From: an uncultured Lachnospiraceae bacterium
GTDB lineage: Bacteria; Bacillota; Clostridia; Lachnospirales; Lachnospiraceae
NCBI GenBank assembly: GCA_902779505.1
Contig: CACZBZ010000016.1
Location: forward strand, 1-44,309
Length of the DNA: 44,309 bases
Direction: 5' to 3'
Shown here: piece after piece, positions 1 through 44,309 of the stretch
Position numbering within the stretch: position 1 is the stretch's first letter
Layout of the letters: each line of letters begins with the position of its first letter
Position numbers and translations under genes: made by a program
Notes under the pieces: model-generated
The model's database searches: none
What the model was told of the DNA's origin: nothing
The model's input: the letters and a program-made list of their open reading frames with translations, nothing else

Positions 1-1
1 T

Positions 2-454
2 GTGATAAAATCAGATATTATGAAAGAATACAAATTTTACGGTTGGAAAGATGCCGATGTTAAGGCAGTAAACAAAATATACAAGGGCATAGAATCACCC
101 TACGATCTCTATGATGTTCTGTCCGAATTGTGGTGTGCAGAGACATGTGCACCCAGGATGAGAGATAAGTGGTCGCCGGACAATAAGACCCTGGGACAGT
201 GCTCAATAACAGCATTTCTGGTCCAGGATATATTTGGCGGCAAAATATACGGCATTCCTCTGGATGACGGCGGCTTTCACTGCTATAACGTGGTAGACGG
301 TCACCTCTTCGACCTCACCAGCGAACAATTCCACGGCGAGCCTCTGGATTATTCAGATAACCCCGAACAATTCAGAGAGGTTCACTTCGACAAAGACGAA
401 AAAAGAGAACGATATAATCTTCTTAAGGGTAAGTTAGAGGAGCATTGTCAATAA
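2..454 (+). CDS. YunG-like protein of unknown function (may be 5' partial)
   Basis: A small soluble protein of at most 150 residues. The middle resembles Bacillus YunG-type proteins: a Trp/Cys segment (WCAETCAP), then DKWSPDNKTLGQCSITAFLVQD, a short glycine-rich turn (FGGKIYG) and a His-Tyr-Asn strand followed by an acidic DLTSEQF stretch. In YunG-like proteins the GQC-(S/A)-(I/V)-T-A motif and the later HxYN and DLTxxQF motifs occur in the same order. No biochemical role is established, so none is assigned. The reading frame is open to the left edge: a GTG at base 2 or an ATG at base 20 could start it, or the start may lie outside the window. It ends just before the inverted-repeat element at 464-601. 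The family call is by motif memory only. Confidence 0.6.
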   Translation: MIKSDIMKEYKFYGWKDADVKAVNKIYKGIESPYDLYDVLSELWCAETCAPRMRDKWSPDNKTLGQCSITAFLVQDIFGGKIYGIPLDDGGFHCYNVVDGHLFDLTSEQFHGEPLDYSDNPEQFREVHFDKDEKRERYNLLKGKLEEHCQ

Positions 455-463
455 TTAGATAAA

Positions 464-601
464 TCGAATGCTAAAACAGATTGATTTCGGAGCCTCGTAA
501 GACGTCGGTACTTAGTCGCTGTATTTTAGCGACTTATGTACCGTTACGTCTGGAGTCGGAGCCGCAAGGCGTCTCCGCAATCAAGCAGTTTTAGCATTCG
601 A
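464..601. repeat. 138-bp element with perfect 14-bp terminal inverted repeats
   Basis: The ends TCGAATGCTAAAAC (464-477) and its exact reverse complement (588-601) bound the element. Pairing continues inward with few mismatches (481-486 with 579-584, 488-492 with 573-577). Inside lie two more stem-loops: one of about 17 pairs in three blocks with small bulges (500-551, loop near 520-528), and a short GCC-GCAA-GGC hairpin with a GNRA-type tetraloop (561-570). As RNA this is a three-way junction; as DNA it resembles a MITE-like or REP-like element. An 8-mer TCGGAGCC occurs twice inside (487-494, 556-563), so two alternative pairings with the CTCC at 573-576 are possible. No coding potential is evident, and I saw no second copy in the window. 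Confidence 0.6.
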
Positions 602-625
602 ATATATAAATGGGGGAATACCTAT

Positions 626-1903
626 ATGACTGATTCACAGATAATACAGCTTGTCATAATCGTGATTTTGTTGTTGCTTTCGGCCTTTTTCTCATCATCC
701 GAGACGGCTCTGAGTGCGGTAAGCGAGATAAAGGTCAAGAGCATGGTGGAAGAGGGCAGAAAAGGCTCGACTATCCTGTACAAGGTAGTGAAGAACTACG
801 GCAAGATGCTGAGCTCTATACTTGTTGGCAACAATATAGTTAATATTGTGGCCTCATCCCTTGTGACTACCCTTACCATTGATATGGTGGGTGATCGCTT
901 TATCGGTTACGCAACAGGAATACTGACTCTGGTTGTGCTGCTTTTTGGCGAGATTATTCCCAAGAGAGTGGCCAAGATAAGAGCCGAGAAGATCAGCCTC
1001 TTGTATGCTCCGGTGATCTACTGCCTTATGATAGTCTTTACACCTATCATTTGGCTGGTGGAAAAGATGGCAAAAGCAATCCTTTGGATGCTTAGAATCA
1101 ATCCCGATGAGAAGAGTGCCATAACCGAGGCTGAACTGAGAACCTTTGTGGACGTAAGCCATCATGACGGAGTTATTGAGCCTGAAGAGAAAGAGATGAT
1201 CAACAACGTGTTCGATTTTTCGGACTCGGTTGTAAGGGAGATAATGATTCCCAATATAGATATGGTTTGCGTGGAGGATTCCGCATCCTATGATGAAGTA
1301 AAGGCAGTCTTTAAAGACTGCATGTACACACGTCTTCCGGTCTATAAGGATGAAAGAGGCAACATCATCGGCCTTATCAACATCAAGGATTTTATCATCG
1401 TAGATGACAAGAAGAACTTTAAGATCGAAGACATAATGAGGAGCGGTTATTATACCTATGAATATAAGAAGACCGCAGATCTTATGATAGAACTTCGTGA
1501 AGAGGCGGCACCTCTTGCCTTTGTACTCAGCGAATACGGTCTCTGCGTGGGTATGGTAACCATGGAAGACCTGCTGGAGGAGATCGTCGGAGAGATCAGA
1601 GATGAGTTCGACGAAGAGGAGCTTGAATCCATTAAAAAGGTGGAAAAGAACGCTTATATCATTGATGGGGCTAGAAAGCTTGATGATATCAATGATGCAC
1701 TGGGAACCGAGCTTGACAGTGAGGCTTATGATTCCATAGCGGGACTGATCCTTGAACAGCTCAACAGAATACCCAAGGAAGGCGATGAAGTCATACTTGA
1801 GGGCGGTATAACCCTTAAGGTCAATAAGGTGGAGAAAAACAGGATCCGTAAGGTCAGAGTTATCCTTCCGGAAAAAGAAGAAGTTGCCGAAGAAGAACAG
1901 TAA
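626..1903 (+). CDS. CNNM/CorC (HlyC-type) family membrane protein with CBS pair
   Basis: A 425-residue membrane protein of the CNNM/CorC (formerly hemolysin C) family. Members are linked to magnesium or cobalt efflux; the substrate here is not shown. The N-terminal ~140 residues form the DUF21 membrane domain with the typical FFSSSETAL and GEIIPK motifs. A CBS-domain pair follows at about residues 190-320 (DVSHHDGVIEPEEKEMINNV linker, REIMIPNIDM, TRLPVY, GLINIKD). The C-terminal CorC/HlyC domain is at about 340-420. I chose the ATG at 626, preceded by GGGGGA, because the upstream extension to 536 runs through the inverted-repeat element and looks non-coding. The length is normal for the family. 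It probably has its own transcription start near or within the 464-601 element. Confidence 0.85.
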   Translation: MTDSQIIQLVIIVILLLLSAFFSSSETALSAVSEIKVKSMVEEGRKGSTILYKVVKNYGKMLSSILVGNNIVNIVASSLVTTLTIDMVGDRFIGYATGILTLVVLLFGEIIPKRVAKIRAEKISLLYAPVIYCLMIVFTPIIWLVEKMAKAILWMLRINPDEKSAITEAELRTFVDVSHHDGVIEPEEKEMINNVFDFSDSVVREIMIPNIDMVCVEDSASYDEVKAVFKDCMYTRLPVYKDERGNIIGLINIKDFIIVDDKKNFKIEDIMRSGYYTYEYKKTADLMIELREEAAPLAFVLSEYGLCVGMVTMEDLLEEIVGEIRDEFDEEELESIKKVEKNAYIIDGARKLDDINDALGTELDSEAYDSIAGLILEQLNRIPKEGDEVILEGGITLKVNKVEKNRIRKVRVILPEKEEVAEEEQ

Positions 1904-1908
1904 AGTTC

Positions 1909-1937
1909 TTTTCATTAATCGGCATATATGCTATACT
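1909..1937 (+). promoter_or_regulatory. Candidate sigma-70 promoter for secDF
   Basis: TTTTCA (1909-1914), a 17-bp spacer and TATACT (1932-1937), which is preceded by TG as an extended -10. It lies just after the CNNM gene stop. A small GGGC-AAAC-GCCC hairpin follows in the leader (about 1950-1961) before the secDF start at 1995. Confidence 0.5.
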
Positions 1938-1994
1938 ATTCTGTGCTTTGGGCAAACGCCCGGCGACTAAGAAAGAATAAAGGAAAATGGGAAA

Positions 1995-4148
1995 ATGAAA
2001 AAGAGTTCAGCAGTCATCTGGCTTGTTGTAATGTTTGCTCTCCTTGCGGGTGGCATCTATACAGCATTATGCGGGCTTGATGCAAACAAGACAGGATCAA
2101 TGAGTAATATCAAGCAGGGTCTTGATCTGGCAGGTGGTGTCAGTATCACATATCAGGTAGTAGGCGATGAAAAGCCAAGCAAAGAAGACCTGGATGATAC
2201 AGTATATAAGCTCCAGAAGAGAGTAGAGAAGTACAGTACAGAAGCACTGGTTTATTCCGAAGGTTCTGACAGAATCAATATTGAAATCCCCGGTGTATCC
2301 GATGCCAATGCAATTCTTGAAGAACTTGGTAAGCCCGGTTCACTTGTATTCTACGACTCTGAGGGTAATGAAGTAGTTACAGGTACTGATATCGCAGATG
2401 CTCAGGCAGCATCTTACAAGGATGATATGAACAATGTGGAATTCGTTGTTCAGCTTACATTCAATGAAGAAGGTACCAAGAAGTTTGCGGAAGCAACCAC
2501 TAAGGCAGCTCCCACACATGACGTAATCTACATTGTTTATGATAATGAGATAGTAAGTTATCCTTCGGTTAATACAGCAATTACAGACGGTAATGCCATT
2601 ATCGAAGGTATGGCAAGTTTCGAAGAAGCTGATACACTTGCATCTACAATCCGTATCGGTGGACTCAGACTTGAACTTGAAGAGTTGAGATCCAATGTCG
2701 TAGGTGCTCAGCTTGGTGAAGAAGCTGTAGACACAAGCCTTAAGGCTGCAGCAATTGGTTTTGCCATAGTTGCTGTATTCATGATAGTTGTATATTTTAT
2801 TCCGGGACTTGCTTCGGTAATTGCCTTGGGAATATACACAGTACTTGTTATTCTGCTTCTTAACGGATTTGATATCACACTTACCCTTCCCGGTATTGCC
2901 GGTATCATCCTTTCAATCGGTATGGCGGTTGATGCGGACGTTATTATATTTGCCCGTATCAGAGAAGAGATTGCTTCAGGTAAGACAGTTTCTTCCGCTA
3001 TAGATATCGGTTTCAAGAAGGCTCTTTCAGCCATCCTTGACGGTAATATCACAACACTTATCGCAGCTCTTGTGCTGGGTATCATGGGTACAGGTCCTGT
3101 TAAGGGATTTGCTCAGACATTGGGACTTGGTATTGTTATATCAATGTTCTCAGCTCTTGTACTTACAAGAATAATACTGAAAGCATTCTATGCTCTCGGT
3201 GTTCAGAATGAGAAATTCTACGGTAAGGCTAAGGAGCGTAAGGTTGTTGATTTCCTTTCAAAGAGAGTAGTATTCTTCATTATCTCATTAGCTGTTATAG
3301 CATCAGGCTTTGTATTTATGGGAATCAACAGTTCCAAGGGTAACGATATCCTGAATTACTCAATGGAATTCAGAGGCGGTACTTCAACAACTGTTGTATT
3401 CAACGAGAATATGAGCCTTGACAGACTTGAGTCAGAAGTTAAGCCTCTTGTTGCAGCAGTTACAGGAGACAATGATATTCAGTTCCAGAACGTTCAGGGA
3501 ACAAATGAAGTTGTAATAAAGACAAAGACCCTTGATGTGAGTCAGAGAGAGCAGTTGGATCAGAGCCTTGAAGATTCTTTCGGAATCGAGAAGGAGAAGA
3601 TTACGGCAGAGACAATATCATCTACCATTTCATCGGAGATGAAGACAGATGCAATTGTAGCCGTTCTGGTTGCAACAGTATGTATGCTTATCTACATCTG
3701 GTTCAGATTCAAGGATGTAAGATTCGCAGCAAGTTCTGTACTTGCTCTTGTACATGACGTACTTGTTGTTCTTGCTTTCTATGCTATCGCACGTATTTCG
3801 GTTGGTAACACATTCATTGCATGTATGCTTACAATCGTAGGTTACTCAATCAATGCTACCATCGTTATATTCGACCGTGTTCGTGAGAACCTGCCTTCGG
3901 CACAGGGAATTGACGGTCTTAAGGATGTAGTTAACAAGAGTATCAACCAGACTCTTTCACGAAGCATATTTACTTCATTAACAACATTCATCATGGTTGC
4001 AGCCCTTTATATAATGGGTGTTACATCCATCAGAGAATTCACACTGCCTCTTATGGCAGGTATTGTATGCGGTACATATTCATCTATTTGCCTTGCAGGT
4101 GCATTATGGTATGTATTCCGTACCCGTTTTGTAAAGAAGGAACGCTAA
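1995..4148 (+). CDS. secDF: Protein translocase SecDF fusion
   Basis: A 717-residue fusion of SecD (about 1-410) and SecF (about 415-717), accessory subunits of the Sec translocon that use the proton or sodium gradient to pull substrates across the membrane. The SecD half starts with a membrane anchor, followed by GLDLAGGVSITY, the P1 periplasmic domain and the multi-TM block with GIAGIILSIGMAVDADVIIF. The SecF half shows its own anchor, MEFRGGTSTTV, and the mirrored GYSINATIVIFDRVREN motif. This is like Bacillus SecDF in size and order. ATG at 1995 follows an AAGGAAAATGGG purine run. recJ begins 5 bases after its stop. Confidence 0.95.
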   Translation: MKKSSAVIWLVVMFALLAGGIYTALCGLDANKTGSMSNIKQGLDLAGGVSITYQVVGDEKPSKEDLDDTVYKLQKRVEKYSTEALVYSEGSDRINIEIPGVSDANAILEELGKPGSLVFYDSEGNEVVTGTDIADAQAASYKDDMNNVEFVVQLTFNEEGTKKFAEATTKAAPTHDVIYIVYDNEIVSYPSVNTAITDGNAIIEGMASFEEADTLASTIRIGGLRLELEELRSNVVGAQLGEEAVDTSLKAAAIGFAIVAVFMIVVYFIPGLASVIALGIYTVLVILLLNGFDITLTLPGIAGIILSIGMAVDADVIIFARIREEIASGKTVSSAIDIGFKKALSAILDGNITTLIAALVLGIMGTGPVKGFAQTLGLGIVISMFSALVLTRIILKAFYALGVQNEKFYGKAKERKVVDFLSKRVVFFIISLAVIASGFVFMGINSSKGNDILNYSMEFRGGTSTTVVFNENMSLDRLESEVKPLVAAVTGDNDIQFQNVQGTNEVVIKTKTLDVSQREQLDQSLEDSFGIEKEKITAETISSTISSEMKTDAIVAVLVATVCMLIYIWFRFKDVRFAASSVLALVHDVLVVLAFYAIARISVGNTFIACMLTIVGYSINATIVIFDRVRENLPSAQGIDGLKDVVNKSINQTLSRSIFTSLTTFIMVAALYIMGVTSIREFTLPLMAGIVCGTYSSICLAGALWYVFRTRFVKKER

Positions 4149-4153
4149 TTATA

Positions 4154-5971
4154 ATGGCAGTATGGACAGTTATAGCAAAAAAGGCTGACTTTACGAAAAT
4201 ATCGAGCCACTTCGGGATTGATCCCGTGGTGGCTCGTGTCATACGTAACAGAGATGTGGTCACGGAGGAAGAGATAAGAGACTTTCTCTATGGTGGCGAG
4301 GAATCCTTTATAGATCCCCTGCTTCTTAAAGATATGGACAAGGCGGTTGACCTTATTCTTAAGGAGATCGCGGAAGGAACTCCCATACGCATCATAGGTG
4401 ACTATGATGTGGACGGTGTCACATCCACCTGTATTCTCGTTAAGGGCTTAAGATTCCTTGGGGGACAGGTGGACTATGCCATTCCAAACCGTATCACCGA
4501 CGGCTACGGTGTCAATGAGAATCTGGTTAAAGACGCAGCTTCAGCAGGCATAGGCCTTATCATCACCTGTGATAACGGTATAGCTGCGAAAGACGCTCTG
4601 GAATATGCCGTTAAAAGCGGAATAAGATGCCTGATAACAGATCATCACGAAGTGCCTTATAAAGAAGAGAAGGGCAAAAGGACTTATATTTATCCCGAGG
4701 TCGATGCCATAGTCAATCCCAAGAGGGATGATTCGGAATATCCTTTTCAGGGTATATGCGGAGCCTTTGTGGCATATAAAGTCATAACCGCTGTTTTTGA
4801 CCGAATAAGGAAGGATGAGAGCCTCAGAGCCGGCTTTCCGGCTTTCGAAAGGCAAGAGGATGTCACGAACCTTCTTATGGAACTCAGAGAACTTGCGGGT
4901 CTTGGTACGGTCTGTGATGTCATGGAACTTAAGAATGAGAACAGAGCTCTTGTAAGGCTTGCTCTAAATGACATGAAAAACAGCCGTAACAGAGGTTTGC
5001 GTGCCCTAATGAAGGTCTGCGAGATCAGTCCGGACAATCTTAAGGCTTTTCACCTTGGCTTCATAATCGGCCCCTGTATCAATGCTACGGGACGACTGGA
5101 AGACGCTACACTTTCTCTGGAGATGCTGCTTGCGGAAAACGACGGAGACGCTGTTGTTCGAGCAACGGAACTTAAGAAACTGAATGAGCAGAGGAAATCC
5201 ATGACCGAAAAAGGTCTGGAAAAAGCCTGCGAGATTATAGAAAAAGAGGGAATAGACAAAGACAAAGTTATGGTAGTCTTTGTTCCCGAACTTCATGAGA
5301 GCCTTGCGGGTATAGTGGCAGGAAGAATAAGGGAGAAATATTACAAACCTGTATTCGTTATCACAGCCACTGAAGAGGGCTTAAAAGGATCCGGAAGATC
5401 CATAGAAGGTTATCATATGTATGATTCCATGGTGGAAGTGGGAGAACTCTTCACAAAATACGGTGGCCATGCCATGGCTGCGGGTCTGTCCATGGAAGAA
5501 AAATCTCTGCCCGAATTCAGGAAGAAGATTAATGAGAACTGCCGGCTGACGGAAGATGATTTTCAGGAAAAGATACATATAGATGTTCCCATGCCGGTAA
5601 GTTATGTCAGTGAAAAACTGATAGCCGATCTGGAACTGCTGGAGCCTTACGGAACGGGTAATCCCCATCCCATATTTGCCCAGAAGGATGCGAAGATTCT
5701 GTCCGCAAAAAGAATGGGTAAGGCCGGCAATATGGCAAGACTCAGCTTTACCACGGGAGACGGCGGCATATATGAAGGCGTGATATTCAGAGGTTTGGAG
5801 GAATTCCTTGAAGCAGCGGCCGACAAATGCGGTAAAGACGCTGTAGATAAGCTTTTTAGTTCGGGTTATAAGGGCAGTTCGCTGGTAATCATGGATATTA
5901 TCTATTCTCCCGGCATCAATGAATATATGGGAAGAAGAAGTCTTCAGTTCACCATAAACGCTTTTAAATAA
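4154..5971 (+). CDS. recJ: Single-stranded-DNA-specific 5'-3' exonuclease RecJ
   Basis: A 605-residue DHH-family exonuclease acting in recombinational and mismatch repair. Motifs in order: IGDYDVDGVTST, ITCDNGI, the signature ITDHHEVP, then VNPKRDDSEYPF-GICGAFVAYK, and in the DHHA1 region ESLAGIVAGRIREKY and KYGGHAMAAGLSM. A C-terminal OB-like region follows (LEPYGTGNPHPIF, then MGKAGNMARLSF). I chose the ATG at 4154 rather than the upstream in-frame start at 4067, because the latter lies inside secDF. The AAGGAA near 4137 can serve as its ribosome site, suggesting coupling to secDF. The coding part looks complete. Confidence 0.93.
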   Translation: MAVWTVIAKKADFTKISSHFGIDPVVARVIRNRDVVTEEEIRDFLYGGEESFIDPLLLKDMDKAVDLILKEIAEGTPIRIIGDYDVDGVTSTCILVKGLRFLGGQVDYAIPNRITDGYGVNENLVKDAASAGIGLIITCDNGIAAKDALEYAVKSGIRCLITDHHEVPYKEEKGKRTYIYPEVDAIVNPKRDDSEYPFQGICGAFVAYKVITAVFDRIRKDESLRAGFPAFERQEDVTNLLMELRELAGLGTVCDVMELKNENRALVRLALNDMKNSRNRGLRALMKVCEISPDNLKAFHLGFIIGPCINATGRLEDATLSLEMLLAENDGDAVVRATELKKLNEQRKSMTEKGLEKACEIIEKEGIDKDKVMVVFVPELHESLAGIVAGRIREKYYKPVFVITATEEGLKGSGRSIEGYHMYDSMVEVGELFTKYGGHAMAAGLSMEEKSLPEFRKKINENCRLTEDDFQEKIHIDVPMPVSYVSEKLIADLELLEPYGTGNPHPIFAQKDAKILSAKRMGKAGNMARLSFTTGDGGIYEGVIFRGLEEFLEAAADKCGKDAVDKLFSSGYKGSSLVIMDIIYSPGINEYMGRRSLQFTINAFK

Positions 5972-6057
5972 TTTCTTCTTTTTTTATTAAGGAATTTTAT
6001 ATTTGCTTTATAACTTGTACACAATTTGAACACATTTAGGGAGTAAAGTGTAAGCAT

Positions 6058-6126
6058 AGATAGTTGATTACTCACTATCTCCCCCCTCATAAGAACGGAA
6101 GCCCCGCAGGTATCTGCGGGGCTTTT
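6058..6126 (+). ncRNA. Candidate C-rich small RNA between recJ and murE
   Basis: A possible promoter, TTGAAC (6026-6031), 17 bp, TGTAAG (6049-6054), precedes a 7-bp hairpin AGATAGT/ACTATCT (6058-6064 with 6074-6080). Next come an unpaired run CTCCCCCCTCAT (6079-6090) and a strong intrinsic terminator. The layout (5' hairpin, exposed C-rich stretch, terminator) resembles Firmicute regulatory RNAs that pair with Shine-Dalgarno sequences. This is inference: it could equally be only the recJ 3' end. The rest of the 275-bp gap before murE holds a leader with no clear structure. Confidence 0.3.
6100..6126 (+). terminator. Intrinsic terminator
   Basis: AGCCCCGCAG (6100-6109) and CTGCGGGGCT (6113-6122 region) form a GC-rich 10-bp stem around a 4-base loop, followed by TTTTGTTTT. 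It ends the recJ-side transcription and/or the candidate small RNA. Confidence 0.85.
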
Positions 6127-6246
6127 GTTTTGGCTGTATTTGTGGTATTCTATAAGTTGTGTTAAAAGGTGATTATTGTCGCCTCGGACACAGAAAAACA
6201 GCTAAAAAATGTCATTGATTTAATATGACGGGAAAGCGAGGTTTGT

Positions 6247-7725
6247 ATGTACAAACTTATCGATCTGATCAAAGGCTTTAATTATGAAACAGTAAGAGGA
6301 GTGGCAGACAGGGATATTTCCGAAGTGGTATACGATTCGAGAAAAATCTGCGAAGGCTGCCTTTTTATATGTATAGAAGGCAACAATTTTGACGGCCACA
6401 GCGCGGCTGGGGATGCGGTGGACAAGAAGGCTGCAGCCCTGCTTGTATGCAAGGATGTGGACGTTGATCCGTCTTCGGACGTAACGGTTATCAAAGTGGA
6501 AGATACGAGATATGCCATGGCTTTTGTTGCTGCCAATTATTACGGCAATCCCGCATCAAAACTTACTACCATAGGTATAACGGGAACCAAGGGCAAGACC
6601 ACAACCACATATATGGTTAAGTCGATACTTGAGAATGCCGGACACAAGGTTGGTCTTATCGGAACCATAGAGATAATCATCGGCGACGAGAAGATAGCGG
6701 CTAAGAATACGACTCCCGAGTCTTATGACATACAGAAATATATGGCCAAGATGGTGGAGAAGGGTATAGATACCGTTGTTATGGAAGCGTCCAGCCAGGG
6801 CTTAATGCTTCACAGAACTCAGGGCTTTGTTTTTGATTACGGAATTCTTACCAATATAGAACCCGATCACATCAGTCCTACGGAGCACAGAGACTTCAAT
6901 CACTATATGCAGTGTAAGAGTATGCTCTTCAAACAGTGTAAGATCGGTATCGTTAACGGCGATGACGAGCATGTGGAGCAGATAATTAAGGGACATACAT
7001 GTGAGATATTAAGATACGGTCTGAAGCCGGGCTATGATTACAGCGCATCGGATATCAGACTTACAAGAACAGAGGGCCATATAGGCGTTGATTTCCACGT
7101 AACGGGAAAAGTGGACGTGGAAGTGGCTGTTCCCACTCCGGGAAAATTCAGTGTCTACAATGCTTTAACAGCTGTGGCGATCTGTCATCAGTTCGGAGTA
7201 AGTGGCGACGATTACAAGAAGGCACTTAAGAATGTGTCCGTAAAGGGTCGTATCGAGCTTGTACACGTATCCGACAAGTTCACTCTTATGATTGACTATG
7301 CTCATAATGCCATGGCTCTGGAGAGTCTTTTAAGCACCCTCAAGGAGTACAATCCTCACAGACTTGTCTGTCTCTTCGGATGCGGAGGCAACAGATCCAA
7401 GGACAGAAGATTCGAGATGGGTGAAGTCAGCGGAAAACTGGCCGATTTTACCATTATTACCAGCGACAATCCCAGATTCGAAGAGCCTCTGGATATAATA
7501 GCCGATATTGTTACGGGTATTGAGAAGACCGACGGCATATATGTAACCATTGCCGATCGTAAGGAAGCCATAAAATATGCTATTACTCATGGCGAACCGG
7601 GAGATATTATCGTTCTTGCCGGCAAGGGACATGAGGACTATCAGGAGATAAAGGGACAGAAATATCCCATGGATGAGAGAGTTCTTATCAAAGAGATAAT
7701 GGAAGAACTCGCCACGGGCAACTGA
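6247..7725 (+). CDS. murE: UDP-N-acetylmuramoyl-tripeptide synthetase MurE (meso-DAP type)
   Basis: A 492-residue cytoplasmic Mur ligase that adds the third residue to the peptidoglycan stem peptide using ATP. The ATP loop GTKGKTTTT is at about 113-121. A central domain shows NTTPESYDIQKY and MEASSQGLMLHR. The C-terminal domain has YAHNAMALE, FGCGGNRSKDRR and SDNPRFEEP. The DNPR motif (407-410) is the known signature for meso-diaminopimelate specificity. The length is typical. The ATG at 6247 sits after AGCGAGG. No convincing -35/-10 pair was found for it between the upstream terminator and the start, although TATAAG at 6151-6156 is a possible -10. Confidence 0.94.
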   Translation: MYKLIDLIKGFNYETVRGVADRDISEVVYDSRKICEGCLFICIEGNNFDGHSAAGDAVDKKAAALLVCKDVDVDPSSDVTVIKVEDTRYAMAFVAANYYGNPASKLTTIGITGTKGKTTTTYMVKSILENAGHKVGLIGTIEIIIGDEKIAAKNTTPESYDIQKYMAKMVEKGIDTVVMEASSQGLMLHRTQGFVFDYGILTNIEPDHISPTEHRDFNHYMQCKSMLFKQCKIGIVNGDDEHVEQIIKGHTCEILRYGLKPGYDYSASDIRLTRTEGHIGVDFHVTGKVDVEVAVPTPGKFSVYNALTAVAICHQFGVSGDDYKKALKNVSVKGRIELVHVSDKFTLMIDYAHNAMALESLLSTLKEYNPHRLVCLFGCGGNRSKDRRFEMGEVSGKLADFTIITSDNPRFEEPLDIIADIVTGIEKTDGIYVTIADRKEAIKYAITHGEPGDIIVLAGKGHEDYQEIKGQKYPMDERVLIKEIMEELATGN

Positions 7726-7746
7726 TTATTCTAAGCGGAGGAGATC

Positions 7747-9744
7747 ATGAGATACGCCAATATCATAGTGAATATATCTCATGAAAATGTGGACAGACCT
7801 TTTTCTTACAAGGTCCCGCCGGAACTGCAAGAGAACTGTAAGCCGGGCACCAAGGTAAAGGTTCCTTTCGGCCAGGGAAGCAGACTGATAGAGGGATATA
7901 TTCTTGAACTTACGGATCATGTGGATTATCCCGATGAAAAACTGAAATTCATAGACTCTGTATTGATCAGTCAGGATGACAGTGAGAGCAGGCTTATCGA
8001 ACTTGCCTGGTTTATCAAGGAACAGTACGGTTCCACCATGATTGCGGCTCTTAAGACCGTGCTTCCCGTGAAGAAGACTTACAGAAGAAAGAAAAAGCAG
8101 GACAGTGCGGAACTTCCTCCCGTGGAAGACATAGTGCTTAACGATGAGCAGCAGGCTGTCTATGATGATTTTATGGCAGACTATGATGCCGGTAAGCCGG
8201 GCATCTGTCTCATACACGGAATAACCGGAAGCGGTAAGACCGAAGTTTATATCGAGATGGTCAGACATGTGGTAGAGACAGGAAGGCAGGCCGTAGTCCT
8301 GATTCCCGAGATATCACTGACATATCAGACTGTTGGAAGATTCAGGAAATATTTTGGAGACAGAGTTGCTTTTATGAATTCGACTCTGGCTGCGGGAGCA
8401 AGATACGAACTATGTGAAAAGGCAAGAAACGGCGAACTGGATGTAATAATTGGTCCCAGATCCGCTTTGTTTACCCCCTTTCCTCATATAGGAATAATTA
8501 TAATAGACGAGGAACATGAATCGACTTATAAGAGCGAGAATGTTCCCAAATATCATGCCAGAGAACTGGCAATAAAATTGGCCGAAATGCACGGTGCAGG
8601 GCTTGTGCTGGGAAGCGCAACTCCTTCCGTTGAATCATACTATCATGCCCTTAAGGGTGATTATAAGCTCTATAAGCTGAAAAACAGAGCCGTGGGAGGA
8701 AGCCTTCCCATTGTACATACAGTGGATCTGAGAAAAGAACTCAGAGAGGGCAACAGGTCCATATTCAGTCGTAAACTTACGGAACTGCTTAAGGACAGGC
8801 TTAATAAAGGTGAGCAGGCTATGCTTTTCCTCAACAGAAGGGGATATGCGGGATTTGTGTCCTGCAGGGCATGCGGACATGTTATGAAATGTCCCCACTG
8901 TGATGTGTCCTTATCGGAACACAGGAATGTCGGAAAGCTTGTCTGCCATTATTGCGGTTACGAGACGGAGAGACCGCATCTTTGTCCCGAATGCGGCTCG
9001 AAATACCTCCTGGGATTCAGAGCAGGTACGGAACAGATAGAGCAGGAACTTCACAAATTATTCCCCGGAATCAGGACTCTTCGTATGGATGCCGATACCA
9101 CGGGAACAAAAGACAGTTATGAGAAGATCTTAAGCGCTTTTTCAAAGGGTGAAGCCGATGTACTGGTAGGAACCCAGATGATAGTCAAGGGGCACGATTA
9201 TTCCAAGGTTACACTGGTGGGGGTCGTGGCGGCGGATCTGTCTCTTGCAAGCAATGATTACAGGGCAGGCGAGAGAACATTTCAGCTGATAACCCAGGCT
9301 GCGGGAAGAGCCGGAAGAGGCTCCATACCGGGTGAAGTGGTTATACAGTCTTATCAGCCGGACCACTACAGCATCGTACATGCTTCCAAGCAGGATTATG
9401 AGAGCTTTTACGATGAGGAAATGGCCTATAGGGAGATCGGAGGATATCCACCCCTTAAGAACGTGATGGCCGTGCTTATATCGGGTAAAAACAAGCAGAA
9501 CAGTCTTTTGCTTGCTCAAAGCATTAAAAGCAGAGCAGAAGCTCTGGGCGAATCAACGCTTATTATAGGCCCCGGCAAGGCGGGAATCGGTAAGATCAAT
9601 GACAATTACAGATTCATGCTCTATATGAAAAATGATGATATAAGCGAGCTCATTAAGATAAAGGATGATATTGAGAACTGGTTGGATGAGAGGAAGACGG
9701 ACATAGGAGTCTTCTTTGATTTCAATCCCATGAGCGCATATTAA
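7747..9744 (+). CDS. priA: Primosomal protein N' (PriA helicase), short form
   Basis: A 665-residue replication-restart helicase. It has an N-terminal 3'-DNA-binding domain (about 1-105), Walker A GITGSGKT (158-165), IIIDEEHESTYKSE (Walker B), LGSATPSVESYY, a zinc-binding block of paired CxxC-type motifs (CRACGHVMKCPHCD, CHYCGYE, CPECGSKY) and helicase motifs V/VI (VGTQMIVKGHDYSKVTLV, QAAGRAGRG). A good GGAGGAG site precedes ATG 7747. Relatives I recall carry a ~75-residue winged-helix segment between the DNA-binding domain and the helicase core. Here only a ~20-residue Lys/Arg-rich linker separates VLPVKK from LNDEQQAVYDDF, so the protein is shorter than usual but in frame. Confidence 0.9.
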   Translation: MRYANIIVNISHENVDRPFSYKVPPELQENCKPGTKVKVPFGQGSRLIEGYILELTDHVDYPDEKLKFIDSVLISQDDSESRLIELAWFIKEQYGSTMIAALKTVLPVKKTYRRKKKQDSAELPPVEDIVLNDEQQAVYDDFMADYDAGKPGICLIHGITGSGKTEVYIEMVRHVVETGRQAVVLIPEISLTYQTVGRFRKYFGDRVAFMNSTLAAGARYELCEKARNGELDVIIGPRSALFTPFPHIGIIIIDEEHESTYKSENVPKYHARELAIKLAEMHGAGLVLGSATPSVESYYHALKGDYKLYKLKNRAVGGSLPIVHTVDLRKELREGNRSIFSRKLTELLKDRLNKGEQAMLFLNRRGYAGFVSCRACGHVMKCPHCDVSLSEHRNVGKLVCHYCGYETERPHLCPECGSKYLLGFRAGTEQIEQELHKLFPGIRTLRMDADTTGTKDSYEKILSAFSKGEADVLVGTQMIVKGHDYSKVTLVGVVAADLSLASNDYRAGERTFQLITQAAGRAGRGSIPGEVVIQSYQPDHYSIVHASKQDYESFYDEEMAYREIGGYPPLKNVMAVLISGKNKQNSLLLAQSIKSRAEALGESTLIIGPGKAGIGKINDNYRFMLYMKNDDISELIKIKDDIENWLDERKTDIGVFFDFNPMSAY

Positions 9745-9765
9745 AAGGTCTGAAAGGAGAGGAAT

Positions 9766-10260
9766 ATGGCACTCAGACAAATAAGAATAGAAGGGGATCC
9801 CGTACTTAACAAAGTATGTAAGGAAGTAAAAGAGATAACTCCCCGTGTAAAAGAACTGATAGAGGATATGCTTGATACCATGTATGAAGCCAACGGTGTG
9901 GGACTTGCGGCACCTCAGGTAGGTATCCTTAAAAGAATAATAGTTATCGACGTTACGGGAGAGGATCCTTACGTGATCATCAATCCCAAGGTGATAGAAA
10001 AGAGCGGAGAGCAGACAGGTTACGAAGGCTGCTTAAGCATACCGGGCAAGTCGGGTATAGTTACCAGACCCAATTTTGCAAAGATCAGTTACAAGGATGA
10101 GAATTTTGAAGACCGGATTCTTGAAGGTACCGAACTCCTGGCCAGAGCTATCTGCCATGAGATGGACCATCTTGACGGTCATCTTTATACCGAGCTTGTT
10201 GAAGGAGATCTTGTGAACATGGAGGACCTTCAGGAGGAAGCGGAAGAAGAGGAGCAGTAA
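9766..10260 (+). CDS. def: Peptide deformylase
   Basis: A 164-residue metalloenzyme that removes the formyl group from nascent N-formylmethionine. All three family motifs are present: GVGLAAPQVG (44-53), EGCLSIPG with the metal ligand Cys89, and HEMDHLDG with His131, Glu132 and His135. ATG 9766 follows AAAGGAGAGG at good spacing. It sits 21 bases after priA and 3 bases before fmt, the common def-fmt pairing in which the two enzymes act at opposite ends of the formylation cycle. The acidic C-terminal tail is ordinary. Confidence 0.96.
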   Translation: MALRQIRIEGDPVLNKVCKEVKEITPRVKELIEDMLDTMYEANGVGLAAPQVGILKRIIVIDVTGEDPYVIINPKVIEKSGEQTGYEGCLSIPGKSGIVTRPNFAKISYKDENFEDRILEGTELLARAICHEMDHLDGHLYTELVEGDLVNMEDLQEEAEEEEQ

Positions 10261-10263
10261 TAT

Positions 10264-11199
10264 ATGAAAGTTGTATTCATGGGGACTCCTGATTTTGCTG
10301 TGGGAGCCTTACAGGCCATAATCGATGCCGGACATGAAGTCGTACTTGTTGTTACCCAGCCCGACAGGGAAAAGGGAAGAGGCAAGGAAGTCAGTTTCAC
10401 ACCTGTTAAAGAGTGTGCAATAAAAAACAACATTCCGGTATTTCAGCCTCTTAAGATCAAGACGGAAGAAGCTGTGGCGGAATTAAAAAAATACGAAGCC
10501 GATATATTTGTCGTTGCCGCTTTCGGTCAGATCCTTTCTAAGGAAATACTTGATATGCCAAGGTTCGGCTGCATAAATATACATGCATCTCTCCTTCCCA
10601 AATACAGGGGAGCTGCGCCTATACAGTGGTGTATTCTGGACGGTGAAGAAGAGACGGGTATCACCATCATGCAGATGAATGAAGGTCTTGATACCGGAGA
10701 TATTCTTCTTCAGAAGAAGATAAAGATATCAAAAGACGAAACAGGGGAAAGTCTTTTTGATAGATTGGCTGCTCTGGGAGCGGATGCCGTGTGCGAAGCT
10801 CTGCCTCTTATTGAAGAAGGCAAGTTGACTCCCATAAAGCAGGACGATGAGAAGAGCAGTTACGCAAAGATGTTAAATAAATCCATGGGAAAGATTGATT
10901 TTTCATGGACAGCAGACAAGCTGGAGAGATATGTGCGAGGCCTCAATTCATGGCCCAGTGCTTATACTTCGCTTGGGGGAAAAACGTTAAAAATCTGGGA
11001 AGCATATGTTGTCGGGGGTAAGGATGCGGACGGAAAGAAGCCGGGTACCGTGGTCAAAGTGAGCAAGGATGCCTTGTTCGTGGCCTGCGGAGAAGGCATT
11101 CTTGAGATCAGATCTCTTCAGCTGGAAGGCAAGAAGAGAATGAGCGTGAAAGACTTTCTCCTCGGATATCATATAGAAGAGGGACAGTTACTTGGCTGA
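10264..11199 (+). CDS. fmt: Methionyl-tRNA formyltransferase
   Basis: A 311-residue enzyme that formylates Met-tRNA(fMet) from 10-formyl-tetrahydrofolate. The N-terminal catalytic domain has MGTPDFAV, QPDREKGRG, the catalytic NIHASLLPKYRGAAPIQ region with Asn, His and later Asp (MQMNEGLDTGDIL). The C-terminal OB-like tRNA-binding domain runs from about 205 (SWPSAYTSLGGKTLKIWEA). The length is normal. It overlaps the rsmB start by 8 bases, so the two are probably translationally coupled. Confidence 0.96.
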   Translation: MKVVFMGTPDFAVGALQAIIDAGHEVVLVVTQPDREKGRGKEVSFTPVKECAIKNNIPVFQPLKIKTEEAVAELKKYEADIFVVAAFGQILSKEILDMPRFGCINIHASLLPKYRGAAPIQWCILDGEEETGITIMQMNEGLDTGDILLQKKIKISKDETGESLFDRLAALGADAVCEALPLIEEGKLTPIKQDDEKSSYAKMLNKSMGKIDFSWTADKLERYVRGLNSWPSAYTSLGGKTLKIWEAYVVGGKDADGKKPGTVVKVSKDALFVACGEGILEIRSLQLEGKKRMSVKDFLLGYHIEEGQLLG

Positions 11200-12583
11200 T
11201 TCGGTTAATAGCAGAGAATTGATAACGGATATGCTTGTAAGCATAGACAAGGGAGAGGAACAGAGCCACATCCTGATCAAGAATGTCCTTGATAAATACG
11301 ATTATCTTGAAGCCCATGACAAGGCCTTCATCAAGAAAGTTACAAGCGGCACTCTTGAAAGAAGAATAACATTGGACTATATTATAGATTCCGTGTCCAA
11401 TACTCCGGTTGCCAAGATGAAGCCCTTCATCCGCAATCTTATAAGAATGAGTACCTATCAGATATTCTATATGGATAAGGTTCCGGATTCCGCAGCCTGT
11501 AATGAGGCTGTAAAAATTGCGGGAAAAAGAGGCTTCAAAAATCTTACGGGTTTTGTGAACGGAGTACTCAGAAATATCTCCAGAAACAAGGATACAATAA
11601 CTCTTCCGGAGGAATCCGAGGGAGTATTACGCTACTATCACATAAGATATTCCTGTCCGGAACTTCTGGTGAAACATTTTCTGAATGAATACGGTAAAAT
11701 CGAGGCTAAAAAGATACTTGATTCGACCTTGAGAAAACGAAATCTTTTTGTAAGAATCAGGGAAGATATATCCAAGGAAGAGAGAGAGTCCATAAAAGAT
11801 GAGTGGCACAGCTCGCAGGTGGGCTTTGAGAAGAGCATATATCTGCCTTACGCCTATTCTTTGTCCAATGCCGACAATATTGCTTCATTGAAGAGATTCG
11901 CTGAAGGACTCTATACCGTTCAAGACTTAAGCAGTATGATGGTGGCTGAGATTGCGGGCGTGGGAGCGACGGATCTTGTGCTGGATGTATGCGGTGCCCC
12001 GGGAGGAAAGTCTCTTCATGCGGCTTCCAAGATGAAAAAGGCATGGAAAGAGTCGGGAGAAGCCGGTCCCATAGGCAAAGTTGTTTGCAGGGATCTGTCG
12101 GAATACAAAGTAGGCTTAATTCGTGAGAATATAGAACGAATGAATATGGACAATATGGAGACGGAAGCCCTGGATGCCAGGGTGTTCGATCCCGCATACG
12201 AAGAGAAAGCGGATATTGTCTTTATGGATGTTCCCTGTTCGGGTCTTGGAGTAATAGGTAAAAAGCCTGACATAAAATACAATGCGACCGAAGAGAGCCT
12301 GGAAGGAATACTCGAACTGCAAAAAGAAATAATTGACACTTGCGTCAGATATGTAAAACCCGGCGGCAAACTAATCTACAGTACATGTACCCTTCGCAGA
12401 TGCGAGAACGAAGAGATGGCCGCATATATAATGGAAAAATACGGATTTGAAGAGATGGATATAAGTGAGAATCTTCCCGAGAACCTTCATAAAGATCTTG
12501 TGTCGAAGGGTATGGCGGAGCTCATGCCTTATGACGGGATGGATGGATTCTTTATAGCCGGATTGATTAAGAATGGACATTAA
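11192..12583 (+). CDS. rsmB: 16S rRNA (cytosine-967-C5)-methyltransferase RsmB
   Basis: A 463-residue SAM-dependent methyltransferase with an N-terminal NusB-like RNA-binding domain (about 1-140) and a C-terminal Rossmann domain. Motifs: DVCGAPGGKSLHAA (SAM loop), FMDVPCSGLGVIGKKPDIKY with the PC catalytic motif, and IYSTCTLRRCENE carrying the second catalytic Cys. The TTG at 11192 is the preferred start because the family begins with an N-x-R-E motif (NSRELITDML) right after it; the first in-frame ATG (11231) would cut into this helix. An AGAGGGA site precedes the TTG. The next gene overlaps its end by 11 bases. Confidence 0.92.
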   Translation: MADSVNSRELITDMLVSIDKGEEQSHILIKNVLDKYDYLEAHDKAFIKKVTSGTLERRITLDYIIDSVSNTPVAKMKPFIRNLIRMSTYQIFYMDKVPDSAACNEAVKIAGKRGFKNLTGFVNGVLRNISRNKDTITLPEESEGVLRYYHIRYSCPELLVKHFLNEYGKIEAKKILDSTLRKRNLFVRIREDISKEERESIKDEWHSSQVGFEKSIYLPYAYSLSNADNIASLKRFAEGLYTVQDLSSMMVAEIAGVGATDLVLDVCGAPGGKSLHAASKMKKAWKESGEAGPIGKVVCRDLSEYKVGLIRENIERMNMDNMETEALDARVFDPAYEEKADIVFMDVPCSGLGVIGKKPDIKYNATEESLEGILELQKEIIDTCVRYVKPGGKLIYSTCTLRRCENEEMAAYIMEKYGFEEMDISENLPENLHKDLVSKGMAELMPYDGMDGFFIAGLIKNGH

Positions 12584-13610
12584 ATCACTTACAAAGGAAG
12601 AACTGCAGAAGGAATTGAAAGAGATGGGCTTACCCGGATTCAGGGCAGACCAGCTCTATCAGTGGATGCATGTGAAACTTGTGAGAACTTACGATGAGAT
12701 GACCAATCTCCCCAAGGATATGAGGGAGATGCTTGAAAAGACAAGACCTCTTGTTACATTAAAAGCCGAGAGAGTACAGGAATCAATAATTGACGGAACA
12801 AAAAAGTTTCTTTTTGAACTTCCTGACGGCAACATGGTTGAAAGTGTCTTTATGAGATACAAGCACGGCAACAGTGTATGTATATCATCTCAGGTAGGCT
12901 GCAGAATGGGCTGCAGATTCTGTGCTTCAACCCTGGACGGCCTTGAGAGGAATCTGACTCCTTCCGAGATGTTGGACCAGATATATGAGATAACAAGAAC
13001 TGTAGGTGAGAGAATATCCAATGTTGTTGTAATGGGAACGGGGGAACCCATGGATAACTATGACAATCTTCTGCGTTTTATAACTCTCATAACCGATGAA
13101 AACGGTCTGAATATAAGCGGAAGAAATATAACGGTATCCACATGCGGTATCGTTCCGGGAATTAAAAAGATGGCTGAAGAGCATCTGGCCATCACCCTTG
13201 CTCTTTCCCTTCATGCAACCACGGACGAGAAGAGGAAGCAGCTGATGCCCATAGCCAACAGCTATTCCATTGCGGAACTGATGGATGCCTGCAGTTATTA
13301 TTTTGAAAAGACGGGCAGAAGGATCACCTTTGAGTACAGTCTTGTGGGGGGAGTGAATGACAGTGAAGAGGATGCCACGGAGTTATCCGCTCTGGCAGGC
13401 CCCTTAAAATGTCATGTTAACCTTATTCCCGTCAATCCCATAAAGGAAAGGGACTATACAAGGAGCAACAAGGAAGCAATCCTTGCATTCAGGGACAGAC
13501 TTGAAAAAAATGGAATAAATGTTACTATTAGAAGGGAAATGGGCCGGGATATTGACGGAGCATGCGGACAGCTGCGACGTCGTAGAATGGCTGAAGATAT
13601 TGACGACTAG
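12573..13610 (+). CDS. rlmN: 23S rRNA (adenine-2503-C2)-methyltransferase RlmN
   Basis: A 345-residue radical-SAM enzyme. The cluster motif CxxxCxxC is at Cys110, Cys114 and Cys117 (GCRMGCRFC), followed by NVVVMGTGEPMDNYDN. The N-terminal HhH-like accessory domain (GLPGFRADQLYQWMH) and the C-terminal RREMGRDIDGACGQLR with the conserved methyl-carrying Cys are also seen. In RlmN/Cfr enzymes this Cys and the radical cluster transfer a methyl to A2503 of 23S rRNA and to some tRNAs. The ATG at 12573 overlaps rsmB. The PP2C phosphatase gene follows after 9 bases. Confidence 0.96.
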   Translation: MDIKSLTKEELQKELKEMGLPGFRADQLYQWMHVKLVRTYDEMTNLPKDMREMLEKTRPLVTLKAERVQESIIDGTKKFLFELPDGNMVESVFMRYKHGNSVCISSQVGCRMGCRFCASTLDGLERNLTPSEMLDQIYEITRTVGERISNVVVMGTGEPMDNYDNLLRFITLITDENGLNISGRNITVSTCGIVPGIKKMAEEHLAITLALSLHATTDEKRKQLMPIANSYSIAELMDACSYYFEKTGRRITFEYSLVGGVNDSEEDATELSALAGPLKCHVNLIPVNPIKERDYTRSNKEAILAFRDRLEKNGINVTIRREMGRDIDGACGQLRRRRMAEDIDD

Positions 13611-13619
13611 AGGAAGATA

Positions 13620-14363
13620 ATGATCAAGACATTTTCGATAACTGATATCGGAAGGAAAAGAAAACTTAATCAGGATTATGTCTATACATCAGAGATGGCA
13701 GTGGGACATCTGCCTAATCTTTTTTTGGTAGCAGACGGCATGGGGGGCCATAAAGCCGGCGACTACGCTTCACGGTGCGCAATTGAGACAATTGTGGAAT
13801 ATGCAAGCAATTGCGAAGATGAATCTGTTGTGGGAACTTTGGAAAAAGCAATCCACAGAGCCAATGATGTGATCAGAGAAAAGAGCGAGGCCGATGAGGC
13901 TCTTAACGGAATGGGAACAACACTTGTTGCCGCCACGATTAATGCCGATAACATAATGTGTGTGGCAAATGTTGGTGACAGTCGACTCTATGTTATTAAT
14001 AACAAAGAGATAAAGCAGATCACCAGAGACCATTCCTATGTTGAAGAGATGGTCAGGATGGGAGAGATTAAGAGAGAACAGGCAAGAACCCATCCGGACA
14101 AGAACATCATCACAAGAGCTCTGGGTGTAGAAGAGAAACTTGATGTGGACTTCTTTAACGTAAGACTGGATCCGGGAGACATTGTTCTGCTGTGTTCGGA
14201 CGGTCTTACCAATATGATAGAAGATGAAGAGATCAGAATGATTCTGCAGGGACAGAGAGATCTCGTTGAAAAGGCCGAGAGCCTTGTTGATGCAGCTAAT
14301 GATAATGGTGGCAAGGATAATATAGCAGTAGTCCTTGTAGACCCGTACGGAGATAACAGGTAG
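13620..14363 (+). CDS. PP2C-family Ser/Thr phosphatase (PrpC/Stp1 type)
   Basis: A 247-residue soluble PPM phosphatase, the usual partner that reverses the neighbouring PASTA kinase. Metal and core motifs: RKLNQDY at the N terminus, VADGMGGHKAGDYAS, GMGTTLVAA, VGDSRLYVI, ITRDHSYVEEMV, CSDGLTNMI and GGKDNIAVVLV, all in family order. The length matches Stp1/PrpC proteins. The kinase gene begins 8 bases after it, so both are likely cotranscribed. Nothing odd is seen in this gene, which makes the lesion in its partner more striking. Confidence 0.94.
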   Translation: MIKTFSITDIGRKRKLNQDYVYTSEMAVGHLPNLFLVADGMGGHKAGDYASRCAIETIVEYASNCEDESVVGTLEKAIHRANDVIREKSEADEALNGMGTTLVAATINADNIMCVANVGDSRLYVINNKEIKQITRDHSYVEEMVRMGEIKREQARTHPDKNIITRALGVEEKLDVDFFNVRLDPGDIVLLCSDGLTNMIEDEEIRMILQGQRDLVEKAESLVDAANDNGGKDNIAVVLVDPYGDNR

Positions 14364-14370
14364 TATTTGA

Positions 14371-15030
14371 ATGATTAAGATAGGTATGATGATAGGGGAT
14401 CGATATGAGGTCCTCGAAAAAATAGGCACCGGCGGAATGTCGGATGTGTATAAAGCAAAAGACCATAAGCTTAACCGTTTTGTAGCAGTGAAGGTTTTGA
14501 AACAGGAATTCAGCGAGAATGCCAACTTTGTTTCAAAATTCAAGACAGAAGCTCAGGCTGCAGCCGGAATGATGCATCCCAACATTGTCAATGTATACGA
14601 TGTCGGTGAAGAGGGTGGAGTCTACTACATCGTAATGGAACTTGTTGAGGGTATAACACTCAAGAAGTACATTGAGAAGAAGGCAAGGCTTTCCGTTAAA
14701 GAGGCGGTAAGTATAGCCATTCAGGTATCAATGGGTATAGAGTGCGCTCACAACAATCATATTATTCACAGAGATATTAAGCCTCAGAATATTATGATTT
14801 CCAAGGATGGTAAGGTTAAGGTTACGGATTTTGGTATTGCCAAGGCTGTAAGCAGCAATACCATTACTTCCAATGTAATGGGATCGGTGCATTATACATC
14901 TCCCGAGCAGGCAAGAGGCGGATATTCGGATGAGAAGAGTGATATCTATTCCCTTGGTATTACTCTCTTTGAGATGCTTACCGGACGTGTACCCTTTAAC
15001 GGTGAGACTACGTTGCAGAGATACCTATAA
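14371..15030 (+). CDS. PASTA Ser/Thr kinase, N-terminal fragment (interrupted gene)
   Basis: The first 219 residues are a Hanks-type kinase: glycine loop [10 protein letters not shown] (18-27), catalytic Lys41 in [15 protein letters not shown] (133-140, base Asp135), DFG at 153-155, and [11 protein letters not shown] in the activation segment. The frame stops right after [14 protein letters not shown]. Homologs continue here with roughly 20 residues (alpha-G region) before a conserved ISVEQI-type segment, which appears out of frame at the start of the next reading frame. So this is the 5' part of one pknB/prkC-like gene broken by a deletion near 15012. As written the kinase lacks the end of its C-lobe and is probably inactive, unless the sequence here is wrong. 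Confidence 0.85.
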
Positions 15031-15032
15031 GT

Positions 15033-16337
15033 GTGGAGCAGATCGTATTCAAGTGTACACAGAAGAGTCCTGACAGAAGATATCAGAATATGGCGGAGCT
15101 TATTGAGGATCTTAAGAGGTCTCTTATGTCTCCGGATGAGGATTTTGTTAAAATAGCAGACCCTGATGAAGACGCTGCAACCAATCTCATATCAGAAACC
15201 GATATGCAGGCAATCAAGCGTCAGACCCGTACAAGAGATGACCTTGATAACACTATGCGTCTTAATGAGGAAAGACCTGAACGTCCTTCTAACGGAAGCG
15301 GTAAGAAGAGACCTCGCAGCATAGATGAGAGACCGGCACCCGGGCCCTCTAGAAAGAGCTCATCAGGAAAAGGAAAACCTTCGTCAAGCCGTGGTAAGAG
15401 CGGAAGAAGCGAGAAAGATGAAGAAAAGGCTGAAAGAATTACAACCATATGTGCTGTAATTGCAGCCATTATCATAGGAATACTGGTTATATTCTTTGTG
15501 GGAAGAGCCTTTGGCTTATTCAGTTTCAGCAGAACGGGAGATAATAATACAGAGGATTCTACGGAGCAGTCTTCAAATGTACCGTCAGACGTGAAGCTTG
15601 GTGAGAATCAGGCAATCGTTCCCGATGTGCATAATATGTCTTATGCCGAGGCTGTTGCAACCCTTAACAAAGAAGGTTTTGAAGTAACCAAAGTAGAGGT
15701 TCCCAGTGACAACGTTACAAAGGGTAATGTCGTAGACCAGGCACCTTCCGCAGGTATGGCTGCAGATATAGGAAGCAGTATCACGGTAAGTGTCAGCATA
15801 GGACCCAGTTCAGAGAAGGTATCGGTTCCAAATGTTATCGGTCTTGAAGCCATGGATGCAACGGCACTCCTTGTAGAGAGCGGTCTCCAGGTTGGTTCAA
15901 TTACCGAGACAACCAATGAAGATCCCAACCTAACAGACAAGGTATGCTATCAGAGCTTTGTAGCGGGAAGCAATGTAGATGCGGGTACCGTAATAGACCT
16001 TAAGTTAAGTATTGGCGTAGGTTCAGTTACTTACAGCTACGTGGGCAATATCGAGAGTCCTGTGGTTGAGGATGGAAGCTATGTAACCGGTACACAGGCT
16101 ACGGTTATCCTGACAACCACAACAGGTGTCGAGCTTAAGAGAGAGATTACATCCACATTCCCTGTGGCTATGAATATATCGGGTATACCGGATTGTGAGA
16201 ACGGTATTGTAACCATTCTCTATACGGTTACCATTCAGGGTTCTACATCTACCAATGCAGAGGGTGAAGTCGTTGAGACTCCTACCACCACAGAAGACAG
16301 AAGTGTTACTCGTACAGTAAAATTTACAAAGGAATAA
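15033..16337 (+). CDS. PASTA Ser/Thr kinase, C-terminal fragment (interrupted gene)
   Basis: The open frame starts at a GTG (15033), but this is not a natural start: upstream bases already read A-E-I-P-I-S in the same frame. It begins with the last helices of the kinase lobe (VEQIVFKCTQKSPDRRYQNM), then a low-complexity Ser/Lys/Arg linker, one membrane helix (TICAVIAAIIIGILVIFFV, about 137-155) and extracellular PASTA repeats: one starting VPDVHNMSYAEAV, a second starting VPNVIGLEAMDA, and a degenerate tail. PASTA domains bind peptidoglycan fragments or lipid II. Only 2 bases of mismatch to frame separate it from the upstream fragment. rsgA starts directly after its stop. Confidence 0.85.
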   Translation: MEQIVFKCTQKSPDRRYQNMAELIEDLKRSLMSPDEDFVKIADPDEDAATNLISETDMQAIKRQTRTRDDLDNTMRLNEERPERPSNGSGKKRPRSIDERPAPGPSRKSSSGKGKPSSSRGKSGRSEKDEEKAERITTICAVIAAIIIGILVIFFVGRAFGLFSFSRTGDNNTEDSTEQSSNVPSDVKLGENQAIVPDVHNMSYAEAVATLNKEGFEVTKVEVPSDNVTKGNVVDQAPSAGMAADIGSSITVSVSIGPSSEKVSVPNVIGLEAMDATALLVESGLQVGSITETTNEDPNLTDKVCYQSFVAGSNVDAGTVIDLKLSIGVGSVTYSYVGNIESPVVEDGSYVTGTQATVILTTTTGVELKREITSTFPVAMNISGIPDCENGIVTILYTVTIQGSTSTNAEGEVVETPTTTEDRSVTRTVKFTKE

Positions 16338-17210
16338 ATGCAGGGGAAGATAATCAAAGGCATAGCAGGTTTCTACTATGTACATAACGGCAACAGCATA
16401 TATGAGTGTAAGGCAAAAGGTGCTTTTCGTAAGGATGGCATCAAGCCTCTCGTGGGTGACAACGTGGATATAGAAGTTATTGACGAGAAGGAACATGTGG
16501 GTAATATCATATCCATACTTCCCAGACACAGTGAGATCATCAGGCCTGCGGTCGCCAATGTGGACCAGGCCATGATTATATTTGCCATACAAAAGCCGGA
16601 CCCCAATTTTAATCTGCTGGATCGTTTTCTTATAATGATGCAGCAGAAAAATCTTTCTACGATAATCTGTTTCAACAAACAGGATATCGCCAAGGAAGAG
16701 GAAAAGAAGATGATAACCGAGGCCTATGAGGGCTGCGGATGCAAAGTCGTGTTCGTAAGTGCCTTAGAGGACGATCTCGGAGAATTAAAAGAGCTCCTTG
16801 CTCACAAGACAACTACGGTTGCCGGACCCAGCGGAGTGGGCAAATCCACTCTGATCAACCGTCTGCAGGACGGTGTATGTATGGAGACGGGAGCCATAAG
16901 CGAGAAGATTGACAGAGGCAGGCATACCACCAGGCACTCTGAGATGATCGCCATAGACAGTGATACATATATTCTTGATACGCCGGGCTTTAGTTCCTTG
17001 CGACTTTTCGACGTAGACAAGACACATCTGAAAGATTATTATCCAGAATTTACTGAATATGAAGGCAGCTGCAGGTTCTTAAACTGTATTCACGAGAAAG
17101 AGCCGGACTGTATGGTCAAAGATGCGGTTGAAAAGGGAAAAGTGAGCAGATTAAGATACGACAATTACTTGAAGCTCCTTGAAGAAGCCAAAGAGAACAG
17201 GGGCTACTGA
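16338..17210 (+). CDS. rsgA: Ribosome small-subunit-dependent GTPase RsgA
   Basis: A 290-residue circularly permuted GTPase that helps mature the 30S subunit. An N-terminal OB fold (about 1-70) is followed by the permuted G motifs: G4 NKQD, G5-like VSALE, G1 GPSGVGKST (163-171), G2/switch RGRHTTRH and G3 DTPGFSS. The C-terminal zinc site is CRFLNCIHEKEPDC. The stop of the kinase fragment and this ATG abut (TAAATG). The order prpC-prkC-rsgA is common in Firmicutes; the usual downstream rpe/thiN genes are not here. Confidence 0.95.
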   Translation: MQGKIIKGIAGFYYVHNGNSIYECKAKGAFRKDGIKPLVGDNVDIEVIDEKEHVGNIISILPRHSEIIRPAVANVDQAMIIFAIQKPDPNFNLLDRFLIMMQQKNLSTIICFNKQDIAKEEEKKMITEAYEGCGCKVVFVSALEDDLGELKELLAHKTTTVAGPSGVGKSTLINRLQDGVCMETGAISEKIDRGRHTTRHSEMIAIDSDTYILDTPGFSSLRLFDVDKTHLKDYYPEFTEYEGSCRFLNCIHEKEPDCMVKDAVEKGKVSRLRYDNYLKLLEEAKENRGY

Positions 17211-17228
17211 TAGAGTTACGACCTAATT

Positions 17229-19448
17229 ATGGAAAAGAGATACGGACTTAACAGAACACAATTGAAAATCATAGCCATTATCTCAATGGTTATAGATCAT
17301 TTTGCCTGGGGATTTGTTGATTTCTACAGTCCCCTGGGACAGGTCCTTCATGTGATGGGAAGATTCACGGTACCCATCATGTGTTTTTTTATTGCCGAAG
17401 GATTCAGAAAAACATCCAATCTTAAAGCATATATATATCGAATGATCACCTTTGCCATCGTATCGGTGATCCCTTTCTATATCTTTTTTCACGAAGAATA
17501 CGGCTACAGACAGAACATAATCTTTGACCTTTTGCTGGGCCTGCTTATGCTTACTGTACTTGAGAATAAGAGATTGAAGAAGCCACTGAAAGTTATTCTG
17601 ACTGTATTGCTTTTTGTAGTATCCGTGACGGTGGGAGGATGGATAGTAACACCTTCACTCTTTATTCTTGCATTCTATTACGGAAGAACTTTCAGAGAAA
17701 AGGCCATATGGTTCTGTATTGCAGATCTGGCAACGGTTGCATTCCTTGTGGTCAGCATAATACTTAACAACCACTATCATTTTATGAGATATGAGTGGGT
17801 ATGGTGGGATAAGTTCTATCTGCTGGGATTCATGCTGGCATTGCCTCTTTTGTATTTCTACAACGGTGAGAAGGGCAAGAATGTCTTTGGAATGAGATAC
17901 TTCTTCTATCTATTCTATCCGGTGCATTTCCTTATACTGTCGCTTTTAAGATCCGTATTTGAAGGAACGGCGGTTCTCTACGACTATTATCTTGGAATGC
18001 ATGTAGTGGCACTTATGGTCATTATAGCGATCTTTTTCAGATCGGCGGGAAGAGAATCGTCAAAAGGCCAGAGTGCGGTTCTTATATTCGAGCTTTCCGG
18101 AATGATATATGTTGTGGGCTTCATCATGGAGATATTGGCCAATACACCCGAGGGTGTATTCTTTGCCTGTATAGTTCAGTATTTCGGTGAGATGGTCATC
18201 TTTATTACCGCCACATATTTTGCAAGTATTCTTTGTAATATCAAGATTCCGACTTTTGTATACCTGGCTCAGGCGGTATTTTCGATCATTGTTATGCATA
18301 CCCTTATACATACGAGAGAGACCGGATTGTTCTATACTCATGTGGGAGTTAATTTCACGGGTCCATTTGCAAGACCGGATCTCGGACACGGTGTTATGTT
18401 CTACGGCGTAGTTGTCTATGTAATGCTTTTTTCGCTGGGTATTACTACGATGTGCATTCGCAGATACAGGAAAACCTCGGCGCACGGCAGGAGAAGGATC
18501 AAGTTTCTGTTTTATTCGCTTTTGCTGTGCTGGCTGCCATATACGCTGACTCTCAGCGGTATTACGGGAGGTTATGAGGTTCCCGCCATTGGAATAGCCG
18601 GAGCTGCCATATGTATGTATCTCTGCCTTATGAAATACGGCTTCTTTGATTCCGTTGCTTTGGCCGGTAGCAATGCCCTTAATCACGGAAGAGAAGGAAT
18701 ACTTGTATTTGACATAGATTATCATGTGGGATATAGCAACAAAAAGATGCAGAAGATCCTGGGAGTAATCCCGGAAAATGAAGACGTTCGAAATCATCCC
18801 ATTCTCCACGACATTCTTAACGGCGAGAAGAGTATGATGGAGATAGATAACAAGACTTATGACTTTGTGGTTGAGCCTCTTATGGAAGGCAAGGATGTCC
18901 TTGGTCACATGCTCTGGGCAATTGACAATACGGTTCATTATGAGAGTCTTGCCCAGATAAGACAGCTTGCTCTCAGAGATCCACTTACGGGACTTTATAA
19001 CCGTAACCAGTTCCAGCGGCTTGTGAACAGTGAGCTGAGCGGAAAAGCCGACGGAACTTTCTTTATGGTGGATTTTGATAACTTTAAGGATGTCAATGAC
19101 AACTACGGTCATCAGGCCGGAGACAATGTTCTTATGGCCTTTGCCAAGATACTCTCCGATTACACAGATAGTGTGATGTATGCCTCAAGAATAGGAGGAG
19201 ATGAGTTCTGCGGTTATATAAGAGGAGTATCTGACGAGAAGACTCTTGAAGGTATGTTCGGTGATATCATTGAAGCCTTCGCTTCGAAACTTGAGTCCAT
19301 GAATCTTAAGGATCTGACGAGTCTTTCCATCGGAGCTCTCAGGATACCGGATTGGGATGAGAAGGAATTCCAGAAGATATATGCAGCTGCGGATAAGGTT
19401 CTTTATAAGGTTAAAAATTCCGGAAAGAATAATTATATGATCAGATAA
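17229..19448 (+). CDS. TraX-like / 7TM / GGDEF fusion (putative diguanylate cyclase)
   Basis: A 739-residue membrane protein with an unusual architecture. Residues 1-245 resemble the TraX acyltransferase-like family (NRTQLKIIAIISMVIDHFAW, FTVPIMCFFIAEGFRKT, YLFYPVHFLILSLL). Residues ~250-470 form a second multi-helix block like the 7TM sensor region of some histidine kinases. A short PAS-like segment follows (about 485-570), and a GGDEF domain ends the protein (DPLTGLYNRNQF; GGDEF at 656-660). The GGDEF motif is intact, so c-di-GMP synthesis is plausible; no RxxD inhibitory site stands right before it. The Shine-Dalgarno site is weak. The signal sensed and any acyl-transfer activity are unknown. 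Confidence 0.8.
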   Translation: MEKRYGLNRTQLKIIAIISMVIDHFAWGFVDFYSPLGQVLHVMGRFTVPIMCFFIAEGFRKTSNLKAYIYRMITFAIVSVIPFYIFFHEEYGYRQNIIFDLLLGLLMLTVLENKRLKKPLKVILTVLLFVVSVTVGGWIVTPSLFILAFYYGRTFREKAIWFCIADLATVAFLVVSIILNNHYHFMRYEWVWWDKFYLLGFMLALPLLYFYNGEKGKNVFGMRYFFYLFYPVHFLILSLLRSVFEGTAVLYDYYLGMHVVALMVIIAIFFRSAGRESSKGQSAVLIFELSGMIYVVGFIMEILANTPEGVFFACIVQYFGEMVIFITATYFASILCNIKIPTFVYLAQAVFSIIVMHTLIHTRETGLFYTHVGVNFTGPFARPDLGHGVMFYGVVVYVMLFSLGITTMCIRRYRKTSAHGRRRIKFLFYSLLLCWLPYTLTLSGITGGYEVPAIGIAGAAICMYLCLMKYGFFDSVALAGSNALNHGREGILVFDIDYHVGYSNKKMQKILGVIPENEDVRNHPILHDILNGEKSMMEIDNKTYDFVVEPLMEGKDVLGHMLWAIDNTVHYESLAQIRQLALRDPLTGLYNRNQFQRLVNSELSGKADGTFFMVDFDNFKDVNDNYGHQAGDNVLMAFAKILSDYTDSVMYASRIGGDEFCGYIRGVSDEKTLEGMFGDIIEAFASKLESMNLKDLTSLSIGALRIPDWDEKEFQKIYAAADKVLYKVKNSGKNNYMIR

Positions 19449-19455
19449 AAAACTG

Positions 19456-19484
19456 TTGTCTACAGTATAGCCCGGTGGTATATT
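19456..19484 (+). promoter_or_regulatory. Sigma-70 promoter of the cobalamin locus
   Basis: TTGTCT (19456-19461), a 17-bp spacer and TATATT (19479-19484), placed about 45 bases upstream of the riboswitch. No terminator is visible between the preceding GGDEF gene and this promoter. Confidence 0.7.
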
Positions 19485-19529
19485 ATATAAAGTCAGAAAG
19501 CTAAAGGTCTGATCAATTGAATATTGAAG

Positions 19530-19708
19530 AAAAAGGTGCCTTTGACGACTTTAGTCGGGCCAAAGGGTAAAAGGGAAACAGGTGAAAGACCTGTACGATC
19601 TCGTCACTGTGATGCGGAATCTGCTGTCAGATCATTATGATAGTCACTGGTATCAACCGGGAAGACGACAGCAGGTGATGATGCTTAAGTCAGGAAACCT
19701 GCCTTTTT
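19530..19708 (+). promoter_or_regulatory. Cobalamin riboswitch
   Basis: The conserved elements appear in order: AAAAGGGAA (19569-19577), AGGTGAAAGACCT hairpin, CGTCACTGTGA, GTCACTGG, CCGGGAAGAC and the B12 box AAGTCAGGAAACCTGCC (19687-19703). A closing stem P1 can form between AAAAAGG (19530-19536) and CCTTTTT (19702-19708). The remaining leader to 19866 holds the expression platform and the ribosome site. In this 418-base gene-free stretch I see promoter, aptamer and terminator, and nothing else. It should repress the whole downstream locus when cobalamin is plentiful. Confidence 0.95.
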
Positions 19709-19781
19709 GCTTGGTACATATGATCACGAGGAATTGGTCGTGCCGTTTGGAAAAGGGTTAAGATACCTTTTTATTTTATGT

Positions 19782-19813
19782 GCCTGTTTTATCATGTGAT
19801 GCAGGCTTTTTTT
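19782..19813 (+). terminator. Riboswitch expression-platform terminator
   Basis: GCCTG (19782-19786) pairs with CAGGC (19802-19806), with a nested ATCA-TG-TGAT, followed by seven T residues. The CCTGC inside the B12 box (19698-19702) is complementary to GCAGG (19801-19805). So without ligand an alternative pairing could block the terminator. This switching model is inferred from complementarity. Confidence 0.75.
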
Positions 19814-19866
19814 ATGCCTATTTTCAGGCAAAAAGCTGTATTAATATATTTTGGAGGAGAGAAAAA

Positions 19867-21477
19867 ATGAAGAAATTAGTTGTAGCAGCTCTGATCGCAG
19901 CAATGACAATGTCAATGCTTGCAGGATGCGGTGAAACTGCTGAGAATGTAACAACTGAGTCAGTACAGGAGGAGACAGCCGTGGAAGAAACTGCGGAAGC
20001 TGTAGATGATCAGGCGGCAGCAGATAATGTTGCGGCATTGATCGATGCCATCTATGTTCAGGAGAGAACAGATGAGACGGATGCCCAGTGTGCTGCAGCA
20101 AAGGCTGCATGGGATGCACTTACAGATGCTCAGAAGGAACTTGTAGAGGGTGAGAATGCCGATCCCGATTATTTCGGAAGAGATACAGGTGATGCGTCCA
20201 AAGACGATCCACGTAACGGAGACGATATCGGAGACAATGAAATACTTGTTGTAAGCTTCGGTACATCTTTTAACGAAAGCAGAGTTAATGATATCAAGGG
20301 CATTGAGGATGCGCTTGCTAAGGCTTATCCCGACTGGGCTGTAAGACGTGCCTTTACAGCACAGATAATCATCAATCACATTCAGGCAAGAGATGAAGAG
20401 AAGATAGATAACATGGACCAGGCTCTTGAGAGAGCAGTTGCTTCAGGAGTTAAGAATCTTGTTATTCAGCCTACACATCTTATGCATGGTGCGGAATATG
20501 ATGAGATGAAGGAAGCTCTGGATGCATATGCCGACAAGTTCGAGAAGCTGGCAATTGCAGAGCCTCTTTTAGGTGAAGTGGGTGCCGACGGCAATGCTGT
20601 CAATGATGATAAAGAATATGTAGCCAAGGAAGTCGTAGCTGCAGCAGCCAAGTCAGCCGGCGCAGCAGATATCAAGGCTCTGGCAGATGACAGTACAGCA
20701 CTTGTTCTTATGGGACACGGAACATCTCATACTGCAAAGGTATCATACAGCCAGATGCAGACACAGATGAATAAGCTGGGGTATGACAATGTATTCGTAG
20801 GTACTGTAGAGGGGGAACCTGAGGAGACAGCTTGTGAGAATATCATCGAAGCAGTAAAAGAGGCAGGCTTTACAAAAGTAATACTCAGACCGCTTATGGT
20901 TGTTGCAGGCGATCACGCCAACAACGATATGGCAGGCGACGAAGAGGATTCATGGAAGAGCATGTTTGAAGCTTCAGGCAATTTTGAAAGCATCGACTGC
21001 CAGATAGAAGGTATGGGAAGGATTGAAGCTATCGAGCAGCTCTATGTTAATCATACACTGGCAGCTATTGACAGCCTCGGCAACTTAAGCATATCTTCAA
21101 CAGCGGCTGCAGGTGAACTTGCAGACGGAACATACACTGTTGATTTCAACACTGATTCCAGCATGTTTCGTGCCAATGAAGCGCTTAACGGCAAGGGAAC
21201 ACTTACAGTTAAGGACGGAAAGATGACGGCACATGTAAGCCTTCAGTCAAAGAAGATCCTCAATCTTTTTGTAGGTCTTGCAGCTGATGCCGAAAAAGAC
21301 GGAGCAAAGCTTCTTGAGCCTACAACGGACACAGTAAAATACGCTGACGGAACAACAGAGGAAGTAAACGGCTTTGATATTCCCGTAGAAGCTCTTGACA
21401 AGGAATTCGATCTTGCCTTGATAGGTACTAAGAATAAGTGGTACGATCATAAGGTAAGCTTTTCCAATCCACAGTAG
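19867..21477 (+). CDS. cbiK: Lipoprotein CbiK-type cobaltochelatase with NEAT-like C-terminal domain
   Basis: A 536-residue protein. A lipoprotein signal ends in LAGC (Cys21), so it is predicted to sit outside the membrane. A spacer module (about 50-100, AAKAAWDALTDAQKELV) precedes the CbiK domain (about 122-400): ILVVSFGTSFNESR, VIQPTHLMHGAEYDE (His204, His207, Glu210) and LMGHGTSH (His284), matching the metal-binding and catalytic regions of sirohydrochlorin cobaltochelatase CbiK. A further domain (about 418-536: DGTYTVDF, LTVKDGKMTAHVSL, a late WYDH) resembles NEAT-like surface domains and the next gene's product. ATG 19867 has a GGAGGAG site. Cobalt insertion is normally cytoplasmic, so its location is odd; it may act on imported tetrapyrroles instead. 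It is the first gene under the riboswitch. Confidence 0.85.
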   Translation: MKKLVVAALIAAMTMSMLAGCGETAENVTTESVQEETAVEETAEAVDDQAAADNVAALIDAIYVQERTDETDAQCAAAKAAWDALTDAQKELVEGENADPDYFGRDTGDASKDDPRNGDDIGDNEILVVSFGTSFNESRVNDIKGIEDALAKAYPDWAVRRAFTAQIIINHIQARDEEKIDNMDQALERAVASGVKNLVIQPTHLMHGAEYDEMKEALDAYADKFEKLAIAEPLLGEVGADGNAVNDDKEYVAKEVVAAAAKSAGAADIKALADDSTALVLMGHGTSHTAKVSYSQMQTQMNKLGYDNVFVGTVEGEPEETACENIIEAVKEAGFTKVILRPLMVVAGDHANNDMAGDEEDSWKSMFEASGNFESIDCQIEGMGRIEAIEQLYVNHTLAAIDSLGNLSISSTAAAGELADGTYTVDFNTDSSMFRANEALNGKGTLTVKDGKMTAHVSLQSKKILNLFVGLAADAEKDGAKLLEPTTDTVKYADGTTEEVNGFDIPVEALDKEFDLALIGTKNKWYDHKVSFSNPQ

Positions 21478-21491
21478 TATAAGAGATCGGT

Positions 21492-21887
21492 ATGAAAAAT
21501 ATATTTAAAAGATTATTTATTGTATGCATCATTGCGGGCATGCTTTTTGCATGCCTTACAGGATGCGGAGACAAAAAACTTGAAGACGGAAGTTACAGTG
21601 TAAAACTGTCCATGGAAGGAGGAACGGGAAAGGCCTATATTGAGTCTCCCGTCACTGTTACCGTGAAAGACGGTGCGGCCTATGCCAAACTTGTATGGAG
21701 CAGCAAGAACTATGATTATATGCTTGTTAACGGAGACAAGTATCTGAACGAGTCTGAGGGAGGTAATTCTACATTTACCGTACCCATAGACGGAATTCCG
21801 TCTGATATGCAGGTTATAGGAGATACTACAGCCATGAGTGTACCTCATGAGATCGAGTATACTCTGCATTTTGAAATGGATAACTAG
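21492..21887 (+). CDS. Small NEAT-like lipoprotein, function unknown
   Basis: A 131-residue predicted lipoprotein with a lipobox LTGC (Cys25). The mature part is one domain: DGSYSVKL, VTVTVKDGAAYAKLVWSS, NYDYMLVNG, then FTVPIDGIP and AMSVPHEIEYTLHF. The pattern parallels the last ~115 residues of the preceding CbiK protein (DGTYTV, LTVKDGK, FDIPVEAL, WYDHKVSF), so the two domains look homologous. NEAT domains bind heme-type tetrapyrroles in other Firmicutes; binding of a corrinoid or porphyrin here is inference. It lies between the chelatase and the substrate-binding protein, and abuts the next start. Confidence 0.7.
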   Translation: MKNIFKRLFIVCIIAGMLFACLTGCGDKKLEDGSYSVKLSMEGGTGKAYIESPVTVTVKDGAAYAKLVWSSKNYDYMLVNGDKYLNESEGGNSTFTVPIDGIPSDMQVIGDTTAMSVPHEIEYTLHFEMDN

Positions 21888-23027
21888 ATGAAAAAAATAT
21901 ATTTTGCATTAATAACATTAGGTCTTATGATGGCTCTGAGTGCATGTGGCGCTCAGAGCTTTTCTGGCATTTATAAAGGGGAAGATTTTGCAACCTTAGA
22001 GCGGACCGGAGAGTGGGAACTCAACTATGCCAAGATGTATTCCGTGGAGGAATACGGGGCATACAGCCTGGTCAAAACAGACGATGGGAGCAGCTTTTTA
22101 GTGGTCCCCGAAGATGAGGAAGTTCCATATAATCTGCCCGAAGGAACAGAGGTATTGAAACAGCCTCTTAACAATGTCTATCTTGCATCATCTTCTGTTA
22201 TGGATATGGTGTGTGCCATAGGTGCGACGGATGACATACGTTTTACAGGAACTAAGGAAAAAGACTGGCATATTGATGAAGCCGTTAAGGCTATGCAGGA
22301 AGGCAGACTTCTCTATGGCGGAAAATACAGTCAGCCGGACTATGAACTCATACTTAAAGAGGACTGCGACCTGGCGATAGAGAACACTATGATATGGCAC
22401 AATCCCGAGACAAAGGAGAAACTGGAAGAAGTGGGAATCCCGGTGCTTGTGGAATTGTCAAGCTATGAGGAAAATCCCATGGGCAGACTGGAGTGGATAC
22501 GTCTCTACGGACTTCTTTTTGACAAAAGAGATGCGGCGGAAGATTTCTATGCAGAGCAGTTGAAGGCTTATAATGAGATAAGCGAAGGGGATAAAACAGG
22601 CAAGACTGTGGCTTTTTTCTATGTAAATGCCAACGGAGCCGTCAATGTCAAAAAAAGCATGGACTACATTCCAAAGATGATAAGAATGGCAGGAGGAGAA
22701 TATATTCCTTCCGATGTGGGAGATGAGGAAGAGAATGCCTTATCAACCGTGAACATGCAGATGGAAGAATTCTATGCAGATGCCAAAGATGCCGACATTC
22801 TGATATACAATACCACGGTTGTATCTGATATAAACAGCGTTGATGAGATACTGGACAAGGATGAACTGTTCGCCGATTTCAAGGCGGTAAAAAACGGGAA
22901 AGTATATGTGGCGGGTACAGACTTTTTCCAGAAGACCACAGGAGTCTGCAACATGATAAAAGACCTGAGTGTGGTCTTACATGAGGAGGATGAAAGCAAT
23001 CTGATCTTCCTCAGACACATATATTAA
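21888..23027 (+). CDS. btuF: ABC transporter substrate-binding lipoprotein (BtuF/FecB type)
   Basis: A 379-residue lipoprotein (lipobox LSAC, Cys20) with the two-lobed class III periplasmic-binding fold used for corrinoids, heme and siderophores. Typical stretches are VYLASSSVMDMVCAIGA, YELILKEDCDLAIENT, LVELSSYEENPMGRLEWIRLYGLLFDK and the C-terminal lobe AKDADILIYNTT, FKAVKNGKVYVAG. It precedes matching permease and ATPase genes under a cobalamin riboswitch, so a corrinoid ligand is the best guess. The ligand cannot be read from the sequence alone; a heme or cobinamide ligand remains possible. Confidence 0.85.
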   Translation: MKKIYFALITLGLMMALSACGAQSFSGIYKGEDFATLERTGEWELNYAKMYSVEEYGAYSLVKTDDGSSFLVVPEDEEVPYNLPEGTEVLKQPLNNVYLASSSVMDMVCAIGATDDIRFTGTKEKDWHIDEAVKAMQEGRLLYGGKYSQPDYELILKEDCDLAIENTMIWHNPETKEKLEEVGIPVLVELSSYEENPMGRLEWIRLYGLLFDKRDAAEDFYAEQLKAYNEISEGDKTGKTVAFFYVNANGAVNVKKSMDYIPKMIRMAGGEYIPSDVGDEEENALSTVNMQMEEFYADAKDADILIYNTTVVSDINSVDEILDKDELFADFKAVKNGKVYVAGTDFFQKTTGVCNMIKDLSVVLHEEDESNLIFLRHIY

Positions 23028-23044
23028 AACGAAAAACTAAGACT

Positions 23045-24061
23045 ATGAAAATAAGCAGAAAAAACTATTTTCCAATCTTCATATTGCTGACACTCTTGCT
23101 TTTGATTCTGATGGTATGGAATATCTGCACGGGAAGTGTGGATATATCTGTCAGTGACATTGTGGGAGTGCTTACTAAAGGGCGTGGAAACGACACCGCA
23201 AGCAGGATAATCATGGACATCCGTATGCCCAGGGTTATTGCGGCTGTGGTTCTGGGAGGAGCTCTGTCTGTATCGGGATTCCTGCTTCAGACATTTTTCC
23301 GTAACCCCATAGCAGGTCCCTACGTCCTGGGTATATCATCGGGAGCCAAGCTTGTGGTGGCCCTCTTTATGATATTTATGCTTTCAAAGGGAATTAATAT
23401 CAATTCATTGGGCATGGTGGCGGCCGCTTTTGTGGGTGCCCTTATGGTAACGGGCTTCGTACTCATCATATCCACCAAGACAAGGAAGATGTCCTTGCTT
23501 ATTGTCTGCGGTATACTTGTGGGCTATGTATGTTCCTCGATCACGGATCTCTGCGTGACCTTTGCGGATGATTCCAATATAGTCAATCTTCATAACTGGT
23601 CCATGGGAAGTCTGTCCGGTATGAACTGGAATGACGTGACTATTATGACTATTCTGGTGGGACTGGTGGTGGTCATTGCTTTTATGTATTCAAAACCCAT
23701 AGGAGCCTATCAGCTGGGGGAGACTTATGCGGAGAGCATGGGTGTAAAGGTAAAGAGTCTGAGAGTACTTGTTATCCTTTTATCAAGTGCTCTTTCGGCA
23801 TGTGTTACAGCATTTGCGGGCCCTATATCTTTTGTCGGTATTGCGGTACCTCATCTGATAAAGAGCATTACTAAAACGGCAAAGCCCCTCATACACATTC
23901 CGGCTTGTTTCTTGGGAGGAGCCATAATTACCGTCTTCTGTGACGGAATATCCAGAACTCTTTTTGCGCCGACGGAACTTGCCATAAGCTCCGTAACATC
24001 AATTTTGCTGGTGCCTGTGGTTATATTCATGATGTTGAGACCGGGAGGACGTAATGAGTAA
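23045..24061 (+). CDS. btuC: ABC transporter permease, BtuC/FecCD family
   Basis: A 338-residue polytopic permease of the FecCD/BtuC family that forms the import channel. Signature segments: RMPRVIAAVVLGGALSVSGFLLQ, FFRNPIAGPYVLGISSGAK, WSMGSLSGMNWND, LGETYAESMGVKVKSLR and the coupling-helix region AGPISFVGIAVPHLIK. About ten hydrophobic helices are visible. The ATPase gene overlaps its end by 8 bases, which supports one transporter with the preceding binding protein. Confidence 0.9.
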   Translation: MKISRKNYFPIFILLTLLLLILMVWNICTGSVDISVSDIVGVLTKGRGNDTASRIIMDIRMPRVIAAVVLGGALSVSGFLLQTFFRNPIAGPYVLGISSGAKLVVALFMIFMLSKGININSLGMVAAAFVGALMVTGFVLIISTKTRKMSLLIVCGILVGYVCSSITDLCVTFADDSNIVNLHNWSMGSLSGMNWNDVTIMTILVGLVVVIAFMYSKPIGAYQLGETYAESMGVKVKSLRVLVILLSSALSACVTAFAGPISFVGIAVPHLIKSITKTAKPLIHIPACFLGGAIITVFCDGISRTLFAPTELAISSVTSILLVPVVIFMMLRPGGRNE

Positions 24062-24827
24062 GAATCTGCGAACAGAGAAACTCTCAGTCGGATACGGTAA
24101 AAAATGTGTCATTGAGGGTATAGAACTGGATATAGAAGCGGGAAAGATCATAAGTCTTATAGGTCCCAACGGCTGCGGTAAGACAACCATACTAAGAACC
24201 GTATTAAAGCAACTTGAGACCCTGGCCGGATCTGTATATGTATCAGGCAGGGATCTGTCCGACATGTCAGGAGACGATATAGCTCATTTCATGTCCATGG
24301 TTACAACAAAAAGACCGGTGACTGAGCTTATGACCTGCAGAGAGGTGGTGGCCACCGGAAGATATCCTTATACGGGAAGATTCGGTCTTCTTAACGAAAA
24401 GGATGAGGAGAAGGTAAGGGAAGCCATAGAATTCATGCATGTGGAAAGCATAGCGGAAGAGGACTTTTCAAAAGTCAGCGACGGCCAGAAGCAGAGAGTC
24501 ATGCTGGCCAGAGCCATATGTCAGGAACCGGAGATACTGGTTCTGGATGAGCCCACATCTTTCCTGGATATAAGATACAAGCTGGATATACTTGACGGTA
24601 TATACAGATTGAGCAGAGAAAAGAACGTGACCGTTATAATGTCGCTGCACGAGCTGGATATAGCCAGGGGCATATCCGATAAGCTGGTATGTATTGAAAA
24701 TGGCAAAATCGGAAGAGTAGGTAAGCCGGATGAGATCTATAAGGACGGATATCTGGCAAAACTGTACGGAATAGACCCTGACTGTTTTGATGAAAAAACA
24801 GGAACGATTATTCTGAAGGAGCATTAA
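24054..24827 (+). CDS. btuD: ABC transporter ATPase, BtuD/FecE type
   Basis: A 257-residue nucleotide-binding subunit. Walker A is GPNGCGKT (37-44), the signature is SDGQKQR (Asp replaces the usual Gly, a tolerated variant), Walker B is [12 protein letters not shown], and the switch His is in SLHELDIA. The D-loop and size fit FecE/BtuD proteins. It starts within btuC and ends 5 bases before cbiP, so import and synthesis genes are in one unit. Confidence 0.9.
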
Positions 24828-24832
24828 GCAAT

Positions 24833-26353
24833 ATGGCAAAAGTAGTCATGGTACAGGGGACAATGTCAAATGTGGGAAAGAGCCTTGTTGTAGCCGGACT
24901 CTGTCGTGTGTTTAAGCAGGACGGATACAGAGTGGCTCCCTTCAAATCCCAAAACATGGCCCTTAATTCATACATAACTGAAGAAGGACTTGAGATGGGA
25001 AGAGCCCAGGTTATGCAGGCTGAAGCTGCGGGGATCGCCCCCAGAGTATGTATGAATCCCATACTTCTTAAGCCTACCAGTGATGTTGGTTCTCAGGTCA
25101 TAGTAAACGGCGAAGTCAAGGGCAGCATGACTGCCGGAGATTATTTTAAATTCAAAAAGCAACTGATACCCGATATCATCGCAGCCTTCAGAGAACTGGA
25201 AAAAGATGCTGATATCATCGTGATAGAAGGTGCGGGTTCTCCCGCGGAGATCAATCTGAAATCGGATGATATCGTCAACATGGGTATGGCGAAGCTTGTG
25301 GATGCCCCGGTACTCCTTGTGGGAGACATAGACAGAGGCGGTGTCTTTGCCCAGTTACTGGGAACCATGAATCTTCTTGAAGAGGATGAAAAAGAAAGAG
25401 TAAAGGGCCTTATTATCAACAAGTTCAGAGGTGACAAGACCATATTGGATCCCGGCATCGACATGCTGGAAGAAAAGGCCGACAGACCCGTTGTGGGAGT
25501 GCTGCCTTATACAAGACTTAATATAGACGATGAAGACAGCATGTCTGAGAGACTTGATAAGAGAAAAAGAGGACTGATCGATATAGGAGTCGTAAGACTT
25601 CCAAGGATGTCCAATTATACCGATCTGTCTGTTTTTGAGAGATTCCCGGAAGCGGGAATAAGATATATCGACGATCCGAGGGAGATAGAAGGAGCGGATA
25701 TGCTTGTTATCCCCGGAACCAAGAATACCATTGGGGATCTTAAATGGTTAAGAGAGACAGGCTTTGAGGCGGCAATAAAGAAATATTCCGCAGAGGGCAT
25801 AGTCTTCGGTATCTGCGGAGGCTATCAGATGCTGGGAATGAATATATCCGACCCTCATGGCATAGAAGAGGGCGGAAGTGTCAGAGGCATGGGTCTTCTT
25901 GATATAGACACCGAGATCAGGGAAGAAAAAGTAAGGACCAGAGTGGAAGGGGAGATGACCGTAGAGGAAGGACCTCTCAGATGTCTTTCGGGAAAGAGAG
26001 TCAAAGGCTATGAGATTCATATGGGTGCCAGCGATTCATCTTCCGACTCGGCCATTGTGAAGATATATTCCGAAGGAAGCAAAGAGATATGTAAGGTAGA
26101 CGGAGCAAGTAAGGGCAATGTATACGGAACTTACCTTCACGGAATATTTGATTCGGATGAAGTATCCGAAGCCATAATCTCATATCTGGCGGATAAAAAA
26201 GGAATAAACAGAGACCGTTCGCTTACGGAATCTTATGATGCATTTAAAGAAAAACAGTACGACATACTTGCAGACATGATAAGGGAAAACATGGATATGG
26301 AGAAGATATATTCCATGCTTAAGGATGTAAAGATAGCCGACGAGTATCATTGA
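24833..26353 (+). CDS. cbiP: Cobyric acid synthase CbiP/CobQ
   Basis: A 506-residue glutamine-dependent amidotransferase that amidates side chains b, d, e and g of adenosylcobyrinic a,c-diamide to give cobyric acid. The N-terminal dethiobiotin-synthetase-like ATPase has [22 protein letters not shown] and [26 protein letters not shown] stretch follows. The C-terminal class I glutaminase domain has [12 protein letters not shown], the nucleophile in [11 protein letters not shown] and the His in [10 protein letters not shown]. The length is typical. Confidence 0.95.
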
Positions 26354-26371
26354 TAAAGGCAAAGAGTAATT

Positions 26372-27436
26372 ATGGCAGGGATTGAAGATGTTCTAAGACA
26401 GGGATACGTCCCATCTTATGACAAAGGACTCTACAACAGCATAAAAGACAAGTGGGACAGAGTCAGTAAACCCATTGATTCCATGGGGGTCTTTGAGGAA
26501 ATTACTTCAAGGATTGGAGCCATACAGGGACGAGAGAAGCCGGGGGTCGTTAAGAATGTTATTCTGGTTTTTGCATCCGACAACGGAATAGTTGCGGAAG
26601 GGGTCAGCCAGTCGGGGCAGGAGATTACGGCCATATGTGCTGACGGAATCGCCGATATGAAGAGAAGTGTCTCGGTGATGGCGGAAAGCATCAAGGCGGA
26701 TGTGAAGCTGATAGATCTTGGAGTGGCTTTTGAACTTGCTTCTCCTAATATTAGCAACGAAAAGATAAGAAAGAGCAGTCGCAATTTCATGCTGGAGCCT
26801 GCCATGACAAGAGAAGAGACAGTTAAGGCCATTAACGTGGGATTCAGCCATGTAAAAGAGTCTGCGGATGCGGGTTATGACCTTGTGGGAATCGGAGAGA
26901 TAGGAATAGGCAATACCACTACATCCTCCGCTCTTGCATCCATCCTTTTAAGTCTTCCTGCAGAAGATGTAACGGGAAGAGGAGCGGGTCTTGATGACAA
27001 GGGGCTTGCAAGAAAAACAGAGGTAATTGACACTTGCGTCAGAAAATACAATTTAACTTCGGATGATCCTTTAAAAGCACTTGAGACTGTAGGGGGATAT
27101 GATATAGCTGCCATGGTGGGAGCATGTATCGGAGGAGCGGTCTTTGGTATTCCCATTGTTCTTGACGGATTCATAAGCAATGTGGCTGCACTTATTGCGG
27201 AGAGGCTTGTAAAAGGAACAAAAGACTATCTTATTGCATCCCATTTAAGCGGTGAGAGGGCTGCAGGCCTTGTACTTAAGGAACTGGAACTTGCTCCAGT
27301 AATCGATGCCCATATGGCCCTTGGAGAGGGAACCGGGGCAGTAATGATGATGGGACTTTTGCAGACAGCAAATGCCGTATATGAACACTGCAACAGTTTT
27401 AAGGAAGACGGAATAGAGGAATATAAGAGGTTATAG
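26372..27436 (+). CDS. cobT: Nicotinate-nucleotide:dimethylbenzimidazole phosphoribosyltransferase CobT
   Basis: A 354-residue enzyme that makes alpha-ribazole phosphate (or a related lower-ligand nucleotide) from nicotinate mononucleotide and a base. Motifs: FASDNGIVAEGVSQSG, the conserved GIGEIGIGNTTTSSAL, GRGAGLDDKGLARK and the catalytic Glu in ALGEGTGAVM. The length is normal. No bluB or bza genes for lower-ligand synthesis are in the window, so the base may be salvaged or made elsewhere. cobU follows after 3 bases. Confidence 0.95.
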   Translation: MAGIEDVLRQGYVPSYDKGLYNSIKDKWDRVSKPIDSMGVFEEITSRIGAIQGREKPGVVKNVILVFASDNGIVAEGVSQSGQEITAICADGIADMKRSVSVMAESIKADVKLIDLGVAFELASPNISNEKIRKSSRNFMLEPAMTREETVKAINVGFSHVKESADAGYDLVGIGEIGIGNTTTSSALASILLSLPAEDVTGRGAGLDDKGLARKTEVIDTCVRKYNLTSDDPLKALETVGGYDIAAMVGACIGGAVFGIPIVLDGFISNVAALIAERLVKGTKDYLIASHLSGERAAGLVLKELELAPVIDAHMALGEGTGAVMMMGLLQTANAVYEHCNSFKEDGIEEYKRL

Positions 27437-27439
27437 TTA

Positions 27440-27955
27440 ATGCTTATATTGATATACGGCGGAAGCGGAAGCGGAAAATCAGCCTACGCCGAGGAGCTTA
27501 CCGCAAGCTTTGAAGGTAAGAAATATTATCTTGCCACAATGAAAAGCGAAGGTGCGGAAGCTCTTGAAAGAATAGAAAGACATAGGGCCAACCGTGAGGT
27601 CAGAGGCTTTAATACAGTGGAGCGGGAGACGGATATAGGAGATGCCGTGAGAGATATGGAAGGAACAGTACTTCTTGAATGCCTTTCCAACCTCTTGGCA
27701 AATGAAATGTTCGGATCCGAAAGTAAAAGATCCGGAGAAGAACTCTGTCAGAAGATATTGGATGAGATTAATGAGCTGAAAGATAAGACGGCTAATCTCA
27801 TCATTGTATCCAACAATATCTTTGAGGACGGTTACGAATACGAGGGAGAGACAAGGGAATACATGGAAGTCCTGGGAAGGCTTAATATAAGCCTTGCAAA
27901 AGATGCTTCATCGGTCTATGAAGTCAACTCGGGAATCCCGGTTCAGATCAAATAA
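27440..27955 (+). CDS. cobU: Adenosylcobinamide kinase / guanylyltransferase CobU
   Basis: A 171-residue enzyme that phosphorylates adenosylcobinamide and transfers GMP to it, forming AdoCbi-GDP. The P-loop is GGSGSGKS (7-14). The RHR with His48 (ERHRANR) matches the region of the GMP-carrying His in CobU. LLECLSNLLANEMF and IVSNNIFEDG follow. The usual VSNEVG-x-G segment is changed here to VSNNIFEDG, while the short CobU-like protein at 28749-29135 keeps NEVGSGVVP. This raises the possibility that the two share or split the work. Confidence 0.88.
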   Translation: MLILIYGGSGSGKSAYAEELTASFEGKKYYLATMKSEGAEALERIERHRANREVRGFNTVERETDIGDAVRDMEGTVLLECLSNLLANEMFGSESKRSGEELCQKILDEINELKDKTANLIIVSNNIFEDGYEYEGETREYMEVLGRLNISLAKDASSVYEVNSGIPVQIK

Positions 27956-27964
27956 AGGAGAAAA

Positions 27965-28747
27965 ATGAAGGAGATTGTTAGTTTTTTCAGATCATTCATA
28001 GTGGCTTTTTCCATATATTCCAAGATACCCATGCCCCGCTTTGAATGGGACGGATCCGATATGAGATATCATCTTGTATTCTTTCCTTTTGTGGGAGCCA
28101 TTGCGGGAGCAATAGGCATCGGATGCTATCATCTGAGCCTTATCTGCGGCGCGGAGAGATTGCCCTTTGTGCTTATTGCAGGAGCACTTATCATCCTCTT
28201 TACGGGAGGACTTCATATAGACGGTATGATGGACACCATGGATGCCATTCATTCTTATCAGCCCAAGGAAAAGAAACTCGAGATTATGAAAGATCCTCAT
28301 GTGGGAGCCTTCGCAATCATAAGTCTTGCGGTATATCTTATGCTTTTTATTGCTTTTGTCTATGACATTACAGATAAAAGCGCTTGGTATATATTATGTT
28401 CTGCTCCGGTTATATCAAGAGCGTTATGCGGTCTTCTTATAATGACGACTAAGAATGCAAAAGATGAAGGCATGTTAAAAGCGGAGACAAAAGACAGTCC
28501 AAAGAGATTAATCATCGCTTTTTTGACAGTTGAACTTGTAATCATTCTTGCTTTGGTAGGTTTATTGAGTATTATTGCCACAGGCGCACTTATCATCGTA
28601 CAGCTTCTTGTATTGGTCTTCTACAGAAGAATGGCCTGCAGACAGTTCGGTGGAATGAGCGGAGATCTTGCGGGATGCTATGTCTGTGTTTCGGAACTTT
28701 TTACAGCCTTTACATTGTTCGTATTGGGCAAGGGAGGAATCTTGTGA
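27965..28747 (+). CDS. cobS: Adenosylcobinamide-GDP ribazoletransferase CobS
   Basis: A 260-residue integral membrane enzyme that joins AdoCbi-GDP to alpha-ribazole (phosphate), the last assembly step. The catalytic loop is recognisable: TGGLHIDGMMDTMDAIHS and KLEIMKDPHVGAFA, with the clustered Asp residues expected for a Mg-dependent transferase. A further acidic/glycine site, GGMSGDLAGC, is near the end. Multiple hydrophobic helices are present and the length is typical. AAAGGAG precedes the ATG. The next gene starts 1 base after its stop. Confidence 0.93.
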   Translation: MKEIVSFFRSFIVAFSIYSKIPMPRFEWDGSDMRYHLVFFPFVGAIAGAIGIGCYHLSLICGAERLPFVLIAGALIILFTGGLHIDGMMDTMDAIHSYQPKEKKLEIMKDPHVGAFAIISLAVYLMLFIAFVYDITDKSAWYILCSAPVISRALCGLLIMTTKNAKDEGMLKAETKDSPKRLIIAFLTVELVIILALVGLLSIIATGALIIVQLLVLVFYRRMACRQFGGMSGDLAGCYVCVSELFTAFTLFVLGKGGIL

Positions 28748-28748
28748 T

Positions 28749-29135
28749 ATGAGACTCTATATGGGAGGCGCTTTTCAGGGCAAGAAAGATTATGTGATGG
28801 CACTTTTTCCGGATGCTTACCCGGCGGAGGGAGAGTCTTTTTCGGAAGATGCTGTTGCCGGCAGAGATTTTGTATGGAATAATCTTCATCTCTATATAAG
28901 AGACGGACTGGCTAAGGGCCGTAGTGAGAGCGAAATAGAAGAAAAAGTATTAAAGATTGCGGACATGCCGGGATGCCTGGCTCTTATATGCAATGAAGTG
29001 GGAAGCGGAGTGGTTCCCATTAAGAAGGAAGAGCGTATCTTCAGAGAAGTCTGCGGACGTATTATGACAAAGCTTGCAGCTAAGGCGGAAGGCGTAGAGA
29101 GAATAGTATGCGGGATAGCAGTAAAGATAAAATAA
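28749..29135 (+). CDS. Short CobU-like protein
   Basis: A 128-residue protein related to CobU but shorter. It keeps a P-loop-like GGAFQGKKDY (6-15) and the C-terminal CobU block ICNEVGSGVVPIKKEER (80-96), FREVCGRI and VERIVCGIAVKIK. It has no clear equivalent of the His-Arg motif used for GMP transfer in CobU, so if active it may be kinase-only or regulatory. I placed the start at ATG 28749; an in-frame upstream start at 28668 lies inside cobS. It overlaps the next gene by 28 bases. The family call rests on the NEVGxGxVP motif and context. Confidence 0.7.
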   Translation: MRLYMGGAFQGKKDYVMALFPDAYPAEGESFSEDAVAGRDFVWNNLHLYIRDGLAKGRSESEIEEKVLKIADMPGCLALICNEVGSGVVPIKKEERIFREVCGRIMTKLAAKAEGVERIVCGIAVKIK

Positions 29136-29695
29136 TCGTATATCTTATAAGGCACGGTATGACTAAAGGCAATTCGGAACGCAGATACATCGGGACTACG
29201 GATGAAGATCTGTGTGAGGAAGGCATTAAGCGCCTTAAAGAAAAAGAATATCCCGTGGCAGATATCTGTTTTGTAAGTCCCATGGAAAGGTGCCGGCAAA
29301 CTGCGGATATCATCTATCCCAATATGAAGCCTGTGACAATCGAGGAACTTAGGGAGATTGATTTCGGACTTTTTGAAGGTAAGAACTATGAGGAACTGTC
29401 GGGAGACAAGTTCTATCAGGAATGGATAGACAGCAACGGAAGGCTGGATTTTCCTCAGGGTGAAACTATGAAGGACTTCACTTCCAGAACAATGAAGGGA
29501 TTCGGAAGAGCTCTTGATATGATAAAAGAAGAGGGGGTTCGGAAGGCGGTCTTTGTGGTTCATGGAGGCACCATCATGTCCCTTATATCGGGGCTTGGAA
29601 TCGGAGATTATTTTGATTCCATCGTGAATAACGGAGACACTGTCACATTGGAAGTTAAGAAGCTTGGCGAGAATATAGAGGCAAGGATTATATGA
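29108..29695 (+). CDS. cobC: Histidine phosphatase family protein, probable alpha-ribazole phosphatase CobC
   Basis: A 195-residue phosphoglycerate-mutase-like phosphatase. The phosphohistidine motif is LIRHGMTKGN (Arg15-His16-Gly17), followed by GTTDEDLCEEG, SPMERCRQTADI, EIDFGLFEGKNYEEL and the second-His motif VVHGGTIMSL. Many histidine phosphatases exist, but the position between cobU/cobS and cbiB genes makes alpha-ribazole 5'-phosphate (or cobalamin 5'-phosphate) the likely substrate. Its first 28 bases overlap the CobU-like gene; no better start lies nearer the RHG motif. Confidence 0.85.
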   Translation: MRDSSKDKIIVYLIRHGMTKGNSERRYIGTTDEDLCEEGIKRLKEKEYPVADICFVSPMERCRQTADIIYPNMKPVTIEELREIDFGLFEGKNYEELSGDKFYQEWIDSNGRLDFPQGETMKDFTSRTMKGFGRALDMIKEEGVRKAVFVVHGGTIMSLISGLGIGDYFDSIVNNGDTVTLEVKKLGENIEARII

Positions 29696-30672
29696 TTATT
29701 CTCTATCATATGGCGGCCACTCTGTTTGGATTCATCCTGGATCTTATACTGGGAGATCCGGAATGGCTCTATCACCCGGTAAGACTTATCGGGGGACTTA
29801 TAAGCAGATTGGAAAAGCGTTTCCTTTCTGATGAGACTATAAGTCCTGAAGCAAAAAGGAAAAAAGGAATAGCGACTGTGGTTATAGTATGCCTGACCAC
29901 GGTGCTTGTTACGGCAATCATAGTCATCGGATGCTATATGCTTAATCCCATTGCGGGTCTTATAGCGGAGACTCTCTTAAGCTACAGCATATTGGCGGCA
30001 AGGAGTCTGAGAGACGAGAGTATGAAGGTATATCGTGCCGTTGAAGCAAAGGATCTTGAAGGGGCAAGAAAAGCAGTGTCCATGATAGTAGGCAGAGACA
30101 CCGACAGTATGGATTATCCGCAGATAAGCAGGGCTGCTGTGGAGACCGTTGCGGAGAATACTTCGGACGGGGTTATAGGCCCCATGCTCTATACGGCAAT
30201 AGGCGGACCTATATTGGGTTATCTCTATAAGGCTATTAATACAATGGATTCCATGATCGGATATAAGAACGACAGATATATGGACTTCGGAAGATGCGCG
30301 GCGAAGTTGGATGATATTGTTAATTACCTGCCCGCAAGAATCAGCGCATATCTTATGATAGTTGCCTGTTTTTTTGCAGGAAAAGATTATGACGCGAAGA
30401 ATGCAGGGCGCATATATAAAAGGGACAGATACAATCATGCCAGCCCCAATTCGGCCCATACGGAATCGGTATGTGCGGGAGCACTGGGACTGAGACTGGC
30501 CGGTAACGCATCTTATTTCGGGAAGGTCGTTGAGAAGCCTTTTATAGGTGATGCCCTAAGAGAGATAGAAGCGGAAGATATAAGAAGAGCCAACAGGCTG
30601 ATGTTTATCAGTGAGGCCCTGTGCCTTATCTTTTGTCTGTTAATTATGGGGATTGTTTTGAAAGGATGCTAA
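29692..30672 (+). CDS. cbiB: Adenosylcobinamide-phosphate synthase CbiB
   Basis: A 326-residue membrane enzyme that attaches (R)-1-aminopropanol phosphate to cobyric acid. Family motifs: LDLILGDPEWLYHPVRLIG near the start, ETVAENTSDGVIGPMLY, DSMIGYKNDRYMDFGRCAAKLDD and ASPNSAHTESVCAGALGLRLAG. Several hydrophobic helices flank these. The start overlaps cobC by 4 bases. A second ATG at 29710 is also possible and would remove only six residues. cobD starts in its stop codon. Confidence 0.94.
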   Translation: MIILYHMAATLFGFILDLILGDPEWLYHPVRLIGGLISRLEKRFLSDETISPEAKRKKGIATVVIVCLTTVLVTAIIVIGCYMLNPIAGLIAETLLSYSILAARSLRDESMKVYRAVEAKDLEGARKAVSMIVGRDTDSMDYPQISRAAVETVAENTSDGVIGPMLYTAIGGPILGYLYKAINTMDSMIGYKNDRYMDFGRCAAKLDDIVNYLPARISAYLMIVACFFAGKDYDAKNAGRIYKRDRYNHASPNSAHTESVCAGALGLRLAGNASYFGKVVEKPFIGDALREIEAEDIRRANRLMFISEALCLIFCLLIMGIVLKGC

Positions 30673-31742
30673 TGCACGGAGGAGATATATATTCGGGAAA
30701 AGTGGATATTGACCTGTCGATTAATTGCAATCCTCTGGGTATGCCGGCATCTTTCAGGGAAGCATACGATAAGGCCTATCAAAGCCTGACGGCATATCCG
30801 GATCTTCTAAGCAGAAGCCTCAGGGAAAAGATAGGAGTTTATCACAGAGTGGATGCCGACTGTATCGTATGCGGCAACGGAGCATCTGAACTGATACAGA
30901 CTCTGTGTTATGCCATTAAGCCTAAAAGCGGAATGATTACGGCACCTTCTTTCTCAGGATACGAGAGAGCCTTGAGTAACGTAGGATGCGACATATATAT
31001 ATCCGAATTAATGGAAGAGGAAGATTACCTGATAGGGGAGCCTCTTATTAAAGACATTAAGGAGAAAAGACCTGACATGGTCTTCGTGGCAAATCCCAAC
31101 AATCCCAACGGCAGAAAGATCGACAGAGCCACGGGAGAGAGGCTTATTGAAGCCTGCAGGGAAAGCGGAAGCTTTCTTGTGATAGATGAGTGCTTTGTGG
31201 AACTGACCAAAGAAGGGGAAGGCAATTCCCTAAAGGACATGCTCGGAACTACAGGCGGAGCGATAGACGGAAGGGCAGACAGAGCAGTGATCATAAGATC
31301 CTTTACCAAGGCATATGCCATACCCGGTATAAGACTGGGCTATGCAATCTGCTCAAATAAAGAGATTGCAAAACTTATAACAGAGAGTCTTCCCGAATGG
31401 AATATATCCATACCTGCGACCGTGATGGGAGAAAAGGCGCTTGAAGAGGGAGACTATCTGGAGAGAGGAAGAGAGACCCTTGCGGAAGGCCTTACTTATC
31501 TTACAGCAGAACTTGAAGCAAGAGGCATGAAGGTCTATCCTTCCGATACCGCATATATTCTTTTCAGACTGCCGAATAAGAAAGCGGATCTGTATGAAAA
31601 GATGAAAGCCCGAGGAATACTTATCAGAGACTGCAGTGATTACAGAACTCTTGGAAAAGGATATTACCGGATTGCAATAAGAAACAGGGAGATAAATGAC
31701 CGCTTTTTAAAGATCCTGGATGAGGTTATGTCAGATGAATGA
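30672..31742 (+). CDS. cobD: Threonine-phosphate decarboxylase CobD (PLP-dependent)
   Basis: A 356-residue fold-type I PLP enzyme that decarboxylates L-threonine O-3-phosphate to aminopropanol phosphate, the CbiB substrate. Seen: LSINCNPLGMP near the N terminus, CGNGASELIQ, FVANPNNPNGR, VIDECFVELT and the PLP lysine Lys213 in SFTKAYAIPGIRLGYA. It is close to histidinol-phosphate aminotransferases, but the gene context and the INCNPLG-type start favour CobD. I use ATG 30672, which overlaps the cbiB stop by one base (TAATG) and follows AAAGGA; the longer open frame from 30621 lies in cbiB. Confidence 0.9.
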   Translation: MHGGDIYSGKVDIDLSINCNPLGMPASFREAYDKAYQSLTAYPDLLSRSLREKIGVYHRVDADCIVCGNGASELIQTLCYAIKPKSGMITAPSFSGYERALSNVGCDIYISELMEEEDYLIGEPLIKDIKEKRPDMVFVANPNNPNGRKIDRATGERLIEACRESGSFLVIDECFVELTKEGEGNSLKDMLGTTGGAIDGRADRAVIIRSFTKAYAIPGIRLGYAICSNKEIAKLITESLPEWNISIPATVMGEKALEEGDYLERGRETLAEGLTYLTAELEARGMKVYPSDTAYILFRLPNKKADLYEKMKARGILIRDCSDYRTLGKGYYRIAIRNREINDRFLKILDEVMSDE

Positions 31743-32370
31743 TAAAGGATTCGAATATGTTCTTCCCAAGGACATAGAGAAGAGAAGTTTTGAGATCATA
31801 GAAGAAGAACTGATAAGTCGAGGTCTTGTTATAGATCCTGCTGTAAAGGATGTTACAAAGAGAGTTATACATACCACGGCGGATTTTGATTACGCCGAGA
31901 GTCTGCTCTTTTCCAAGGGAGCAGTGGAGAAGGCCAGAGAACTTATTAAGGCCGGAGCGGATATAGTGACTGATACCAATATGGCCAAGGCAGGTATCAA
32001 TAAAAAGAAACTTGCCGAATACGGGGGAGAAGTTCATTGCTTTATGGCCGATGAGGACGTGGCAAGAGAAGCTAAAGAAAGAGAACAGACCAGAGCCAGT
32101 GTCAGTATGGAGAGAGCCTCCAAGCTTAAAGGTCCTGTTATATTTGCCATAGGCAATGCGCCCACAGCTCTGATAGCCCTTAAAGAGATGATGGATAAGG
32201 GCATATTCATACCGGAATTCGTAATAGGTGTACCGGTGGGCTTTGTTAATGTGGAAGTGGCAAAAGAACTTTTTATCGACGGAAGCGTCCCATATATCAT
32301 CAACAGAGGACGTAAAGGCGGAAGCAATGTGGCAGCAGCCATATGTAATGCATTGATATACGGAATATAA
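31735..32370 (+). CDS. cbiC: Cobalt-precorrin-8 methylmutase CbiC
   Basis: A 211-residue enzyme moving the C11 methyl to C12 to form cobyrinate. The catalytic His is His46 in VIHTTADFDYAE; downstream are VTDTNMAKAGINKK, AIGNAPTALIAL and GVPVGFVNVEVAKEL, all family hallmarks. I chose ATG 31735, 8 bases inside cobD, with GAGG upstream; an alternative ATG at 31720 would add five residues. The length is normal. Confidence 0.94.
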   Translation: MNDKGFEYVLPKDIEKRSFEIIEEELISRGLVIDPAVKDVTKRVIHTTADFDYAESLLFSKGAVEKARELIKAGADIVTDTNMAKAGINKKKLAEYGGEVHCFMADEDVAREAKEREQTRASVSMERASKLKGPVIFAIGNAPTALIALKEMMDKGIFIPEFVIGVPVGFVNVEVAKELFIDGSVPYIINRGRKGGSNVAAAICNALIYGI

Positions 32371-32383
32371 TTCGGAGACCGGA

Positions 32384-33484
32384 ATGAGATACGGATTTAC
32401 TACGGGAAGCTGTGCGGCGGCAGCAGCCAAAGCAGCGGCATATATGCTTCTCACAGGGAATATAAAAGAGAATATAAGCATAATAACTCCCAAGGGAATT
32501 ACTTTTGATGCAAAGATAGAAGATATCGTCAGAAGAGAACAGTATGTGGAATGTGCGGTAATAAAAGACGGAGGGGATGATCCCGATGTGACAAGCGGCG
32601 CCCATATTGTTGTGAGAGTAGAATACGGCGGTGAGGGCATAGACATTGAAGGAGGAAAAGGTGTGGGCAGAGTAACGCTTCCCGGCCTTGATCAGCCTCA
32701 GGGCAATGCTGCCATCAATCGTGTTCCCAGAGAGATGATAGCCAAAGAAGTAAAAGAAGTCTGCGACGTATGTGACTATAGAGGCGGACTTAAGGTGTCT
32801 GTCAGTGTTCCCGAGGGAGAGGAACTGGCATCTAAGACCTTCAACCCGAGACTTGGTATAGAGGGCGGTATATCCATACTGGGTACTTCGGGTATAGTGG
32901 AGCCTATGAGCAGTAAGGCTCTTATAGATACCATCAGAGTGGAACTCAATCAGAAGAAAGCACTTGGGCATGAATTCATAGCAGTGTCCCCGGGTAATTA
33001 CGGACAGGATTTCATGAAAAATGCCTATGACTACGATCTGGATAAAAGCGTTAAGTGTTCCAATTTTATAGGTGAAACAATAGATATGGTTAAGGAGGCG
33101 GGATTCAAAGGAATGCTGCTTACCGGCCACATAGGAAAACTTGTTAAAGTATCCGGCGGAATAATGAATACCCATTCCAAGGAGGCGGACGGCAGAATGG
33201 AACTGATGGCGGCAGCAGCCTTACGTGCCGGAGCAGACAGAGACCTATGCCTCAGAATCCTTGAATCCATATCAACGGAATATGCCGTTGACATCCTGAA
33301 AGAAGCGGATATTCTTGAGGATACTATGGACAGGCTTATGGAAAAGATCATGTATTACCTGAGGATAAGAGCGGGAGAGGATGTGAAGATAGAGTGCATG
33401 GTATATTCCAATGCTCATGGTCTATTAGGGAAGAGTGAGCAGGCTGAAGAGATGCTCGACAGTTGTAAGAAGAGGGGGGAATAG
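32384..33484 (+). CDS. cbiD: Cobalt-precorrin-5B C1-methyltransferase CbiD
   Basis: A 366-residue SAM-dependent methyltransferase specific to the anaerobic pathway. It begins with the family hallmark MRYGFTTGSCAAAAAKAAA. Later come GVGRVTLPGL, LGIEGGISILGTSGIVEPMS, SPGNYGQDF and LLTGHIGKLVKVSGGIMNTHS. Complete by length. The presence of CbiD with CbiG and CbiF defines the cobalt-early route. Confidence 0.95.
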   Translation: MRYGFTTGSCAAAAAKAAAYMLLTGNIKENISIITPKGITFDAKIEDIVRREQYVECAVIKDGGDDPDVTSGAHIVVRVEYGGEGIDIEGGKGVGRVTLPGLDQPQGNAAINRVPREMIAKEVKEVCDVCDYRGGLKVSVSVPEGEELASKTFNPRLGIEGGISILGTSGIVEPMSSKALIDTIRVELNQKKALGHEFIAVSPGNYGQDFMKNAYDYDLDKSVKCSNFIGETIDMVKEAGFKGMLLTGHIGKLVKVSGGIMNTHSKEADGRMELMAAAALRAGADRDLCLRILESISTEYAVDILKEADILEDTMDRLMEKIMYYLRIRAGEDVKIECMVYSNAHGLLGKSEQAEEMLDSCKKRGE

Positions 33485-33485
33485 T

Positions 33486-34244
33486 ATGGTACATTTTGTC
33501 GGTGCGGGTCCCGGAGCTAAGGACCTTATAACAGTCAGAGGAAAAGAATTATTGGAGAAAGCAGATGTGGTTATATATGCAGGGTCGCTTGTAAATACCT
33601 CGCTGCTGGATTATGCAAAGAAAGAATGTAAGGTATACAATTCCGCAACCATGACGTTGGAAGAGATAATTGAAGTCATGGAAAAATACAGGGACAGAAC
33701 GATTGTAAGACTGCATACCGGAGAGCCCAGTATATACGGTGCGGTAAGAGAACAGATGGACGAACTGGACAGACTTGGCATCCCTTATGATTCATGTCCG
33801 GGAGTCAGTGCCTGCTTTGGAGCAGCTGCAAGTCTCAATCTTGAATATACCCTTCCGTCAATATCCCAGTCTCTTATCATTACAAGGATGGCAGGGAGAA
33901 CGGAAGTGCCTTCCAAGGAGAGCATAGAGAGCTTTGCCTCTCATAAAGCCAGCATGGCAATCTATCTTTCGGGATCTATGCTTGGTGAACTGACGGAGAG
34001 ACTTATTGAGGGCGGATACAGTGAAGATACTCCGGCAGCAGTGGTATACAAGGCCACCTGGCCCGAGGAAGAAAAATATATATGCAGACTGGCGGATATA
34101 GAATCTACGGCCAGAGAGCACAATATCAGAAAAACGGTTCTGATATTGGTGGGCGATGTAATCAGCAGGACAGCAGTAGAGAAATCCAGACTTTATGCAG
34201 AGGATTTTTCGACGGAATTCAGGAAGGCAAAAAATGATAATTAG
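33486..34244 (+). CDS. cbiF: Cobalt-precorrin-4 C11-methyltransferase CbiF
   Basis: A 252-residue tetrapyrrole methylase. Motifs: VHFVGAGPGAKDLITVRG (SAM loop), YAGSLVN, LHTGEPSIYGA, the conserved CPGVSACFGAAASL and SQSLIITRMAGRTEVP, followed by IYLSGSML and VVYKATWPEE. The start is ATG 33486, the first codons matching the family N terminus; the open frame back to 33435 lies in cbiD. It is intact, unlike the related CbiH nearby. cbiG begins 11 bases before its end. Confidence 0.95.
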   Translation: MVHFVGAGPGAKDLITVRGKELLEKADVVIYAGSLVNTSLLDYAKKECKVYNSATMTLEEIIEVMEKYRDRTIVRLHTGEPSIYGAVREQMDELDRLGIPYDSCPGVSACFGAAASLNLEYTLPSISQSLIITRMAGRTEVPSKESIESFASHKASMAIYLSGSMLGELTERLIEGGYSEDTPAAVVYKATWPEEEKYICRLADIESTAREHNIRKTVLILVGDVISRTAVEKSRLYAEDFSTEFRKAKNDN

Positions 34245-35271
34245 AATATGTGCCTTTTCTTCGAAAGGCTTGGAAACGGCAGACAAAATCAAAGGTCTGT
34301 TAAAAGAGCATATTGTTGAATTAAGAGAGAAGAGCGAGAGCCTGGATATCTTTGTGGCTGCATCCTTTTACAAAAGGTCACCTCTTATATTTGTTTCCGC
34401 ATGCGGAATAGCAGTAAGAGCAATTGCCCCTTTTGTTAATGACAAGCTCTATGACAGCCCGGTATTAGTGGTTGATGAACTGGGAGAAAATGTTATCTCT
34501 CTTTTGTCCGGTCACGCAGGGGGAGCCAATGAACTGGCCCGTACTGTAGCGGACAGACTGGGAGCCCATCCTGTTATTACTACGGCCACGGATATTAACG
34601 GACTTTTTGCGGCAGATGTGTTTGCCGTAAAAAACGGTCTTAAGATAGTCAACAGGAAAGGAATTGTGAAAGTATCTTCCGCAGTTCTTGAAAAGGGAGA
34701 GATAGTTGTGGCGGTGGATCCCAAGATCGATATATCCGATAAGGACATGCCGACTGAGATCAAGCTTATTCCATTTTCTTCCGCAGATAAGGCTGATATG
34801 GTGATCACTTGCGATGATTGCAGAGAAAAGAAACAGGAGGATTCGAAGCTTTACCTTGTTCCCAAAGAACTGACTGTAGGTGTGGGATGCAAAAAAGATA
34901 CCGATGAGGCAGAGATTAGGAAGGCAGTGGATGAGAGTCTTGCCCTCTTGGAAGGAGAATGGGGCTGGGATGATATTCGTGCAATGGCAAGCATCGATCT
35001 GAAGGCCCGTGAGTACGGCCTTGTGGCAGTGGCACAGAAGAATAAGATTCCCCTCTTAACGTATTCATCCGAAGAACTTCAAAGAGTCGAAGGTGAATTC
35101 TCAGAATCGGAATTTGTAAAAGAAATGACAGGAGTGTCAAATGTATGCGAGAGAGCTGCCGTGCTCTCAGCGGGGGAAGGTGCGGAACTTCTGCTTAACA
35201 AGACACTCTATGAAGGAATAACCGTAGCCATAGCAAAAAGAAAGGCAAAGATAGAAAAGTGGAAAAACTGA
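34234..35271 (+). CDS. cbiG: Cobalt-precorrin-5A hydrolase CbiG
   Basis: A 345-residue protein that opens the ring-A delta-lactone and releases acetaldehyde. The N-terminal part shows ISLLSGHAGGANELARTVADRLGAHPVITTATD and IFVSACGIAVRAIAPF; the C-terminal domain shows LTVGVGCKKDT, a SIDLKAREYGLVAVA strand and the final VSNVCERAAVLSAGEGAELL. AAGGAAGG precedes ATG 34234. The N- and C-terminal domains are both present, so it is a full-length CbiG. Confidence 0.92.
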   Translation: MIIRICAFSSKGLETADKIKGLLKEHIVELREKSESLDIFVAASFYKRSPLIFVSACGIAVRAIAPFVNDKLYDSPVLVVDELGENVISLLSGHAGGANELARTVADRLGAHPVITTATDINGLFAADVFAVKNGLKIVNRKGIVKVSSAVLEKGEIVVAVDPKIDISDKDMPTEIKLIPFSSADKADMVITCDDCREKKQEDSKLYLVPKELTVGVGCKKDTDEAEIRKAVDESLALLEGEWGWDDIRAMASIDLKAREYGLVAVAQKNKIPLLTYSSEELQRVEGEFSESEFVKEMTGVSNVCERAAVLSAGEGAELLLNKTLYEGITVAIAKRKAKIEKWKN

Positions 35272-35885
35272 TATATATTGTAGGGCTGGGACCCGGAGAT
35301 GAAGAATATCTGTCAGGACAAGCGAGGGAAGCTCTTGAAGCAAGTGATGTAATAGTCGGATATAAAGTGTATGTGGATCTTGTAAAAGATTATTATCCGG
35401 ACAAAGAATACATGACCACAGGCATGCGACAGGAGATTGAGAGATGCAGACTCTGTTATGATCTGGCAAAAGAAGGCAAGAAGGTATCTCTCGTATGCAG
35501 CGGAGATGCAGGTATATACGGCATGGCTAATCATGACTGCTGTCTTATAAGCCTCAGTGATCTGCTGACGCCTTGGGAGACAATAGAGAAGAGACTGCGT
35601 GCCGCAGTTGCGGGTGATTTTGCCATAGCGATATACAATCCCGCAAGTCACAAGAGACCGGATCATCTTAAGAAAGCCTGCGATATTTTGATAGATGCAG
35701 GTGCGGGAAAAGACAGGGCCTGCGGTTATGTGGAGAACATAGGAAGAGAGAATACAAGCTCTTACGTATGCACTCTCGAAGAACTGAGAGACAGACAGGT
35801 CAATATGTTTACCACGGTATTTATAGGCAATTCTCTGTCATACATATACGGTGACAAGCTGATAACAAAGAGAGGATATAAATGA
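35259..35885 (+). CDS. cbiH: Cobalt-precorrin-3 C17-methyltransferase CbiH with internal deletion
   Basis: A 208-residue reading frame related to CbiH/CobJ, which methylates C17 with ring contraction. Start and end fit the family (VGLGPGDEEYLSGQA, CSGDAGIYGMA; ISLSDLLTPWETIEKRL, IYNPASHKRPDHL, GYVENIGRENT, FTTVFIGNS). Between GIYGMA (residue 90) and NHDCCLISL the ~35 residues normally present are missing, including the conserved PGVTA segment that shapes the SAM site in this superfamily. The gap is in frame, with the junction near 35528. Family members are about 240 residues. As written the enzyme is unlikely to work. It overlaps cbiG by 13 bases and the next gene by 4. Confidence 0.85.
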   Translation: MEKLIYIVGLGPGDEEYLSGQAREALEASDVIVGYKVYVDLVKDYYPDKEYMTTGMRQEIERCRLCYDLAKEGKKVSLVCSGDAGIYGMANHDCCLISLSDLLTPWETIEKRLRAAVAGDFAIAIYNPASHKRPDHLKKACDILIDAGAGKDRACGYVENIGRENTSSYVCTLEELRDRQVNMFTTVFIGNSLSYIYGDKLITKRGYK

Positions 35886-37894
35886 GCAAAGTCCTTATTT
35901 TTTCCGGAACAACTGAAGGAAGAGAATTGGCTGCTATCCTGGCAAAGTCAGGTATTGAAAGTCATGTCTGTGTGGCTACCGAATACGGTGAAAGAGTTAT
36001 GGATGAAGATGAACTCATTCATATTCAGTGCGGCAGACTTGATGAGGAAGGCATGAAGAAGCTATACGACAGTGTCGGCTGTTCGGTGGTAGTAGATGCT
36101 ACACATCCCTATGCAAGTCTAGTCAGTGATACCATTAAAAAGAGCCTGGCAGACAGAGATATTGAATACCTTAGGTTATTGCGCCCCGAAGACGGCAGTC
36201 ATGGAGCAAAAGTCTACGCTGATGTGGATGCATGTGCGGATGCTCTTCGTAAGACGGAAGGCAATATTCTCTTAACAACGGGCAGTAAGGAACTTGATCA
36301 CTTCTGGAAATATGAGGACCTTAAGGAGCGGCTCTATGTGCGGGTTCTTCCGGGAGAGGAAAGCATAAAGATATGCAAGGATCTTGGAATAGACGGAAAG
36401 CGTATCATAGCCATGCAGGGGCCTTTTTCCAAAGAGATGAACAAGGCAATCATAAAGGAATATGATATAGAACATCTTGTGAGCAAAAACAGCGGCAAGC
36501 CCGGTGGAATTGAAGCCAAGATAGCCGCCTGTGAGGACTGCTCGGTTGCAATGCATCTTATAGACCGCCCGACCGAAGCCGAGGAAGGTATGTCCATGAA
36601 AGCCGTCATAGACAGGCTGGAGACAATTCTTGGAAGAGAGATAAAAAGAGGTAATCTGCTTGTGACACTGGGAGGCATAGGCCCCGGTGGAAGCGGCTAT
36701 ATGACCGAAGAGATAAAAGATGCGGTGAAGGAAGCGGATTATATATTCGCCGCGCCCAGAATGCTTGAGAGCATTAGTTCCGCTGCAACCATGTACCCTT
36801 ATTACCTTAAGGAGGATATAATTCCCGTCCTTGAAAAAATCGGGGAAGAGAATTGCGGCAACGTTAATATAGTTATCCTCTTTTCAGGAGATACGGGCTT
36901 CTACAGTGGAAGCAAAAAGATGGGAGAAGCCCTTAAAGAGATGGAGGGAGTGGAAGTGAGAACCATTCCCGGTATATCATCCGTATCCCTGCTTGCGTCC
37001 AGAGCATCGGAGAGCTGGGATGATGCCTCCATATTAAGCCTGCACGGAACGGATATTGAGGATATGATGCCTGTATTCTGTGACTCGGTTAAGCATAAGA
37101 GGAAGACATTTTTTATTACTTCCGGATTAAAAGATATAAAAGCCATCTCTGAACTTGATATATGGAAAGATCAAAAGGATATAGAGATCATAATCGGATA
37201 CAGACTCAGCTATCCCGATGAGAAGATCTACAGAATATCCGATGGTAACTTTGATGAGATAAAAGATGAAGGTCTCTACACGGGGCTTGTTATCAACAGG
37301 GCTCCTTCAGGAAGAACACTTACACCTTCCCTCAGAGATGAAGACATGATAAGGGACAATGTGCCTATGACCAAGCAGGAGATAAGAAGACTTACCGTCT
37401 GCAGCATGGGTCTTAGAGAGAACAGTGTGGTCTATGACATAGGAAGCGGCACAGGATCCATAGCCGTACAGACCGCTCTAATGTCTCCCACTATAGAGGT
37501 TTATGCCATTGAATGTAAGGACGAAGCTCTGGAACTTATGGCAAAGAACAGGGACAAATTCGGCGTTTCGAATATGCATATTGTTAAGGCTATGGCCCCG
37601 GAAGGCTTAAGCGAACTTCCGCCTGCGGATGTGGCTTTTATAGGCGGTAGCAGGGGCAATCTCAGGGAGATAGTTAAGACTCTCTATTCCATTAACAATA
37701 AAATGCGGGTGGTCATGAACGGAGTGACCATGGACAGCATCAGTTCTATGAACGAGATAGTAAAAGAGTATCCTGCAACAGATATTGACATCGTTCAGGT
37801 TGGAATCAGCAGAGTAACGAAACTGGGGAATGCGGATATGTTAAAATCCGAAAACCCTGTGTTCATTTTTTCATTTACTTTTAAAGAAGCATGA
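35882..37894 (+). CDS. CbiJ-CbiE-CbiT trifunctional fusion
   Basis: A 670-residue fusion of three pathway enzymes. Residues 1-255: cobalt-precorrin-6A reductase CbiJ (ILIFSGTTEGREL-like start, DATHPYASLVSD, LRPED, GPFSKEMNKAIIKEY, SKNSGKPGG). Residues ~257-475: CbiE, C5-methyltransferase, with VTLGGIGPGGSGYMT, ILFSGDTGFYSGS and IPGISSVSLLASR. Residues ~478-670: CbiT, C15-methyltransferase and decarboxylase, with MTKQEIRRL, YDIGSGTGSIAVQTAL and AFIGGSRGNLREIV. Each domain has its key SAM or NAD(P)H motif, so all three look functional. CbiET fusions (CobL) are well known; adding CbiJ at the N terminus is less common. The start overlaps cbiH by 4 bases. Confidence 0.9.
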   Translation: MSKVLIFSGTTEGRELAAILAKSGIESHVCVATEYGERVMDEDELIHIQCGRLDEEGMKKLYDSVGCSVVVDATHPYASLVSDTIKKSLADRDIEYLRLLRPEDGSHGAKVYADVDACADALRKTEGNILLTTGSKELDHFWKYEDLKERLYVRVLPGEESIKICKDLGIDGKRIIAMQGPFSKEMNKAIIKEYDIEHLVSKNSGKPGGIEAKIAACEDCSVAMHLIDRPTEAEEGMSMKAVIDRLETILGREIKRGNLLVTLGGIGPGGSGYMTEEIKDAVKEADYIFAAPRMLESISSAATMYPYYLKEDIIPVLEKIGEENCGNVNIVILFSGDTGFYSGSKKMGEALKEMEGVEVRTIPGISSVSLLASRASESWDDASILSLHGTDIEDMMPVFCDSVKHKRKTFFITSGLKDIKAISELDIWKDQKDIEIIIGYRLSYPDEKIYRISDGNFDEIKDEGLYTGLVINRAPSGRTLTPSLRDEDMIRDNVPMTKQEIRRLTVCSMGLRENSVVYDIGSGTGSIAVQTALMSPTIEVYAIECKDEALELMAKNRDKFGVSNMHIVKAMAPEGLSELPPADVAFIGGSRGNLREIVKTLYSINNKMRVVMNGVTMDSISSMNEIVKEYPATDIDIVQVGISRVTKLGNADMLKSENPVFIFSFTFKEA

Positions 37895-39264
37895 ATAAAG
37901 CAATAATGATAGCTGCCACGGGAAGTGGCTGTGGAAAAACGACAATTACATGTGCACTGCTAAAAGCCTTAAAGGACAGCGGGGTCAATGTGGCTGCTTT
38001 CAAATGCGGTCCGGATTATATTGATCCCATATTCCACAGCACTATGCTTGGTGTGCCTTCCAAGAACCTTGATCTCTTTTTCACGGACAGGGAAAAAACA
38101 AGGGAACTGTTCTTTTTGGACAATAACAGCGATATCTCTGTAGTTGAGGGAGTCATGGGTCTCTATGACGGAATCAGTCCGGACAGCGACGAAGCTTCCT
38201 CTTACGATCTGGCAAGAGCACTGGATATACCGGTGATACTGCTGGTGGATGCAAAAGGCATGGGAAGATCTCTTCTTGCTGTCATCAAAGGCTTTCTTGA
38301 TATGGATAGGGATTCAAGAATAAAAGCAGTGATATTCAACAGGATGTCGCCCTCATATTTTGCGACCATGAAAGGCATAGTGGAGAAGGAGACGGGACTG
38401 ACTGTGCTGGGATATTTCCCATATGATGAGAGAGTATCACTGGAAAGCAGGTACCTGGGACTTACTCTCCCTGAGGAAAGTGACGGTATTAAAGAGAAAC
38501 TTAAGATTGCTGCCGACAGCCTTAAGGAATCGGTTGATATAGAGAAGCTGAATGAACTTTGCGCGGATCTGTCAGCTGAAGGCAAGGACATCAGCGCTAA
38601 AAACGTATACGGTATAAGCGAGAGATGGAAGGATAAAGGCATCAATATCGCTGTTGCAAGAGATGAAGCCTTTTGCTTTTATTACGAAGACAATCTGAGA
38701 ATGCTGGAAGCAGCAGGAGCGAAACTTGTATATTTCTCTCCTTTGAAAGATGTAAAGATTCCGGACAATGCGGCAGGCATAATTCTCGGAGGAGGATATC
38801 CCGAGAACTTTCTGACACAGTTGTCACAAAACGTGTCCATGCTGGAATCCATAAGAGAAGCTCTTAACAAAGGCATGCCTTCCCTGGCGGAATGTGGCGG
38901 CTTCATGTACCTTCACGACTATATATACGATAAAGAGGGTAATCCATACAAAATGCTTGGAGCCATAAAGGGCGAATGCAGATACACAGGACATCTGGTG
39001 AGATTCGGATATGTGGAAGCGGAAGATAAGGCCGGCTCTTTTATTACAGCAGATAAGAGAAAGATAAAAGGACACGAATTCCATTATTACGACAGCAGTA
39101 ATAACGGTGATTCCTGCACAGAGACTAAGAGAAGCGGTAAGATTTGGGAAGCAGGCCATCTGAGTGATAATCACTTCTGGGCTTATATACATCTTTATTA
39201 TCCGTCCAATCCGATAATGCTTGAGACTTTTATGGAAAGGTGTCATGATTATATTAGAGGCTAG
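37891..39264 (+). CDS. cbiA: Cobyrinate a,c-diamide synthase CbiA
   Basis: A 457-residue glutamine-dependent amidotransferase acting on side chains a and c of cobyrinate. The N-terminal ATPase shows IAATGSGCGKTTIT, FKCGPDYIDPIFH, VEGVMGLYDGIS and VDAKGMGRS. The C-terminal glutaminase shows IILGGGYPENFLTQLS, the nucleophile Cys in LAECGGFMYL and KGHEFHYYDSS. The length is normal. It overlaps the triple fusion by 4 bases, continuing the tight operon. The last 60 bases before the next gene show no clear terminator. Confidence 0.95.
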   Translation: MNKAIMIAATGSGCGKTTITCALLKALKDSGVNVAAFKCGPDYIDPIFHSTMLGVPSKNLDLFFTDREKTRELFFLDNNSDISVVEGVMGLYDGISPDSDEASSYDLARALDIPVILLVDAKGMGRSLLAVIKGFLDMDRDSRIKAVIFNRMSPSYFATMKGIVEKETGLTVLGYFPYDERVSLESRYLGLTLPEESDGIKEKLKIAADSLKESVDIEKLNELCADLSAEGKDISAKNVYGISERWKDKGINIAVARDEAFCFYYEDNLRMLEAAGAKLVYFSPLKDVKIPDNAAGIILGGGYPENFLTQLSQNVSMLESIREALNKGMPSLAECGGFMYLHDYIYDKEGNPYKMLGAIKGECRYTGHLVRFGYVEAEDKAGSFITADKRKIKGHEFHYYDSSNNGDSCTETKRSGKIWEAGHLSDNHFWAYIHLYYPSNPIMLETFMERCHDYIRG

Positions 39265-39324
39265 AGTAACGAAAATGTTTTTTACTTTCTTATTAAGTTG
39301 TGTATTCTTTCAGGGGTGAAAAAT

Positions 39325-39573
39325 ATGGAAAACAGTCATAGATTTTTTGAAAACACAGATTGTAAATACTATCCCTGCCATAAGGGATTGAAGGAGATTA
39401 ACTGCCTTTTCTGTTATTGTCCCATGTATACGCTTGTCAATTGCCCGGGTAATCCGGAATACAAAGAAAAGAATGGGAAGAAGATAAAGGTATGCACCAA
39501 TTGTACATATCCTCACAGACATGAAAACTATGATGATATAATGCAGATTCTTGCGGAACAAACAAAAAAATGA
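39325..39573 (+). CDS. Cysteine-rich small protein (end of B12 locus)
   Basis: An 82-residue protein with eight Cys (13, 18, 27, 30, 32, 40, 57, 60) and several His. The pattern NTDCKYYPCHKG, INCLFCYCPMY and VCTNCTYPHRHEN matches the cysteine-rich small domain often found beside cobalamin genes; its role is not established. Metal binding (zinc, iron-sulfur or cobalt) is a reasonable inference from the Cys/His arrangement. I use ATG 39325 after an AGGGGTG site; the upstream extension to 39298 lacks a ribosome site. Confidence 0.8.
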   Translation: MENSHRFFENTDCKYYPCHKGLKEINCLFCYCPMYTLVNCPGNPEYKEKNGKKIKVCTNCTYPHRHENYDDIMQILAEQTKK

Positions 39574-39594
39574 TGCCCTTACATAAGGGCATCA
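39564..39594 (-). terminator. Intrinsic terminator of the ECF/DUF436 transcript
   Basis: An 11-bp perfect arm pair TGATGCCCTTA / TAAGGGCATCA (39571-39581 and 39584-39594). On the minus strand it is followed by seven T residues (complement of 39564-39570). The minus-strand stop codon lies inside the hairpin. On the plus strand the hairpin has no T tract after it. Confidence 0.8.
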
Positions 39595-40142
39595 TCGTAT
39601 ATTGCTCTCTGTCCGCCTACATATTTAGGACGGTGCCTTGCACAGATAATCGGGGCTTCACCGATCTTTCGAAGAGAGATTCGCATGGGAACCACCACAC
39701 TGTGCATATGCATTCCTATCATGGTACCACCGATATCAATTCCGGCATCAGCCTTTCCCTTAACCGATTCCACCAAAACAGGATCATCAAATCGTTCGTA
39801 TGCTACAGTTGCCATTGCACCTCCCGCATGATTGGGCTGGGGGATGGCATTAACCTGCTCAAAGCCGTATTTTTCCATTGCTTCTCTTTCCATAACGAGA
39901 GCCCTGTTCAGATGCTCACAGCACTGGACTGCCGCATATATTCCCGCTTCCTTAAGGATGGGGATAATGCCGTCATATACGGCATTTGCCGAATCAAGGT
40001 TGGTGGCTGTTCCTATCTGATCTCCCAGTATCTCGCTGGATGAACAGCCGATGACAAATACGTCTCCCTTTTTCAAACGTGCCTTTTCAAGGATCTCTGT
40101 TACTGCCTGTCTGCTCTGGGCGGTTATTTCACTAGCATTCAT
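39579..40142 (-). CDS. DUF436 / UPF0340 family protein (YwlG-like)
   Basis: A 187-residue protein of the TIGR01440/UPF0340 family, of unknown function. Hallmarks: FVIGCSSSEILGDQIGTATN, AVQCCEHLNRALVMER, VNAIPQPNHAGGAMATVAYE, GTMIGMHMHSVVVPMR and KYVGGQRAIYDD. It starts after an mRNA GGAG site 12 bases beyond the ECF S-component stop, so both form a two-gene minus-strand unit. The Cys-Cys and His residues suggest an enzyme or metal site, but this is not established. Confidence 0.9.
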   Translation of the reverse strand: MNASEITAQSRQAVTEILEKARLKKGDVFVIGCSSSEILGDQIGTATNLDSANAVYDGIIPILKEAGIYAAVQCCEHLNRALVMEREAMEKYGFEQVNAIPQPNHAGGAMATVAYERFDDPVLVESVKGKADAGIDIGGTMIGMHMHSVVVPMRISLRKIGEAPIICARHRPKYVGGQRAIYDDALM

Positions 40143-40154
40143 GTTTTTCTCCGA

Positions 40155-40697
40155 TTATGATTCCATTTTATTGAATATTTTGCCAAGTCCTGCTTTGTAA
40201 TACAGAAGCAGGGAACCGAATACTCCAAGCAGAGCCTGGGCTATTTCGTATGGAAGTTTTATCATGGCATATTCGAATGTTGCATATACATAGGTCTTAC
40301 CCAGTGTATATCCCACAACCATTATTATAGCACCAATCAGGTTGCCTGTAAGGGAGAATGCAAAGTGAGTTTTTGAACTTTTGCCCCTGCCGGCACGGGC
40401 GATCAAAGATATTGCCACAGCCTGAAGCCCATGAGTTACCAAAGATACGAACATGGGAGCCGGGTAGAACAGCATATCACCTATGAAGGAACCCACACCT
40501 CCTACTACGAAAGCAGCAAAAGGATCAAGTAAAAGTGCCGCAGTACATATTACAGTGTCACACAGATAAAGGTGACCTCCGGGAACGGGTATTCCGAAGC
40601 TGGACATGATTATATTGAAGGCCATAAAAAGACCTGTAATCGCTATCCATCTGATCTTGTTTGATTCTCTTAATGATTTTGCAGTTGTGTTTTCCAT
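40155..40697 (-). CDS. ECF transporter S component, substrate unknown
   Basis: A 180-residue integral membrane protein with about six hydrophobic segments. The pattern NKIRWIAITGLFMAFNIIMSS, PVPGGHLYLCDTVICTAALLLDP, GGVGSFIGDMLFYPAPMFVSLVTHGLQ fits the ECF-type S components that capture vitamins and share an energising module encoded elsewhere. I chose ATG 40697, preceded by a strong AGGAGGAAAC site on the minus strand, over an upstream in-frame start at 40733. Next to the B12 locus, a B12-precursor substrate is tempting, but no cobalamin riboswitch is seen upstream, so the substrate stays open. Confidence 0.8.
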   Translation of the reverse strand: MENTTAKSLRESNKIRWIAITGLFMAFNIIMSSFGIPVPGGHLYLCDTVICTAALLLDPFAAFVVGGVGSFIGDMLFYPAPMFVSLVTHGLQAVAISLIARAGRGKSSKTHFAFSLTGNLIGAIIMVVGYTLGKTYVYATFEYAMIKLPYEIAQALLGVFGSLLLYYKAGLGKIFNKMES

Positions 40698-40724
40698 AAT
40701 GTTTCCTCCTGTTTGTTTTTTACA

Positions 40725-40760
40725 ACTATACAATCACTTTGGTATTATGATAATAACCAA
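40725..40760 (-). promoter_or_regulatory. Promoter with overlapping dyad operator for the ECF unit
   Basis: On the minus strand, TTATCA (plus 40748-40753), 17 bp and TATAGT (plus 40725-40730) form a promoter ending about 20 bases before the AGGAGG. A dyad TTGGTATTAT-G-ATAATAACCAA (40739-40760, one bulged base) covers the -35, which suggests a repressor site. Confidence 0.45.
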
Positions 40761-40804
40761 TTTTGAAGAATTTTTTAAGACCAGATTGAAAGAGGGGCAT
40801 ATGC

Positions 40805-40810
40805 TATAAT
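40805..40810 (+). promoter_or_regulatory. Extended -10 promoter of the epimerase-like gene
   Basis: TGC followed by a consensus TATAAT (40805-40810). No good -35 is seen at 16-18 bases, which is common for extended -10 promoters. The transcript would carry the structured leader at 40824-40865. Confidence 0.5.
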
Positions 40811-40823
40811 AATAGGCAGATGC

Positions 40824-40865
40824 TTTTATCAGTATGGCCGTAGGACGGCAGACTGGTAGATAAAA
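40824..40865 (+). other. Structured 42-nt leader hairpin, unidentified
   Basis: TTTTATC (40824-40830) pairs with GATAAAA (40859-40865). Inside, AGT/ACT and GCCGT/ACGGC (37-41 with 45-49 of 408xx) close a 3-base loop. It lies between the promoter and the ribosome site of the downstream gene. I do not recognise a known riboswitch class. Confidence 0.4.
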
Positions 40866-40885
40866 ATGTTGGAGAGAAAAAAGTA

Positions 40886-41611
40886 ATGAAATTATCGATA
40901 TCTAATATAGGATGGACAGCAGAGAGGGATGAAGCGGTCTATGACCTTATGAATAAGTATGGTTTCGGGGGCCTTGAGATAGCACCCACCAGAATATTCC
41001 CCGGGAATCCCTATGACAGATTGGGTGAGGCCAAAAGTTTCGCCGACAGCATTCTTAAGAACAGAGGATTCGAGATTCCTTCAATGCAGTCAATATGGTA
41101 TGGAAGGGACGAGAAACTTTTCGGAAGCGACGAAGAGAGAAAAGCCTTGCTTGATTATACTAAGAAGGCTATAGACTTTGCCCATGCCATGTCTTGTAAG
41201 AATCTGGTGTTCGGCTGTCCCAGAAACAGGAACATGCCTGAGGGAGCCAAAGAGACAGTCGCCATCGCTTTTTTCAAAGAGCTGGGAGATTATGCTGCGG
41301 AGCGCGGATGTGTAATAGGAATGGAAGCCAATCCTCCCATATACAATACCAACTATATCAACTCAAGTAAGGAGGCTCTTGATCTGATAGAAAGAGTGGA
41401 TTCAAAAGGCTTTGCCCTCAATCTGGATCTGGGGACCATGATCGAGAATAATGAGAGCCCGGATCTGCTTAAGGGAAGAGAAAGATATATCAACCATGTG
41501 CATATCAGCGAACCCGGTCTCAAAGCTATCGAAGAAAGGGATATCCACAAAGAAATAAGTGCTTTGCTCAAGGCCTGCAGGCCTGCAGATATGAAAAATT
41601 CGTGTCCATAG
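40886..41611 (+). CDS. Sugar phosphate isomerase/epimerase-like TIM-barrel protein (frameshifted)
   Basis: A 241-residue reading frame of the xylose-isomerase-like (AP endonuclease 2) TIM-barrel family. Motifs: LSISNIGWTAERDEAVYDLM, GGLEIAPTRIFP, KNLVFGCPRNR, VIGMEANPPIYNTNYINSS, FALNLDLGTM and INHVHISEPGL, with the usual metal-site Glu, Asp and His. The frame ends abnormally in RPADMKNSCP because an 8-bp unit GCCTGCAG is duplicated at 41573-41588. Removing one copy restores a typical C terminus (CRYEKFVSIE... AYVKETF) ending at 41679, about 261 residues in all. A GGAGAG site precedes ATG 40886. Substrate unknown. Confidence 0.85.
   Translation: MKLSISNIGWTAERDEAVYDLMNKYGFGGLEIAPTRIFPGNPYDRLGEAKSFADSILKNRGFEIPSMQSIWYGRDEKLFGSDEERKALLDYTKKAIDFAHAMSCKNLVFGCPRNRNMPEGAKETVAIAFFKELGDYAAERGCVIGMEANPPIYNTNYINSSKEALDLIERVDSKGFALNLDLGTMIENNESPDLLKGRERYINHVHISEPGLKAIEERDIHKEISALLKACRPADMKNSCP
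41573..41588 (+). repeat. 8-bp tandem duplication causing a frameshift
   Basis: GCCTGCAG occurs twice in a row (41573-41580 and 41581-41588). It shifts the frame of the epimerase-like gene by +2 relative to the downstream C-terminal codons, which remain intact to a TGA at 41677-41679. Confidence 0.9.
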
Positions 41612-41682
41612 AAGCAGGCAGACAGGAAGATCTGAAGGCCCTTGAAGAGATGATGGCCTATGTGAAGGAAACATTTTGATAT

Positions 41683-41727
41683 AAAAAAATCCTTTTGCTG
41701 TTTTTTTCAGCAAAAGGATTTTTCTTT
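41683..41727. terminator. Bidirectional intrinsic terminator between convergent genes
   Basis: A stem of at least 14 bp, AAATCCTTTTGCTG (41687-41700) with its complement at 41708-41721, around a seven-T loop. A-rich and T-rich flanks give U tracts on both strands. It serves the epimerase-like gene (plus) and the GGDEF gene (minus). Confidence 0.9.
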
Positions 41728-41730
41728 CTC

Positions 41731-42876
41731 TTAATAGTGCCTCCGGTCTCTGCCTGTCTCAATGTAATATTCTTGTTTATCATTGTACATCATTTTTTCG
41801 GCTGATCTTACAAGATCCAGGAAGCGGCTCCCGTTGCCGCTTTCATAGCCGAAAGCAGCAATTCGGCCTTCAGCGTTCAGAACATCTTTAAAGGTCTTGA
41901 TCTTTTCCGAAAAAACTTTATCTTCCATGTTTTTAATGATGCATACAAATTCATCTCCGCTGATTCTGCAGACTTCACCTTCGGGGAAGGCGGCAGAGAT
42001 AATCTCAGCAATCTTTTTAATGTATCTGTCGCCTGACAGGTGACCTTCGCTGTCATTGACGGACTTCAGCCCGTTGGCGTCACAGAATACGACGGATACT
42101 TTATCTTCTTTGGTAAGATTGTCAATGATATCATCATAGCCTCTTCTGTTTTTAAGTCCTGTCAGTGTGTCGTAGTATGACAGTCTGCCTAAAACTCTGG
42201 CATTTACGTCAATCTCCGTGATGATCTTAGTCTGCACGACCATATGTACAACATAAAGAGAAAGTGCTGTTAAAACAAATGTGCATTTTTCCGCGGGAAT
42301 GGAGAATGCATATATGATAGCCATTGCACCGATCGGAACAAAAAAGAACAGCAGAGTAAGCCATATACTGTCGAATCCCAAGGCCTTACGGTTAAACATA
42401 TAGAGCACATAAATACCTATAAAAATGATCATCGGTAAAACCTGTCTGTATGGGAAGTAAGAACCCGGAACAAAGGTACCGTCATTTATCGTAAACATGT
42501 GGCCGATTGCGAACATTACAGTGTTTAAAGCAAAGCTTATAACAGCCAGGATTGCAAGAATTCCGGCAACTCTTCGGTGTATGCGACCTTTTTCATAAAA
42601 ATAGGAATGCAGAAAAATTGAATATAAAAATACGATAACATCCACCAGGACGATTAAAAGATAATGTGATATGACAAGAAAACTGTTCAAGGCAGCATTG
42701 CCGTCAGTCAAAATGCAGGTAGCCTCTAAAATACAGCCGAGAATGCAGCCAAAAATACAGAAGCCGAAATATTTGGTTTTCTCAAGAGCCTCTTTTGTGG
42801 ATTGATTGGCTACTACTACTGCAACAATCAAGTACAGAGCCGAGACAAAATTAAGAACTGCCAATAGATTATTCAT
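41731..42876 (-). CDS. Membrane diguanylate cyclase-like GGDEF protein
   Basis: A 381-residue protein with an N-terminal region of about six to seven membrane helices (1-215) and a GGDEF domain (about 225-381). The catalytic region shows DTLTGLKNRRGYDDI, FCDANGLKSVNDSEGHLSGD and SGDEF at 306-310, an accepted variant of GGDEF, so c-di-GMP synthesis is plausible. A GGGGGA site precedes its ATG on the minus strand. The membrane region is of the unclassified sensor type, unlike the TraX-linked GGDEF protein at 17229-19448. Signal unknown. Confidence 0.88.
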   Translation of the reverse strand: MNNLLAVLNFVSALYLIVAVVVANQSTKEALEKTKYFGFCIFGCILGCILEATCILTDGNAALNSFLVISHYLLIVLVDVIVFLYSIFLHSYFYEKGRIHRRVAGILAILAVISFALNTVMFAIGHMFTINDGTFVPGSYFPYRQVLPMIIFIGIYVLYMFNRKALGFDSIWLTLLFFFVPIGAMAIIYAFSIPAEKCTFVLTALSLYVVHMVVQTKIITEIDVNARVLGRLSYYDTLTGLKNRRGYDDIIDNLTKEDKVSVVFCDANGLKSVNDSEGHLSGDRYIKKIAEIISAAFPEGEVCRISGDEFVCIIKNMEDKVFSEKIKTFKDVLNAEGRIAAFGYESGNGSRFLDLVRSAEKMMYNDKQEYYIETGRDRRHY

Positions 42877-42964
42877 AAGTTAATCCCCCAAATAAGATTC
42901 ACACACAGGTAATTATATCATAGCCAAACTAGTCTCTACAAGAAAACAGGGTTTTTTAAACGAC

Positions 42965-43018
42965 TTGCTAAATAAGGGTGATATATATATAATAATAGTC
43001 AAGTTAGCAAAGGCTAAC
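42965..43018 (+). promoter_or_regulatory. Promoter and operator of the ICMT-like gene
   Basis: TTGCTA (42965-42970), 17 bp and consensus TATAAT (42988-42993). Just downstream, near the expected start of transcription, is a perfect inverted repeat GTTAGC-AAAG-GCTAAC (43003-43018). The half-site GTTAGC recurs in the TetR gene's upstream dyad, which suggests control by that regulator. Confidence 0.65.
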
Positions 43019-43076
43019 ATAGAATGAGTGCTGAATAATAGTTGAATTCAAGCACAGAAACATTGTGAGGTGGAAA

Positions 43077-43589
43077 ATGCTTAAGAATTATGTGAAAGAA
43101 GACCAGAAACTTCCCTTGTTTGGAGTCGGTCCATTTATTATCTACGGAATCGGATTGCTTAATGTAATAGGAATTGTTTTGTTCTGCTATGTTTTCAAGA
43201 TTGGAACAGTGGGTAAACCCTGGACATATTTTTTTGCCATAGTCGGTGCATTGCTTACAGTTGCAGGTGTTCTGATCTGGTATATTGGAGCATTACGTTC
43301 CGATATGGATGAATCCATTACCGAAAACAAACTGCAGACCAAGGGCATATATGCCTGGGTAAGGAATCCCATGTACAGCGGTTGGTGGATTGCTCTAAGC
43401 GGTATATTGCTTTTCTGGCATAATGCATGGTTGCTGATTTATCCGGTTCTGGACTGGCTGATCATGACGATAGCGTTGATCAACACGGAAGAGAAGTGGC
43501 TTGCGGATCTCTACGGTGATGCATATCTGAATTATAAAAAGAGGGTTAACAGATTCATACCGTGGTTTCCGAGAAAGGAGCAGAAATAA
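43077..43589 (+). CDS. ICMT/PEMT-like membrane methyltransferase family protein
   Basis: A 170-residue polytopic protein. The C-terminal part has the isoprenylcysteine/phospholipid methyltransferase-type signature: TKGIYAWVRNPMYSGWW, a hydrophobic helix pair, then NTEEKWLADLYGDAYLNYKKRVNRFIPW. These motifs form the SAM site in ICMT-like proteins; the bacterial substrate is unknown. Three to five membrane helices are seen. I prefer ATG 43077, preceded by GAGGTGG, over the GTG at 43065, which lies in that ribosome site. It is followed by a divergent-looking operator and a same-strand TetR gene. Confidence 0.82.
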   Translation: MLKNYVKEDQKLPLFGVGPFIIYGIGLLNVIGIVLFCYVFKIGTVGKPWTYFFAIVGALLTVAGVLIWYIGALRSDMDESITENKLQTKGIYAWVRNPMYSGWWIALSGILLFWHNAWLLIYPVLDWLIMTIALINTEEKWLADLYGDAYLNYKKRVNRFIPWFPRKEQK

Positions 43590-43609
43590 TCAAAATGTTG
43601 TAAATATGC

Positions 43610-43667
43610 TTGACAAAGGTAAGCGAACGGTGTACTCTAACAAATGGTTAGCGTATACTGTTCGCTT
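43610..43667 (+). promoter_or_regulatory. Promoter and 47-bp palindromic operator of the TetR gene
   Basis: TTGACA (43610-43615), 17 bp and TACTCT (43633-43638). A 47-bp palindrome, 43621-43667, centred on 43644, covers the spacer, -10 and start region; 19 of 23 arm positions pair by Watson-Crick and two more as G-T. Its inner arms CTAAC/GTTAG share the half-site of the 43003-43018 repeat. The following TTTTGTTTTTG would also make it a possible terminator for the ICMT-like transcript. Confidence 0.65.
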
Positions 43668-43693
43668 TTGTTTTTGTTCCCGGAGGAGAGAAC

Positions 43694-44308
43694 ATGCCAA
43701 GAGATAAGACCGAGAATCATGGAAAAATAGTTGAAGCAGCTTTTGAGGAATTCAGAAGATACGGATATGAAGATGCGTCCATGCGCCGTATAGCTGCGGC
43801 CTGTGGGATGAGCCCTTCCGGACTCTACAAGCATTTTCCCGGAAAAGAAGAGATGTTTTCATCTTTGGTGAGACCTGCCCTTGACGGACTGATGAATCTC
43901 TATCATGAAATTGAAAAGGAATACTTTGAAGACCTTACAAGATCAAAAAAAGCTGACGTAAGCAACAGTAAGGGAGAGCTTGTCAGAGCAATGGAATATA
44001 TCTATGACCATTATGATGAGTTTGAACTGATAATATGCAAGTCAAAGGGATCCGTGTACGAGAATTTCAAACATGATATAGCAGGTCTTGAGGAAAAAGT
44101 AACACTGCGTTATATGGAAGAGATCAGGAAAAATGGAATAAAAGTGAAAGAAATCGATCGAAAAGAATTCCATCTTCTTGTTACCGCATGTATTGAAGCG
44201 CTGTTCCAGACAGTGACTCATGGCTTTACAAAGAAAGAAGCTCTTCATTTTGCCGCTACGGTGGAAAAATTCTATGCTCCGGCATGGAAAGAATTTTTTG
44301 AACTATAG
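43694..44308 (+). CDS. TetR/AcrR family transcriptional regulator
   Basis: A 204-residue regulator. The N-terminal helix-turn-helix domain fits TetR: KIVEAAFEEFRRYGYEDASMRRIAAACGMSPSGLYKHFPGKEEMF (seen as separate motifs AAFEEF, ASMRRIA and GLYKHFPGKEE). The C-terminal ligand-binding domain is variable and gives no ligand hint. A GGAGGAGAG site precedes the ATG, and the gene is complete, stopping one base before the window end. Its own upstream palindrome suggests autoregulation, and the shared half-site suggests it also controls the ICMT-like gene. Confidence 0.93.
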   Translation: MPRDKTENHGKIVEAAFEEFRRYGYEDASMRRIAAACGMSPSGLYKHFPGKEEMFSSLVRPALDGLMNLYHEIEKEYFEDLTRSKKADVSNSKGELVRAMEYIYDHYDEFELIICKSKGSVYENFKHDIAGLEEKVTLRYMEEIRKNGIKVKEIDRKEFHLLVTACIEALFQTVTHGFTKKEALHFAATVEKFYAPAWKEFFEL

Positions 44309-44309
44309 T

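Follow-up and report, generated by a model that had tools for sequence, protein, structure and literature searches.

CbiK of Salmonella is a cytoplasmic protein of the de novo pathway, and a periplasmic CbiK is known from Desulfovibrio vulgaris. Porphyromonas gingivalis has a further relevant protein, IhtB or FetB, treated in the available sections of PMC10913741, PMC13402209, and PMC13227078. Bacteria predicted to make cobalamin from precursors taken up at intermediate stages are also recognized; five types of precursor salvager are defined in the accessible text of Shelton 2018 (PMC6461909), a review available in part puts precorrin-2 salvagers at 0.6% (PMC8123684), and the part of PMC12654859 at hand classes as a cobinamide salvager a rumen population that has none of the 5 precursor steps and 8 of the 10 corrin steps. 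The best-ranked results of our literature search, which were mostly open access and included no preprints, described neither an uptake system for early B12 rings nor a CbiK-NEAT protein.

Here, we describe a locus that joins these subjects, in a stretch of 44,309 nucleotides from an uncultured Lachnospiraceae bacterium, referred to throughout as the window. A CbiK domain and a NEAT-like domain, NEAT-A, are fused in a single putative lipoprotein, the gene for which is the first behind a cobalamin riboswitch and is followed by an import block (Table 1).

Table 1. Features of the riboswitch-led chelatase and import locus in the window
Feature	Position	Strand	Details
Cobalamin riboswitch aptamer RF00174, upstream of chelatase gene	19517..19720	+	110.4 bits, E 5.9e-27, full model 1-189
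Lipoprotein CbiK-NEAT-A fusion ORF	19867..21477	+	536 aa; recovered at exactly these coordinates
Signal peptide with lipobox LAGC, Cys21	19867..19929	+	By eye and simple pattern
Helical spacer, about residues 39-122	19981..20232	+	Alignment and model
CbiK chelatase domain, residues 126-401	20242..21069	+	PF06180
NEAT-A domain, from about residue 417	21115..21474	+	Conserved WYDHxV motif
NEAT-B lipoprotein	21492..21887	+	131 aa; lipobox LTGC (by eye); YDYM and PHExxY motifs
BtuF-like substrate-binding protein	21888..23027	+	PF01497 E 1e-33; lipobox LSAC (by eye)
BtuC-like permease	23045..24061	+	FecCD E 2.9e-80; below equivalog cut-offs
BtuD-like ATPase	24054..24827	+	Below equivalog cut-offs
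Late cobamide genes cbiP, cobT, cobU, cobS, cobC, cbiB, cobD	24833..31742	+	
Corrin ring genes cbiC, cbiD, cbiF, cbiG, cbiH, cbiJ-E-T fusion, cbiA	31720..39264	+	

The N terminus of the fusion protein reads MKKLVVAALIAAMTMSMLAGCGE. Its signal and lipobox were called by eye and with a simple pattern, not with a signal-peptide program, and Cys21 is kept in at least 90% across 41 aligned relatives, in keeping with the lipoprotein signal assigned in a first-pass annotation of this DNA. A cytoplasmic form translated from an inner start was considered and rejected, as the stretch between residues 17 and 183 contains no Met. A helical spacer is present in most of the aligned relatives and absent from some. 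PF06180 matches the chelatase domain over its full length (242.9 bits, cut-off 26.2, E 4.5e-72), and residues E210, H284, E315, and H350, which are invariant in 41/41 aligned relatives, align to E89, H145, E175, and H207 of Salmonella CbiK. E89 and E175 are catalytic glutamates of the Salmonella enzyme. The accessible part of PMC7689651 assigns a catalytic role to His145 and His207. A full-length AlphaFold2 model (41 sequences, pLDDT 83) returned 1qgo, 2xvx, and 9b86 as its top Foldseek matches, and the likeness to periplasmic Desulfovibrio CbiK that had been pointed out earlier holds by both sequence and fold. The score against the NCBIfam equivalog for sirohydrochlorin cobaltochelatase did not reach the cut-off (196.5 versus 400 bits); we therefore grant the protein its family name, CbiK, and withhold the name of the reaction.

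The C terminus of the CbiK protein scores 21.9 bits on the Pfam NEAT model and the second NEAT domain of the window, NEAT-B, 24.2 bits, both below the cut-off of 32.8, so the assignment rests on fold. Profile searches gave weak matches to 3sik for NEAT-A (E 0.015) and NEAT-B (E 0.0048). The fold search used a tandem NEAT-A/NEAT-B protein from one relative (L111) in place of the window's two domains alone; modeled from 8 sequences (pLDDT 75), it found as its best solved matches in the PDB the NEAT proteins IsdH, IsdB, IsdX1, and IsdX2, with a TMt of 0.71-0.72 against IsdX1. A chance match to NEAT is rejected by this search, and the C-terminal domain of the window protein, already described as NEAT-like in the first-pass annotation, is predicted together with the lipoprotein that follows it to have the NEAT fold. 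The usual NEAT ligand motif is YxxxY. At the last-strand position, located without a structural overlay, this motif is matched by neither domain, NEAT-A having YDHxV and NEAT-B HxxxY, and the usual ligand pair looks altered in both. In L063, L065, L084, and other relatives, a stand-alone NEAT-B appears by eye to have a C-terminal membrane helix replacing the lipid anchor.

That the chelatase gene heads an import block had been noted before, and the downstream genes for NEAT-B, the BtuF-like protein, the permease, and the ATPase bear this out. In the window, cobS, cobC, cobD, and cbiA were named by eye, and the gene order is the same in relatives; neither cbiL nor cobA was found in the corrin ring gene block. 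CbiH (positions 35259-35885) has 208 residues and is without an inner stretch of ~35-40 residues that is present in three relatives of the genus. This gap is either a real deletion or an assembly fault, and the pathway of this particular strain may therefore be broken or misassembled. Two further features were seen around the operon. A second open reading frame with the C-terminal part of CobU (28668-29135) overlaps the cobS-like gene, in addition to the CobU-like gene at 27440-27955, and a TraX-like membrane domain joined to 7TM and GGDEF domains (17229-19448) lies just 5' of the riboswitch.

Gene order was read in 20 stretches from 20 relatives, two of which (L045 and L046) hold a CbiK without an export signal. 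Among the 18 stretches with an exported CbiK, the BtuF-like gene follows in 16 (not in L048 or L049), and cob/cbi genes lie within reach in 13 (not in L034, L043, L048, L049, or L050), some stretches ending early. A cobalamin riboswitch is present in 17 of 20 short loci of the secreted CbiK type (16 RF00174 and 1 RF01482). Of the other three, L018 and L029 extend hardly or not at all upstream of the gene, and L022 is a true miss. Because architecture and order recur in relatives, the observation is not a chance one.

A scan of named genomes extended this picture, the loci considered being the best 80 of 586 relatives. Their titles are mostly of Lachnospiraceae, with Oscillospiraceae, a Christensenella, one Treponemataceae bin, and one Eggerthellaceae bin also among them; the same type of cassette in the last two (L109 and L115) reflects either transfer between phyla or a binning error. 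CbiK and NEAT-A occur together in 80/80 of these loci, which is partly a matter of selection, as the query contained NEAT-A. Fusions among the best 80 link CbiK to NEAT-A in 48 loci, CbiK to NEAT-A and NEAT-B in 13, NEAT-A to NEAT-B in 8, NEAT-B to BtuF in 30, and NEAT-A, NEAT-B, and BtuF in 1, and all four modules are present in the flank read in 60/80. This chain of fusions suggests that the four may work as one relay. An export-type N terminus was read in 78/80 of the same loci: 69 have a lipobox by pattern, 4 a lipobox by eye (L084, L087, L117, and L118), and 5 a signal without a lipobox (L058, L060, L067, L068, and L074); no clear signal was read in L109 or L130.

A tree built from 68 rows groups all 50 secreted-type rows in one clade, on a branch with support of 100/99, the bootstrap not having settled. 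On the other side of that branch lie 16 cytoplasmic rows, FetB, and Salmonella CbiK, with long branches among them. The label "secreted" was assigned by family and thus includes L020 and L109, in which no clear signal is seen, and one cytoplasmic row, L009, was dropped for want of a long match. The neighborhoods of the two types were also compared for the cobalt importer CbiM, as a count of local neighborhood only. CbiM is within reach of a CbiK without an export signal in 5/17 stretches (L045, L145, L146, L155, and L157); it was found near a secreted-type CbiK in 0/99 stretches, comprising the window, 18 from relatives, and the 80 loci that are the best of 586, some of which may come from the same species.

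The CbiK proteins without an export signal show fusions of their own. In L155:9609-11270 and L157:10116-11789, a CbiO-like ATPase is fused to CbiK and adjoins CbiM and a CbiQ-like protein (CbiO and CbiQ named by eye); these are predicted to be a cobalt importer and chelatase in one protein. CbiK is fused to CbiL in L046:11161-12690 and to a CbiC-like domain, recognized by eye, in L147:8813-10285. Elsewhere, two CbiK domains share an open frame in G106:C46:2764-4686 (991 aa) and G108:C53:4689-6584 (741 aa), and divergent CbiK-like proteins (L136:5179-5955 and L137:3775-4551; 113 and 139 bits) adjoin TrkA/TrkH-like genes and a secreted-looking protein, all named by eye.

A context that the first-pass annotation missed, along with the riboswitch, is the state of the pathway itself. 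The genome of the window, which is 84% complete, has one CbiK only. Neither CbiX nor a second CbiK was found in it, and the earlier guess of another, cytoplasmic copy was not borne out. Its tetrapyrrole (TP) methylases are CbiF, CbiH, CbiE, and a gene read as RsmI-type; CbiL was not found at this completeness, which leaves the corrin ring set incomplete. The guess fared no better at the level of the genus: no separate CbiX was found in 20 genomes, and the matches to the CbiX model (11 rows in 10 genomes) all lie inside CbiK itself. The N termini of two genus CbiK proteins are unreadable, cut by contig ends. CobA, here meaning uroporphyrinogen-III methyltransferase, was found over cut-off in 0/20 genus genomes and HemC in 0/20, and CbiL is over cut-off in 4/20, with one further piece at a contig end. 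CobA and HemC, the first-part genes searched, are thus not found where corrin genes are kept, the pattern that defines a precorrin-2 salvager, and this holds within the limits of genome completeness, many of the genomes being incomplete MAGs.

Eighteen of 61 relatives have CobA over cut-off, and CbiK was found in 12 of the 18; a CbiK copy without an export signal is present in 9 of these 12, and only the exported type was found in the loci read from the other three (G021, G029, and G032). In 17/61, the only match to the CobA model is below cut-off and of CbiF type. CbiK is present in 16 of those 17, with a lipobox in 14/14 readable N termini (13 by pattern and 1, L023, by eye), those of G006 and G007 being cut by contig ends. 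Three genomes outside the genus, G023 (100% complete), G028 (96%), and G053 (90%), give the same picture as the genus; the search for CbiL found none in G023 or G053 and, in G028, a match just below cut-off. Assembly gaps as the whole cause of the loss of CobA and HemC are rejected by the 0/20 in the genus and by the complete genome of G023.

Fifty genomes were then compared, picked from the 80 loci (the best of 586) with isolates, long contigs, and cob-gene loci taken first; the Fisher tests on them ignore kinship. CobA is over cut-off in 13 and HemC is found in 13, with both in 12, either in 14, and neither in 36, so that only 2 genomes have one without the other (Fisher 1.4e-9). A CbiF-type match is retained in 35 of the 36 without either, the exception being G099. 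A separate, ordinary CbiK is present in 9/14 genomes with CobA or HemC versus 2/36 without (Fisher 3.5e-5), counts that include G099, as well as pieces at contig ends in G063 and G108, and exclude extra matches in G079 and G106, which are long frames of the secreted type. Adding two divergent paralogues raises the latter count to 4/36 (Fisher 3.5e-4); the second "CbiK" of G067 and of G077 is a divergent protein beside potassium-uptake-like genes. CbiL was found in 14/14 genomes with CobA or HemC versus 18/36 without, two matches below cut-off (G090 and G097) being counted as found, and in 17/35 of the CobA/HemC-less genomes with a CbiF-type match (Fisher 6e-4 versus 14/14).

By their titles, eight of the 50 records look like isolates. 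Neither CobA nor HemC was found in four of these (L062, L076, L111, and L125), and the others retain the first part as CobA (L089, L098, and L099) or as a piece of HemC (L083). Of two isolates without CobA, Lachnospiraceae AC2031 has CbiL, and in Butyrivibrio sp. AE2015 CbiL was not found. The Fournierella genome G082 was rejected as an exception: the HemC found there is a fragment at the edge of a contig, adjoining a HemA-like gene by eye, and the genome is therefore counted as having the first part. G061 has CobA as part of a CysG-like fusion, next to a cysK-like gene (names by eye), and HemC was not found in it. As 14/50 genomes keep CobA or HemC together with the secreted type, secreted CbiK is not tied to the loss; in these the cassette may be an extra supply route.

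A cell that keeps the ring enzymes without making the precursor should take up a compound from beyond the CobA step. The operon predicted to serve this uptake opens with an exported relative of cobalt chelatases and two folds of a ring-binding kind. On the simplest account, in our view also the best reading, sirohydrochlorin-type rings are captured, loaded with cobalt, and imported; this account does not cover the gap at CbiL. We give an even chance to the proposal that an exported, lipid-anchored CbiK-NEAT chelatase captures such a ring, loads it with cobalt or exchanges its metal, and relays it to BtuFCD. In essence, a sirohydrochlorin-type ring (factor II or III, possibly siroheme) that holds no metal or the wrong one would be captured outside the membrane, and the CbiK domain at the surface would insert cobalt or exchange cobalt in. 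The cobalt ring would then pass from NEAT-A to NEAT-B, to the BtuF-like protein, and through BtuCD, after which the retained cbi enzymes would complete the corrin inside the cell and the finished cobamide would probably turn the operon down via the riboswitch. The substrate, the metal, the direction of the reaction, the order of transfer, and the surface location are what we infer from the genes, and the proposal presumes that free sirohydrochlorin is to be had in gut or rumen. Insertion, removal, or exchange of metal in tetrapyrroles caught outside the cell had been suggested in the first-pass annotation, of which insertion or exchange is, as an inference, supported here; that annotation's interpretation as a whole is partly supported.

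CbiL was not found in 18/35 of the genomes that have a CbiF-type match and neither CobA nor HemC, in the genome of the window, or in G023, and these would therefore need a ring that is already C20-methylated or another enzyme. A bolder form of the proposal, which we advance more tentatively, is that the metal insertion of anaerobic B12 synthesis has been moved outside the cell, so that rings from neighbors are loaded with cobalt and imported, with species lacking CbiL importing cobalt-factor III. Were a cobalt isobacteriochlorin imported in this way, these bacteria of gut and rumen could make B12 from the half-made ring of another species with no need for cobalt insertion in the cytoplasm.

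Other explanations deserve consideration. The BtuFCD-type importer and the riboswitch would suit the capture of finished corrinoids or cobinamide, in which CbiK and NEAT only bind and hand their ligand to BtuFCD without any chelatase chemistry, and four CobA genomes (L058, L060, L068, and L074) do have the importer with no cbi genes in the flank read. Such a role seems unlikely, however, given that all four catalytic residues are kept (41/41), and it would leave unexplained why corrin ring genes are retained where CobA and HemC have gone.

Heme or siroheme processing, with a CbiK at the surface that takes iron out of captured heme-type rings or swaps it and so serves iron or porphyrin supply, would parallel the role proposed for IhtB/FetB. 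The structure of FetB (9b86) is one of the nearest to be solved, and in the available text of the sources it is said to put Mn into protoporphyrin IX (a review, PMC13402209) and IhtB is grouped with an ABC importer (PMC10913741). NEAT folds are known heme binders, and the BtuF-like protein matches IsdE weakly (29.2 bits, cut-off 298.65). This explanation is nonetheless improbable in light of the cobalamin riboswitch in front, the fact that the cassette leads the cob/cbi genes of the window and those of 13/18 stretches from relatives, and the placement of FetB outside the secreted clade, if on a long branch.

That the operon is a remnant, with decaying ring genes and an exported chelatase that has no present role in cobamide supply, could be read into the shortened CbiH of the window and the many genomes in which CbiL was not found; the recurrence of gene set and fusions across families and the invariant active site make it very unlikely. 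An as yet unknown enzyme, unrelated in sequence and able to escape profile searches, might replace CobA (and HemC), with the exported CbiK as the chelatase or an extra copy placed elsewhere; this is highly improbable given that HemC and CobA go together in the fifty genomes and that the search of the genus yielded neither a cytoplasmic CbiK nor a CbiX, two N termini there being unreadable.

Capture and cobalt loading of early rings would have consequences beyond this lineage. Predicted early-precursor B12 salvagers are known from comparative genomics, and the cassette, present in many gut and rumen Clostridia, isolates included, is a candidate uptake route for the predicted precorrin-2 salvagers that is concrete and testable. 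If the reading is correct, species exchange B12 intermediates that precede cobinamide, and the insertion of cobalt takes place outside the cell.

The window protein shares with Salmonella CbiK (1qgo) the fold and the catalytic residues, and with the periplasmic CbiK of D. vulgaris (2xvx, 2xvz) the fold and, by prediction, an extracytoplasmic location, the latter protein differing in that its chain of 269 residues has no room for a NEAT domain. A comparison with HmuS-like proteins made in the first-pass annotation did not stand: the available part of PMC13227078 places HmuS among the class I (CobN-type) chelatases and sees in it no likeness to CbiK, and HmuS is therefore no relative. The NEAT heme relays (Isd, IsdX1, and IsdX2) resemble the system in their fold and their FecCD-type importer, whereas the window system has changed ligand motifs, a chelatase at its head, and a cobalamin riboswitch. 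The lineage is like the precorrin-2 salvagers of Shelton 2018 in that steps to precorrin-2 (CobA and HemC) were not found and corrin genes are kept; it differs in that CbiL was also not found in half of the genomes without CobA and HemC, and the accessible text of that study describes no uptake machinery. A further parallel is FetB/IhtB of P. gingivalis, a CbiK-like lipoprotein with an ABC importer in the available part of PMC10913741, in an organism which is said in the accessible text of PMC6461909 to be without the steps to precorrin-2. Unlike the window system, FetB/IhtB has a TonB receptor, no NEAT domain in its chain of 293 residues (9b86), and a place in the tree outside the secreted clade, and it has been studied as a heme system. 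Should our reading hold, it would also offer another view of FetB itself, P. gingivalis being likewise without the precorrin-2 steps according to that partly available source.
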